Positions 1 to 64,000 of a stretch of DNA of 64,000 nucleotides are shown piece by piece. The stretch is from Triglochin maritima (taxonomy: Eukaryota; Streptophyta; Magnoliopsida; Alismatales; Juncaginaceae), in contig OY821786.1 in assembly GCA_963682175.1 (NCBI GenBank), forward strand, positions 36,511,501 to 36,575,500, given 5' to 3'. Positions within the stretch are counted from its first letter, which is position 1. Every line of letters starts with the position of its first letter. The translations under genes were made by a program, and so were the position numbers. Below the pieces are notes generated by a model. It saw only the letters and a list, made by a program, of their open reading frames with translations. It made no database searches and was not told the origin of the DNA.

Positions 1-97
1 ATTTTGGCTCTCCTACACAGCACAGGAGACTTGTTATAAATCTCAACATGCGTCTTCCTTTTTCTTCCCTTCTCTTCTGTGGTCCTACCTCTGTGCT

Positions 98-334
98 TTG
101 ATGGAAATCGTTCATGTGTCTTTCCAAGTGGAGCAGCCGACAAACGTTCCTAAGGAGGGGATGTTTTTCCCCTCTTTCGAAGAAGCCCAAACATTTTACG
201 TTGCTTATGCCGATTCTTGTGGTTTTTGTGTTAAGAAAAGGCATCACACCCGTTTGTTTGCTACCTCTGGGTCAGGTGTTAATGTGCTGGAACGAGATGC
301 AATGGTGTCAAAGCTTCCGAGGATTTTGGCGTGA
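98..334 (+). pseudogene. FAR1/FHY3-type DNA-binding domain fragment
   Basis: A 78-codon reading frame carries the start of a FAR1 DNA-binding domain. The hallmark reads FPSFEEAQTFYVAYADSCGF followed by a basic stretch (VKKRHH). This is the entry strand of the WRKY-GCM1-like fold found in FAR1-related sequence (FRS) proteins, which are transcription factors domesticated from Mutator-like transposases. Family members have several hundred residues. Here the frame stops after 78 codons and runs into repeats, with no downstream MULE transposase or SWIM domain. It could be the first exon of a gene whose remainder was displaced, or a transposon-derived fragment. The domain call is fairly secure; function is doubtful. 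Confidence 0.55.
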
Positions 335-369
335 TGTTCTACTGTTAAAAGTTCAATCAGAAAGTTCTA

Positions 370-860
370 TGCTTTTGCGTATAATTCCACATATACAACA
401 AACAAGACCAAAGTCATCCTTAAGAATGTAGGAATGATCACATTCTTCTTCATTTTCTTCATGTACAGCAGTTGTATGTCTGTTCGGAATAAGAAGTCAG
501 TCTGTTCGGAATATGTTGTGTGTCTGTTCGGAATAAGAAGTCTGTCTGTTCGGATTAAGTGGTGTGTATGTTCGGAATACTTTCTGTTCCATTTCTGCAC
601 AAATTTTCAACATAATCTGGACAAACATTTTACATAAACTGGACAAACTTTTTACATAAACAAGACAAGTTTTCTACATAAACAAGACAATCTTTCTACA
701 TAAATAATACAAACTTTCTGTTCCGTTTCTGGACACACTTTCTATGCTTTTGCGTGTAATTCCACATATACAAACAAGACCAAAGTCATCCTTAAAAATG
801 TAGGAATGATCACATTCTTCTTCATTTTCTTCATGTATAACAGTTGTATGTCAGTTCGGA
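370..860. repeat. Direct duplication flanking a diverged short tandem repeat
   Basis: About 100 bp at 370-478 (from GCTTTTGCGTATAATTCCAC to the first TCTGTTCGG unit) recurs with few changes at 747-860. Between them, 598-720 holds a degenerate repeat of about 22 bp built on ACATAAACNNGACAA. The arrangement suggests that one repeat tract was duplicated together with its 5' flank. Confidence 0.75.
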
Positions 861-1420
861 ATAAGAAGTCTATCTGTTCGGAATATGTTGTGTGTCTGTT
901 CGGATTAAGTTGTGCGTCTGTTCGGAATAAGAAGTCTGTCTGTTCGGAATATGTTGTGTGTCTGTTCGGAATAAGAAGTCTGTCTGTTCGGAATAAGAAG
1001 ACTGTCTGTTTGGATTAAGTTGTGCGTCTGTTCGGAATAAGAAGTCTGTCTGTTCGGAATATGTTGTGTGTCTGTTCGGATTAAGTTGTGCGTCTGTTCG
1101 GAATAAGAAGTCTGTCTGTTCGGAATATGTTGTTTGTCTGTTCGGAATATGTTGTGTGTCTGTTCGGAATAAGAAGTATGTCTGTTCGGAATAAGTAGTT
1201 TGTCTGTTCGGAATATGTTGTGTGTCTGTTTGGATTAAGTTGTGTGTCTGTTCGGAATATGTTGTGTGTCTGTTTGGAATATGTTGTGTGTCTGTTCGGA
1301 TTAAGTTGTGTGTATGTTCGGAATAAGAAGTCTGTCTGTTCGGATTAAGTTGCGCGTCTGTTTGGAATAAGAAGACTGTCTGTTCGGAATATGTTGTGTG
1401 TCTGTTTGGATTAAGTTGAT
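477..1420. repeat. 22-bp minisatellite (TCTGTTCGGAAT family)
   Basis: Two tracts (477-585 and 841-1420) of head-to-tail units of about 22 bp all begin TCTGTTCGGA. Three variant classes alternate: ending ATAAGAAGTCTG, ATATGTTGTGTG and TTAAGTTGTGCG. Because 22 bp is not a multiple of three, the reverse strand reads as a 22-residue periodic peptide without stops over 870-1490. That is a repeat artefact, not a gene. Confidence 0.9.
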
Positions 1421-1482
1421 CCAACCTAAAAGTTAAAAACAATATTTTATTATGATAAGTCTGGACTCTGCACGAATAAAGG

Positions 1483-1531
1483 GTCTGCACGCTGTCCTAG
1501 GGTCTGCACGCTGTCCTAGGGTCTGCACTAT
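1483..1531. repeat. Short 18-bp tandem repeat
   Basis: GGTCTGCACGCTGTCCTA is repeated about two and a half times immediately after the 22-bp minisatellite. Confidence 0.7.
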
Positions 1532-1684
1532 CTGTGTATTGGGAAAAGAATCGTTCAACCTAAAGAACCGGCGTTTTTAAGAAGATCAAAGCACGTGAAG
1601 AGAAATTTTGCTGACTGGACGCTGACTCAACACGTCCACGTAAGGCGCGTCCGTGACGCCCGCGTCCGTGTATAAGGACTCTTA

Positions 1685-3625
1685 GCAAAAATGGGTAATC
1701 TGTCACCAACCCAAAGTACATGGGAGTGATGGACACGTCTTGTGCATACTCTGATGTCAAGATAACGTTTAGGGCAATCCATGATCTATCGCTAATAAGA
1801 AATTAATAATTTAAACATCAACTCTTAAAAAAAGATTCTCTCGTCATCTGACTTCCGTGTCATGATCTGTCAATTTTGGTGTAATGAATGCAAATCATTC
1901 GAAAGGTAGACAGCTAGAAATTACAACTGAAGTCAATTTTATATTATAGGCTCTAACAATGATACTATCCACCGTATTTTCTTTAAGACAAGTAGTTCGG
2001 TTGAAATATTTTCTGATGACTGTTGTTTTGTTATTTGTTTCCTAAACATAAACATGATATTGTTTGTTAACTTTATTTAAATCTTATTGTGTATTTTATT
2101 TGACATGTGTAACCTTATGTTTAAAGTGAAAATATTTGTTAATAATATTACAATATTTATAAGGTTAATAATTTTTTTGTAAAAGAAATAAAAAATTCTT
2201 CTAATTATGTTAAAACAAAATCATTATTAGCAAAAAAAGGGTAATTTGTCACCAACCCAAAGTACATGGGAGTAGGACTGTCAATCGTGTTGTGTCGTGT
2301 GCTAATCGTGTCGTGTCAAGTCATATATATAAGTTTTAAATGTTGCGTCATATCCAACCCATTTAATAATCGTGTTGTTAGACTTCTGTCGTATCTAACA
2401 TGTTTATAATCGTGTTACCATATCCAACCCGTTTATTAAACGAGTTACTTCGTGTACACGTTTAACACGACTACCGTTTACACCATTAAACAATAATTCA
2501 TACACAATTAGTTTCGTTTATTACACGAATACCGGATTGCATGATTGCACGACACTCGTTCATTATAATTTATAACTTATATATTACTTGTAGACTTGTC
2601 GGTATTAGTCGTGTAGTATTCGTAATCGTGTACCTAATTACCTGATTACTTATCATGTTTTATCGTGTCTTAATCGTGTTAATCGTTTTTGCAGTAGAAA
2701 TCCAAATTCAACCCATTTAATAATTGTGTTGCCGTATCCAACTTATTTATTAATCGTGTTCAAATTTTCAATCCTTATATGTTAATTTCATGTTGTTTTC
2801 GTGTCGTGTAATCGTGTAAAATTGACAGTCCTACATGGAAGTGATGAGCACGTCTAATGCATACTCTGAAATCAAGGTAAAGTCTAGGACAAATTACGAT
2901 TTATCCCTAATAAAATAATAATAATTTAAACATCAACGCTTCAAAAAAAATCTCTCAAGTCATCTGACTTCGTTGTCATGATCGATCAATTTTGGTATAA
3001 TGAATGCAAATCATTCAAAAGGTAGATATCTAGAAATTACTGCAACTGAATTCGGTTTGATGTTAGAGGCTCTGGTGTTGGTTCGTGGGGGTGATATTTT
3101 CTTCATGGTAAGTTGCAAATGGACGGTTCCGTTGGAACGTCTTTCTGATTAATGTTATTTTGTTGTTTGTTTACTAAACATGATATTGTTTGTTGGTTTC
3201 GGTCTCGATCCTATTGTGTATTTTTTGACATGTGTAAATCTATGTTTAACATGAAAATATTATTTAATAATATTACAACATTTATAAGGTTAATAATATT
3301 CTTGCAACAAAAATAAAAACTACTTTTAACTATGTTAAAACAAAGACATTATTAGCAAAAAATATAATCTATCACGAACCTAATGTACATGGGAGTGATG
3401 GGCATGTCTGGTGCATACTCTGAATTAATCACCTAAAGTTTAGGACAATCTATGATTTATCCTTAATAAATAATAATTTAAACATCAACGCTTCAAAAAA
3501 AAATCTATCGTCATCTGACTTTCTTGTCATGATCGGTCAATTTTGGTATAATTAATGCAAATCATTCGAAAGCTAGATCGCTCGAAAGTAAAACTGAATT
3601 CAGTTTGATATATTCTATTTCTAAA
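1685..3625. repeat. Three tandem copies of a ~550-bp non-coding unit
   Basis: Copies start near 1685, 2224 and 3354. Each opens with AGCAAAA and then an 'accaacccaaagtacatggg'-like segment, followed by GTGCATACTCTGA, a GTCATCTGACTT segment and AATGCAAATCATTC. Copies 1 and 2 run on to a shared AT-rich tail ending at the next AGCAAAA; copy 3 is truncated. Copy 2 is interrupted by the hAT element at 2273-2833. No coding potential is visible. Confidence 0.8.
2273..2833. mobile_element. Non-autonomous hAT element 1
   Basis: The terminal inverted repeats are TAGGACTGTCAAT and ATTGACAGTCCTA. The flanking 8-bp target duplications are CATGGGAG (2265-2272) and CATGGAAG (2834-2841), with one mismatch. 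The sister copies of the host repeat at about 1717 and 3377 show the uninterrupted target. The 561-bp interior has no ORF but is full of TCGTGT/CGTGTCGTG motifs, denser near both ends, as expected of subterminal transposase-binding repeats in the hAT superfamily. Confidence 0.88.
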
Positions 3626-3727
3626 AAAATGTCTAAACGAACATTCTTCATAAGATAGAGACAATATTCTTTAAACAAAGATTTGAAACTGAAGTTCATT
3701 AAAATATTTGGCTTCAGAAACTTACGT

Positions 3728-3930
3728 GCATCATATGAAAACGAAATCGTTACAACTTATTTGAGTTGAATACAAATTTGATCTATTTTAAATACAAATG
3801 CACGAATACACGTCATATGAAAACCAAAGCTTTATAACTTATTTGAGTTGAATATGATTTTGAACAATTTTAAAAATAAATGCACGTCATATGAAAAGAA
3901 AGCTGTTACAACTTATTTTAGTTGAATTCG
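3728..3930. repeat. ~95-bp imperfect tandem repeat, three copies
   Basis: The core CATATGAAAACNAAANC..TTACAACTTATTTGAGTTGAAT recurs three times across this AT-rich gap upstream of the glutamate receptor gene. No coding potential is seen. Confidence 0.65.
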
Positions 3931-4335
3931 TTTTATTGTCAAATAAAGATGCTCTAAAAAGGACATTTTTAATTATAAGATAAAAAGGATATTCTTGAAG
4001 ATAAATGTATTCCGCTTAGAATGGTATCACAACAGTATATATATTGAAAATTATAGTTGGATGGGGTCAATGTGGGTATCAATGACTTTATAGTGAAATT
4101 GTCCTCATATATTAATGAAAACAGACATTTTCAACCAACTCTTATCGAAATAAAATACAAAAAGAATAACATCCATTTCGAAAAAACTAAAGAGACAAAA
4201 TTGGTGATGCAAACTACTGGACTAAAAAAAAAAAATCTCTCTGAGGGAAGACATGGAATCCACATTTTTGGAAGAATACCATTTATATCTGATTCTTGGA
4301 AGCAAATCCTAAGAAAAAAAACAATTCCAGTTGCT

Positions 4336-7300
4336 ATGAAAAACTCACCTAAATTCACTACTCATTCTCTGTTTTCCTTCTTTTCCTTCTTCTTGGTTCA
4401 TGTAATTAGTGGTTCACCAAACGACCCAATCGAATTCCATGTTGGTGTGGTGCTTAACCATGGAACCTTGGTTGGGAGGACCGGCCGGACGAGCATTTTG
4501 ATTGCTGAAAGTGACTTTTATAATCAACATAGGAACTACACCACTAGGCTAGTGCTTCACTATGCCGATTCTGGCAACACCACCATCGGCGCGGAGGAAG
4601 TAGGTAATGTATAGCTTCTCATGTATAGTTCGAAGTTTTTTTTTGTTTTGTAGTTTGTTGTGAACCGTCTGTATACAACTGGTGGCTTCTGGCTACCATT
4701 TTGAAGAAAGGGTGGGTAGAAAAAGATGAAAGTAGAATAAGATAGGATAAATGTGATTTCTCTCCTTATTTCTTATATACACACACACGCACTAAGAGAC
4801 AGATACAGAGAGAAGTTTTTGTTGTATAGGTAATAGTTCGAAAGACTATATATTACCATATTGCTATCTTTGGATTGGTACCGGTAATCAATGAATAAAA
4901 ACCAAAATGAATTTGACACTGGTACTGTTAAGTTCTCTTTGATAAAACTCGATCGTGATGATACCAAGTTCAATTTGGAAAATATGAAAGTGTTCCTGTA
5001 ATAAAAATCCAAATGAACTCGGCACTGGTAATGCCAACTTCATCAATGTCGACTTCTCTCAAGCAGAACTCGGTACTGGTAATGCTGAGTTCTGTATACA
5101 CTAAAATATAAACTCGTCGTTGCCACGTGTCACAACGTGGATGTTTATTTTGGAATTTTTTTTAAAAAAAATATTATTTTGAAAAAAATTCCTAATTGAA
5201 TTAGTAATAACCAAAGTTTTTGAAACTAAACTGAAGAGTAAACCGGTAAATGCTCGATTTGGTTCAAAATTGTTCAATTGATGGTTCAACTTAGTCCAAT
5301 AGATTATGACGTCATTATTTTGTGATCCGATAGTTGAACCGAACCAACTTTGGTATAACGTCCAACTGGTGGTCTGACTAATTGAACCGAGTTTTACATG
5401 TACTTTACCAAATATTTAAGTTCTTAAAGTCCTTATACAATATATAACTAAAATTAATAATAAAGTTTACAAAAATTAAAACATATTAGTTATTATATAA
5501 TGATCATCAACCATCGTCAAAACGGAAAAGATGAATTTTAAGGATACATAATGCTAATTAATTTTTTTCACAATCCCAAAATGCTAATTATATTTGAAAA
5601 GTTTAATGATCGAAACAAAAGGATGATTTTGAGTTAAATTGAAACAAAATAATTATTTTTAGAGGTAAACTATTACTTTTTATAGTTTAAGGTGCAAATT
5701 GTAGTTTAACATCTTTTGGTCAGACTTCACTTCAACCAGTAACACAACTGGCATGTTTTTTTCTTCTATTTTTACGGTCTAACCCAATTCGATCGTCGGT
5801 TTAGTTTCATTTTAAAAATAGAGGTAATAACTAGGGACCCTAGGCTAAGAGAGTGTTTTATGCTGATATTTCAATAACGAGAAACCCTTGTTCATAGTCT
5901 CCTTGAAGTGAAAGAGGATTTAACATCTACTAGTGAATGAGTGTTGTTGTAGATTATGATATAGAATTTAAAAAATAATTACACATTCTCTTTAATTACT
6001 TCATGGAAGTATCCAATACTGCAGTGATGGAGTTGTTGAAAAAGAAGAAGGTGCAAGCAATAATCGGGCCACAACAATCATCTCAAGCATTGTTTATCTC
6101 CAACCTCGGTAACACGACACAAGTTCCAGTCCTTTCCTTCTCTGCTACAAGTCCATCCTTAACATCCTCCCACATACCTTACTTCATTAGGACAGCATCG
6201 AATGACTCTTCTCAGGTTGATGCAATCGCTTCGATTGTTAAAACCTTTGGGTGGAAGAAAGTAGTGCTGATTTATGAGGATACCATTCATGGGACTGGAA
6301 TCGTCCCTTATCTTATTGATGGTTTACTAAAGGTTGATACTTGGGTTCCTTATCGAAGTGTGTTGTCACTTAAAGCGACAGACGACCAAATCTTAGTAGA
6401 GTTGTACAAGTTGATGACCATGCAAACAAGGGTTTTTATAGTGCACATGTCCGCCGGTCTAGGTTCTCGCTTGTTTTTGAATGCGAAAAATGTTGGGATG
6501 ATGGACATTGGGTGTGTTTGGATCATGACCGATAGTCTAACCTCAATTTTGGAATCAAAGGATTCTCTTCCTATTGACTCCATGCGAGGAGTGTTGGGCG
6601 TGAGACATTTCATCGATCGTAATTCGACAAAGGTTAAAGATTTCAACCGAAGATGGGTTATTGATGAACCGAGCATTTATGTTTTTTGGTCATATGACAC
6701 ATTTTGGTTGTTGGCTCAAGCAGTTGAAGACGTAGCTGATTATATTATCAACTTAAAGACGTCGAATAACAACTCCATAGATGGCTTGCCGATTTCCGAT
6801 GTCGGTCCTTATCTTTATGATGCATTAACATCCAAGAGTGCTGAATTCGTCGGACTAAGTGGCAATTTTACGATCCAAGATAACCAATTGCAGTCCTCTA
6901 CTTTCGAAATAATCAACGTCGACGGGATTAGCGGGCAAGTGATTGGGTATTGGAGTCGTAGTTACGGATTATTATTGAAAAACAAGAGCAATACATACTC
7001 TTCTTCAATGGATACTATAATATTGTGGCCAGGAGATTCAACTTCAGTTCCTAGTGGTTGGGTGATACCAACAAAGGACAAAAGGTTGAGAATCGGTGTC
7101 CCTGTTGGGGATGCAATTGGTCCCTTCATAAAGGTGGAACACAATCGAGTTACCAACAAAACAATGGTTGTTGGTTACAGCATTGATGTGTTTGAAGCTG
7201 TTTTGAAGGTATTGCCTTATGCCATCTCCTATGACTATATTTCATTCGAGAATGAGACGGGCCAAATGGCTGGATCCTACAACGACTTTGTCGACCAAGT

Positions 7301-8716
7301 ATACAAACAAGTAAGCAATTTTTTTTCTCAAAAAAGAATATAAATTGATTTTTATGTTGCATTTGTTTGCATGCACAATTCTATATTAACTCGATCTTCT
7401 TTGTGGTGCAAATTAATTAATTAATTAAACAGGAGTATGATGCAGTTGTTGGTGATGTCACAATTACGTCCGATAGATCGGTGAAAGTCGATTTCACATT
7501 GCCATTTACTGAGTCGGGTATCGCGATGATAGTTCCTTTCGAGGAAAAACGAAACAATAAGGATGCGTGGATTTTCTTCATGCCACTGACAAAAGAGTTA
7601 TGGTTTGGGATTTTGGGGTTCTTTGTATATACGAGTTCAGTTATATACATAATCGAGATTCCAGACAATGAAGATTTCGATGGGACAACAAGTGAAAAAA
7701 TTGGGAAAATCTTCTTCTTCGTCTTCTCCACATTGGTTTTTGCTCATAGTAAAGCTAGCGTTCTCTCTCTTTATTTTCTTTAGATCGTTTAATTAAATTT
7801 AGATAAGAATTATGGATTAATTTGATGATCTACTTTAATTTAATTTGTAGGAGATAGATTGAAGAGCAACTTGTCGAGGGTTGTTGTGATCGTGTGGGTA
7901 TTTGTGCTTCTCGTTCTTATATCGAGCTATACTGCAAACTTGACATCTATACTTACAGTCGTAAAGCTTCAACCGTTGGTGAGAGACATGAATGAGCTTG
8001 TGAAAAGAGGAGACAACGTCGGTTACCCTAAAGACTCATTCGTGAAGGACTTGCTCGAAAAAACATTCGACGAATCGAAACTGAAGCCCTTGGATAAGCC
8101 AAAAGATTACATCGAAGCACTAAACAAGGGAAGCTCTAATGGGGGCGTGACCGTCATATTTCATGAGATACCCTACATCAAGCTTTTCCTCCTACAACAT
8201 TGCAATAAGTACATGATGAGCTCTCCAACTCATACCACTGCCGGTTTAGCCTTTGTAAGAATATTCCTATATTTTTTTTTAAACTCAAAATCAGTTCCCA
8301 TATGTACGTACCTACTCAAGCCTTAATATATAGTTTAATTATTTCTTACTAAACTAAACTAATGAATTGCTATGCAGGGTTTCCCCAAGGGGTCCCCTCT
8401 AGTTCCCGACATCTCAAGGGCAATCTTAAATGTCACAGGAGGGGATACGATAATCGGTATCGAGAAGAAATGGTTCGGGTATTCTTGTCAAAAGAAAGCT
8501 GAACATGTGGGTTCACAAAGGTTAACTGGGGCAACTTTTTGGGGTCTATACCTCATGACCGGAGTTACTACGTTAGCTGCAATTTTGTTATCGGTGGCTT
8601 TCTTTATTTACAATGAGCACGAAAGATTGGTAATCATGTATAGGCATCAACCTATATTGCAAAGAGGGATGTCGTTGGCCATACATTTCTTCCGATATTA
8701 TTTAACACTCTGTTAA
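4336..8716 (+). CDS. GLR: Glutamate receptor-like channel (GLR, clade 2-like)
   Basis: The model joins exons 4336-4603, 6025-7310, 7433-7748, 7851-8254 and 8378-8716 (870 aa). All introns are GT-AG and every junction keeps frame. In the family this is an amino-acid-gated, Ca2+-permeable cation channel of plasma or endomembranes. Residues 1-25 form a signal peptide (LFSFFSFFLVHVISG). A periplasmic-binding-like ANF domain follows, where the exon 1-2 junction reads GAEEVVMELLKKKKVQAIIG. Ligand-binding S1 starts near residue 440 (RLRIGVPVGDAIGPF). M1 lies near 571, a pore loop near 610 (FSTLVFAHRDR), M3 at about 632-656 with SYTANLTSIL, then S2, and M4 near 809-837. Start 4336 was chosen because the signal peptide follows directly; an in-frame ATG at 4057 would only add a low-complexity leader. 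Intron 1 is 1.4 kb. The cytosolic tail after M4 is short. Confidence 0.9.
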
Positions 8717-9419
8717 GAGTGGCGGTTCGCAAGTATCACTTAGCAACTATTACCATGGAAAGTTTGTTCCATCAAATGAAGGGAGCTCCTCTAGTGATCC
8801 TGGATGCCCGCCTTATATATGTCGAAACTTTGGTCGTCGAAACTCGCTGAAATCGACCATCTATAGAGGCAAGCTAGATCGATCCCTACACGTACATAAT
8901 AATGTTATTTTGGAAAGCCTACATTTGGAATTTGTGCTTTTGTTGCTATTTTGTTGTTACCACAATTATCACCTCATGCCGGACAACTAATAGTCGGAAC
9001 CAATTGGGTTGTGGTGATCGATGTTACTCATGTATCCATCAATGTTGTTGTTCTTATCTATATATTGTGTTTTTTGTGAGTTCTTATTGTTTAGATGATT
9101 TTCTCATAAGAAATGGTGCCTTGGTGTTGTGTGAAACATTCCTGGTTAAGTTTCATTAGAAACACTAGCAAGAAAGACTCGACCAAAACAACATATATTT
9201 ATGTAATAGGGAGAACTGACCAGTAACTAATATGAATATAATTTTAATGTTCTTGAAAATACATATTTCACAAACCTTTGTAAGATTGTCCATTTTATCC
9301 ATGCAATTATATCCCCAAACAGTAATCAATCCTTAGGTAGCGAAAGTGACACAATTACAAACTATTATCTTTGTTTAATGTATGTATGTATGTATGTATG
9401 TATGTAATTATAACTATGA
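8717..9419. other. Intergenic, with (TATG)n microsatellite
   Basis: Convergent gap between the GLR and phospholipase genes. A TATG/TGTA microsatellite of about seven units lies at 9378-9406. No further gene was seen. Confidence 0.7.
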
Positions 9420-12400
9420 TTAGTTGCAAGTGAAGCAACCTAGCACTTTACTTCGGGCGGACGAATTTCTTTTCCTCTTCTTGGGCTTGACCACCACCAC
9501 CTCCGACTCGTCCATGCCCTTTTTCCGACACATTTCGCATTCCTCCATAAACGCATCGAACGCTTCTTTGGTGTACTTTGCGGCCTCTTCGACGGTCATG
9601 TCCTCCACCAGCTTATCGGGATCATAGTCATCTTTGGTGCAATCGCCGTTAAGGGCTGCACCGAGTTGCACCAACTCCACTTGGAACTCGCTCAGTCTCT
9701 TGCTTCGGTCGACCTTAGTTTCTTTGCATCCGGCAAACTAACTAGGCATACAGAAAAATGAGAGACATTATTATGTTTGTTTTTATAGAAGCACGGTATT
9801 TTTAATTTTGAGGGATACATAGTGTTTTCTATGATAATTTTTTTTATGACCTAGAATTCCCCACGCACACGATGGTTGTCTGTATTCTACGTACCAGGGC
9901 AATCTGTTCTTGGAGTTGTTCGGGTCAGCACCGATTCGAAGGTTCCGGCCCAAGCATCTCTCTTAGTAAGGAAGGATTTGAGGTTGAAGATCTTCTTCAC
10001 AGTGGCCGGAATAGAAGAGTGCTCGAATTCAGACGTGGGTTCCGGTCCAGACGCCTTGTGAATCACTGCGAATGCATAATACACCAACAATGCTAATTGA
10101 TCTACAAAAATTGTAGATTCTATTTTGTGTATATGAGCTATTTCTATTTAGTACCAAAACTAGTAGTATACGGTTAATTACAAGTTTTGAGTTGTAGCAA
10201 CAAATTAAGAACGTTTGATGTTTCTTATAACCATGTCAAATAGTGTGAGGTAAATTTAACCAAAACTAAAGGAATTTTAGCAAACTAACAAAATCAAAAG
10301 ATGACCTAAAATCTAGTATTATTCTCCAAGCAGATATATATAAAATCAATAGATAGCTTTGACCATAAAACAAACAAAGATAAGATAAATCTATCTAGCA
10401 TAATTATTAAGCTAAAGTCCGGTGGGGTCCAATTTTAAGGAGTAAGGAGTATCACAAACTACACACATATATACCTGTTCCAGGTTCAATCCAAGGAGAG
10501 ACCAAGATGGTCGGAACGCGAACCCCGAGACGATCAAACTTAAAGTTAAACGGCGGTGGTCCGACAACATCGTCCGGACTAGGCACTACATGGACCGGTG
10601 TTGGAACGTGATCAAAGAACCCACCATGCTCATCATAAGTAATCACAAACAAGATCTCCTTCCACTGAGGACTAGACCTTAGTGCTTCATACACTTCCTT
10701 CACGAACTTCTGGCCCTCCGATACGTCGTGGGACGGGTGGTCGTCGTTTCCGGGGAGAATTTTGAGATCGAAGTAGCGTTGCTCGACCACGACGTAGTTG
10801 GGGAGCTTGCCTTGCTTGCAGTGGTTCTTGAAGTGTAGGTCGAACTGGTGGAACTTGCTTATGTACTTTAATCTCCTCAAGTTCCTAAGTTTAAGGGACC
10901 AATTAATCATTAATTTATCTAGTATATATCGAACCCTAAAAACTACATATTTAGAAGAAAATATTAGTACTTCATAAAAATTTAATGATGTTGGATCCAT
11001 ATATAATTTAACATTACGCTTATATGTAAAATAATTACGCGATTTAGACTGGCATGATTAAATTCTATTAAGTGCGATCACAACATTTTGTAAATAATAT
11101 GCAGTGTTCATGTAGAACTTGGATATGTATTTGTTCCCAAAATATTTTTACTTTAACTGCAGCATGTGTTACAATAATCGTATTATTTGGTTCCCATAAT
11201 ACTTGTACTTTAATTGGAGAATATGCTACAATAGTTGGAATTACAAAATATCAATGTAAATCTGCCAAAAGAGGTAAGTACAAGTTTTTTTAAAAAGGTC
11301 CCTCTGCAGATGATAATGTCCTTTCTGCGACAAAATGTCAAATGTCGCAATAGGAGAATATTCGTGATGCATATATTATATATGCTTCTTGATTTTCATA
11401 GTAATTAAATGTTCACAAGAAAGACAAAATAATTAATTAATTACCTATAAAATAATGTAGCGGGTGGATACTGGTAGTATATACCAAAGCTATATCCAGA
11501 CTCATCCAAAGAATCGAAAATTGTCTTCTGAGGCAATCCTTCGATGAGCTTCTTTTTATCGTTACTAGTTAAGCCGTGAGACGTTCCAGAGTGGACGAAA
11601 AGCCGATTGGGTTGGGTCGAGGCGGGGACGGAGGCGAACCATCGGTCGCAGACCGCGAATTGGGCGACCAATTCTTTGTACACTGGGACAGCATCTGGTC
11701 GGAATCCGTTCATCACCGTCTCAGATAAGCCTTGTTCTTGTCCTTCCGCTTGTTGGGCGAACCCGTTCATGAGCGGAGGGGTGGTCGGAGTGGTGGCAAT
11801 CTCGCTCGAGTACTTCACCCCATACACCTACTCATACAAAAAACACAAATCATATATCAATTGGAAATTATCTTAACAAATTGAAGTTAATTCAGTTGGT
11901 AGATGATGAAAACCTACATATAAATTAAATTCTCGTTAGACATCGGGTTGTAAATTGGTATTCCGAATCAGTATGGGATCAAGTTGCAATTTACCCGAAT
12001 GAATCGCTACCTACCTACCTAAACGTATCTTATGAATCACAGCTCTGCAAAATAATTGCCATCTAACTTTTCAGTTACCATTTTAAACGTGATATGTTAG
12101 CTTTCGAAAGTAAACGTAACGTATTATTACGTACTCATCCATTATAGTTTTCTTTTAGTTAATTTATTTTAAACAAGGGGCCAACACAGTTAACAAAAGA
12201 AGAGACTCATTAAGTAAATGCATGTTACGTGAGAAATTAAACATCACTCGATATAAAGAAAGGTTTATGCAACATCCAAAAACTACTGTCACATTTTCCA
12301 ACCTAAAAGAATCAAAAGACCACAAAACCCTCACACTTTCCCCTATAAGCCTCAACAAAGTAGGCAGTTTCAATAGCAACAACAAACCAAAATAAACAAA

Positions 12401-12845
12401 CACTATCCCAATTCTCAAGTCTATGCTATCCATTAGTTAGAATTTTAATAACAAAATAACAAAGATCATGAATCGTTTGCCAATGAAACGAGTCGCATCT
12501 TGAGTTTTAACTAGAGTGGGGTTTCGAAAAATGTACAAAATATATTGACATCCTCGAAAAAAAGAGCAAGTGAAGTGAGGACACTATATATACCTGCTCA
12601 TAGATGGCCTGGATAGAGTGGCCCGGGTCGGGATCAACGTACTCTGACTTGTCACCGAAGAAAATCTTGCCGGAATCGGTGTCTAAGGTGGAGAGATAAT
12701 TGAATTCCGACCCATTAACACCGTCGATTTTGGGATTGAGGGCCTTCATCCATCCCACCATGTGGTCGAATGATCGGTTCTCCATCACCAACACGACCAC
12801 CGTCTTGATCGGACCATCGGAGCCACCATTGTCGGAAGTAGCCAT
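9420..12845 (-). pseudogene. NPC: Non-specific phospholipase C (NPC4/NPC3-like), last exon frameshifted
   Basis: On the minus strand the exons are 12594-12845, 11445-11827, 10475-10884, 9895-10065 and 9420-9741, with GT-AG introns. The family hydrolyses phosphatidylcholine and related lipids to diacylglycerol, in phosphate starvation and stress signalling. Hallmarks are present and intact: ENRSFDHM (residue 22), [15 protein letters not shown] (about 155), [13 protein letters not shown] (about 296) and [17 protein letters not shown]. In exon 5 the frame entering from exon 4 reads VSLPDAKKLRSTEARD, then a TGA at 9692-9694 (421 aa). The family C-terminus (LSEFQVELVQLGAALNGD and about 80 further residues to 9420) continues in the next frame. 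One base appears to be missing near 9695-9700. The catalytic domain is complete, so the product could be a tail-truncated enzyme, a pseudogene, or a single-base sequence error. Confidence 0.85.
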
Positions 12846-12941
12846 AGTAGTCGATTGATTGTGGTTTTGATTTTGCTTGGTAATTATTAGTAGAAGTATG
12901 TAATTTTGTTTGTGGGCTTTGTTTCAAACTTTGTTCTCCTG

Positions 12942-12950
12942 TATTTATAG
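12942..12950 (-). promoter_or_regulatory. Putative TATA box of the phospholipase gene
   Basis: CTATAAATA on the minus strand, about 100 bp upstream of the ATG at 12845, is a normal distance for a plant core promoter with a short 5' leader. Confidence 0.5.
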
Positions 12951-13678
12951 TGAACGAAGGTGTGAACCAACTATACCTAGTGTGGTTACTTGTGGATGTC
13001 CTTTCGTGATTTTGCATCCTTACCTTCAACTTTGACATATTTGCGATATTATGTTTACGTCTGATTTTTCTTTGTTTGTTTGTATGTATGAGGATGAAGG
13101 TCAGACATGTGAGTGGAAGGATATTCCTGAATAAACCATTGCATTTTGGAGGAATTAACAACAAAACAAGAAACTCACAATTTCATTGCCTTGGTATGTG
13201 AAGTGATGTGGTGGAGAATGTGAGACTTACAATTTTCTTACGCCACATCTTTTGAAGGATTTGATCACAAGTATTTAACATCAGCGTCATATATATTTGA
13301 GTATTAGATAAGCTAATGTGGAGTGTTAATTTGGCAACATTTTCCTTGTCATCGGCATTTTGTTTGTATCTTTATTTAAAATGATACTGTCAAAATTTTG
13401 TTGACATGTATAATTTTTCATCTGTTTTATATATTTGTATCATTTGTAGACTTTGATTTTATTAGGTATATATGGACAACCTCGTTCTCTCAATATGTAT
13501 ACCACCTTACCATGTAAAATACAATTTGAAAGTATTTGTCCGGAAAGATTTGTAAGTAATAAAAACATCATCTTATCTTGTCTTGATTACATCATCTTTC
13601 TGTCCTAAGATATATACTTTTCTTAACTTGTAGAAATTCAAAAAAACTTATGATTGGTGTTTACTGACCAGGTGTAAT
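12951..13678. other. Intergenic, no gene seen
   Basis: AT-rich sequence upstream of the phospholipase gene. Short frames here show no family resemblance. Confidence 0.6.
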
Positions 13679-13916
13679 TAGGGCTGTGCACGGACCGGTC
13701 CGGTCCGGGTTTCGGTCCGGAGGATTTAGATTTTTCGGGTTCGGTATGGTATGGTCTGGTCCGGTCTGGTTTTTTGTTTTTTTATTTAAAAAATTCGGTT
13801 TTTGACCCGGTCCGATCCGGTCTTCGGTCCGCGAGAATCCGGTCCGGTCCGGTCTTCGGTCCGGACCCCGGATAAAAATCCAGTCCGGTCCGGTCCGGAC
13901 CGGATACTCACCCCTA
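13679..13916. mobile_element. Non-autonomous hAT element 3 (CCGGTCCGG-rich)
   Basis: The ends are TAGGGCTGTGCA and TGAG..CCCCTA (TAGGGGTGAG on the reverse strand), with a perfect 8-bp duplication GGTGTAAT at 13671-13678 and 13917-13924. The 238-bp body is made almost entirely of CCGGTCCGG/CGGTCCG motifs facing both ways. No ORF of its own. Confidence 0.88.
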
Positions 13917-14447
13917 GGTGTAATTATGACTGCGACACAAGTGATTTAATTATGCTATGGATTTTAATTGTACCGAAGATGAGTCTTACAACGTGCTAAT
14001 GTTTTGTTCATTACCCATCGCATTAAAATATTTGTAATAAGTCCATTTTCCCCCCCCCCAAAGGATCGATGTACTAAGTTGATTATCAATGTGATGAATA
14101 AAAATATGGTGCTATGAATTACTCAAATAGAAACCACAAAAAATACCTAGAAATCCTATCTTAGAGTTAATACTCAGTTTTTTAATTATTTTTTAATTGT
14201 TACGAATCGGCAAATTGAAGACACATCCTAACTTACCCGACACGTACAATTTATACCCCATGCAGTCACGCTGATTTAATTATATTACCTTTACTTGAAA
14301 GTTGGAAACAAACCACAACTCCACAAGTATAGTATGATGATTTTCAAATCATATATGTTATTCTACACTCTTCCTAAGACACACAATTCCCATGTCGATA
14401 ATCACATTTAACGGAATAAAACAAATTATTAACGGCAGAGGTGAAAC

Positions 14448-16358
14448 CGTAATATCCTAACCCTTGCTTAATGGTTTAATTGTTCTTAGGTGTTGGTTTT
14501 GAGAGGGTTGAGATGAACGACTGAGATCGATTGTGGGAAAAGTATTTAAGGTTTGGATTCATCTCTCTCACTCACTTTTTCTCTCACGTCTATCTCTCTC
14601 TCTCAAGCTTTTCTCATCCAGCTCGGGGAAGTCGTGGAGGCGAGATCGTCGACGCTTGGAGGAGCTCAGTTGGTTACCTGCGTCGACGTGATCGAATTCG
14701 TGGAGTTCACCGGAGAAGAAGGGCTTTGCGAGGAAGCGCTAGCCGTTGGTTCTTCAATGGCTTCTTCAAGCCTTGAGGTATGTCAAACTTGCTTTTACGC
14801 TCACCTATTATTAGTGTGGGGGTGAGAGCGGTCGATGGTAGGCCGAATGGCTCGTCGGACCTGCACAACAGTTTTTCTGCACTATAACGGTCGACCGGTG
14901 TTTTGGGTTCGGTCGACCGGTTATAGTGTATTTTGGGTGATATCCCTCGCACCAGTCGAACGATACCCTTGGGTGGTCGACCGATTGTGCAATTCGAGCG
15001 AGAGATGGAGGCTATGAGTACTTTCGGTCGGACGGGACCCCTTTGCCGGTCGACCGAAAGTACTATCATAGGTCGGTTTGGGCGTTGACCATCCAAACGG
15101 TCGACCGCCTGGTTGCCTCGTCCGACCAACGACTTAAGTTAACTTATTGACCGTTCGACCGTAAGTGTGGTTTCGGTCGACCGTGTAGTGTGGTTTGTCG
15201 AGGGGTTTTCACTGGTGGTTTTCGGTCGAACGGGGCCCCTTTGATGTTCGACCGGTTGTGCAGTTTGTTTGTTGTGTGTTCTGGCATCGACCATCCAAAC
15301 GGTCGACCGCCAATTGACCTTTGTTTGACCGTTGGGTCGTTATGTTCATTTTTGGTTCGACCGGTCTCTTAGACGGTAGAACTGTTGGTGTGCACTGGAG
15401 ATATCCGGTTGACCGTCGTTTCTTTTGCGGTCGACCGTTTCTGCCTGTTTTCTGTGTTTCGTGGTTTTGTGTGTACGCTTGAAGGTGACTCGTCTCTTCG
15501 CCCCCATTGGGCAACGGCACGGACTGTCGCCCGATAGTGGTGTGTGTGATTGATTGAAGGCGGCTCATCTCTCTGACCCCCTTGGGCAACAGCACGGACT
15601 GTCGGCCTGATATCTTGTGATTGTGTTTCCTTGTTGTTTGATGTGGTGGTTGTTTGACCGTGATTTGGACTGACGGTGCCTTGTGTGCACATGTGTTGGT
15701 AGGGTTGGGGTGAGAGGACCCTGAAGACTCTGTTGTGAAGTCGTGGCTCCGGCGAATGAGGCAAAACCGTGACTCCGACGAATGATGCAAAATCGTGGCC
15801 CCGATAACACTGAGGCAATAGTGTGGGTGTTTGGCCGTGATTTGGACCGGCGGTGCCTTGTGTGCACGTGTGTTGGTAAGGTTGGGGTGAGAGGACCCTT
15901 GAGACCCAGGTTGTTGTATCAGCTACGGCCGGGAGAGATGTCTCAGCAACTTAGTTGATGATGTTGTTGTGGTGGTTATTGTTCATTCCATGTTTCAATT
16001 GTTTGTCTTGTTCATTTATGTGTTAAGGTTTGGCATACAAAGTTTCCTTCTGGAAACTCAGTTATAGTCCATGTTTGCTTTTCAGACCGTGATCGACGTT
16101 AGAGGGTGGTGCCTGCGGAGGAGAGTTATTGGGACCAGATCCTGCTTTTCCTTGTTTTGAGGTTGTTGTGATTACATATGTATATTTTATCTTATAATTT
16201 TTGATGTAATAATCCTTTGTAGTAAATCAGATTTATATATTTGATATATGTGTTGGTGCACCTGGTGTTTCTCTTTGGTAATGTCATCAGTGATCTATTG
16301 TGGTATGTTTGTTATTCTTTAAAAAAATTAAAATTTCCGCTGTTTCGAGGACGTTTAC
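14448..16358 (+). mobile_element. Diverged solo LTR related to the Gypsy LTR
   Basis: The left end GTAATATCC and right end CCGCTGTTTCGAGGACGTTTAC match the ends of the Gypsy LTR at 19855-21816 read on the minus strand (TGTAATAACC and CCGCTGTTTTCGGGTACGTTACA-like). Length is similar (1.9 against 1.96 kb). Shared inner landmarks are a 'tggaaactcag' segment and a 'gtgattacatatgt' segment. No internal region adjoins and no target duplication survives, so it is an old solo LTR in the opposite orientation. It carries the paired CGGTCGACCG array at 14888-15437. Confidence 0.7.
14888..15437. repeat. Paired GTCGAC-palindrome array (solo LTR)
   Basis: Near-palindromic 10-mers centre at about 14892/14914, 14957/14978, 15029/15051, 15086/15102, 15156/15178, 15227/15249, 15288/15304, 15357/15378 and 15410/15432. 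Many are exact CGGTCGACCG. Within-pair spacing is mostly 21-22 bp; pairs recur every 53-72 bp. Confidence 0.85.
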
Positions 16359-17649
16359 TTATATATGGTTGCTAAGTTCCATTTATAGTTACAAATTTTA
16401 TTATCCAATACAATGCATTGATCTATTCTTTCTCGATTTCAGTTATATATAAACTAAACAATAATGCACAACATAAACATGAAACTAGATTATCAACTAT
16501 AAAGAAAAGAAACCATTTCAAAAGTACAAAACTTGTTTATTGATTCTCCACTTTAAAGAATATTACCATTTAACTAAGCTATAATGAAATTAGAACAAAA
16601 ACAAGAAAACCTCAATTACAAATGTTGATTTAGGTTTGGGAGAGGGATTAAGCGCCAAATCCCATTCTTCAACAGCTAATCAAGATTTAGTGGTTGATAT
16701 GAACAAAGCAAGCAAATCGAGGCCCGCAGCAAAAAATTGGAGCCCGATGCTTAAACACCGTCTAATCGATCGGTTAACGAGATCCCAAATCTTCAATTAG
16801 ATGCGTCTTTCAAAATTGAACTTCTCGCCAAAATTTATGATTACAAGTCAATTAAACAAACTCAAATAATGAAATAAGAGTAAGACTATTCAATTGCATG
16901 CTTTTCATGTTTACAAATTGAACCCCTCTAGTTTGTTTCTTCTAACATCCTATTCGTTTGGTGGAACCCTTCTTCATTTTCATCTTAAATAACAAGAACA
17001 TCAACAAAATCACAAATAACCATTTCAACCATAAAAAAGAAAAAGTTATGAATCACATGGTTACTTTTATTTCAATAAATAATCACATGATCTGAAAATT
17101 TATACGAGATGCCACCTTCGTCACCAACTGCTACGTTATTGTTTATATAATTTGACAGAGCCTACTTTTTATGGAACCACTAAAACAATAGTATGTATAA
17201 TTTAAATAAATACACACTTTGGCTACTATAACATAAATTTCACTATTTTAGTCCAATTGCTCAGACTTGGAGGCAGAATTTAATCAAAACATTATCAGAA
17301 GTGGTGGCACAAGGAAGTTTCCTTCAGAAAAAAGACGAAAAATCCAAAATTTGATATTCCAAGACAAAACAACAAAACCTGAGTAGTGGAAGACAAATGT
17401 GCTAAATGCAAGTAAAGGAAAATATTATGGATGGAACACATAACCACTATTTTGTTTTTCATGACTACAACGATGACAAGCATAAATCAAGAAATGATCC
17501 GTCACCAATAACTCCAAGACTCCAATGATAACTATTCGTCGGTGTAATCAATTTTTCTAGTAGTGAAAATTGAAAGTGACAACTTTCTTTTTCGTGTTTG
17601 CGAAATTGGACCATTGTTAGTTACCGTGACTTGAGAGTGATAGTAATCT
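16359..17649. other. Intergenic, no gene seen
   Basis: AT-rich sequence between the solo LTR and the RING-finger gene. I find neither a convincing coding region nor a recognisable element. Confidence 0.6.
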
Positions 17650-18591
17650 TCAAGGAGAAGTGGATGTGCTAACTATGTTGTTTAACCCATACCTATCAAT
17701 TTGTGAAGATGATCCTGCTCCATCATCCGTCGCCAAAGAGTAATCGTCCTCCATTCCCATTTCTAACACATCGGAAATTAAAACTTGACTACCTCGTGCA
17801 CTTGTTGCTTGGATTCTACCCTCTCTAATGTCAATTACAACCTCTCTTCCTCTTATTCTCTGCAATTCAACATTAGCTCTTGTTTGGTCTTTAGTGTCAC
17901 CACTTGCTTCATCTTCGTTCCGATCAATTTCACCAATTGATGTATTGTAATTACCGTCACATATTGGCTCGGTCGCCTCTGTTGGAACCACCACCACATT
18001 GGCCCGACAAAGAGGACAATTGGAGTGAGACTTCAACCAAGTATCAATGCATTGCAAATGGAAAGCATGACCGCACTTTGGGAGCAAACGGAGGTTCTCA
18101 TCCTCCTGAAACTCTGATAAACATACCGAGCAATCCGTCACCAATCCGTTGCCTTTTTTGTACTTCCAAATTGCTATTGACTTTATGACCGTCTCATCAA
18201 GCCCTTCCGACACCGTCACATGCCACGCCTCATGGTGGTGGACCTCCCCTCCGCTACCACCGCCAGAATCATCGTCGGTGACGACATCTCTCCTACCTTG
18301 AAAAGGCAAAGAATTCCCACAATATTTGGAGGCAATCATGTAGTACGAAACAAGAAGAAAGGCGCTCGCGAGAATCGCGATAACAAGAGGCGAGAACACG
18401 GTTCCGGTGGCCTCATGGGAGATATCCAAGGGTGGTGGTGGTGGAGGGAAGGTGATGTAACACCATTGGGGGCAATAGATGCTACAAAATCCTTGTGAGC
18501 AATCCCTGGTTGGTTGGTACGGAACCCAAGATTGTGGTTTGGAGTACAAGGAAGTAGTAGTCATGATATGGTATATTGTGTGCCCAATCAA
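17650..18591 (-). CDS. ATL: RING-H2 finger E3 ubiquitin ligase, ATL family (ATL51/52-like)
   Basis: Intronless frame of 313 codons, as usual for ATLs, which are membrane-anchored E3 ligases that pass ubiquitin from an E2 to target proteins. In order: a conserved N-terminal [17 protein letters not shown] segment and proline run typical of the ATL51/52/54 group, a transmembrane helix (about 65-87), the GLD motif (130-132, [10 protein letters not shown]), and a RING-H2 with C154, C157, C173, H175, H178, C181, C192 and C195. The ATL-specific Pro (171) before the third ligand and the Trp (185) of the E2 contact are present. The tail after residue 200 is acidic and low in motifs. An in-frame second Met at 18564 ([10 protein letters not shown]) fits the family N-terminus better and may be the real start. 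Targets cannot be read from sequence. Confidence 0.93.
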
Positions 18592-19033
18592 ACAACCATC
18601 ATTAGCACCACCACTTCATATGGTTGAGGACTTATTGGTTGGGAATTGGGAAAGATGAATGGCATAGGAAATAGTGCTAAAGATGTGAGTTTGTTGAATG
18701 TTGTGTAAGGAATTGTGGAATCTTGGAAGTACTTGAGTTGAAAGCAAAGTGGAATGGAAGATGTCAGGACAGGGTAGAAAAAGAGGTAGAGACTCAATTG
18801 GATTGTCTTTAGTTGATTGCTTTTGTTTTATTTGTGTTTTTTTTTCTTAGGTGGGGTTTGGTTTCTGTTTAGCTCTGACTTGGACTGAGATATGTTAGTT
18901 GGTAATTAGTATTTGATTAAATTCTAATCAAACCACCACCTAACTTGTCTTTAAGCCATTTAGAATAGGTGTCAGATAAAGCAGGTCAAAATTTTCAATG
19001 TCAATGTAAAAACTTGATGCGTAGTGTAACAGA
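18592..19033. other. Upstream region of the RING gene
   Basis: Presumed promoter of the ATL gene. No clear TATA box at a standard distance and no other gene. Confidence 0.5.
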
Positions 19034-19635
19034 TAGGAATGTAAATGGATAGGGTCAAAACCAGTTAACCGTTCTAATCGAACTGACGAGTAGGATTACG
19101 GGTTGTAAAAATCATAACCGTTTAATAAATAAGTGGATAAATATTGTGAAAATCAAAACCATTTAATAAATCAACGGATAAGTTACATGATTTAACCCGT
19201 CCGTTTAACCGCGAAACATAATGAATATATATAATATTTTGTTATATATACTATTTACATATAATTGTTTGTATTATTGTTGTCATTATGTGTGGATGTT
19301 TGATGTTGTTTTATATGAATTTGTGAATGTTTAGATTATGAATTTTTTGAGGTTTTGATTATGATTTTTTGGAGGTTTTGATGTTTTTAACAAGTTTGAC
19401 AAGTTTTTATCCAATTAACCATTTACCCAATTCTTATATCGATTTTAGTATCCATTAAGTTTTAACCATATAACCGCCTAAAACCGTTTAATTAAATTAA
19501 ACGAATATGTTCATGAGTAGAGTTAAAAATAAACGAGTTTCAAATCGAACTGCGAATCGTTTAATTAGGTAGGTAGGGTCATGACCTCGTGGGTAAACCT
19601 TATAACCACTCACGAACCGTTCATTTACAACCATA
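19034..19635. mobile_element. Probable old hAT-like non-autonomous element
   Basis: Imperfect inverted ends TAGGAATGTAAATGG and CATTTACAACCATA enclose 602 bp containing repeated AACCGTTTAAT/ACCGTTTAA motifs, as in the other hAT elements here. The flanks (GTAACAGA and TCAAAGTG) do not form a target duplication, so class and borders are tentative. Confidence 0.4.
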
Positions 19636-19654
19636 TCAAAGTGGTGTACTCAAA

Positions 19655-19849
19655 TAAAGTAGCAAATATCAATAAGAAGTTTAGCCAATTATATATGACA
19701 AAAAAAACCTTAGGTAAAAGATAATCGTCCTCAAAGGCATCAGTTGACTCTGGGTCAGCTCCATTCTAGAATTAAGTTGGGTTGATCAAGTCCAAATGTT
19801 TCAAAAGCAAAGGCCAACTTGCATGATTGATCTTGCCAATCAACCAAGA
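19655..19849. repeat. Left half of a segmental duplication (other copy ~38.26 kb)
   Basis: This sequence and its continuation at 29877-30040 match 38262-38618 through landmarks such as AAAGATAATCGTCCTC, GTTGACTCTGGGTCAGCTCC and GAGCAATGACTGCAAAATT. The retroelement array splits this copy. Confidence 0.85.
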
Positions 19850-20629
19850 CTAACTGTAACGTACCCGAAAACAGCGGAAAATTTAAACAATAATAAAGAC
19901 CGTCAACGGTCAACACTGGGCACGTCACGGGAAATAAACCACATATATATATAAAATATATAAGGTACAGACCCACGTGGAAGTCAACTATACATACTAT
20001 ACCGACTGACTGTGATTACAACAAAAGCTATACAACATGTAATCACCTCAAAAGAAGAAGACAACTACAGGATCCGATCTCGGGGGCACCGTCCTCGGTC
20101 ACCACCTCAAACTCTAACCCTGCTCGCTACCTGAAATGCAAACAACAAACATGCCTGAGTTCCCTGAAGGAACCCCGTATACCAAACCTCCTAAAATATA
20201 AAAAGGAATTAAAGACAATGCAATGCTATGCACATGATCATCCGCCTCGGGCCCACAATAATGCCCTCACCGCCTCCGCGGCACTGAACCACTCCTGTCA
20301 CTAGGGTCAAGTCAGTCCACCGCTGCCTCACAAGGGTCAGTCGACACCACTGCTCCCCAAAAAGTGCAGGAAGGAACCCCCGGTACACGCCGCACCCAAG
20401 GAGCGAGTCAGCCCGCCGAATACACAACTCGGGTCAGACGACAGCCACTGCTCCCCCAAGAGTCGTCTAACGCGCACCCTGCCGGAACATCCTCGGCCTA
20501 CCGCTAAACCCTCGCAAACTGCCCAAGGTTTACGGTACACATCCCTCACACCCCGCTCGGTAAGAGAGGAAAAAGGTACAACAATAATACGCCTTCGTCG
20601 AAGGTGAAATCCGTAGCTCTCAAAGCCGG

Positions 20630-21347
20630 TAATCGACCGTCGCTTCGGAGCCGGTAGTCGACCTGACATCGACGGATCGCGTGTGGATAAATCCACCAAC
20701 CTGCGGTAGATCGGTCGACCGCTACAAGCACACCGGTCGACCGGTCCCCCACACAGTACACAGTACTGTACAAACAAATCTACCGGTCGAACCACGCCAA
20801 CCGAATTACCGACCAATCGGTCGAACAAAAGTCATCTAGCGGTCGACCGTTTGGAAGGTCTACGCTATACAATTTTATATAATATATATATCCGACCGGT
20901 CGAACCAAGGGGCCGTTCGACCGATAACAGGACTTTCAATATTTTGCCCAAGTCTCGTTCGGTCGACCGGAACTGAAATACAGTTCGACCGAAACAACAC
21001 AAGCACTCTACCGCTTAATTAAATGCTCAGTCGGTCGACCGAGAGTTAAAGAGCGGTCGACCGTTTTGATGGTCAAAGTTCCCAACCGACTTAGCATCGA
21101 ATGGATCGGTCGAACAAGGTAAAGGACGTTCGACCGTTTAATAAGTCAAAATCCCCAACCGACCCATTCTCATCGTTATTCGGTCGACCGGCTAAGTGGT
21201 CCCGTTCGACCGATAACAGTATATCCCCTTTTTCCCGCACAAATCTGGCATAACGGTCGACCGTCTAACGACATCGTTCGACCGTTCGCGGGTAAACAGC
21301 AATATAATAATAGGATCGGTCGACTGCCCACAGGCACCGGTCGACCG
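20630..21347. repeat. Paired GTCGAC-palindrome array (3' LTR)
   Basis: 10-mers of the CGGTCGACCG family centre at about 20634/20659, 20716/20738, 20788, 20822/20844, 20901/20918, 20964/20986, 21036/21058, 21111/21131, 21185/21207, 21258/21279 and 21321/21342. Most pairs are 20-22 bp apart and the last six recur every 63-75 bp. The 5' LTR carries the same array, offset by 6578 bp. Confidence 0.9.
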
Positions 21348-21626
21348 ATCGTCGTCTTCAACCTCTGAATTGGTTGAATTCCGACGGGGAATTCGACACC
21401 AACGTCGATCCCCAACACTCACAAGGCTTATGTGAGTTATATTGAAGATTTGGCATACCTTTTTGACGGTTGAAGAAGCCTCCCGAGCTTTGTCAACTTC
21501 TTCTCTTCTCTTTCCTTTCTTCTTCTTCTTCTTCTTCTCTCCTCCTTCTTCTTCTCCGAATATCTCCCTCACTCTCTGTTGATCAGCAAATGATGAAGAA
21601 AACGTTTTCAGCTAATCCTCACATCC

Positions 21627-21635
21627 CTATTTATA
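21627..21635 (-). promoter_or_regulatory. TATA box in the 3' LTR
   Basis: TATAAATAG on the minus strand, about 55 bp before the leader-frame ATG at 21572. The same box lies at 28205-28213 in the full 5' LTR and at 29687-29695 in the partial outer LTR. Confidence 0.65.
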
Positions 21636-21816
21636 CTAAAACCTAATCTTATCTCACCTCCCCATCCTCCAATCACCATCCACCTACAACCTTTCCAATA
21701 ATAACCAGCCAACACTCTCTCTCACCTCTCAACACCTCATGCTCTCCATGCAGGATTAATTAGGGTTAATTAGATTTAGGTTTAGTTAATTAAGATGTTT
21801 AGTTTAGGTTATTACA

Positions 21817-21831
21817 ATCTACCCTCCTTAA
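21817..21831 (-). other. Polypurine tract
   Basis: TTAAGGAGGGTAGAT on the minus strand abuts the 3' LTR start TGTAATAACC: the usual primer site for plus-strand DNA synthesis. Confidence 0.85.
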
Positions 21832-21866
21832 AAGAATTTCGTCCGCGAAATTCGAAGCAAACAGAC

Positions 21867-24800
21867 TTACCGGAATAACTCTGGATACTGCCTCCTGACA
21901 TCCTCCTCAATCTCCCAGGTAGCCTCTCTGTCAGTGTGATGCTGCCACCTGACCTTCACCATAGGAATCGCTCTCCTCCTGAGCTGGTGTACCATCTGAT
22001 CCACAATCTCAACTGGTCTCTCATCTAATGACAAATCCTGCTGGATCTCCGGTACTGATATCTCTATCACATGAGCTGGATCGGCCACGTACTTCCTCAA
22101 CATAGAAACATGGAAGACGTTGTGAAGTCCTGCGAACTGTGGCGGTAAAGCAATCCTATACGCCACCTCACCAATCCGATCCAATATCTCAAACGGTCCG
22201 ACATATCTCGGACTCAGCTTCCCCTTCTTCCCGAATCTCATCACTCCTCTGGAAGGCGAGATCTTCAGGAAGACATGATCTCCTACCTCAAAAGTCAGTT
22301 CACGCCTCCGCGTATCAGCATAACTCTTCTGCCTGCTCTGCGCCGTAGCTAGTCGTCTCCGAATCACGTCGACCTTCTCTGAATACAACTGGATAATGTC
22401 AGGTCCAACTAGCTGTCTCTCGCCCACATCACTCCAGCATACCGGCGATCTACACGGTCTCCCGTATAATGCCTCATAGGGTGCCATCCCAATACTCGAG
22501 TGGTAGCTGTTGTTGTAGGCGAACTCGATCAACGGCAAATGCTCATCCCAATGTCCTGCCCAGTCAAGTGTACACGCTCTCAGCATGTCCTCCAAAGTCT
22601 GTATCGTCCGCTCTGACTGGCCATCTGTCTGTGGGTGGAAAGCTGTGCTAAACTTCAGACGTGTCCCCAGTGCTCTGTGTAGACTCTCCCAAAATCTCGA
22701 AGTGAATCTGGGATCTCTGTCTGAAATGATACTGACTGGTACGCCATGAAGTCTGACAATCTCCTCAATATATAACTTAGCTAGACCCTCCAGAGCAAGA
22801 GTGGTCTTAATAGCTAAGAAATGTGCCGACTTGGTCAGTCGATCGACTATAACCCAAATCGCATCGTGGAATCTCCGTGTCTTCGGTAGCCCCGTAACAA
22901 AATCCATCGTCACGTGCTCCCACTTCCACTCGGGCAACTCAATCCTCTGCATCTGCCCTGCTGGTCTCTGGTGCTCGATCTTCACCTGCTGACAGACCAA
23001 ACACCTCGACACGAAGTCTGCAACGTCCTTCTTCATGCCTCGCCACCAGAAGTTCCGCTGCAGGTCTTTGTACATCTTGGTACTCCCTGGATGAATGGAA
23101 TATCTCGATCTGTGTGCCTCCTCCATGATATCATGTCTCAGGTCCTCTGTCTTTGGCACCCAGATACGGTCTCTGAATCTCAGACCTCCGTCCACTCCAA
23201 CTCTGAAGTCTGACCCATCTCTGGCAGCTAACTGTAACAAACTGCTCAACTCCTCATCTGTAGTCTGAGCACGAATCACTGCTGATACTGTCTGAGGCTC
23301 TACTCTCAATCCGGCAATCACTGCGCCCTCAGAGCTATCAGCAAATGGCCTCCACTCTGCCAAGGACTCTAGCAGTCTCCACTCCTGAATGCATAGGCCT
23401 GCTACTGATACTTCCACCTTCCGGCTCAAAGCGTCTGCAACTGTGTTCGCCTTCCCCGGATGGTAAGAGATAGTGAAGTCATAGTCCTTAATGAACTCAA
23501 GCCATCTGCGCTGCCTCATATTCAGCTCCTTCTGCGAGAACAGGTACTTCAAACTCTGATGATCTGTAAACACCTCGAACTGCTCGCCATAAAGATAGTG
23601 TCTCCAGGTCTTCAGTGCATGAACCACTGCTGCTAACTCCAAATCATGTGTCGGGTAATTCCTCTCATGGACCTTCAGCTGTCTGGATGCGTACGCGATC
23701 ACCCTCCCGTGCTGCATAAGTACACATCCTAAGCCAACACCTGAAGCGTCGCTATAAATCACAAATCCACCCGTGCCACTCGGCAATGATAAAACTGGTG
23801 CTGTGGTCAACAGTCTCTTCAGCTCCTGAAAGCTATCCTCGCACTTCTGCGACCAAACAAAAGTGACTCCCTTCTGCGTCAGAGCTGTCAGTGGTGCTGC
23901 CAATCTCGAGAAGTCTTTGATGAAGCGACGGTAATAACCCGCCAATCCAACAAAGCTCCTAATCTCCGTCACGCTCGTAGGGGTCCTCCACTGTGTCACC
24001 GCCTCTACCTTCGCCGGATCCACTGATATCCCCTCTGCCGATACAATGTGTCCGAGGAACGCCACTCTGTCCAACCAAAACTCGCACTTTGAGAACTTAG
24101 CATATAACTGCTGAGCCCTCAAGATGCTGAGTACAATCCTCAGATGCTCTCTGTGCTGCTCCACATCTGGTGAATAGATCAAGATGTCATCCACGAAGAC
24201 AATCACAAATATATCAATATACTGCCTGAATGTCCGGTGCATCAGATCCATGAACGCTGTCGGAGCATTCGTCAATCCAAATGGCATCACCAAGAACTCA
24301 TAGTGTCCATATCTCGTCCTGAAGGCTGTCTTCTGGATGTCCTCATCTCGGATCCTCAACTGGTGATATCCTGAACGCAGGTCAATCTTCGAGAAAACCT
24401 TCGCCGACTGCAGCTGGTCAAAGAGATCCTCGATCCTAGGTAAGGGATACCTATTCTTCACCGTCACCTGGTTCAGCATCCTGTAGTCTATGCACATCCT
24501 CAAGGATCCGTCCTTCTTCTTCACAAACAAAACTGGTGCACCCCAAGGCGAGACGCTCGGTCTGATAAATCCAGAGTCCATCAACTCCTGCAACTGCTTC
24601 TTCAACTCTGTCAACTCAGCAGGTGCCATCCGGTATGGAGCCTTCGACTGTGGTGTAGTGTCGGCTACCAACTCAATGCCGAACTCCAACTCCCGGTGTG
24701 GTGGTAATCCTGGAATCTCCGCCGGAAAAACATCCGCGAACTCCTGCACCACCTCAATGTCCTCTAGCCTCTGGGACTCTGCCTCCGCAACCACAAGTGT

Positions 24801-26309
24801 CGCCAGAAATGCTACACAACCCTGCTGTAACAGTCTCTGAGCTCTCACGGCAGATACAATAATGCGACCCCCTCTGCTTCTGATCCCTCTAATCAGAATA
24901 TCAGGCAAACCCTTTCTCGGGATCAAAATCTTCTTCTCACGGCACAAGACTCGAACATCATATTGGGACAGCCAATCCATCCCAAGTATGACATCAAAGT
25001 CCTCCATCGGTAGCAAGACCAGGTCTGCCGGAAACTCCTGATCTCCCGAAACAACCGTGGCGCCGGGGACAAATCTCCCCACAGTGCCCACCAGACCCAG
25101 GGGTGTGCTGACTTCCAAAGTGGCAGTCAACATCGCAAGGGTACAGCCCAACACTCCCGCAAATCGCTCTGAGATGAACGAGTGTGTCGCGCCACAATCA
25201 AATAACACCCTAGCTACTGAACCTGCGATAAGAAGTGTACCTTCCACGACAGCGCCTCCATCCCGAGCCTCCTCTGCCTGGATGGTGAAAACTCTGCCAG
25301 TGCGCTGCCCCTGCTGAGGTCTGAAAGGTGGTCTACCTCCGCCTCCTCCTCTGCCTGGTGCGGGTAAACCCGGTGGTCTGCTCGGCCCAGCTCCTCGGCT
25401 CGGACAGCTCCTGATAAAGTGACCCAGCTGGCCACAACCATGACATGCTCCGGGGGTGAAGCACGGCCCGGAGTGAAATCTCCCACAAGTACCACAAGGC
25501 TCAGGTCGTGGTACTGCAACTCCTGCTCCCTCGTACCGGGGCCTCTTGCCCGGATTCCCTCCAATCTGCCCTCCTGGCCTCCCAGAGAACCTACCTGATG
25601 GCCTCCTCTCATCCTGGTAGTTCTCCCTGTAGTCACGATCAAGAACAGAGGCACTCTTCACTGCATCGGCCAACGTGCTCGGCATGTGTGTCAGCACCTT
25701 CGTCCTCAGCTGCTTCCGGAGCCCCCGGACGAACTTCCCTACCCTCTGCTCCTGTGTAACATACATCTCGGGACAGTAACGCTCAAGGGCGTTGAACTTC
25801 CCGATGTAGCCTGCTAGGGTCATGTCTCCCTGCTAAAGACTCAGAAACTCCTCCCTCTTCTGATCCTGGACATGCTGCGGAAAATACTGCTCGTTGAACT
25901 CGCCAACGAACTCCTCCCAGGCTATATCATCTCTGTCCGCAAACACCACTGCAGATGTGGACCTCCACCAGTTGGACGCAGCACCGCCCAACACATAAGT
26001 AGCCAGGCCCACTCTCGCCTCTGGAGGACAACCAATAGCACTGAAAATCTTCTGCATAGTGAAGATCCACTCCTCCGCAGCCTCCGCGTCATACTGCCCC
26101 AGAAAGGTAGGCGGATGCTGGCGCATAAACCGGTCATGTATAGCGCCAGTCCCCGTCTGCCCAGTCTGTGCTGTCTGCTGCTGTAGCATCTCCATCAGAC
26201 GTCCGACCGTATCGAACAACGTCCGACGCTCATCCTCCCAAGCCTCATCCCTCGCAGTCTCACTCTCACCGCGAGTATGGGCAACCGCCTTCTCCCGTCT
26301 AGGAGGCAT
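21867..26309 (-). CDS. Gypsy gag-pol polyprotein, open except one in-frame TAG
   Basis: The frame runs from ATG 26309 ([12 protein letters not shown]) to TAA 21867, 1480 residues if TAG 25833-25835 is counted as an amino acid. It encodes capsid/nucleocapsid, protease, reverse transcriptase, RNase H and integrase for copy-and-paste movement. Gag motifs ([17 protein letters not shown]) precede the TAG. After it come a CCHC knuckle ([15 protein letters not shown]), protease [11 protein letters not shown] with FVDDILIY, RNase H with [10 protein letters not shown], an HHCC integrase finger ([14 protein letters not shown]), integrase acids in [15 protein letters not shown] and [14 protein letters not shown], and a chromodomain-like end ([25 protein letters not shown]) of the Tekay/Del type. 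The TAG replaces what is normally a glutamine in a LSLQQGDMT-like motif, so it looks like a CAG-to-TAG change; readthrough is possible. No frameshift was seen. Confidence 0.93.
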
Positions 26310-26417
26310 CTGCCAAAGGAAACAAGACAATATCAATATAATCTGTGCATGCATGATCCTCTAGACCTAACTCCTAACTCAAAGGTGGTTTCTTTGGACA
26401 AGTACGCCGAGATCAAC

Positions 26418-26429
26418 GCTCTGATACCA
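26418..26429 (-). other. Primer-binding site, tRNA-iMet
   Basis: TGGTATCAGAGC on the minus strand, three bases beyond the 5' LTR end, complements the 3' end of initiator tRNA-Met. Confidence 0.9.
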
Positions 26430-26432
26430 AAT

Positions 26433-28394
26433 TGTAACGTACCCGAAAACAGCGGAAAATTTAAACAATAATAAAGACCGTCAACGGTCAACACTGGGCA
26501 CGTCACGGGAAATAAACCACATATATATATAAAATATATAAGGTACAGACCCACGTGGAAGTCAACTATACATACTATACCGACTGACTGTGATTACAAC
26601 AAAAGCTATACAACATGTAATCACCTCAAAAGAAGAAGACAACTACAGGATCCGATCTCGGGGGCACCGTCCTCGGTCACCACCTCAAACTCTAACCCTG
26701 CTCGCTACCTGAAATGCAAACAACAAACATGCCTGAGTTCCCTGAAGGAACCCCGTATACCAAACCTCCTAAAATATAAAAAGGAATTAAAGACAATGCA
26801 ATGCTATGCACATGATCATCCGCCTCGGGCCCACAATAATGCCCTCACCGCCTCCGCGGCACTGAACCACTCCTGTCACTAGGGTCAAGTCAGTCCACCG
26901 CTGCCTCACAAGGGTCAGTCGACACCACTGCTCCCCAAAAAGTGCAGGAAGGAACCCCCGGTACACGCCGCACCCAAGGAGCGAGTCAGCCCGCCGAATA
27001 CACAACTCGGGTCAGACGACAGCCACTGCTCCCCCAAGAGTCGTCTAACGCGCACCCTGCCGGAACATCCTCGGCCTACCGCTAAACCCTCGCAAACTGC
27101 CCAAGGTTTACGGTACACATCCCTCACACCCCGCTCGGTAAGAGAGGAAAAAGGTACAACAATAATACGCCTTCGTCGAAGGTGAAATCCGTAGCTCTCA
27201 AAGCCGGTAATCGACCGTCGCTTCGGAGCCGGTAGTCGACCTGACATCGACGGATCGCGTGTGGATAAATCCACCAACCTGCGGTAGATCGGTCGACCGC
27301 TACAAGCACACCGGTCGACCGGTCCCCCACACAGTACACAGTACTGTACAAACAAATCTACCGGTCGAACCACGCCAACCGAATTACCGACCAATCGGTC
27401 GAACAAAAGTCATCTAGCGGTCGACCGTTTGGAAGGTCTACGCTATACAATTTTATATAATATATATATCCGACCGGTCGAACCAAGGGGCCGTTCGACC
27501 GATAACAGGACTTTCAATATTTTGCCCAAGTCTCGTTCGGTCGACCGGAACTGAAATACAGTTCGACCGAAACAACACAAGCACTCTACCGCTTAATTAA
27601 ATGCTCAGTCGGTCGACCGAGAGTTAAAGAGCGGTCGACCGTTTTGATGGTCAAAGTTCCCAACCGACTTAGCATCGAATGGATCGGTCGAACAAGGTAA
27701 AGGACGTTCGACCGTTTAATAAGTCAAAATCCCCAACCGACCCATTCTCATCGTTATTCGGTCGACCGGCTAAGTGGTCTCGTTCGACCGATAACAGTAT
27801 ATCCCCTTTTTCCCGCACAAATCTGGCATAACGGTCGACCGTCTAACGACATCGTTCGACCGTTCGCGGGTAAACAGCAATATAATAATAGGATCGGTCG
27901 ACTGCCCACAGGCACCGGTCGACCGATCGTCGTCTTCAACCTCTGAATTGGTTGAATTCCGACGGGGAATTCGACACCAACGTCGATCCCCAACACTCAC
28001 AAGGCTTATGTGAGTTATATTGAAGATTTGGCATACCTTTTTGACGGTTGAAGAAGCCTCCCGAGCTTTGTCAACTTCTTCTCTTCTCTTTCCTTTCTTC
28101 TTCTTCTTCTTCTTCTCTCCTCCTTCTTCTTCTCCGAATATCTCCCTCACTCTCTGTTGATCAGCAAATGATGAAGAAAACGTTTTCAGCTAATCCTCAC
28201 ATCCCTATTTATACTAAAACCTAATCTTATCTCACCTCCCCATCCTCCAATCACCATCCACCTACAACCTTTCCAATAATAACCAGCCAACACTCTCTCT
28301 CACCTCTCAACACCTCATGCTCTCCATGCAGGATTAATTAGGGTTAATTAGATTTAGGTTTAGTTAATTAAGATGTTTAGTTTAGGTTATTACA
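26433..28394 (-). repeat. 5' LTR of the complete Gypsy copy (shared middle LTR)
   Basis: A 1962-bp copy of the 19855-21816 LTR at a constant offset of 6578 bp. It is also the 3' LTR of the truncated outer copy, because a polypurine tract (28395-28409) abuts it too. The palindrome array recurs at about 27208-27925. Confidence 0.93.
27208..27925. repeat. Paired GTCGAC-palindrome array (middle LTR)
   Basis: Copy of the array at 20630-21347, with the same spacing and only one base change noticed in this part of the LTR (27780). Confidence 0.88.
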
Positions 28395-28444
28395 ATCTAC
28401 CCTCCTTAAAAGAATTTCGTCCGCGAAATTCGAAGCAAACAGAC

Positions 28445-29632
28445 TTACCGGAATAACTCTGGATACTGCCTCCTGACATCCTCCTCAATCTCCCAGGTAG
28501 CCTCTCTGTCAGTGTGATGCTGCCACCTGACCTTCACCATAGGAATCGCTCTCCTCCTGAGCTGGTGTACCATCTGATCCACAATCTCAACTGGTCTCTC
28601 ATCTAATGACAAATCCTGCTGGATCTCCGGTACTGATATCTCTATCACATGAGCTGGATCGGCCACGTACTTCCTCAACATAGAAACATGGAAGACGTTG
28701 TGAAGTCCTGCGAACTGTGGCGGTAAAGCAATCCTATACGCCACCTCACCAATCCGATCCAATATCTCAAACGGTCCGACATATCTCGGACTCAGCTTCC
28801 CCTTCTTCCCGAATCTCATCACTCCTCTGGAAGGCGAGATCTTCAGGAAGACATGATCTCCTACCTCAAAAGTCAGTTCACGCCTCCGCGTATCAGCATA
28901 ACTCTTCTGCCTGCTCTGCGCCGTAGCTAGTCGTCTCCGAATCACGTCGACCTTCTCTGAATACAACTGGATAATGTCAGGTCCAACTAGCTGTCTCTCG
29001 CCCACATCACTCCAGCATACCGGCGATCTACACGGTCTCCCGTATAATGCCTCATAGGGTGCCATCCCAATACTCGAGTGGTAGCTGTTGTTGTAGGCGA
29101 ACTCGATCAACGGCAAATGCTCATCCCAATGTCCTGCCCAGTCAAGTGTACACGCTCTCAGCATGTCCTCCAAAGTCTGTATCGTCCGCTCTGACTGGCC
29201 ATCTGTCTGTGGGTGGAAAGCTGTGCTAAACTTCAGACGTGTCCCCAGTGCTCTGTGTAGACTCTCCCAAAATCTCGAAGTGAATCTGGGATCTCTGTCT
29301 GAAATGATACTGACTGGTACGCCATGAAGTCTGACAATCTCCTCAATATATAACTTAGCTAGACCCTCCAGAGCAAGAGTGGTCTTAATAGCTAAGAAAT
29401 GTGCCGACTTGGTCAGTCGATCGACTATAACCCAAATCGCATCGTGGAATCTCCGTGTCTTCGGTAGCCCCGTAACAAAATCCATCGTCACGTGAGTTAT
29501 ATTGAAGATTTGGCATACCTTTTTGACGGTTGAAGAAGCCTCCCGAGCTTTGTCAACTTCTTCTCTTCTCTTTCCTTTCTTCTTCTTCTTCTTCTTCTCT
29601 CCTCCTTCTTCTTCTCCGAATATCTCCCTCAC
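28445..29632 (-). CDS. Chimeric LTR-leader / integrase-core frame
   Basis: A 395-codon frame created by the deletion. Residues 1 to about 47 come from the LTR leader frame ([12 protein letters not shown], then [13 protein letters not shown]) and are fused in frame to integrase from [10 protein letters not shown] to the chromodomain-like end. All three catalytic acids of the DDE core are kept. The HHCC finger, RNase H, RT, protease and Gag are gone. The junction lies at 29492-29494, where LTR and internal sequence share GTG. The retained LTR piece keeps its TATA box about 55 bp upstream of the ATG, so the frame has a potential promoter. The lysine run resembles a nuclear localisation signal. 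Expression and activity are unproven; it may be a by-product of the deletion. Confidence 0.75.
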
Positions 29633-29876
29633 TCTCTGTTGATCAGCAAATGATGAAGAAAACGTTTTCAGCTAATCCTCACATCCCTATTTATACTAAA
29701 ACCTAATCTTATCTCACCTCCCCATCCTCCAATCACCATCCACCTACAACCTTTCCAATAATAACCAGCCAACACTCTCTCTCACCTCTCAACACCTCAT
29801 GCTCTCCATGCAGGATTAATTAGGGTTAATTAGATTTAGGTTTAGTTAATTAAGATGTTTAGTTTAGGTTATTACA
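29492..29876 (-). repeat. Partial outer LTR (U3 and start of transcribed region)
   Basis: The first 385 bp of the LTR (minus strand TGTAATAACC to the GTG junction), identical by eye to 21432-21816. It lacks the palindrome array and the LTR 3' end, so no primer-binding site adjoins it. TATA box at 29687-29695. Confidence 0.9.
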
Positions 29877-31138
29877 CTAACGGACTTGACTTACTTACCT
29901 ACCATCTAGTCAACTAGTACTACTGGAGCAATGACTGCAAAATTCCTAATCAATCAACTAATGAGCCAAGCCTAATCTAAAGCTAATAATTTGTATTGGT
30001 TAATTTAATATGTCCAAGGAGTACATGCGAACATGGGTGAAACTTACAAGGCCAAGGAGTACGTAGTTGGTCATCTTATAGATCATGAGTACATGATGAT
30101 TACAAGACCTTGGTGTATTTAAAACAAATTAGAGTTCATTAATTTATCATGTTGATGTTATCTCCTCTTCCTCTCTCTCTCCTCCTCCAACACCAAACTC
30201 TGTCCTCTCTCTCCTCCCCCCTCCGTAGGCACCGGTCCAGGAGAGTTGAAACTCAACCTGCAGTCAAAAGACTTCTTGTATCACGAACGATGCTCCGATT
30301 CTTTTCTGTTGTATTCGTAAATGTAGATCACTAGTATGTATGATTGCCCCCACACTTCTGTTGTTTATTGCTAACACTTTGACAAAAGTAATGTAGGTGA
30401 AAGATTAACTTGATAAGACATGGCAAATAAATGACACACAAAGGTAGAAACTTGGTCTCCTAATATGAGTGGCAGAGAAATTGCTTTAAAGAGGAACTTT
30501 CATTACATAATATTATCATGTAGTTGTCCCAATGTGTTTCATATGTTCTTTGTCGTACTATTCCATTCTAACCATTCATTACCCACGAATAAGAAATTGA
30601 CCTAAATAGGTGAAGAGGAAGATGTTACGATTTAATGGTCACAAATGTAAAGCGTCACCGACCGAAATGACTATAAGGTAAACTTCTATTAACCTAATAT
30701 ATTTTAGTAGTTAATTAAATTAAAACAATTCGTGGGATCTCAACAATCTTGCTAAACGTATACTCTTAGTTTTGTTGCGTGAGGATCTTCAATTCTTTAT
30801 AGTCTAATTTTATATCGGAAATTGCAATCAAACAACAGTGGTAGAATTTGTCTCTACGTATTTTTAGGTGGAAAATAGTTTTTTTCTTATATTTGTTCAG
30901 GACCATCTTAATTCTTGGAAAAAAACACATTCCATGCAAATATTATGTTTCTCATTGTAGAAAATCAACACACATTTCGGAAACATATGTTTTCAACACA
31001 CCGGGCTGTGAACACGTAATTCGAGAATTCCAATGGAACTTCAAATGGAGGAATATAAAATTTTAGAATTTACAAACAACATGGTATCGTTTTCTTATTT
31101 AAATAAATTTCATTTTTTTAAAAAACCAATTTTTAAAA
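29877..31138. other. Right flank of the insertion, then non-coding sequence
   Basis: 29877-30040 is the continuation of the duplicated host sequence. Beyond it is AT-rich DNA with a CT-rich patch (30161-30222) and no supported gene. Confidence 0.65.
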
Positions 31139-32115
31139 GGGTTATTTGCTTGGGTGTCACCAAGAAACAATTAAATTAACTTTATGCCACCTGGTTTTGA
31201 CTATTTGATCTAATATCATAGAAAAATCAAACTATTTATCTTAATGTCATAGGAAAACAAAATATTTACCTTTATGTCAATCCGTCAGTAAATCGTTAAC
31301 TTTTCCGTTAACGTCCGTTAACGATATTAATATTTAATGAAAATTTTGCAGAATCACCATGAATAAACCAAAAATTTATAAATTTAATTATATGTGTTGT
31401 AAAAATTGCAAAAAATTATTCAATTTTTTAATCTATACACTCTCTCATATCTATCTTTCAACTTTATTTTTTCTTTGTCTGTCACTAAACTTAATGACTC
31501 AATTACTAAACTAATGAATTTCGATAATTTTTTTCTAAAAATTATTTATTTTTATTTATCTTATTTCAGATTCATGATTTTTAATATTTTAGTACAAGAA
31601 TCTGATAATTGATAAAGAATTTTTACACAAAAAAAATAATTTTTTTTGGAAAAACACATTTTATATAAAAAATGAATTTTCTAATAAAAAATAATTAATT
31701 GTTTTGTATTTTTAAAATTTTAAAAATTATCAAATTTTATTAGTTTAGTAATCGAGTCATTAAGTTTAGTGAGAGACAAATAAGAAATGAAAGTTGAAAG
31801 ATAGAGATGAGAGAATATAGATAAATTATTTGAGTATTTTTTTGCAATTTTTACAACACATATAATGAATTTTATGATTTTTTTGGTTTATTCATGGTGA
31901 TTCTGCAAAATTTCCATTAAATATTTATATACTTAACGGACATTAACGAAAAAGTTAACGGTTTACTAACGGAATGACATAAAGGTAAATATTTTGTTTT
32001 CCTATGACATTAAGATAAATAGTTTGATTTTTCTATGACATTAAGCCAAATAGTCAAAACCAGGTGACATGAAGCCAATTTAGTTGTTTCTTGGTAGCAC
32101 CCAAACAAATAACCT
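31139..32115. mobile_element. ~1-kb foldback/MULE-type MITE with ~480-bp inverted arms
   Basis: The left arm (from GGTTATTTGCTTGGGTG) is the inverted repeat of the right arm (to CACCCAAACAAATAACC). Matching continues inward through AACTTTATGCCACCTGG, GTTAACGTCCGTTAACG-like, ATGAATAAACC and CTTAATGACTCAATTACTAAAC segments, leaving a short spacer near 31620-31700. A possible 9-bp duplication TTTTTAAAA (31130-31138 and 32116-32124) suggests the Mutator class, but the site is low-complexity. No ORF. Confidence 0.8.
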
Positions 32116-32569
32116 TTTTTAAAAGCTTGATATAATATTGTAAGCGCAATATTATTTCTAACTCCGATGTCTAAAATAACACGTGAACAATGGATAGAAA
32201 CGACGATTTAAATTGGAGCTTTAGATTAATTTTTTTGAAAAATATATAAATTTATTTTGGTCAAACTATTTTAAGAAAATTTCAATTTCCACCCTTTACT
32301 AGTTTTTTTTTTGTATTGAAGGTCTGCTAATGGCAATGAAAATATTTGTTAACTATTTATGTTAAAGTATACTTTAAAATTAAATTAGCACATTAAATAT
32401 CTCAAAGGGAGGAACAAAATATATGGCCAATGAGTTTATGGCTATAGATGTACCATATGGATTAGTGGTTAGTTGATAGTAGATGGTACTAGAACTGATC
32501 TTCCACAAACGTTAATATCTGAAAATAAAAAAATTGATCCAAAGAAGCGTCTCCATCGTTGAAAAGAGG

Positions 32570-32988
32570 GTTAATTACAGTTTGACCTTCTGAACTATAC
32601 ATTGGTATCACTTTGCCCCCTGAACTTACAAAGTTAACAGTTACATCCTCTGAACTTTAATTTTGTAACACTTTGTCCCCCCTGAACTTCAAAAACTCAT
32701 TATTTAACACACATTCGACGTTTTTTTCCTACTTTTTTTGTTGTATCCCTAATACACTCTTAAACCTATATTTACGTGAAAGTTTGGATCCAAACAGAGG
32801 TCGGATATGGTTGGAATTTTTTATTTATACTCTCATATCTATCTTTCAACTTTCATTTCTTCTTTTCCCATGACATTAAGATAAATAGTTTGATTTTGCT
32901 ATGACATTAGACGAAATAGTCAGAACCATGTGGTATAAAGCCAATTTAGTTGTTTCTTGGTGGCACCCAAGCAAATAACCCTAGATTA
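32570..32988. mobile_element. Composite MITE remnant
   Basis: The left end GGGTTAATTACAGTTTGACC with 'ccctgaactt' repeats is one MITE type. The right part, from 32835 to CACCCAAGCAAATAACCCT, is the terminal 150 bp of the foldback family at 31139-32115. The join suggests a nested or recombined pair. Confidence 0.6.
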
Positions 32989-33378
32989 TATCACTTCCTT
33001 GTCTATCACTTGAGAAACCACAAATGTCTGGTACATCATTTCTATTTTTATCAAAGCAAGTATAATATGTTATTTACCATAGAACTTTATGGGATAGATA
33101 TCCATAAGCATTAAAAACCATATAATACAAATACATTATGAATGGTAAATACAATCACTTTTAATATTAAAAGTTCGGTTCGGAACCGAAGCTCTAGATA
33201 GGAGTGAACTTGGGTTCTGAATTGGACCGCACTAGATCGAGGACCGAAATTCACCTACCTCTGGACTGACGACAGAAACGAATTCAGTTCGGGCTACTGA
33301 ATTGGCCAGTTTCTGTTCGTCCAAGACCATACCGATTTGAATAAAATAGTATCTAAAAACTGATCATAAAGTTGTAAC

Positions 33379-35000
33379 CGTAACATCCCGGAACAGCGAA
33401 TTTTTTTGAAATTTTAACAAATATAAGATCTCAAGATAACGACAATCAAACGGGAATGTTACTCATAATATTAATCAGTCGGTGCACCAAATACAACAGA
33501 GTTTGTTAAAACGCATGATTACATCAATACAATGAAAGACGTGTACATGTAATCATGACGACCTCGAATAGTCCGTAGAGAATCCTGACCCCGAAATGTG
33601 TGTGCCTGCTCTCAACAGAACCTATTGTGGTCCTGAAACATGAGTTAAACAATAATACCTGAGTTTCCCATTTGGAAACCCCGTATGCCAAGTTCACATA
33701 TATGAATGCAACAATATGTTAATGAACTTATCATACTAGTAACATGTCATGTCATCAACGACAATGAAAACAGATCCCCTCCAAGGGTAAAACAGGACCA
33801 CAGTCCTACAACATCATCAAACACCATCTAAGGGTCAATAATGACATATGTCCAACAACAACATCGGGTCTCCCTCGGAGACCTACCGTAGGCACATACA
33901 GTCTTACAGACAATACACAACGCACCCCCACACACGACTACTCTAGCCAGGGGATCAGTGAGCAGCGTCCGCACTTCCGCGCCAAAAGAATCATATCTGA
34001 AACATCGTGGTCTACACCACACCAACGGAGTTGTCGCCCGGTCGGTCCAACAATCACTCAATAGGTACCCAGCTGAGGTATCATCACCGGAACAACATCG
34101 GCGACATCGATGATACAACATTGGTGGTACAACATACGTCCTGCACAACATCGAACAACACAATGTCATCGCTGGAACAACATCGGCGGCGTCAAGTTGT
34201 AACATCGTCGACAACACCATCGCCGACACATCCTCGGCGGCATCACCGACACAACATCGGTGGTACAACATACGCCCGACACAACATCAGACGATTCTGG
34301 ACCGTAGTCCGCAATGTCATCATGCTCCAAGAGTCATGCATCATCATGCATCGAGATCCCTGATCCCTCAGGTATGCTACTCTACTGTGAGTCAAGACAA
34401 CAATACATCATGTCACAATCTATCAACAGAGGTGACTCGTCCCAAGTACCCACACTCTTCCACTCGGCGGTCCCTGGGCAGGCGCGATCAACACACCCAC
34501 CGTCACCTCCTCGCTCACGCACTAGGTGAGGACACATGTTTCCGTGAACAGAGTTGGCACTTCACTAGGATCGGAAATTCAGTTCTGTACACAAACGGTT
34601 GACCAAAATAGGCACTCCAGTCGACCATTCCCATGGGGTCCGGTGTTGTTCGACCGATGTTGGTTTAAGTCGGGCAAAAATACACTGAACCGGTCGACCG
34701 AAAACCGACAGACACCCGACCTGTCAGGTATCTCTTGCTGCCCTCGTTGCCGACGAGGTCTCCGACCATCTGACGACGATCAAAATCACACCCACAAGTG
34801 TGAGCAAAAGAAAACACTATTGAACTGGCATACCTCTCGAGTTCGACGGAACACGTCGGAGATCACTCAACGTCGCCACCCGACCGCAACCTCTGAACGC
34901 CCGATCTGCTCGCTTCACACCCTGCCTTGCTCACCTCACATCGACGCCGCCTCCTCCACCTCTAGATCGCCGAAGAAAGGAAGAAGAATGTGAGAGAGAT
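33379..35000 (-). mobile_element. Degenerate Gypsy-type LTR
   Basis: CGTAACATCCCGGAACAGCG at the left matches the Gypsy LTR terminus (TGTAACGTACCCGAAAACAG). Further shared landmarks are a 'catgtaatca' segment, a 'cctgagtttccc..aaccccgtat' segment and a CCGGTCGACCG motif at about 34690. Two long stop-free stretches here arise from CATCG/ACAACATCGG repeats, not genes. The right border is unclear. Confidence 0.6.
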
Positions 35001-35284
35001 GGGTGGAAGGTTGGAATGAAAGGGACGTTGGTTTCCTCTAAACAAAACCAAACCGAAGACCAAACAGTAACCAACCACCATACCCCACAACCAACACTTC
35101 TCTATCCTTCCTTCCCCCTGCAACATTTCATCGCTCGAAATAACTCTTTTGGTTGGTATATTCAACATATATTATATACAAGATCTTGTTTTTTTTAAAA
35201 TAAAAATAATACAGGACCTTCAGGGCTTGAAAACGTAGACTTAAAATTAATGCATAAAAGCTTGTGATTTTTGAAGGAAAAAAA

Positions 35285-37111
35285 GGGAACTACTAAACGT
35301 CACCCCAAAACTACTTAAATCGTCCATTGAAATTACCAAATTGCCCTTAACAATATATTTAATACAAATTTCGTCCCGTGTCTTTAAACAAGGTGTTTGA
35401 CTCAGTTTTACTCACATTCCTAGTACCAACACCACGAAAATGTTTGGCGACACACCTGGATCCAGCTAGGTAACGGAGGCGGATTTTTTTTTCCGACTCG
35501 GGCGTCTGGCTAAGACGCCTACACCATGGTGGATGCGTCTTAGCCAGACGCCTATACCAAGGTGGAGGCGTCTGGCTAAGACGCCTCCACATAGGTGGAG
35601 GCGTGCTTGCTAGACGCCCGTATTTTTTTAATAATAAAAAATTGAAAATTAAATATAAATAAATTTTTAAAAATATACGGTGTGTTATCTTAAATTATTT
35701 GAGGTTCTGTTGCAAGATTTTCGGTGGTAACGAGGTCAAATTACAATGAGTTTTTTTGCAAGTGATTAATATTCAAAAATTTCAAGATCAAAGATCCCTG
35801 GTGGTAAAACTTCCCGACTTACAAATACCACATCGACAGGTCGTTCGGGGGTCTCGTTTGGATTTTGAAATTGTTGGATCTGGAAATTTTTGAATGTTCA
35901 TCACTTGCAAAAACTCATTGTAAGGTGAGATGTCGGACGGTCGATCGTTTGCTTCTCGGTCTACCGAACATGTTCCATGTGGATGACCGAGTTTCCATCA
36001 GTCCACCGTGATCGTAAAGACAGTAAGTTTTTGATCTTCCTAGAATCATTGGGTCGGTTTACTGATCTCTACCCAATCATCCGAATATTTATTCTCAGTA
36101 GCTTCGACATTTCTCTGGAAATATCTATTCAGTGTACTGAAGGGGTATCGGTCATCCGAATATAGTAATTATTAACTTATTAATTAATTTATCAATTATC
36201 TAAATTTATAATAAATTATCTTTTTAATAAAAAAATATTAAAAATTACGGGCGTCTGACGGAGGCGCCCCGCGTAGTTGATGGGTGTCTTCGCCAGACGC
36301 CCCCCCCCCCCCCCATGGGCGGGGCGTCTGGGTAAAACTAGACCTGTCAATTGGGTCGTGTTCGTGTACTATCGTGTCTGACAGTTCTGCATTCGTGTCA
36401 GGATTTCGTGTTATCGTGTATAGTATAAATTGAAAAGATTTCATCATGTTTAGATTGAAAATAGTTAAGTGACATGTTATATTGATATTTTTCATTCTAA
36501 ATAACATCTTAATTGACTATAATCAAGTAAAAACAATTGATTATCTAACAAAAGATGCAGTTCGTGTCTGTTTCGTGTACAAAAATAACTTATCGTGTGT
36601 ATCGTGTCGTGTTCGTGTCAAATCGTGTACCAATTATTTTATATTTATATGTTCACAAAACATTGTAATAAATCATTTCAATCATACAAAAAATTTCGTG
36701 TAAAATCGTGTATATATCGTGTCTCCTTATCGTGTCGTGTCCGTGTCGTGTAATCGTGTCGTGTCCAAAATTGACAGGTCTAGGTAAAACACCCCCAATG
36801 GGGGAGGCGTCTTACCCAGACGCCCCTCTCCTACGCGGGGCGGCTCCGTCGGACGCACGCAATTTTTATTATTTATTATTATTATTTTATTAAAAAGATG
36901 TTGGATATTTTACCAGATTCGAGTACACCGGGGCGTCCGTTGGCTCATTACTGACCTCCAAAACATTATTTTTTATGATTATAAGAGGAAGATGAAGAGA
37001 GATGTGTGATAGGAGAGTAAAATGTCGCGTTATAGCAGTAGAAATTAGAGAATGATAAAATGGTAATATGTTGGAACGATTTAAGTAGTTTTAGGATGAG
37101 CGGCAGTTCAC
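35285..37111. mobile_element. Mutator-like non-autonomous element with GCGTCT palindromes
   Basis: The inverted ends GGGAACTACTAAACGTCACC and GTGAACTGCCGCTCATCC (reverse strand) continue inward with CAAAACTACTTAAATCGT / TAAAACTACTTAAATCGT. Flanks GGAAAAAAA and AAAAAAAAA could be a 9-bp duplication. The interior has GC-rich palindromes GGCGTCTGGCTAAGACGCC near 35503-35625 and related blocks at 36249-36331 and 36806-36855. A run of 15 C lies at 36300-36314. hAT element 2 is nested inside. Confidence 0.72.
36339..36782. mobile_element. Non-autonomous hAT element 2, nested
   Basis: TIRs TAGACCTGTCAAT and ATTGACAGGTCTA with a perfect 8-bp duplication GGTAAAAC (36331-36338 and 36783-36790). The body is rich in TCGTGT/CGTGTCGTG motifs like element 1, to which it is clearly related. 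It sits inside a GCGTCTGGGTAAAAC block of the Mutator-like element, so it is the younger insertion. Confidence 0.92.
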
Positions 37112-38261
37112 AAAAAAAAAACAATACTTTCGTAATTAGGGTAATAAATGTCAACATTTTTACTTGTGTTACCTCATGATCCGGTATATAAATGTGATAT
37201 AGAGGACGAAACGTGGCAGTATGTGGTGGTGTGGTTTATTTTCTTATCACGAGCGTGTGGTGGAGAGGGATTTGTCTTCGTAGATATTATACTCAAATTA
37301 CTTTGTGCATGTGATTTCAAACATTTGATATTTAAGTATTCATTTTTTGTATCAGACCCTACGCTGGGTGCAAAGACAAAAATAACATTTGATAATTTAG
37401 TGACACAAGCTTCAAGCGTACAATTTACAAGACATCTAGAGATAACTTAATATATATGTTCAAAATTTTAATATGATGTATACTTAAATAAGTAAAATTC
37501 AATACTAGCTTTGGAGAGGTAAATTCAATTATTGTATACTTACTATATATAATTAAAAATCCAGATTATAATATATTTGTTTAACGTGAATTTTTTGTTC
37601 TTTTATTTGATATTGGTGTTGCGAAAACCTCTGAAGAATTCATGATAAAATTCCACACCTTACAAATTTATATAGAAGAATACTTCATTATTGTCACGAT
37701 CATGTCATCATTTGTAACGTTAAGTAAAGAAAATGCAAATGTCAACAAAATGATTTAAACTCAATATTCTATTTCATGGGATATAGGAATACATAAGCTT
37801 TGACACATTTATACGATGCACAAAAGATGAATACATGATACATATTTCATAAACTGTTATCATATATCGAATAGCTTGAAGTACGTGGTAGTTAACTTCA
37901 TGTCAAAGATAATACATTTGTGTAGAGTCTCGTTCGGAATCGGAGCTTGACGACGTATTCATTCTTTTATTTCAAGTAACCGTATTATTGTGACAATTTG
38001 ATTTTCGAGTTTTCGGGATTTGATGATTTGCTCCTTTTCATATTTAAAGTGACCAGGGATAATAAAAACTTCAATCTTTCTTCCCTTTGTCTTGTTCGTT
38101 CATACACTAAATTATCTTCTTTCTCTCATAGATCGACTCTCTTTAAATCGAGACCATCATTTGGTGTTTTCATTCTTCAACGGCGGAAGGAACTCGTTTT
38201 AACTTCCAGAGGAGGTTTCTAAACATCACGAAGTTGCGTTATTCTCTTTTGATGGATATCA
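37112..38261. other. Intergenic, no gene seen
   Basis: AT-rich. Short frames, the longest about 100 codons at 37148, have no recognisable domain. Confidence 0.6.
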
Positions 38262-38618
38262 ATAAGTAGCAAATATGAGTAAGTAATTTAGCCAATTATA
38301 TAGGACAAAGAAAGCCTTAAGTAAAAGATAATCGTCCTCGATGACATCAGTTGACTCTGGGTCAGCTCCATTCTAGAATTAAGTTGGGTTGATCAATTCT
38401 AAATATTTCAAAAGCAAAGGTCAACTTGCATGACTGATCTTGTCGATCAACCAAGACCAACCGACCTGAGTTACTTACCTACAAACTAGACAACTAGTAC
38501 AGGAGCAATGACTGCAAAATTGATAATCAATCAACTAATGAACTAAGCCAAATCTAAAGCTAATATTTTGTATTCGTTTTGATTTGTCGAACGAGTAAAC
38601 ACGAACACGTGTGATACT
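38262..38618. repeat. Segmental duplication copy with the empty Gypsy target
   Basis: Matches 19655-19849 plus 29877-30040. At the position of the insertion this copy reads ACCAAGACCAACCGACCTGAG, against ACCAAGACTAAC / CTAACGGACTTGAC around the array, i.e. the pre-insertion structure. Confidence 0.87.
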
Positions 38619-39899
38619 CTGGGGGTTGTCCGGTCGGAAAGTGAGGGAAATGAAAACGAATCTAGATCCAGTTGGTTACGAAAAGGGAGTTGTTTGTGCA
38701 CATTAAGAAATTTTCAATCAGATTCCGTTGTGTATACAATTTTTTTTTGAGTTTTCTCACCGTTTTGAAAGGAATGTGTTCTGAAAGTTTTACTTTTATA
38801 TGGCAATTGTTATGAATTGGATGTGCAAACATTTTGTTCTTTGATTATGATATTCATCTTTTGGAAGTGTTAAGGAAGAGACGCATGGTCATTAACCGTA
38901 GAGCTCTAAAAAATAATAATTTACAATAAATCAAAAGTTATTCACAATCATGGTAATTAACATGGAACATTAATTACCGAGATAAGATTGTCGTGTTGGT
39001 CATCGATTCTTGTAGCTCTACAAATAATTGACGACACGAGTATATAAAAGAGGAAAAAATTATTTTTGTATATTGAATAAATATAACAAGTAAAACAATA
39101 TGGAATTGTGTTTGATGTCATTAATGTTTTATTGTGTCTTGATATGAGACTTATATCTTTTCACTCAAGAAATGCTTAATTTGATTATTGTCAAAAATTA
39201 TCAATGAGTATAGTGATAAAGACAATAGTTGGTTGAACATGACTTGTGCTGGAAAAGATAGCTAGTCAAACGATTATCATTGTCACTCTTAATTGAGTGA
39301 TCATATTAGTGAGCTCATTGATAGAGCAAAATTATAATGTTCACAATGTAACTTGAGTTAAGTTACATAGTTATAATTAGCTTAAAAGAGATCAAGAAAT
39401 GAATGTAATACAAAGGTGACGCATTTCTACTTTGTATATATTCTTAATATCATGAGGCAATGGACGGACACAAGTGGTGCACTTACATTACTAAATGGAT
39501 CGTGTTTCGTTCGAGTGGAACAAAGACATTTATGTTAATTGGGTAACTATAATGTGTAGCTAGATACCGCTTATAGTTTGAGATATTAAGTGTTTAATAT
39601 TGCGGCCAATTTGGTTTAGATCCTCTTATAGGCCACACCGCAAAACTGAGAAATAAGAAGCTTGATTTTGAATTCATCTGATGTGTAGGGTTTCATGTGA
39701 AAAAGGGACACATGTGGTGAATCAATAAAATCAATATGTCATGAGAATTGACATAATTAGAATTATGGATAAATTCATATAAGGTGTATATATTATGAGG
39801 TGTAATAATTTAATATTACATATGATAATATATTGGAATTTGCTAAAAACCCCAAAAGGTCAAATTTTGTAGATATAAATCCAAAATTTTACAAAGGCA

Positions 39900-40750
39900 A
39901 AATCGGGGTCAGGACAGTAAATCGTTTAGGGTTCGGTCGACCGAGGTGTCTTTGGAACGGTCAACCGAACGGGGAACGGATAAACACAATTGCTTGACCG
40001 AAATTGTCTGGAGTGCCTAAACAATTGTGTTCGGTCAACCAAGCGTGAACGGTTAACCGAGAGAAAATATCCAGGAGCTATTTTGGAATGTTTTCGGTAG
40101 ACCAAAGGTGACACGGTTGTCCAATGAGATTCGACCAGGAGAAATTTTGGTGAGTCAACGGACGACCGGAGAAGATGCGGATCGTCCGAATTTTTCCAGA
40201 GAATTTTTCTCATGTATATTCGGTCTACCGTCTAGCTCACGGTCAACCGAACGTGTGTTAAAACTGAATGGTTCAGTTAACCGAGAAAAATTCTCGGTTA
40301 ACCGAACAATGCGATTTTTGCCTGAATTATTAAGAGAATAATTAGATCATGGGTTGGATTAATTCCAGATTTGATCAAACATTTTTTAGGATCTTATGTG
40401 GCAATTTGAGATTAATTTTAGGAGAGAATAAGCAAGAGATCATGACTAAAGAATAGTTCTTGATAATGATATTTTGGGAGCCTATAAAAGGACCTCTCAT
40501 CCTACTTGTTTAGGTAAATGCATAAATTTTCTCTCATTAATCTTTACCTTAATCACCACGAAAATCTCTTAATAGTTTTATGTTTTGGAGATAGAAAACT
40601 CAGGAGCTTAAAGATGGGTTAATTAGAGATTGATTGACTAACTCATTTCTCTCTAATATGGTTTAGAGTTTTGTGAACACTTGGAGGTGAATCGGCGAGC
40701 GATTCGAAGAGCAACGAAACTCCGGATCTTCTGAAATGTTTTAGAGAACC
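39900..40750 (+). mobile_element. Degenerate LTR-like region with GGTCAACCG pairs
   Basis: Near-palindromes CGGTCGACCG/CGGTCAACCG/CGGTTAACCG centre at 39938/39962, 40036/40054, 40099/40118, 40225/40244 and 40278/40299. They are followed by a TATA-like CCTATAAAAGG at about 40480 and a leader-like segment. This is the order seen in LTRs (array, TATA, transcript start), but no borders were found. Confidence 0.5.
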
Positions 40751-41667
40751 TTTGGGGTATGATTCTCTCTCTTTTATTTATTTTAATATGTGAAGGAATG
40801 CATGATATTAGAATAAACAAATACATGTACGTAAGATCAATGAAAATATAGAATAGATCTTGTATGTTTGTATTAAAGTTTTTAAAATATACACATACAT
40901 AAGGATACGAAATCCTACAACCCTTTTTGTCAGAAAGCAACGTAAGTCGAATTTTTTGGTCGACCGTCAACCAAATGCAAATTAATGTGTCACACGCACT
41001 TTAGCTACACAGTATAACAACTAATATTTGCAAACAACAATAAAACATGCACCAAAAGAACAACAACAAACACACGTTAACAAACAAATTTTATTGTGGA
41101 AAATCTTTTGACCTAGAGGACAAAACAAATGGGATAAACTAACACCTAATACACTATGTAATCAACAAATTACGATTATACACAAAACTTGAGAAATCAT
41201 ACGAGAAGTGAGAGATAATGTTATCTCGATTTGGGTGAATACCCAAATCAACATCGAACACTAGGTGCGGTACAACATCTAGTGCCCCATGGATTCTAGA
41301 AAATTGCCTACATATGTTAAAATCCCATAATTTTGAACCATTTTGGATTTTCGATCTCCATAAATTTCAACCCCATCATTTTTCACAATTCCTTTATGAT
41401 TTCACTCTCATTTAATTTTGATGTTTTAAATTTTGACCCACTTGGTCTTTTGACCTATAGATTTTGACCATTGAGAGATATCAAACTCGAAAAATTCCAA
41501 GTACCTCGACCGGTGGTGGTGGCGTAAGTACATATATTTTAAGTCGTTTACCGATTAAAAACAATCAAAATGGTAAGACAGCCAAGTTGCAAGATATAAT
41601 CCATACTTAAGGACCCAAAAATAGAATCTAAGTAATAAGGATACAAAACTACATTTTTTCTGAAATT
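40751..41667. other. Intergenic, no gene seen
   Basis: AT-rich sequence with no supported coding region or element. Confidence 0.55.
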
Positions 41668-41757
41668 TTGCCCATACACCACTACCTTGGGTCTCATACA
41701 AGCAACAACAAATTAAACGTAAATCTACCAACGTTTTCATTGGACGTCTGTCTAAAC

Positions 41758-41904
41758 ATGTTGTACAGCTCCGACGGCGGCGTCCTCAACAACGGTGAGT
41801 CCTTATACAACGGTAGCTACAGGCTGACGATGCAGAAGGACGGAAACCTCGTCCTCTACCTCAGCGAGAATCCGATATGGGATAGTAAAACCAATGGCAA
41901 GTGA
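41758..41904 (+). pseudogene. GNA-type mannose-binding lectin (B-lectin) fragment
   Basis: About 48 codons read MLYSSDGGVLNNGESLYNGS, then YRLTMQKDGNLVLYLSENPIWDS-like sequence. QKDGNLVLY fits the mannose-binding signature QxDxNxVxY at all five positions, and PIWDSKTNG matches the strand after it. A full B-lectin domain has about 110 residues and three such sites; this has one, then a stop. The frame is open upstream to an ATG at 41668 but that part is not lectin-like and lacks a signal peptide. The stretch is much more GC-rich than its surroundings, as if it was recently part of a functional gene. It is likely a captured or decayed exon. Confidence 0.65.
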
Positions 41905-42084
41905 GACGGTTGTTTGAAATTTGAGTCGGATTCAGAACCAATCCAACAATATTTGACATCCGTTTTGATCTGAACTTTCACATAAATATATGTTTAGGAG
42001 TGTACTAAGGATACAACAAAAAAAACGACGAATGTGAGTTTAAGTAATGAATTTTTAAAATTAAGACGAGCAAAGTGTTATAAA

Positions 42085-42864
42085 TAGGGGTGTAATCGAT
42101 CTCTAAACGAGCGATCCGAGTCTGCTCAAGATCGACTCGTTAAGGGTTTCGAGCGGAAAATTCTGCTCGTGCTCGGTTCGATCTGCTCGCGAGCGGCTCA
42201 CGAGCGGCTCGTGTTAAACCTTTTTTGGTATTGAATTCCTAATAATGTTGTCCTAATAAGTAAATTATGAAATTACTTAAGACAAATATAATAATAGTTA
42301 CTAACACAATCTTAAAATTAACACCTAAAATAAAACACAATCTTATAAATTATACGACAACATTAACATCTTATAAATAAGATTATACACTTGAATCAAA
42401 CAAAATCAACACAATATTAAAATCAAACACAATCTTCTAAATTGTAGGACAACTCACAACATCAACATCATATAAATAAGATCATCTACCTGACCCAAAC
42501 CTTAATTTATTTAAACTTTTGGTGTAGAAAAGAATGAGAAAAAAATAATGAAAAAAAAATGAAAAGTTTAGTACTAATATGGTTTTGATTCTAATGAGTA
42601 TTTTGGTTTGGTTTGTTAAATGGATTGTTGGGTTTGGTAAATTAGTTTATTTAATGAGTTTAACACTTTACTGATCGGGTAATTGGATAGAATATTCAGG
42701 TTAATCAAATAATTGGATATAATAATCAGGTTTCGAGCGATAATTGAGCGAGCATCGAGCGAGTATCGAGCGAGCGGGGTCTGCTCGTGCTCGGCTCGTT
42801 ACTAACCGATCCGAGTAATTTCGATCAAAATCAGAACAAAACCGAGCAGAACTTGACAGCCCTA
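42085..42864. mobile_element. Non-autonomous hAT element 4 (GAGCGAGC-rich)
   Basis: The ends are TAGGGGTGTAATCG and CTTGACAGCCCTA, with a perfect 8-bp duplication GTTATAAA (42077-42084 and 42865-42872). Subterminal zones at both ends are dense in CGAGCG/GCTCG motifs (CTCGTGCTCGG, GAGCGAGCATCGAGCGAG). The middle is AT-rich with no ORF. Confidence 0.9.
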
Positions 42865-44036
42865 GTTATAAAACAAAAATCCAAGACGGTAGATGTCAAC
42901 TTTAAAAGTTAGAGATGCAAAATAATATCAATACATAGTTTAAGTAGACAAACTGTAATTAACCCGTATTTACATGGCAACAAGAAATTCGATGCACAAA
43001 TCTAGTTTTGTTCCTACCGATGCAAATTTTGTTCTCTCCAGGCAACATACCTGTCTGTTGTACAGATGATATTTTCAGATGAAACCATCAAGAAGAAAGC
43101 TTGTAAACCGGGAAGTGATTAGTTAATGAAGTCAATTTCCCAGAGTAGGTTGTAAGTCTAGTAAATGTTTTTGTTGATTATGCTAAAGAAAATATGGATA
43201 AGACAAAAAAAACGTGGAAAAGATGTCTTGACTTTTAAGAAAGGAATGATCATTAATATATCAAATATAAATTCAGATCATAACATTATTAATAATGTTG
43301 CATGCATGTCTGGTATCGCTGCAAGAAAAATGGAACTAGATACACGAATAATGAATGATTTTAATGGCAAGACTTATCTAGCCATAAGAAAACACTTTGC
43401 GAATAATAAAAATACATAATAACTGCATTAACTAAATTCTAAGCACATCTAACCAAATATTCTGAATACCTTATCATATATACCAGCAGTAGAACTAAAT
43501 AAACTTGAACGAGCTACAAACTTTAAATCAAACATCACTTCTTTTTTTAAGACTTTAGATATTACTTTGATTTTAACGTGAAAACGATGGACATTAACCA
43601 TTAAGCATGTTAAGACAAGCATTGGAACGGGTCAAGTAACCAACAAAAAATGTAAGGAGACAGACATCACCAATACCAAGATGGTTAAAATGCGTCTTTT
43701 TTTTTCAAGATTCATTCGTCTATTTTCTGCATCGAACACGATTAAATTTAAATTAGACAGGGGAGTTGAATTTTGAAAGATATATTGTGAAATTGATTTA
43801 TTTTTCCTTCCAAAAAAGACAAAATGAAATGTAAAAATGTAATGACAAATAACAACTAATGAAAAAGATATGGGCTGGGTCGTGTATTTGGGCTTGGGTC
43901 AGGCGTAGGCCCAGTCTATTATTACTATTTCCAAATATATGTTTTTAGCTTTGCGTTGGTGATTTAAAATATAATACATACTAATGAACTACAATTTTCA
44001 AGTCGTTATATTTATGGACCGTTGATTATAGACTAA
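42865..44036. other. Intergenic, no gene seen
   Basis: An 84-codon frame at 43165-43419 has no recognisable motif and AT-rich codons. No element borders found. Confidence 0.55.
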
Positions 44037-44165
44037 GAGCACCCTTAACGGGTGCTCTTTGCCCGGGCGCCCCGGAGGGTGCCCGGGTAGCCCTCCCTTA
44101 ACGGGAGGGCGCACCCAGGGCGAGGCGCCCTGGGTGGATTCCCGGGCGGCAGGCCGCGTGCCCCC
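44037..44165. repeat. Serial GC-rich hairpins at the Harbinger left end
   Basis: Four back-to-back inverted repeats: GAGCACCCTTAACGGGTGCTC, GCCCGGGCGCCCCGG..GTGCCCGGG, GCCCTCCCTTAACGGGAGGGC and CACCCAGGGCGAGGCGCCCTGGGTG. The CTTAACGG of the TIR recurs in the loop of the third. The right end has only the TIR and one GGGCGCC. Confidence 0.8.
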
Positions 44166-44339
44166 CTCATTCGTCCGAATTTTTTTTGTTTTAAAAATAA
44201 AGATTATTTATATATAATTAGGATAATGCATTAAATAGGTAAATAGAATTTAATTAATTAGGTATTATAAAATAATTAGAAAAATATTTTATAATTAATT
44301 AACATTTTTTGACTTACTTAAAAAAATCAAAAACAAATT

Positions 44340-44755
44340 AAGCCTCGATTCAATCGTCTCGTCTTTTGTGAATCACGCGCGTACTGTAGGTCCTCGATGC
44401 TTGAGAAGTCCAAGCCTCGATTCAATCGTCTCGTTTTTGTGAATCACGCGCGTACTGTAGGTCCTCGATGCTTAAGAAGTCCAAGCCTCGATCCAATCAT
44501 CTCGTCTTTAGTGAATCACACGCGTACTGTAGGTCCTCGATGCTTGAGAAGTCCAAGCCTCGATCCAATCGTCTCGTCTTTAGTGAATCACGCGCGTACT
44601 GTAGGTCCTCGATGCTTGAGAAGTCCAAGCCTCGATCCAATCGTCTCGTCTTTAGTGAATCACGCGCGTACTGTAGGTCCTCGATGCTTGAGAAGTCTAA
44701 GCCTCGATCCAATCGTCTCGTCTTTTGTGAGTCACGCGCGTACTGTAGGTTACTT
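44340..44755. repeat. 71-72-bp tandem repeat, about 5.7 units
   Basis: Units contain AAGCCTCGATCCAATCGTCT, GTGAATCACGCGCGTACTGT and AGGTCCTCGATGCTTGAGAA. The first period is 71 bp, later ones 72 bp, with about 95% identity. Because 72 is a multiple of three, both strands read through without stops. The array ends about 60 bp before the transposase ATG and probably lies in its promoter. Confidence 0.88.
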
Positions 44756-44811
44756 CTCAGAACTATAAATGTACCCCTCCTGGTTGGTTCTCTCTCATTC
44801 ATCTACGAACA

Positions 44812-45592
44812 ATGTCTTCACCCGATAACTCTTCCAGTTGGAAGTCTTCATCATCTTCAACATCCAATGACGAAGTTTACGACCAAGTGTTGAACTCCTT
44901 AACGGAGTATGTCTCCCAAGTGGTGGACCAACGTCCTAAGAGGCGTAGAATGCGAACTTCGAACCCAGATAGAGATAGGGAGCTTGGTTACAACCGTTTG
45001 ATTGCCGATTATTTTTCTAACGACCCTGTTTATCCTGACAACATTTTCAGGAGAAGATTTAGGATGCGAAAGCATGTATTTCTTCGCATTGTGAGTTCCA
45101 TTGAGGCGTCTGATGTCTTCTTCCAACGTAATCCAGACGCCACCGGTAGGATGAGCATCTCTGGCCTGCAGAAATGTACCGCGGCGATTCGTATGCTAGC
45201 GTACGGTGTTGCGGCTGATGAGGTGGACGAATACTTGAGGCTAAGTGAATCCACGACAAGAAACACACTTGAGAAATTCTGCGATGGTGTAATTAACAAC
45301 TTCGGCGGTGAGTATCTCCGAAGACCTAATGCAAATGACCTAGCACGACTACTTGAAGTTGGTGAGCAGCGTGGGTTCCCAGACATGATGGGAAGTATCG
45401 ATTGCATGCACTGGGTGTGGAAAAATTGCCATGTTGCGTGGAGGGGCCAATATCAAGGGCGTAGTGGCAATGCCACTCTTGTTCTCGAGGCAGTGGCGTC
45501 GGCTGACTTGGATATGGCACTTATTTTTTGGCACACCAGGTTTATGCAACGACTTAAATGTCCTGCAACGATCTTCGGTTTTTGAAGTTTAG
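44812..45592 (+). pseudogene. PIF/Harbinger (HARBI1-like) transposase, frameshifted and truncated
   Basis: The frame opens with a serine-rich start (MSSPDNSSS) and a basic RPKRRRMRTSN patch, then a conserved DUF-like helical region (NIFRRRFRMRKHVFLRIVSS) and the first catalytic aspartate in GSIDCMHWVWKNCHVAW. After LEAVASADL the frame should read WIWHLFFGTPG; those residues are present in another frame directly after 45510. A 2-bp loss there (GACTTGGATATGG) explains the shift. That second frame continues NDLNVLQRSSVFEV and stops at 45590-45592, so the rest of the DDE domain is deleted. The element cannot make active transposase; a truncated 257-residue product is possible. Confidence 0.88.
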
Positions 45593-46319
45593 TATTTATG
45601 TTTAGTATTTAAGCATGTATTTTTAGTTTTAGTTTCTAAATTTCCGGTTAATGTACTATCTAATGTGGTTTTCTAATTTTTAATAATATTTTCGTATTTA
45701 TTAATTAAATGTTAATTAAAAACGAATGATTGTTGATATTAGATAATTACAATAATGATTTTTAATATATTTTGTTGATTGTTGAAAGAGTTTTGGAGAG
45801 AAGAATAAAAATAATGACGTGACAACAAATACTGTAGCGTGACTGGGTGGATTGGGTAATAGTTAAGGATTTTGTAGGGGGGTTGGTTTGTGCTGACGTG
45901 ACAGAGAGAGAAGCTGACGTGGCTAAGAGGGAAAGCAGGACGCCCAGGAACTGTCTGGGCGCCGTTAATGATGCTCTAAGAAATAAATTTTCTTTCATGA
46001 ACCATCAAAATTCTTATTTTTTACATAAACACTAATATTTGTATATAAAATATGTTGACTTTTTTACCTTAATCTATATTAATTTTGATGATTAATCAAA
46101 CTAATCTTAATTAATCAACTTAATCAATCAAAATGAGCAAACACGATTACATGCATTGCATACATACATGTATACTTGCAATCATCTTAATAAGTTAATC
46201 AAGATAATAAAGAAAATGAGCATTGAGACAAAGGTATCAAGAAATCAAAGTTTTGGACCAAGACATGTAATTTTACATTTATTGGGTCCATAAGGTTTAA
46301 TTTAAATTTAAGCATTAGG

Positions 46320-48150
46320 ATTCTGTCCCGCCAAAATTCAGTAAACCAGACCTTTCACGGTCAACCAAAACATTTTTAGTTCGGTCCACTAAACATCTAT
46401 CAGACAACTGAATCATACCCATCAATAGATGATAGGATGCTCTCTGGAATTGTCCTAACGACTTTCGGTCAATCGAATAGCCTTGGACCATTTTTAGACT
46501 TTGCTCCAATGGTCACATTTGAATCGAGTCATTAGAGCCTAATTGATTTGTCATAATTCGGACAACTGAATGTATATCGGTCAACCGAGTCCTTCATGGC
46601 TTGGCGTCCAACGACTATTAGCACGTGACACTTGATCGTTGCACCCAACGACTATTTGAGCCTTAACTGTCAGCGCAAAACCCGAACTAACTTTGGTCTA
46701 CCGAATTATACACGGTTAACCATGAAGGACTTATGGTATGTGACTTTAGCACTACACTAAAAGCAATTGTTATTAGTGAGGGGACAACTTCCAATATAGT
46801 CAATTCTCAGGTAGTACAGAGCCCCAAAGTAAGCGTCGGGTGGACATGAGTGCCGACGAGTAGGGCGGTTAAGCACCTAGGCCTTTAGGCCCACGAGCCA
46901 TAATAAGATTGCTTGGCAACAACCCCCATATATACAGGTGGTCCCATAACCACCAAGGAATTTGCTAGTATCCCATAACCCCAACAATCCCCCCCAAGTT
47001 CCTTTCCTGCGCGGGACGTGACTCGAACTCGAGACCTCGCTCTGATACCGAATGAAAGACTTATGACATGTGACTTTACCACTACAATAAAAGTAATTAT
47101 TGTTAGTGAGGGGTCACTTCCAATATAGTCCATTCCCAGGCAGTGCAGAGCCCCAAACTAAGTGTCGGGTGGACATGAGGGACTGCACGTTGGTGCCAAC
47201 GAGTCTGACAATTAAGCACATAGGCTTTTAGGCCTACGAGACATAGTAAGAGATTGCTTGACAACAACCCCCATCTATACGGGTGGTCTCATTACCACCA
47301 AGGAATTTGTTGGGGTCCCATAACCCCAACACACCGAACTTGAGTAATCAGAGCTCAAACAATCTTATTGTCCACATTGGAACGGTGAACCGAATTCTAA
47401 CTGAAATTAAACAGGGTTAAATTGAAAATAGTTACTGGAAGTTGGTGAACGGTAATCTGAAGTATATTCGGTCAACCGAGTGCTTATATATGACCAATTC
47501 ATTTGTAGTGTCTCGGACTACCGTTACATAAACAGTCAACCAAACCACGTCTAAATTCTACCCAAGCTTTAAGCAAATCTTTGCTTCTCATTGGTTCATT
47601 TCTTCACCAACTCCCAACTGCTCTCTAAGCTTTGAAGCCTATATAAACACCACTCAAGAGACACAAAAATGACTTCTACGCACTCAATTCATCTATACTC
47701 TTTGGGCTCTCATTTCCCGAACCTTCAAAGCTCCAAATACACTCAAAGATTCATCTTCATCACTTGCATATCCATTTCATATCAATATCCAAGTATGCTC
47801 AAGTTAGAGTGTTAGTTAGATTGTGATTCAACTTTCAAATCCAAGAATCACCAAAGAGTTGTAAAACTTCGAGGAAGCTCCCTCTCGGGTTGTGAGAGGA
47901 GACGAGCAATGAGAGGATTGTTCGCGAGGCTCGGTGTTGTAAACGACGTTGATCTCAGTCTGAAACAGAGATCGGTTAGTAGAACCATAAGCGAGGCTAG
48001 AGGGATCAAGCGAAGCTTGCGAGGAGGACTAGGACCGGGGTGCAGTGTCGAACCTCTCTAAACTCCGGTGTCGACGATTTTTGTGATTTGCATTGTCTTC
48101 TCCCTTAATCCCTCAATTATCGTTTTAATTCTGCAATTAGTTTAGTGATT
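46320..48150 (+). mobile_element. Degenerate LTR-like region with GGTCAACCG motifs
   Basis: Motifs CGGTCAACC, TCGGTCCACTA, CGGTCAACCGAG and CGGTTAACC recur from 46357 to 47530. A TATA-like CTATATAAACACC (about 47640) and a GC-richer leader (47870-48060) follow, ending near a CTCTAAACTCCGGTGTCGACG segment. The order resembles a U3-R-U5 LTR. No coding internal region, and borders are unclear. A TRIM is inserted at 46723-47331. Confidence 0.5.
46723..47331 (-). mobile_element. TRIM (terminal-repeat retrotransposon in miniature)
   Basis: Two direct repeats, 46723-46986 and 47053-47331, begin TGAAGGACTTATG / TGAAAGACTTATG and end CATAACCCCAACA. Only 66 bp separate them. On the minus strand, the segment after the 5' LTR reads TTCGGTATCAGAGCGAGG, a one-mismatch tRNA-iMet primer site, and GGAACTTGGGGGGGAT before the 3' LTR is a polypurine tract. 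No coding capacity, so it depends on other elements. The target duplication is not clear: TAACC on the left, ACACC on the right. Confidence 0.8.
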
Positions 48151-48180
48151 AGAGGTTCATCGATCCTAACAAAATATTCT

Positions 48181-50950
48181 CAATTAAATTACAAAAAAAA
48201 AAAACAATCTCATTTAATCATTAATATTTGGATAAATGGAATTTGGTCCCTTGGCCTTTGCCTCTGTTGCAATTTGTACTGCTGACCTTTAAAACTCTTA
48301 CCCTCCCAACCTTTTGTGTCTTGGCAAGTTGCTCTTCGTCGTTTTCACATGTTTTGGCCGTTAATTTCAAATTTTGACCCAATTTGTTCCATCCAACCCA
48401 AGCCTTCACCCCAACCACGGTAATGTCACGGCGCAACAAATGACAACAAGGAACATAGCTTTGCAAGAACTTGAATTCCGACACATTTATCACAACTTAT
48501 GAAACTTAATTATATCATAAAATGTATCTTTCTAGTCTATTCATGGAACATTAATTAACATAAGTAAAACAACAAAAAGAAAAAGAAATGATGTATAAAA
48601 CATAAATAATGCTCTTTTGATAGCATAAAACGTTTGATGTTGTTTGGAAGGTTGAAATATTGCCTTCCCTGATGAACACACAAACAAATCATGTGTGTAC
48701 GTGTGTATTTTCTGAAGATCATTAGATTATTCTCTATCATTATCACCTTGCAGTAGAAGTAGTAGCCTTTACTCTTCTTCTTTGTTGCATGCTTTGGACT
48801 GGTTTGTCATCCAAAGATATATGCACATGCCTTAGCTTGTCTCATTCTCTCGTACACTTCCATGATTATTCTCTTCCCATTAAAATCCATTCGCTATTCA
48901 CCACCAACACCACTATTAAATCAAACCACCTATATATAGCTATGATGATCCAAATAGTAAACAATCAATGACCCTTTCGAATCTACGTGTCTAATTAGTT
49001 CCCATCTTTTCCATTTGTCAAACTTCATTATGAGTTCATTATTTTCTCTACACCCTACTACTTAGTTAAGTAGTCGAATGTGTTTTCCTCTCCTAATTGT
49101 ATAGCATCACGTATAAGTTGGTCATGGTTTCAGGTAGGGATACGAACGGATACAAATTAATTAATTTGAGTTATGTCATTATTCCATCTTAAAATGTTCC
49201 CTCAGATAATAATACATAAAGTGGTGTAAAGTACATCTATTGAAATTCAAAGTTCACTGATCAAATTAATACATTGTTCACAAGATTCACACACACTCAC
49301 AAACTACCTTTCACGTATATACTTGAATTTCAAACAGATCTACACGGATTAAATTTATCATAGACCTATATATCCATACCATAATACTTAGGATACAAAC
49401 GGTTACTAAATATGTGAGTATTCAATTCGAAAATTTACATTTAAGTGGTATTTGGTATTTAATAGATTGGTTGACAGATTAGCAAGTTGAAAATCATGAC
49501 CATTAGCTGCTTTGAGCAAAAATCATGACCATATATCGAGCTAAAGTGTTGCAATATGATATTGTATTTTTCAACAATCTAGCCATGACAGCATCATACA
49601 TCTGCAATTCTGTTGTTCCTGTAATCTTGTAAGAGATATATAGTTGAGAAATATCCCAAATTCTGTTAACGAAAGGTATGCTTTTATTTCACAACAACTC
49701 ACAACAGATCGATGTGAGCTCTTGTTTTCAGATCACCAATCAATTACATGTTTTCCATTATGATAACTACCATATAACAACAAGAGATAATGATAGAACT
49801 CAGTTGATGATATATTGGTTGTAACGTCGAAAAACAGCCACTTGATGTTGTTTGTTTTGTCAGTATAATCACCAAGTCATACTCTCATTATTTGAGGCAT
49901 TGATTTATTTATTTATTGGCATGTCAATGCATGTACGTAGTATAAGATTATACTACCCAAAAACTATTTTCAGTGAAGGTCAGATTATGTCCAGAACTCA
50001 AAAACCTAATTACTTCTGTCATGAAAAGATACCCGGCTAAAACAATTTACGTATAGAAGTTTTCAAGATTAATATTATATACATGAAAAATTCAAAAGTG
50101 AGGTCATGACTACCCCCCTTGGACCCCATGTGGGTTTGCCACTCATAATACACAACAATTAATATATATATGTTTTATAAAGAATTCGATTATATGATTG
50201 GAAAGAAAGAAAATAGCAAATTGAATAATGTAATGTATGATTCAATCACATTCTAACATACTAGTTCACAGGGCAAGTTTGTACCCATCATTGTGAGAAA
50301 AGTGACCCACAACGCGACATTTCCATTTAAGAATATTGCGTTTGGAGTACGAAATCATTGATGCTATTGATGAAGACAACTAACGCGAATATGTTTTTTT
50401 TTGCAGACATTAGAATTGACAATCAGTTAACTTTGAGCAACTACGTACTATATGGACATAGAGAAACAACCATAAAAAAATACTGGATAAGAAGATATCC
50501 TCAAATATAATGATACTAAATTGTAGGACATAACATAAAACATGTGTCATCTTGAGGCTACGGGCATCGGAAAGCGTTTGCAAGATCGAGTCACAATAGT
50601 TGCAAAACACTTAAATACTTTTTTTTTTTTGGAGTTTGTTTGTGTTTGCTTGGTAAATAATATAAAACGTTACAAAAAAATTGAAAATAATAATCATAAA
50701 TGGATAATGATTAATATGAAGCAAAACTCCTGCATTTAATAACGATTACTACGTTTCATTGCCCATTTATTGTTTCGTCTCCCCACAGCAAACCACAAAC
50801 ACCGTCCGATTAAATAATCCACCTTCCCTCCTCCAAATCCGACGGTCGAGATCAACCCATCGAGAACTTGATCCAGTGGTACACCCCGTAAATTTTCATG
50901 ACCACAGGGGCAAACCCCAAAACCCACCGTTAGTTTTGGCGCGTAGCTGC
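48181..50950. other. Intergenic, no gene seen
   Basis: AT-rich. 48229-48330 has GGTCCC..CCTTTGCC wording seen in plant MITEs but without a matched right end. Nothing else supported. Confidence 0.55.
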
Positions 50951-51060
50951 CGTTAGACTCCAACCTCTATTTAAACTTTGAACTCCAATCGGACCAATCC
51001 TGTCTAGCTTACTACCAAATTCAGATCTCCGACCGCCCGTCCGTCGGCTTCCAACGAACG

Positions 51061-51639
51061 ATGGAGCATTCCAAACCATACACGACAGATGAAGACACTC
51101 AGAAGTGCCGGAAACATATTTTTCCGGCATACACTGGAGTTTGCCCCTTCTGTCTTCGCGACCGCCTTCTCCTCCTTTGCCCTAATTGCGTGCAAATTCG
51201 CCCGTGTGAGTGCTCAGATACAACAATTCCCGTAGTAGATGGGTTTTTTTGGAGATCAAGATCAACTGGGGTTAGCTTGATTCGGATAGAAAAACTAGGC
51301 ATCCCAGCTAATGAGGCACAACTTGGACGGTCAAAGTCAATGGCGGTCGGTCAAATCCATGGTGAATTTGATAGTGAAAAGAAATCTTGGGTTAGTTTTG
51401 GATGGAAATGGCCTTTTAGGAGTGGAAAGAAGAGAAGGGACGTCGAGGAGAGGCTTTCTGGGTCGAAACCAGTTGGAGGTCGAACAATTAGATGGCCGTG
51501 GCCGAGCGGTGGTGGTCGAGATTTGGGGTGGAATTGGTACTTCCCCAATCCTATGAGGGCGTTTGGGCATGGAAATAGAGGTAGTAGAGCTAGAGTTGTT
51601 CACAAGAGCTTCGGAAGTGCAAACATTAATAGATATTAA
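51061..51639 (+). CDS. Small plant protein with CPFC/CPNC cysteine pairs
   Basis: Intronless frame of 192 codons. Near the N-terminus, TGVCPFCLRDRLLLLCPNCV and a following CEC give closely spaced cysteine pairs that resemble the N-terminal motif of OCTOPUS/DUF740-type plant proteins (GVCPSCLRERL-like), but those proteins are much longer. The rest has basic and Trp/Gly-rich patches (WKWPFRSGKKRRD; IRWPWPSGGGRDLGWNWYFP) with no domain I can name. Codon use is GC-richer than the flanks and a TCTATTTAAAC TATA-like box lies about 95 bp upstream. It is probably a real gene of unknown function; a membrane-polarity or zinc-binding role would be guesswork. Confidence 0.7.
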   Translation: MEHSKPYTTDEDTQKCRKHIFPAYTGVCPFCLRDRLLLLCPNCVQIRPCECSDTTIPVVDGFFWRSRSTGVSLIRIEKLGIPANEAQLGRSKSMAVGQIHGEFDSEKKSWVSFGWKWPFRSGKKRRDVEERLSGSKPVGGRTIRWPWPSGGGRDLGWNWYFPNPMRAFGHGNRGSRARVVHKSFGSANINRY

Positions 51640-53556
51640 TTAGATATCAACCAACTCCAAATTTGCATCTTCTTTTTGTTATTTTAGGTTTGACATAACA
51701 TTTGTCGCCTATTTGACAAATTGTTAGTTGTTACTGGTTCTTGGAAAAATGTAAATATATATGAATTCCTACCAAAAAAAATACTGGATGTGTTTAGATT
51801 TCATCAATCAAGTGGTGTTGTTAATGAGTGTACTATATGTATTTTTATTGTATTTACTATTTAGGACGTATTTGTATCATGTTGGTTATGAATATACACG
51901 AGTGTACCACCTAATTCTGAATTGATGTGTGGATTAGCTATGACAAATCAACTTTTAACTGTTTATTATTATTATTGGAGATATTTCTTTAATAAAAATG
52001 TCAAATATTGAAGGGTGTCCAACATGTATCTTATAATTTGACAGTATATTATCAATTTTTAATTTCAAGTGTATGGCATAATGGATGCATCCATGCACGA
52101 GAGCTGCAAGCCAAAAGCAACTTTGCTGAATATTATCAACCTCTTTTGCTTTTTGTCCATACGAATCAATCATTTCATACTTTGAATATAAGAAAAAGGA
52201 TAACTTCGAAAATATATTCCAAAAAAAAGGCAGTTACCATCCTTCCGTGTTTCACATACCATAGATTTTCTCTAACTTATGTGAATTTTAATAGTGTCCT
52301 CAATTTTAATCAATCCATGTTTGAAGCTTCACTCTCCTCCTACACTCATTATGCCTGGTTCCATTTTCAATAGAATTCACAAGTCAAATTAAGATTAAAA
52401 AGTGACTTAAAAACACAATGTTTTTCGACCGATATGCATGGTCAATATTAATCTTTTATTTTGGACCAGCAGTGGTACTAAGATTTAAAGTCAAGAATCA
52501 TGATTTAGAAGAGCAACTCAAGAATGTTAAAATTTAAAATGCCCCAAGTAAAATGCAAGAATCAGGATCTCCAAAGACAGACAGTTCACAAAATCAGACA
52601 AAATCCAAAGGTCTCTCGACCCTCGATCTTACTCTATATTTGCCACCACCGGACCTTAGATTTAATTTGGTCCATCTTGTTGTACTTGTTGTTCATGGAT
52701 GTATAATTGATTGTCCAGATAACAGAAATGATTTGGGGTGTGGCTGATCTTCACTTTCGGTGGTCACACATCCACTTCGATCAAGACAACAATAAATAAA
52801 GACATCCACACCAACTCAAAAGAAATTTGTGGATGGAAATAGCAGCTGAGGAGTTGATGATTAGTGATGGAGCGCTCAAGCGATCATTTAGCTTATAACT
52901 TAGTGATTTTGATATGACATGAAAAACTACGATTTTTTTGGTTGATTTTCAGATTTCATAAAATAAAATACTAACGAAAGTATAGAACGAGTTTCGTGTT
53001 TTGTTTGTATATATATACGAACCTTCAATAGATGAGAACTAGTTTTGTATCAGAAAATGAAATTTCTTCAAATGTAGTTTATCTTCAAATTATAAATATA
53101 TATAAGTATTGAATTTGTGAAAATTGGATAATAGAATATGCACGCTTTACATTTGGAAGTTTGGTGGTTTCGTCTGGTTATGTTATATAAATATGTAGCC
53201 TAATTTCCTATTTTATATTGCCACCAATATATATGTCGTGTGAATATATACGCGTGAAAACAGATTTCAAAAGATGAACTACAGTTGTTCAACTTCCAAA
53301 GAGATCTACCACTCTCTTGCTCTGCCAAAACCTAACTTATTGCTGCAACACACCTACACTACACAACTTGGCCACCCAATCCTATATGGTGTACCCTAAA
53401 TTCATCACCAAGCATGTGCCCCAACAGATACCCCCATCATATATACATGGTCAACACTTCTTTTTCCTGCTTCAGCTCTATAAATTCTACAAAATCCCAA
53501 CATCAATCACTCATCCTAGTCTACTATAAACATTATTGAGTGAATATTAATTCTCA
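51640..53556. other. Intergenic, no gene seen
   Basis: AT-rich sequence. The 121-codon frame at 52008 and others lack motifs. Confidence 0.55.
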
Positions 53557-53869
53557 TGGGTTTCCCTAGCAAAGTCTTAGGGTTTTGTCTTGTGTTGATT
53601 TTGGATATAAAGTTGTTATGGTAATAAACTCATGTCATCGTCAACAGATGATGGAATATCGTCTTCTACAGAGGAGCATGATGTTGTTTGCTTCTGAAGT
53701 AGTGGTAATAGTGATGCTGAGGCTGGGTATGGTGTGGGAAGTAAACATAATGGTAATTTTAGTTATGATTATGGTGGTGGTTTTGGACATGGTTAATTAT
53801 AGCGGTGGTAGTCGTCACGGCAATGGTGGTGTAGGAGCAGGTGGTTGTGGTGGTGGCTATGCTCCATGA
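53557..53869 (+). pseudogene. Glycine-rich secreted protein, broken
   Basis: An ATG at 53557 starts MGFPSKVLGFCLVLILDIKL, a good signal-peptide core, but TAA follows after 22 codons. Downstream, GNSDAEAGYGVGSKHNGNFS then YDYGGGFGHG reads in one frame to a TAA. NYSGGSRHGNGGVGAGGCGG then GYAP reads in another and stops at 53869. A secretion signal, a Gly/Ser/His-rich body and a compact single-exon layout fit plant cell-wall glycine-rich proteins. At least two frame disruptions show that the present sequence cannot give the full product. A TATA-like CTCTATAAATTC lies about 80 bp upstream. Confidence 0.6.
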
Positions 53870-54531
53870 GGATATGAAATTACGAATGCATGCATGGATG
53901 TGATATCTTCACAAATAGTTATGGTCGATTGTGTTATGTTTGATTTGGTACTCTTCACTAATCTAAGTTAAGACCTCATTGCCTATTGATGGTAGTACTA
54001 CTACTACTTACATTTATGGTAGTTATCAAAACATGTATGCTGTATATGGGTTGATATATGTGATATGTCTTGATTAGGTTAGTTTTTGTAACGAAATACA
54101 AATAATGAGGTTATGTAATTAGATACTTGGATGGCCTCTATATATATGTGGGAGAATTACATTATATACATAATAATATATCCTCTTTTTTCAAAAAATG
54201 CAAATGCATAGAGAACACTGGAAAGAAGAAGAAGAAAAGTAGAAAATGCTCGTTACATTGCAACAATTACAATTCAAACCTTCAATCTTTAGTCGAAGTC
54301 ACCTTAAGATGACTAATTAAACAATCTTAACATGTCATATTAATAGGTCCACTTTCAATTACATTTCCAGTTAGGAGTATGCTTGAAGGGGCGATTTAAG
54401 TAATTTTGGAACGATGTTTAGCAATTCAGTAAATTTAACATAACTTTTTAATCTTTAGTGAAAGAATCTCATCAAATTCAATTCTATCTTACGTAACATA
54501 TAAAGGTTGGCTTATTGAAAGTCAACACCAA

Positions 54532-54616
54532 GGGGTGGTGGCGCAGTTGGCTAGCGCGTAGGTCTCATAGCTAAAGAGTGATCCTGAGGTCGAGAGTTCG
54601 AGCCTCTCTCACCCCA
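54532..54616 (+). tRNA. trnM-CAT: tRNA-Met (CAT), elongator, with intron
   Basis: 85 nt with acceptor GGGGTGG paired to TCACCCC, D-arm GGCGCAGTTGGCTAGCGC, anticodon CAT at 54566-54568, a short intron just 3' of the anticodon (usual for plant elongator tRNA-Met), T-arm GAGAGTTCGAGCCTCTC and discriminator A. T-rich Pol III terminators follow at about 54620-54632. Confidence 0.93.
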
Positions 54617-54632
54617 TTCTTTTTCTTTTTTA

Positions 54633-55259
54633 TATTTTTTATTTTATTTTTCAAACACTCCTTTATTCTTTTTTTCCATTTATTTTTATCTTTTAGTAAA
54701 AGAATTTTAAATGTCAGAAAACTTCTATCATATTCTCATAATTCCAGTTTACCAAAATTTTGCTTCAACAAGAAGTAAATCAAATCATGTGATTTTTCAA
54801 ATTAAATTTCTGAAATCAGATTTGCTTTAATCTGGTTTCGTATGGAGATGGCATGGAAGGATCAACATGAGGTTTCATTTGGAGAATTGAAATTTTGGTC
54901 TAAGAATCCTTCTAAAATAATTTCTGGAGTCTTAATTGTTTATGTTTATGGAGTTAATTATATAAACAGAGACAGGAAAACACATACACACTAAAATATA
55001 ATTCCCTACATGCAAATCATCATTCCTTAAGAAAAGAATACATATTTTTTCTGATAAATGCAGTAATCAAATGACACAAATTCTAGATTTGAGACACAAG
55101 TCACACAATGCTGTCTCCTAATCTTTACATATACCCTTCGGATCTTGTCTGAACAAATCTATCATCACTAATCAACAACAATCTAAACTACTACAATCTT
55201 TACACCAACCATTTCGAATTCCATCTGCAGTTTCATTTCTATACCATTTTGAATTTTAA
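54633..55259. other. Intergenic, no gene seen
   Basis: AT-rich gap between tRNA-Met and the 3' end of the SDR gene. Confidence 0.6.
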
Positions 55260-58200
55260 TCATGAAATTATGGCTTCATCAGGGGTAACATCCAGTCCCA
55301 TGTCAAACTCCAACATCAACTTGTTCAACTTCTTGTTGTGGATTCTTTTTCTTATCATGGAATCACCACTGCTCAAAACAAAAAAGAAAATTCATTAGTA
55401 TGTTCAGAATATACAACAGCATTAGAAACAACACAAACAACTAATTTCATATCGAATTAGCTCTTTAGTTATTATAATGAGAGGGCAAAAATGAAATTAT
55501 CCAAGCATAAGATTGTCAAATCAAAACATGCAACAAAGTACTTCAGGGACTTGACTGAATTTCATATGTCAAGAACTGACCTACCATAAAAACAATCAGA
55601 ACATGGTTCTGAACAATTTACTCTAATCAATTCCAAATGTGTTTAACTTGTGATTGATTTAAAACAAAATATGTAACATAACTTATGTTACTCCACGAAG
55701 TCCAAATTTCAATGATTTCATGACTAGTTTTAACCACACAATGTTACCAATTAATTTCACGAACATGTGGTTGAATTGATTCATTCTTAATTACCACGGC
55801 TAAGTGTAAAATCTTTATGATCAGCACACACAAAAAAACTTGTTACATACTGACCTATTAGGTGGAGGGCAAGCAGCTGAAGGAGTTAAAATCTGAGTTA
55901 ATTTGACAGCATCCTCTTGGTGGCCAATGTAGTTATTGAAGCAAAGGTAGCGTCCGAACGAGGAGGGATCCTCGTAGATGCAAACATGAGCATCCGTTAG
56001 AAAATCTACGTCAACCGTTACAAAAACTCCGTCGGCATACATCTCTGGTGCACCCTTCAAGTAAGGATTCGCGACGGTCAAACCCTGGCCGGTTAAGAGG
56101 CCAGCGTTGATCGAGACCATGTTGACGTCCCGGTCCATCGCGAGGGCCCACGCAGTTTTCTCTGCTAGAGTGTTTGATAGGGCATGCCATAGCTGTTGTT
56201 AATTAAACAAACACCAACAAAGTCTGGTTAGTTTTTGGTGGTTAATCAGAATAAGAATTTATATAAAAATATATGCATGATGGTGTTTGAAGTTAATACG
56301 TTAAGGAGGATTAGATGCTTATTAGGTGTACCTAAACTGGAATTAAGAACATAAACAAGACTAATTTTATCTGTTTTTTTAATGAGAGAGGAAGAAAGTT
56401 GGAACTTCTTGGGACTGAAAATCTAATAGATACCAATTTCTTATACGTAGCAAACAAGTACAATGCACATGTTCATCTATTTCAACTTAATCAAAAGATA
56501 ACTTAATCTAGTCGCCAGTCGGGAATATTTTAGTTCACCTTTTAAGGTTATTATGAAACAAACATTGAAAACTCAAGCTAATGAGAAGTTCAGATCTTCC
56601 AGTCCATTCCAACCATGACAACTTTTTTTTTGAAAATTGAAAGCAACTATGGCAAGTTGACAACTATGATTTATAATGGAATTTGCAATTGGTAAGCCAC
56701 GTGAAAAATCAGAGGCATTAAATACAGACGTATGGGTTTTCTTTAGCAAATGGATATTAATTTAATTTGAAATCATGAGCAACTATTTCACAGAAATAAT
56801 ATTTTTTGGGGGGAATTTGCATAAAAGTTACTACACTTAGACAATTACCAAAACCTAATTCAATGATTTACTAAAAAATAAATTCTTAAAAAAGTCATTA
56901 TTAGAAAAGCTCGTGTAATTATCATGCAAACAGAGATATAATAATGTTTTACCTACTTATCGTATTTTAATCGTGTCGTGTCACAAATTCTCATGCCATA
57001 CCTTGAACTTTCTACAGAAATTTGGCTCGCTCCAATTCCGCTCGTCGAGGTCCACCAACGACTTCCGATTCTCCCTCCAGACGACGGCCGTGACCGATGA
57101 CGTAAAGATGACCTTTTCCATTGTCTCGGTATGTGCACACGCCTCCAAAACATTGTGTGTCGTCCTCACCTCCAACTCCACCATATACTCCTATGTTCAA
57201 TCAAAGAAAAATTAAGGAGAAACTCAAAAAAAAGTTAAGATAGAAAAAAGGAAACTCATTTAAAATTCGTAGGAGGACTTGCAAAAATGAAATTCTTCTT
57301 CCCTCTGCTATCAATTTTTCCAACCTAACATTTTATCCATAGTTTTTTTACATTTTCTCCTTAGTTTTCTACAACTAAACACACTTTGCATAAATGATGG
57401 GCCATAATTCATAGATATAGTCTTGCTATAGAAAATGACTTATCTATCATACAAAAAAGAGTAAGGACGACCTTTTACTTCTTTTAGATTCTCCTAACTT
57501 ACCTTTTCCATTTAAACCCAAACACAAACACTAAATTGGGAACAATGAATTCAAGAAGCAACAGCACATGTGGGCTTTTAAGACACACATGTTTGACACC
57601 AGACAACAACTGGAAAAAAGAACAGTGAAATCTCAGTTCTCACATCATTTATGGATAATGGGGAGTTGAGATGGCTCATCTTAGGGTTGACTCGACTAGA
57701 AGTTATATTTTCAAATCTTATAGCTAAAAATGACTTATTATTTTATTATTCTTCTTGTTCGCACAAAAATCTTAAAATCATTAAACAACCAAAACTAATT
57801 CAATTGGTAGATCTTTAATTTTAGATAGATTGACTAAAGATCGAATCCCAACCTTTTATGATACTTGTTGAGATTTAAATTAAAAGATATAAATTGCTTT
57901 AGAAGAACTCACATCATATATGGTTTGGTCTTGTGGAGGTTCAAAAGTATAGAAGAGACCAGAGCAGCCTTTCATGGCTTCAACTATGCTGTGGTAATCA
58001 AATGGGTCATAAGAGAACACTCTTAAGCGTTTGTTCTCCTCCAAAGTCAGACCTTTCAAACCTATAATCTCTTCTGTAAAACCAAGATCAAATATTAATA
58101 TGAGAAAGAACCTATTTTTGACGCAAAATGGAAGGAATGTTTGTTTATTTTTAGAGACACATTATTTGAAAGTTTGGATTTTATAAGAAAGGAAACATTT

Positions 58201-59273
58201 TCTTGACTTCCCACAACAACATTGGATAGATTTTTGGTCAAAACAAAGTAAGTGTTTGTTCAACTACTTGCTCACAAGTAATTTCTCATCTGTATGCAAC
58301 AATGATTTTTAAGGTTCAAATGTTTGCTCAGCTAACCACATCAGTAAATATTTTTTTTTTAAATGATATGATTTATCTCTAACCATTTTCTAGGCTAAAC
58401 CGAAAGTGGTAATTTCAACTTAATTAAATTTGTCAATAACAAATAAGTATTTTCTCAACAATTAACCCAAAACAAGAAGTGTTGGAAAGGTCAAATTTGA
58501 TCCTTAAGCATGCATTTACAACACAAACCTTAATATAGACAAGAGATCAAATTTAGTTCTTACAACAAGCAAATGATCTTAAAATATCAGTTTCCAGCAA
58601 GCAAATGCCTTCACTACCCTACCCACGATAGAAAACACTAAAAACATCAAATTTTGACCACTGACAAAGCATATAATTCCTTCACTGTCCATTACTGAGA
58701 ATATAATAAACCATCAATTTGAACACTAAAAAAATCCTCTTCCTTTACAACCCAGAACAACAAATTATTCTCAAAAGGATGACATTTTGCTCACAAAACA
58801 AGCATTTCCTTCACTAACCACATCAAAAGGCAACACAAAGATCACATTTAGAATATAAAAGAAGTTGAATATCGGATTTTCATCACTACCCACAACACCA
58901 AATTAATCTCAAAAACATCAATTAGATCACAATAAAGATTACTTCCTTTCACAACCCAAAACACAAGAAATCTCTAAAAGATCACATTTTATCACAAAAA
59001 CTGCACTTCAGTACAAGAAAACATAAAGTTCACATTTAAAACACAAAACAAACTCATTAATTTCTTTTCTTCCAAAATCATCGATCCATTGCAAGTTCAA
59101 TTTTTAATAAAAGTCAACATAAACAAGGAGCTTTGCTAACCAGGCGTGTGGGTGGCAGCATGAACAGTGTAACCTCGCCGGAGAAGCTTTTGGATAAGAG
59201 ATTTTCCAACCACGCCACCGGCATCGACCACACAAACAACCTTAGCTGCGTAGTGAATAGCAGCAGGTGCCAT
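55260..59273 (-). CDS. Cinnamoyl-CoA reductase-like SDR protein (SNL6/At4g30470-type)
   Basis: Five minus-strand exons: 59141-59273, 57913-58073, 57002-57190, 55855-56192 and 55260-55368, all with GT-AG borders and continuous frame (309 aa). It belongs to the atypical short-chain dehydrogenases near cinnamoyl-CoA reductase and dihydroflavonol reductase. The N-terminal Rossmann segment reads VVCVVDAGGVVGKSLIQKLL. Family hallmarks follow: GCSGLFYTFEPPQDQ, VIFTSSVTAVVWRENRKSL, DERNWSEPNFCRKFK, MVSINAGLLTGQGLTVANPY and YGRYLCFNNYI, with the usual NKKLNKLMLEF tail. The true-CCR signature KNWYCYGK is absent, and the expected YxxxK reads HxxxN (LWHALSNTLAEK). NADPH reduction of hydroxycinnamoyl-CoA is therefore unlikely in the normal way. 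The family role is defence- or lignin-related in some plants, but not settled. Confidence 0.92.
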
Positions 59274-59418
59274 GAGTCTTGTTCGTGTACCCGCGTCTTA
59301 CAAATTTCAATTCTATAACTAACAGTTGAGGATACTTTTAGATGATCGGCTAGCTTAACCTAACTTTAAAAAAAGCGTAAGATTTGTGTGCGTGAGAAAT
59401 GAGTGGTGGTGTGTGTTA

Positions 59419-59427
59419 TATTTATAG
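59419..59427 (-). promoter_or_regulatory. Putative TATA box of the SDR gene
   Basis: CTATAAATA on the minus strand about 150 bp upstream of ATG 59273. A (TC)n tract lies about 25 bp further upstream. Confidence 0.55.
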
Positions 59428-59447
59428 TGCAAGAAATCTAGAACTTA

Positions 59448-59450
<3 letters not shown>

Positions 59451-59505
<55 letters not shown>
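59451..59505. repeat. (GA)n microsatellite in the SDR promoter
   Basis: About 27 uninterrupted GA units, (CT)n on the gene's strand, just upstream of the TATA box. GA/CT tracts bind plant BBR/BPC proteins; a role here is inference. Confidence 0.9.
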
Positions 59506-59506
<1 letters not shown>

Positions 59507-59507
<1 letters not shown>

Positions 59508-60709
59508 GGCATTGAAAGGGCGTGTGGAGAGAAGGACAGATGAGAGAGAGAAGGAGATGACAGGTAAGAGGAAGGTGGTAGTTAAGCTAAATGGTGGTGG
59601 ATGGATGTGAGCTACATTCATGGGTCAACATGTCTCAACTCCATCCATTAGATTGGGTGTTACAAATTAGAATACGTAAGGTTTCTTAATTGTATACTCC
59701 AGTTTAGTCATGTTTAATTTAGTCCATTCTAATTTCAATTGGTACATAATAAGTTGAGATGTTTCAATTGGCCGTCTTAAATGTACATCAAGGATTTTTC
59801 TTCTCTTTCTCTGTGGATTCATTTGTGTTTACATTTGCTCTATTAAATAATATGAAAAATTAAAACAAGAAAGTACGATGAGTTATACCTTGTAATTTGT
59901 TAACATATATTTTACCGTATGTAGTATATAATAAGATATCCATGCACTAGTTTGGGGGTAAATCCTTATTCTTCTTGTAAAATCCAAACTAATTAAGAAG
60001 CATTGAATCCACGCATTGATCACAATTCCTCATTTTTCAATTAATGGTCGGTATCAACATTTGTACATATGACTTGATTCTTTCGGTTCCACATTCCAGA
60101 CGCAACGTGCTAACATATATAAGACACTCTTCTGATCAATATATATCAGTTTAGCTGATCATCTAAGATTACTCAATCGTAGGTTGAAAACAGATCAAAC
60201 GAAGACTTTTCGATGAAATCACGAAGAGAATATATTAGTATAAGTTGAATTAAACATACTATGACCCAGGTGGATTAGCATGGCCCCTTCTAGAAAGTTT
60301 AAGAGAATCAAGAAGAAGCTTCAAAACACTCCAACTTGAAGAAGTCAAACTTGAGATAGCAGATGATCAAATTCAGTTATCCTCCTCCTACTACTGATTT
60401 CATGGTTTTGCAGACATTCAGTAATTGGTGCATTCATGACGTTACAAAAATATCACAAGAGAAAAAGTCAAAGATTATGATTATAGAAATTGAATAGAAT
60501 ATACACTTTGCAAACAAAATATACAATTATATCCTGTGAATTATTTATTATAAGGGGTGTTGGCGGTTGGGATCATATTAGTAAAAAATAAGAAATTGTA
60601 TTTCGAATGCTGCATTTGTAGAGAAGCAAAAATAATGGGAATATGAAATAAATGACTGATATTCTTCGATTTGGGTAGCATAAAATAGAAAATAAAAGTA
60701 AAAAAAGAA
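59507..60709. other. Intergenic, no gene seen
   Basis: AT-rich upstream flank of the SDR gene with no supported feature. Confidence 0.55.
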
Positions 60710-60778
60710 CCCAGCGACCTAAGGATCACCTGTTGAAACAACTACAGTCCTCCGCTCTACCAACTGAGCTAAGATCGG
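60710..60778 (-). pseudogene. Truncated tRNA-Tyr (GTA)
   Basis: The minus strand reads CCGATCTTAGCTCAGTTGGT, AGAGCGGAGGACTGTAG, a short intron (TTGTTTCAACAGGTG-like), ATCCTTAGGTCGCTGG, as in plant tRNA-Tyr. Then it breaks to GTTCTTTTTTTAC instead of the T-loop TTCGAATCC and 3' acceptor strand. D-arm and anticodon arm are intact; the T-arm and 3' acceptor are lost, so it cannot mature. Confidence 0.85.
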
Positions 60779-61220
60779 TTGCCTCTCTAAGCTCAGATTC
60801 ACTTTACATATCCTTTATTACAGATTGGTAACATTTATACTACACAAATGCAGTTTTCGACCTTGTTAATTTTGATGCCTCTTTAATTATTCATATAAAT
60901 GAGTTGAATATGGGATAAAGAAGAAGCTAAACAACTACTCGTGAGCGACTTCGGAGTCGGACCTTTTTAAATTTACTCATGCGCCCAAATCCTTAATTTT
61001 TATGGTGATTTTTAGAACCGATGGACGGGCTATTAGCAATGCTTAAATTGTAATTATGTAATTTCTTATAGGATAAATTACAGTTGAATCACCATTGACA
61101 ATGATGTTGTTAATTTATTTTGCCTCTCTAAACTACCAAAGCTAATACTTAGTGGTCATTTCAGTTTGGTCTAGTCCGTTATTTTTAACTTGAAACCACA
61201 ATTTTGCACATAATCTTAAT

Positions 61221-61222
<2 letters not shown>

Positions 61223-61259
<37 letters not shown>
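61223..61259. repeat. (TA)n microsatellite
   Basis: About 18 uninterrupted TA units. Confidence 0.9.
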
Positions 61260-61263
<4 letters not shown>

Positions 61264-61389
61264 TAAGTCTTAACAGTTCTATTTTTATCCAAAACCTTAA
61301 ATTAGTTTAATTAATATCGGATAAGGAATATGGATTAAAAAAGGTATATATAATAGTAAAAAGAATGCACGTTAATATTTGGCGTAGTT

Positions 61390-61583
61390 TTTTTTATGAT
61401 CCAAAATTTTCCGACACCAGCACCCACTTGGGATAGGCGGGTTACTGCTTCAAACTAGGGGTGGTCCAACATCATTTTCACCGGAACGTATTAACATTAA
61501 ATAAAGTGCTTTGCTGAGATTCAATCTTGTGACGTAGGGTGTGTGAACTCACATACCCAACCAATTCAGTTGCGCCCGGGGAC
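61390..61583 (-). mobile_element. tRNA-derived SINE
   Basis: On the minus strand the element starts GTCCCCGGGCGCAACTGAAT, has a box-A-like AACTGAATTGGTTGG and a box-B-like AGATTGAATCTC about 35 bp later, and ends in a short A-run. A perfect 14-bp duplication TATTTGGCGTAGTT flanks it (61376-61389 and 61584-61597). Pol III boxes, A-tail and a target duplication of this size are the SINE signature. Confidence 0.85.
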
Positions 61584-62169
61584 TATTTGGCGTAGTTGTG
61601 GTAGGGCTTAATGTGCAAGAAAAAAACAGCTGTAGATGAGATAGTGGAACTTTGGAAGCTTCATGTTGGAAGTTCATCACCACTCACCATCAACATTTGG
61701 TAGATGTATTTACTTCATATAATTGAAGACATTTATGAGACCACAGCTTATTTAAGGCAGCACATGTAATCAGCTGGAACACACAAACCGTACACGGAAA
61801 TTTATATCTTCTTATATAAAAAAGAGGAAATCATAAACATATATCAATCTAGCTAGTGGCTCTAAAAATACGTATCAATCTAGTGTAGTGGCTCTAAACT
61901 CTCTAAGGGGAGACAAAACAAGGTGGTGGTGTCGGAAACTTGTTGGGCAAAACCATCAACTTTGGAAGTATGTGCGTGACGCATAATGTTTAGGACCTAA
62001 TCTCCTCTCTCTAGCCTTAATCACGTTTTCAACAACAACAATGAAGTAACTTTAATTCCAACTAGATAGAGTGGTATAGAAATTAATGGAATTCTTTCGA
62101 TTTCACTACGTGCATTTTCTTTCTTTCTTTCTTTTTTCAACATTAATTTTAGGACAGACAATCACAAAC

Positions 62170-62600
62170 ATCGAAATTAACTCTATGTCATTTGAAAGTA
62201 ATTATTAATTTAATGTCATAGAAAAATCAAAATATTTGTCCTAATGTCATTAATCTTTTTTCTAGTATCATTCTATAAGCAAACCGTTAACTTCTCCATT
62301 AATGTCTGTTAAGTATATTTATATTTAATGAAAATTTTACAAAATCACCCCAAATAAACTCAGAATTCATAAAATTCATTATATGTGTTATAAAAATTAC
62401 AAACAAATACTTAAATTATTTATCTACACTTTCTCTCATCTCTATCTTTCATCTCTCGTCTCTTCTTTTTTTCATTACTAAACTAATAAAATTCAGTGAT
62501 TATTATATTTTCAACATACAAAATAATTAATTATTTTTTATAAAAAATACTTTCTCTAATAAATATTTGTTTTTTATATAAAATATTTTTTTCCAAAATA
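62170..62600. mobile_element. Single arm of the foldback family
   Basis: Shares with the left arm of 31139-32115 the order ATGTCATAGAAAAATCAAA, CCGTTAACTT, TATTTAATGAAAATTTT, AATCACC, ATATGTGTT.TAAAAATT and CTCTCATCTCTATCTTTCA. The second arm is missing. The terminal GGGTTATTTG end is also missing. Confidence 0.7.
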
Positions 62601-62639
62601 TTTAATGCCCACTAATCAACGCCACATGCAACCTGTCTG

Positions 62640-63783
62640 CCTCACCAGGACGATTTCATATTTTCATGGATCCTTTTCCAGACAACCAAAGAGTAAAAGT
62701 TTAGTAGAGCACTAAATTAGTATTTCATATATTGATCCATTTACGGTGCAAATCGTACTTGGATTAGGGTTTAATTTAATACCCAGAACTTTCTCCTTCT
62801 TTTGTAACCTTATTACAACATAATGAATTAGATTTAGAGAGACGGTCGTGGTCGTGGTTTTTCCTGCAAGAATTTCCACGTAAAATTGTTTTGTGTTGTG
62901 ACGTGTTTTTCTTCAATTGTCTCCTACAGGACAAAATCCCAACACTACCTACACAATCACAGGCTGTATAAAGTAAGAGAGTTTACAATTTGACTCAGTA
63001 TTGTTTGGATCTACATCAAACATGATAAGATAACATATACATACAAGTTGTGAACATAGATGGATGAAGTAGATGCATTATGAAATCTTCACATAGAGAT
63101 AACCATGTAAACAGGTTGACTCTACTAAGGTTTCACCTAAAATAGAATTGCATGGTAAAGTTTGTACATTAGTATCGTACACGCCTACACGGTATATTTA
63201 CGCCACACGCCTAATCTTTGTAACAAGTACGTGTTAATGTGAAACAAACCTGTTGATGGTAAATAAATTATACATAACATACACATGTTTTCGTGTGTGT
63301 GTGTATATAAGTATTAAAACGAGGATGTGGGAGAAAGGTTTTTTATTGTATTGTTTGTGTATATTGTCCTGAATCTTGATTACAATGGGTTTATATATAC
63401 ATTCGATCTGGGTGACCGTTTGATCTTTAATGCTGCATCATTGGGTGAAGATGCGATCTTTGGGAAGGGATGTGTCTACTGGTGAGGAGGTGCTTTGCTT
63501 GGAGAGAAGGTGAGTCGCCTGATATTCTTCAACAATAAGAGTCGTATCTTACTGTCTCGTGTCTATGTTAGAAAAACTAAAAAGGGAGTGGTAGTTAAAA
63601 CAACACATCAATGTCAACCTCAAATCAACATTCCTTCCAGAAAAAACACGTTGTTCAATGCGTAACTGACAACAATAATTAGGAAACAAATCGACAAATC
63701 TAGGCAAATAGTTCGATATGGAAATCTAGTGCAAGATGATAAGTTGACAGCAACTGATCAAGAACCAACAATTTCAAGCACAC
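62640..63783. other. No supported gene
   Basis: AT-rich, with a small GT-rich run at 63290-63305. I cannot assign the GC-richer 63400-63540 stretch. Confidence 0.5.
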
Positions 63784-63896
63784 CTGTAGTGCACATCAAA
63801 ATAAAGTTGTCCATCTCTAACTTCAGTAATTATAGTAACCTTGGCTAAACGTGCAAAGAGAAAACAAGCAAGAACCAACAAGAATCTATTGACCAT
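63784..63896 (-). CDS. Possible first exon of a small secreted protein
   Basis: The minus strand opens MVNRFLLVLACFLFARLAKV, a strong signal-peptide profile, then TIITEVRDGQLYFDVHYR, and meets a consensus-like CAG|GTGTG donor at 63784. The pattern of short charged segment then VH resembles the start of S1-type plant self-incompatibility homologues, but those normally have a cysteine after VH and no intron. No second exon was identified within the window to the left. I do not recognise it with confidence. Confidence 0.25.
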
Positions 63897-64000
63897 TGCT
63901 TTCCTTTTGCTTCAGTGAACGGTTGAGGTGTACTGCAATTCCGCAATCCCTCCAGGGGTTATCTTAAGATCTCAAAATCATCAAAATTGAGGATTGTATG

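Follow-up and report, generated by a model that had tools for sequence, protein, structure and literature searches.

An array of paired CGGT-N2-ACCG palindromes in Gypsy and Copia LTRs of Triglochin maritima, a candidate protein-binding platform

The window, that is, the whole stretch of 64,000 nucleotides of Triglochin maritima DNA that was analysed, contains a Gypsy retrotransposon (element A) whose two LTRs carry a dense array of short palindromes. The element has the following features.

19855..21816, minus strand: 3' LTR of Gypsy element A, 1962 bp with TG...CA ends
20712..21347, minus strand: array of paired CGGTCGACCG-like decamers, nine pairs and a single site at 20784
20712/20734, 20818/20840, 20897/20914, 20960/20982, 21032/21054: array pairs 1 to 5
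21107/21127, 21181/21203, 21254/21275, 21317/21338: array pairs 6 to 9
21867..25832, minus strand: open reading frame of 1321 aa (P0001) with part of gag, protease, RT, RNase H and integrase
26433..28394, minus strand: partner LTR of A, with the same array at 27290-27925

The two LTRs are 99.949% identical and we therefore take family A to have been active recently. A PBS-like sequence, TGGTATCAGAG, adjoins the partner LTR on its 26432 side. In the open reading frame the Pfam domains of RT and RNase H precede the integrase, which is the Gypsy order. An earlier sequence-only reading had spoken of a recent Gypsy LTR, and both the LTR pair and the pol gene agree with this description. A may belong to a Tekay/Del-like lineage, its C-terminus seeming to resemble the Tekay/Del domain; a chromodomain is not among the 12 Pfam families listed for the open reading frame. 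The gag-pol frame is the sole reading frame of at least 200 aa within 19855-28394; shorter or spliced genes might still be present. When the genome itself was searched with a query of 718 bases, the best 40 of 2542 candidates were all full-length matches at 99-100%.

Element A is part of a compound insertion at 19850-29881. It consists of the LTR at 19855-21816, the internal part, the LTR at 26433-28394, a second copy of the pol end running to about 29494 and a 385-bp LTR piece (29492-29876), and it is bounded by copies of the target site CTAAC at 19850-19854 and 29877-29881. This arrangement could be explained by an unequal exchange and a subsequent deletion.

Between 20630 and 21347 there are 20 matches to CGGTCGACCG with at most two mismatches, compared with 1.17 in 300 shuffles (sd 1.04, maximum 6). 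Eight pairs of sites have their starts 20-22 bp apart, compared with 1.58 in 2000 random placements (sd 1.16, maximum 7). At the same mismatch threshold the 64-kb window holds 94 matches where 7.29 are expected (maximum 14 in 100 shuffles). Thus, the palindromes are not randomly placed, as had been claimed before, and the six pairs of centres quoted with that claim (20964/20986, 21036/21058, 21111/21131, 21185/21207, 21258/21279 and 21321/21342) are correct in their coordinates. The count needs a slight correction: of about 21 decamers 20 are found at this threshold, and the sites at 20630 and 20655 each have three mismatches. Within the nine assigned pairs the spacings are 22, 22, 17, 22, 22, 20, 22, 21 and 21 bp. 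The proposed spacing of 20-22 bp, about two helical turns, is therefore right except for one pair of the nine with 17 bp. The eight intervals from pair start to pair start are 106, 79, 63, 72, 75, 74, 73 and 63 bp; six of them fall into the proposed range of 63-75 bp and the two longest do not. Along the array, sites pair at about 21-22 bp and the pairs mostly lie 41-57 bp apart.

The same pairs are very abundant in the genome. Exact CGGTCGACCG pairs with a gap of 9-14 bp occur 89,122 times in 1.06 Gb, which is 89% of the 100,280 exact pairs with gaps of 0-30 bp; these are 6 of the 31 possible gaps, so that uniform placement would give 19%. The reversed pattern of the pair has no match genome-wide, and the chance expectation for exact pairs is about 0.0002 with the base composition of the window. 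Among the 100 matches listed for gaps of 0-30 bp, which lie within roughly the first 0.8 Mb of contig C1 and include some families repeatedly, the start-to-start spacing is 22 bp in 48, 21 in 14, 19 in 9, 20 in 7, 23 and 25 in 5 each, 18 and 24 in 3 each, 31-33 in 5 and 40 in 1, with none at 10-17, 26-30 or 34-39 bp. The peak near 21-22 bp is kept in other families and across the genome; its loss there would have counted against the earlier reading. We regard it as confirmed that the palindrome array is a real, strongly non-random and genome-wide feature.

Longer distances show some order as well. Pairs with gaps of 31-60 bp number 95,235 genome-wide, and among the 100 listed the spacings peak at 50-54 bp (45 of 100) and 64 bp (14); some of these spans enclose a third site. 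We further collected 88 adjacent spacings of at most 80 bp from one copy each of A, B, L071, L070, L072, L075 and L040 (seven families or subfamilies, see below). They give R = 0.47 at a period of 10.5 bp with phase 0.0 (0.48 at 10.25). For the 43 spacings of at least 28 bp R is 0.35 at 10.5 and 0.37 at 9.5 and 10, hence not specific for 10.5 bp. The two-turn pairing is thus firm, and helical phasing beyond the pairs is no more than suggested. The idea that all sites lie on one face of the DNA accordingly holds for the two turns within a pair and receives modest support between pairs (about 51 bp). The two-turn spacing also supports the earlier view that the geometry is compatible with binding of a dimeric protein. 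A nucleosome- or condensate-organising element had been named as the alternative. Parts of A, B and the LTR-like locus L072 do have a regular pair period of about 64-73 bp, but this period is not a nucleosome repeat and for such a role the sequence specificity of the decamer would be superfluous. We consider this explanation very improbable indeed.

The array can be compared with that of a second, more diverged family in the window.

14888..15437, plus strand: array of family B, in a diverged LTR at about 14449-16366
14777/14778 and 16085/16086, plus strand: predicted splice donor and acceptor of family B

Family B is probably related to A, judging from the similarity of the LTRs. A third LTR-like locus, L071, is akin to A (93% over 1075 bp). 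A coding region was seen in neither B nor L071. In the array A and B agree at 0.89 of the decamer positions (n=185) and at 0.55 of the positions outside (n=490), with 0.45 for a reversed-sequence control; when the motif columns are taken from A alone the values are 0.90 and 0.54. The agreement is 0.89 in decamers and 0.73 outside for A and L071, and 0.79 and 0.49 for B and L071. Elsewhere the alignment of A and B is close to random (U3/exon 1 0.50, 3' half of the intron 0.48). Thus, the sites are better kept than the intervening DNA.

The positions of the sites are also kept to some extent. Counted from the predicted splice donor, the first six sites of A have offsets of 111, 132, 174, 195, 246 and 268 bp, and those of B 110, 132, 175, 196, 247 and 269 bp, that is, within 1 bp of A. 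Three of the 20 sites of A have no aligned base in B. In the alignment of A and L071 the first pairs are out of register (111 in A against 186 in L071), and both have a pair at 111-112/132. We also collected 29 copies of B with the array as query, a sample in which swaps of the array are invisible. In eight of them (L014, L025, L031, L032 and L035-L038) U3/exon 1 is different (0.50-0.54 identity) and the arrays are at 0.84-0.91; in another copy, L030, the identity in U3/exon 1 is 0.37 and the LTR start is probably missing. In the B copies the spacing is conserved to about the same degree between pairs as within them. Part of its constancy may therefore be plain descent, and the indel rate gave no information on whether the spacing in B is constrained.

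Could the array be a by-product without function, left by a unit of 64-73 bp that slipped or underwent unequal crossing-over again and again? Some neighbouring units of A and B have common flank sequence by eye, and in L072 the periods of the pairs alternate between 73 and 64 bp. The unit flanks contain 0.38-0.50 bits per column, slightly more than the random level of 0.28 (sd 0.04), so that some tandem ancestry is likely. The site columns, however, contain 1.5-1.85 bits, and the agreement between A and B is concentrated in the decamers. We therefore reject plain tandem duplication as the whole explanation; a 73-bp unit with equal conservation outside the palindromes, the case against the earlier reading, is not what A and B display. 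Moreover, the CpGs of the motif are better kept in the 29 B copies (0.915) than the other CpGs of the region (0.844) or those elsewhere (0.797), and site and spacing are common to different classes of elements. Taken as a complete account, the by-product is improbable.

The place of the array within the LTR of A is defined by a TATA-like sequence and by predicted splice sites.

21626..21635, minus strand: TATA-like box TATAAATAGG, at about LTR position 182, upstream of the array, a putative promoter element
21453..21464, minus strand: predicted splice donor AAAAAG/GTATGC, last exon base 21459, first intron base 21458
20131..21458, minus strand: predicted leader intron of 1328 bp, enclosing the whole array
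20125..20142, minus strand: predicted splice acceptor TTTGCATTTCAG/GTAGCG, last intron base 20131, first exon base 20130

With LTR positions counted from 21816 down to 19855, the order in the sense of transcription is LTR start, TATAAATAGG (about 182), donor (358), array (470-1105) and acceptor (1687). The donor is the only AG/GTATG or AG/GTAAG on the minus strand of the LTR. Further TATA-like matches occur within the array and close to the end of the LTR, so that TATAAATAGG is a putative promoter of A. B and L071 have predicted splice sites matching those of A, with predicted introns of 1308 and 1369 bp. Past the assumed start there are no ATGs in exon 1, 13 in the intron and 3 in exon 2 of A (13 of 16 intronic); the corresponding numbers are 1, 18 and 5 for B and 0, 17 and 1 for L071 (to the end of the locus). 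Of the 29 B copies, 25 retain the donor GTATG, 26 the acceptor YAG and 22 both sites; the TATA-like sequence is not kept in all of them. We thus predict a leader intron in A, B and L071. A reverse-transcribed spliced copy as proof of splicing was not obtained: a genome search for joined exon ends gave no match at up to two mismatches. The absence of such a copy fits with packaging of the unspliced RNA and equally fits with no splicing. In the open-licence literature we found no report of leader introns in plant Gypsy elements.

Further sites in the window belong to a different class of element or to short clusters.

39934..40304, plus strand: array of family C, in an LTR at about 38765-40919, with the sites CGGTCGACCG, CGGTCAACCG, CGGTTAACCG and others in pairs at 18-24 bp
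34596..34700, plus strand: short site cluster
35938..36008, plus strand: short degenerate site cluster, two pairs at 19 bp
46358..47542, plus strand: scattered degenerate site pairs, four at 19-24 bp

About 1.5 kb downstream of the LTR of another C copy (L069 beside L046) Copia gag, integrase and RVT_2 are encoded, and family C is therefore a Copia family. In the C copy L040 the array precedes a TATA-like sequence. Likewise, in the LTR-like loci L070, L072, L074 and L075 a TATA-like box follows the array at a distance of about 60-180 bp. As far as such boxes can be recognised from sequence, the layout known from Sireviruses, with the array before the TATA box, thus exists in the genome beside the layout of A with the array after it. 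No assignable open reading frame was found in L076 and L078, which lie near L070, L075 and L072. L077, beyond L075, has pieces of a Copia-like reading frame by eye and a CGGTCGACCG pair at L077:1892-1922, which lies beside a Copia-integrase-like piece and outside any recognised LTR. The LTR flanks of L070 and L073 are 81-84% alike with those of C and L040; the array block in these two loci uses CGGTCGACCG and is unalignable to that of C. The pattern of alike flanks with different motif dialects looks as if the array had been replaced as a module.

Three tandem repeats of the window may be mentioned here. At 35501-35618 the consensus unit of a 33-bp repeat has the palindrome GGCGTCTTGCAAGACGCC and forms a differing palindrome array. 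A 22-bp repeat with 26 copies lies at 842-1418, with a related array at about 470-579, and a 72-bp repeat with 5.7 copies at 44340-44750 adjoins an open reading frame with a plant transposon protein domain.

The site itself is CGGT-N2-ACCG with CG as the commonest centre. CGGTNNACCG pairs occur 133,544 times genome-wide, compared with 2,683 for the reversed control. Two thirds of them have CG in both centres and one third has at least one non-CG centre; among the 100 listed pairs the latter number 26. Of the 32 variant centres in these listed pairs 26 are not self-complementary. This pattern fits with two contacts, CGGT and ACCG, round a freer centre and not with a base-paired stem.

The variant centres also bear on a reading by which the clustered CpGs themselves are the functional element, either read by methyl-CpG binding or demethylation factors or kept as an unmethylated CpG island. 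The CpG o/e is 1.34 in the predicted intron of A with the array (GC 0.52), in contrast to 0.17 in the assumed U3, and in Sireviruses similar palindrome clusters define CpG islands (Bousios et al. 2010, PMC2829016). CpG density leaves unexplained, however, why GT and AC are fixed, why the site is palindromic and paired at 22 bp and why the reversed pattern is absent. Furthermore, pairing persists in sites whose centre is CA, TA or AG and which therefore have no central CpG. We consider this reading unlikely.

The main rival is an element acting at the level of RNA. The transcribed palindromes could form hairpins or pair between RNAs, and could serve as a source of small RNAs or as a dimerisation or packaging signal which is spliced out of the mRNA. 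With the TATA-like box as promoter, the array would be in the 5' leader of the unspliced RNA. For the sense RNA of 20700-21350 the folding is better than that of shuffled sequences (z -6.8, none of 20 shuffles as good), but good folding is expected of any array of palindromes. In the array of A the half-sites CGGT/ACCG have no mismatch on the outer and 13 on the inner side of the pairs, as would be expected at the loop end of a stem. Clustered LTR palindromes are also common to the Sireviruses of maize, where they show an excess of small RNAs and are read as secondary structure or small-RNA source (PMC10760457, citing Bousios 2016); the pairs found here, in contrast, are unlike hairpin arms. 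Self-complementarity of the spacers does not exceed chance in the 46 distinct spacers clustered from the 100 listed pairs, and we have discarded a hairpin extending through the spacer. Nor do the sites of a pair show compensating changes: complementary centres were found in none of the 26 variant pairs among the 100 listed, only six of which vary in both sites. The family C pair at 40159/40179 is a single case that looks compensatory by eye. Short loops should be stable, yet they are rare, with a gap of 8 bp in 3 of 100 listed pairs and none below. Finally, the array of L040 lies before its TATA-like sequence. In our view an RNA-level element is a doubtful explanation, though the likeliest of the rivals.

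We favour instead that the array is a cis-acting platform for a homodimeric nuclear protein which binds cooperatively on the pairs, and we would give this reading a probability of roughly 0.6 on the sequence data. Binding might proceed as follows. Each CGGT-N2-ACCG decamer would be occupied by a homodimeric nuclear protein, with a half-site for each subunit. Cooperative binding would then arise between two dimers that lie on one face of the helix. Once filled, the array could maintain transcription of the element, as an enhancer or anti-silencing platform that tolerates different positions. Position tolerance is seen in the arrangement after the TATA box in A and before a TATA-like box in L040, L070, L072, L074 and L075. 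In the Gypsy-type families the intronic array would act on the promoter, and splicing would remove the array and most of the upstream ATGs from the gag mRNA. Unrelated elements of the genome would rely on one factor, and a host protein seems likelier than a self-encoded one. A symmetric dimer alone does not predict the inner-only mismatches of A. Such an asymmetry is strong in family A only and is no general rule: the outer and inner half-site mismatches are 7 and 11 in B and 5 and 4 in C, without clear asymmetry. LBD, WRKY, MYB and MBD7 types were considered as the binding factor, and none seems to fit well enough to be named.

A more far-reaching version of the platform is conceivable, and we put it forward tentatively, as it may well turn out to be wrong. 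One dimeric protein, probably of the host, would read helically phased CGGT-N2-ACCG pairs throughout the genome and would serve Gypsy and Copia elements, though unrelated, as their common activator or anti-silencing factor. Blocks of the array would be acquired or swapped as modules, into the leader intron in Gypsy and before the promoter in Copia elements, and the dialects CGGTCGACCG and CGGTYAACCG would change inside one related group of Copia LTRs.

A comparable case is that of the Su(Hw) sites of the Drosophila gypsy element, where repeated binding sites for a host protein lie within the transcribed leader region of an LTR element. They are alike in this position; the motif differs and there is no paired palindrome.

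Closest to the array are the repeated motifs of Sireviruses, palindromes clustered in the LTR nearly all of which have a CGG-CCG core, with eight or more copies in each element (Bousios et al. 2010, PMC2829016). The motif of the Vitis Sirevirus is exactly CGGTCGACCG (Table 3 therein), and Sireviruses of distant plants have a nearly identical motif. The array of A shares the CGG-CCG palindrome, the high copy number (20 sites), the very decamer of the Vitis element and the character of a CpG island, as judged by CpG o/e and GC content. In contrast, the Sirevirus motifs have a Copia host and lie upstream of the TATA box, whereas A is a Gypsy element, with RT before integrase, and its array lies downstream of TATAAATAGG in the predicted intron. 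The motif was stated to be absent from classic retrotransposons, and a common binding site for a single factor was not identified (PMC2829016). In the accessible text of the same paper we found no mention of pair spacing.

The VANC proteins are a case in which arrays of short motifs are bound by a sequence-specific protein (PMC5735166). Their target arrays are likewise dense; in the transposable elements concerned, the VANDAL elements, they occupy introns as well as upstream regions, and they turn over fast between relatives. Unlike these targets, which have one orientation and are bound by the element's own VANC, the site of A is palindromic and common to unrelated classes of elements, and A lacks an extra protein reading frame of at least 200 aa.

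The earlier reading knew of no description of such an array in Tekay/Del LTRs. The kind of array is already known, as it is of the type of the CGG-CCG palindromic repeated motifs of Sireviruses. For Tekay/Del LTRs, on the other hand, we found no description of such arrays in the open-licence literature, and the accessible text of PMC6911290, PMC11963269, PMC3735527 and PMC12016029 contains nothing on them. New are thus the Gypsy host, the predicted intronic position, the two-turn pairing and the use common to Gypsy and Copia elements.

If the genome-wide reading is true, tens of thousands of retrotransposon copies from two superfamilies would depend on one regulatory factor, and this factor could be retrieved with a single short DNA probe; the rule of pair spacing is a sharp experimental handle. 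The purpose of the Sirevirus palindromes would then become directly testable, and the recurrence of one palindrome in distant plants would be easier to understand.
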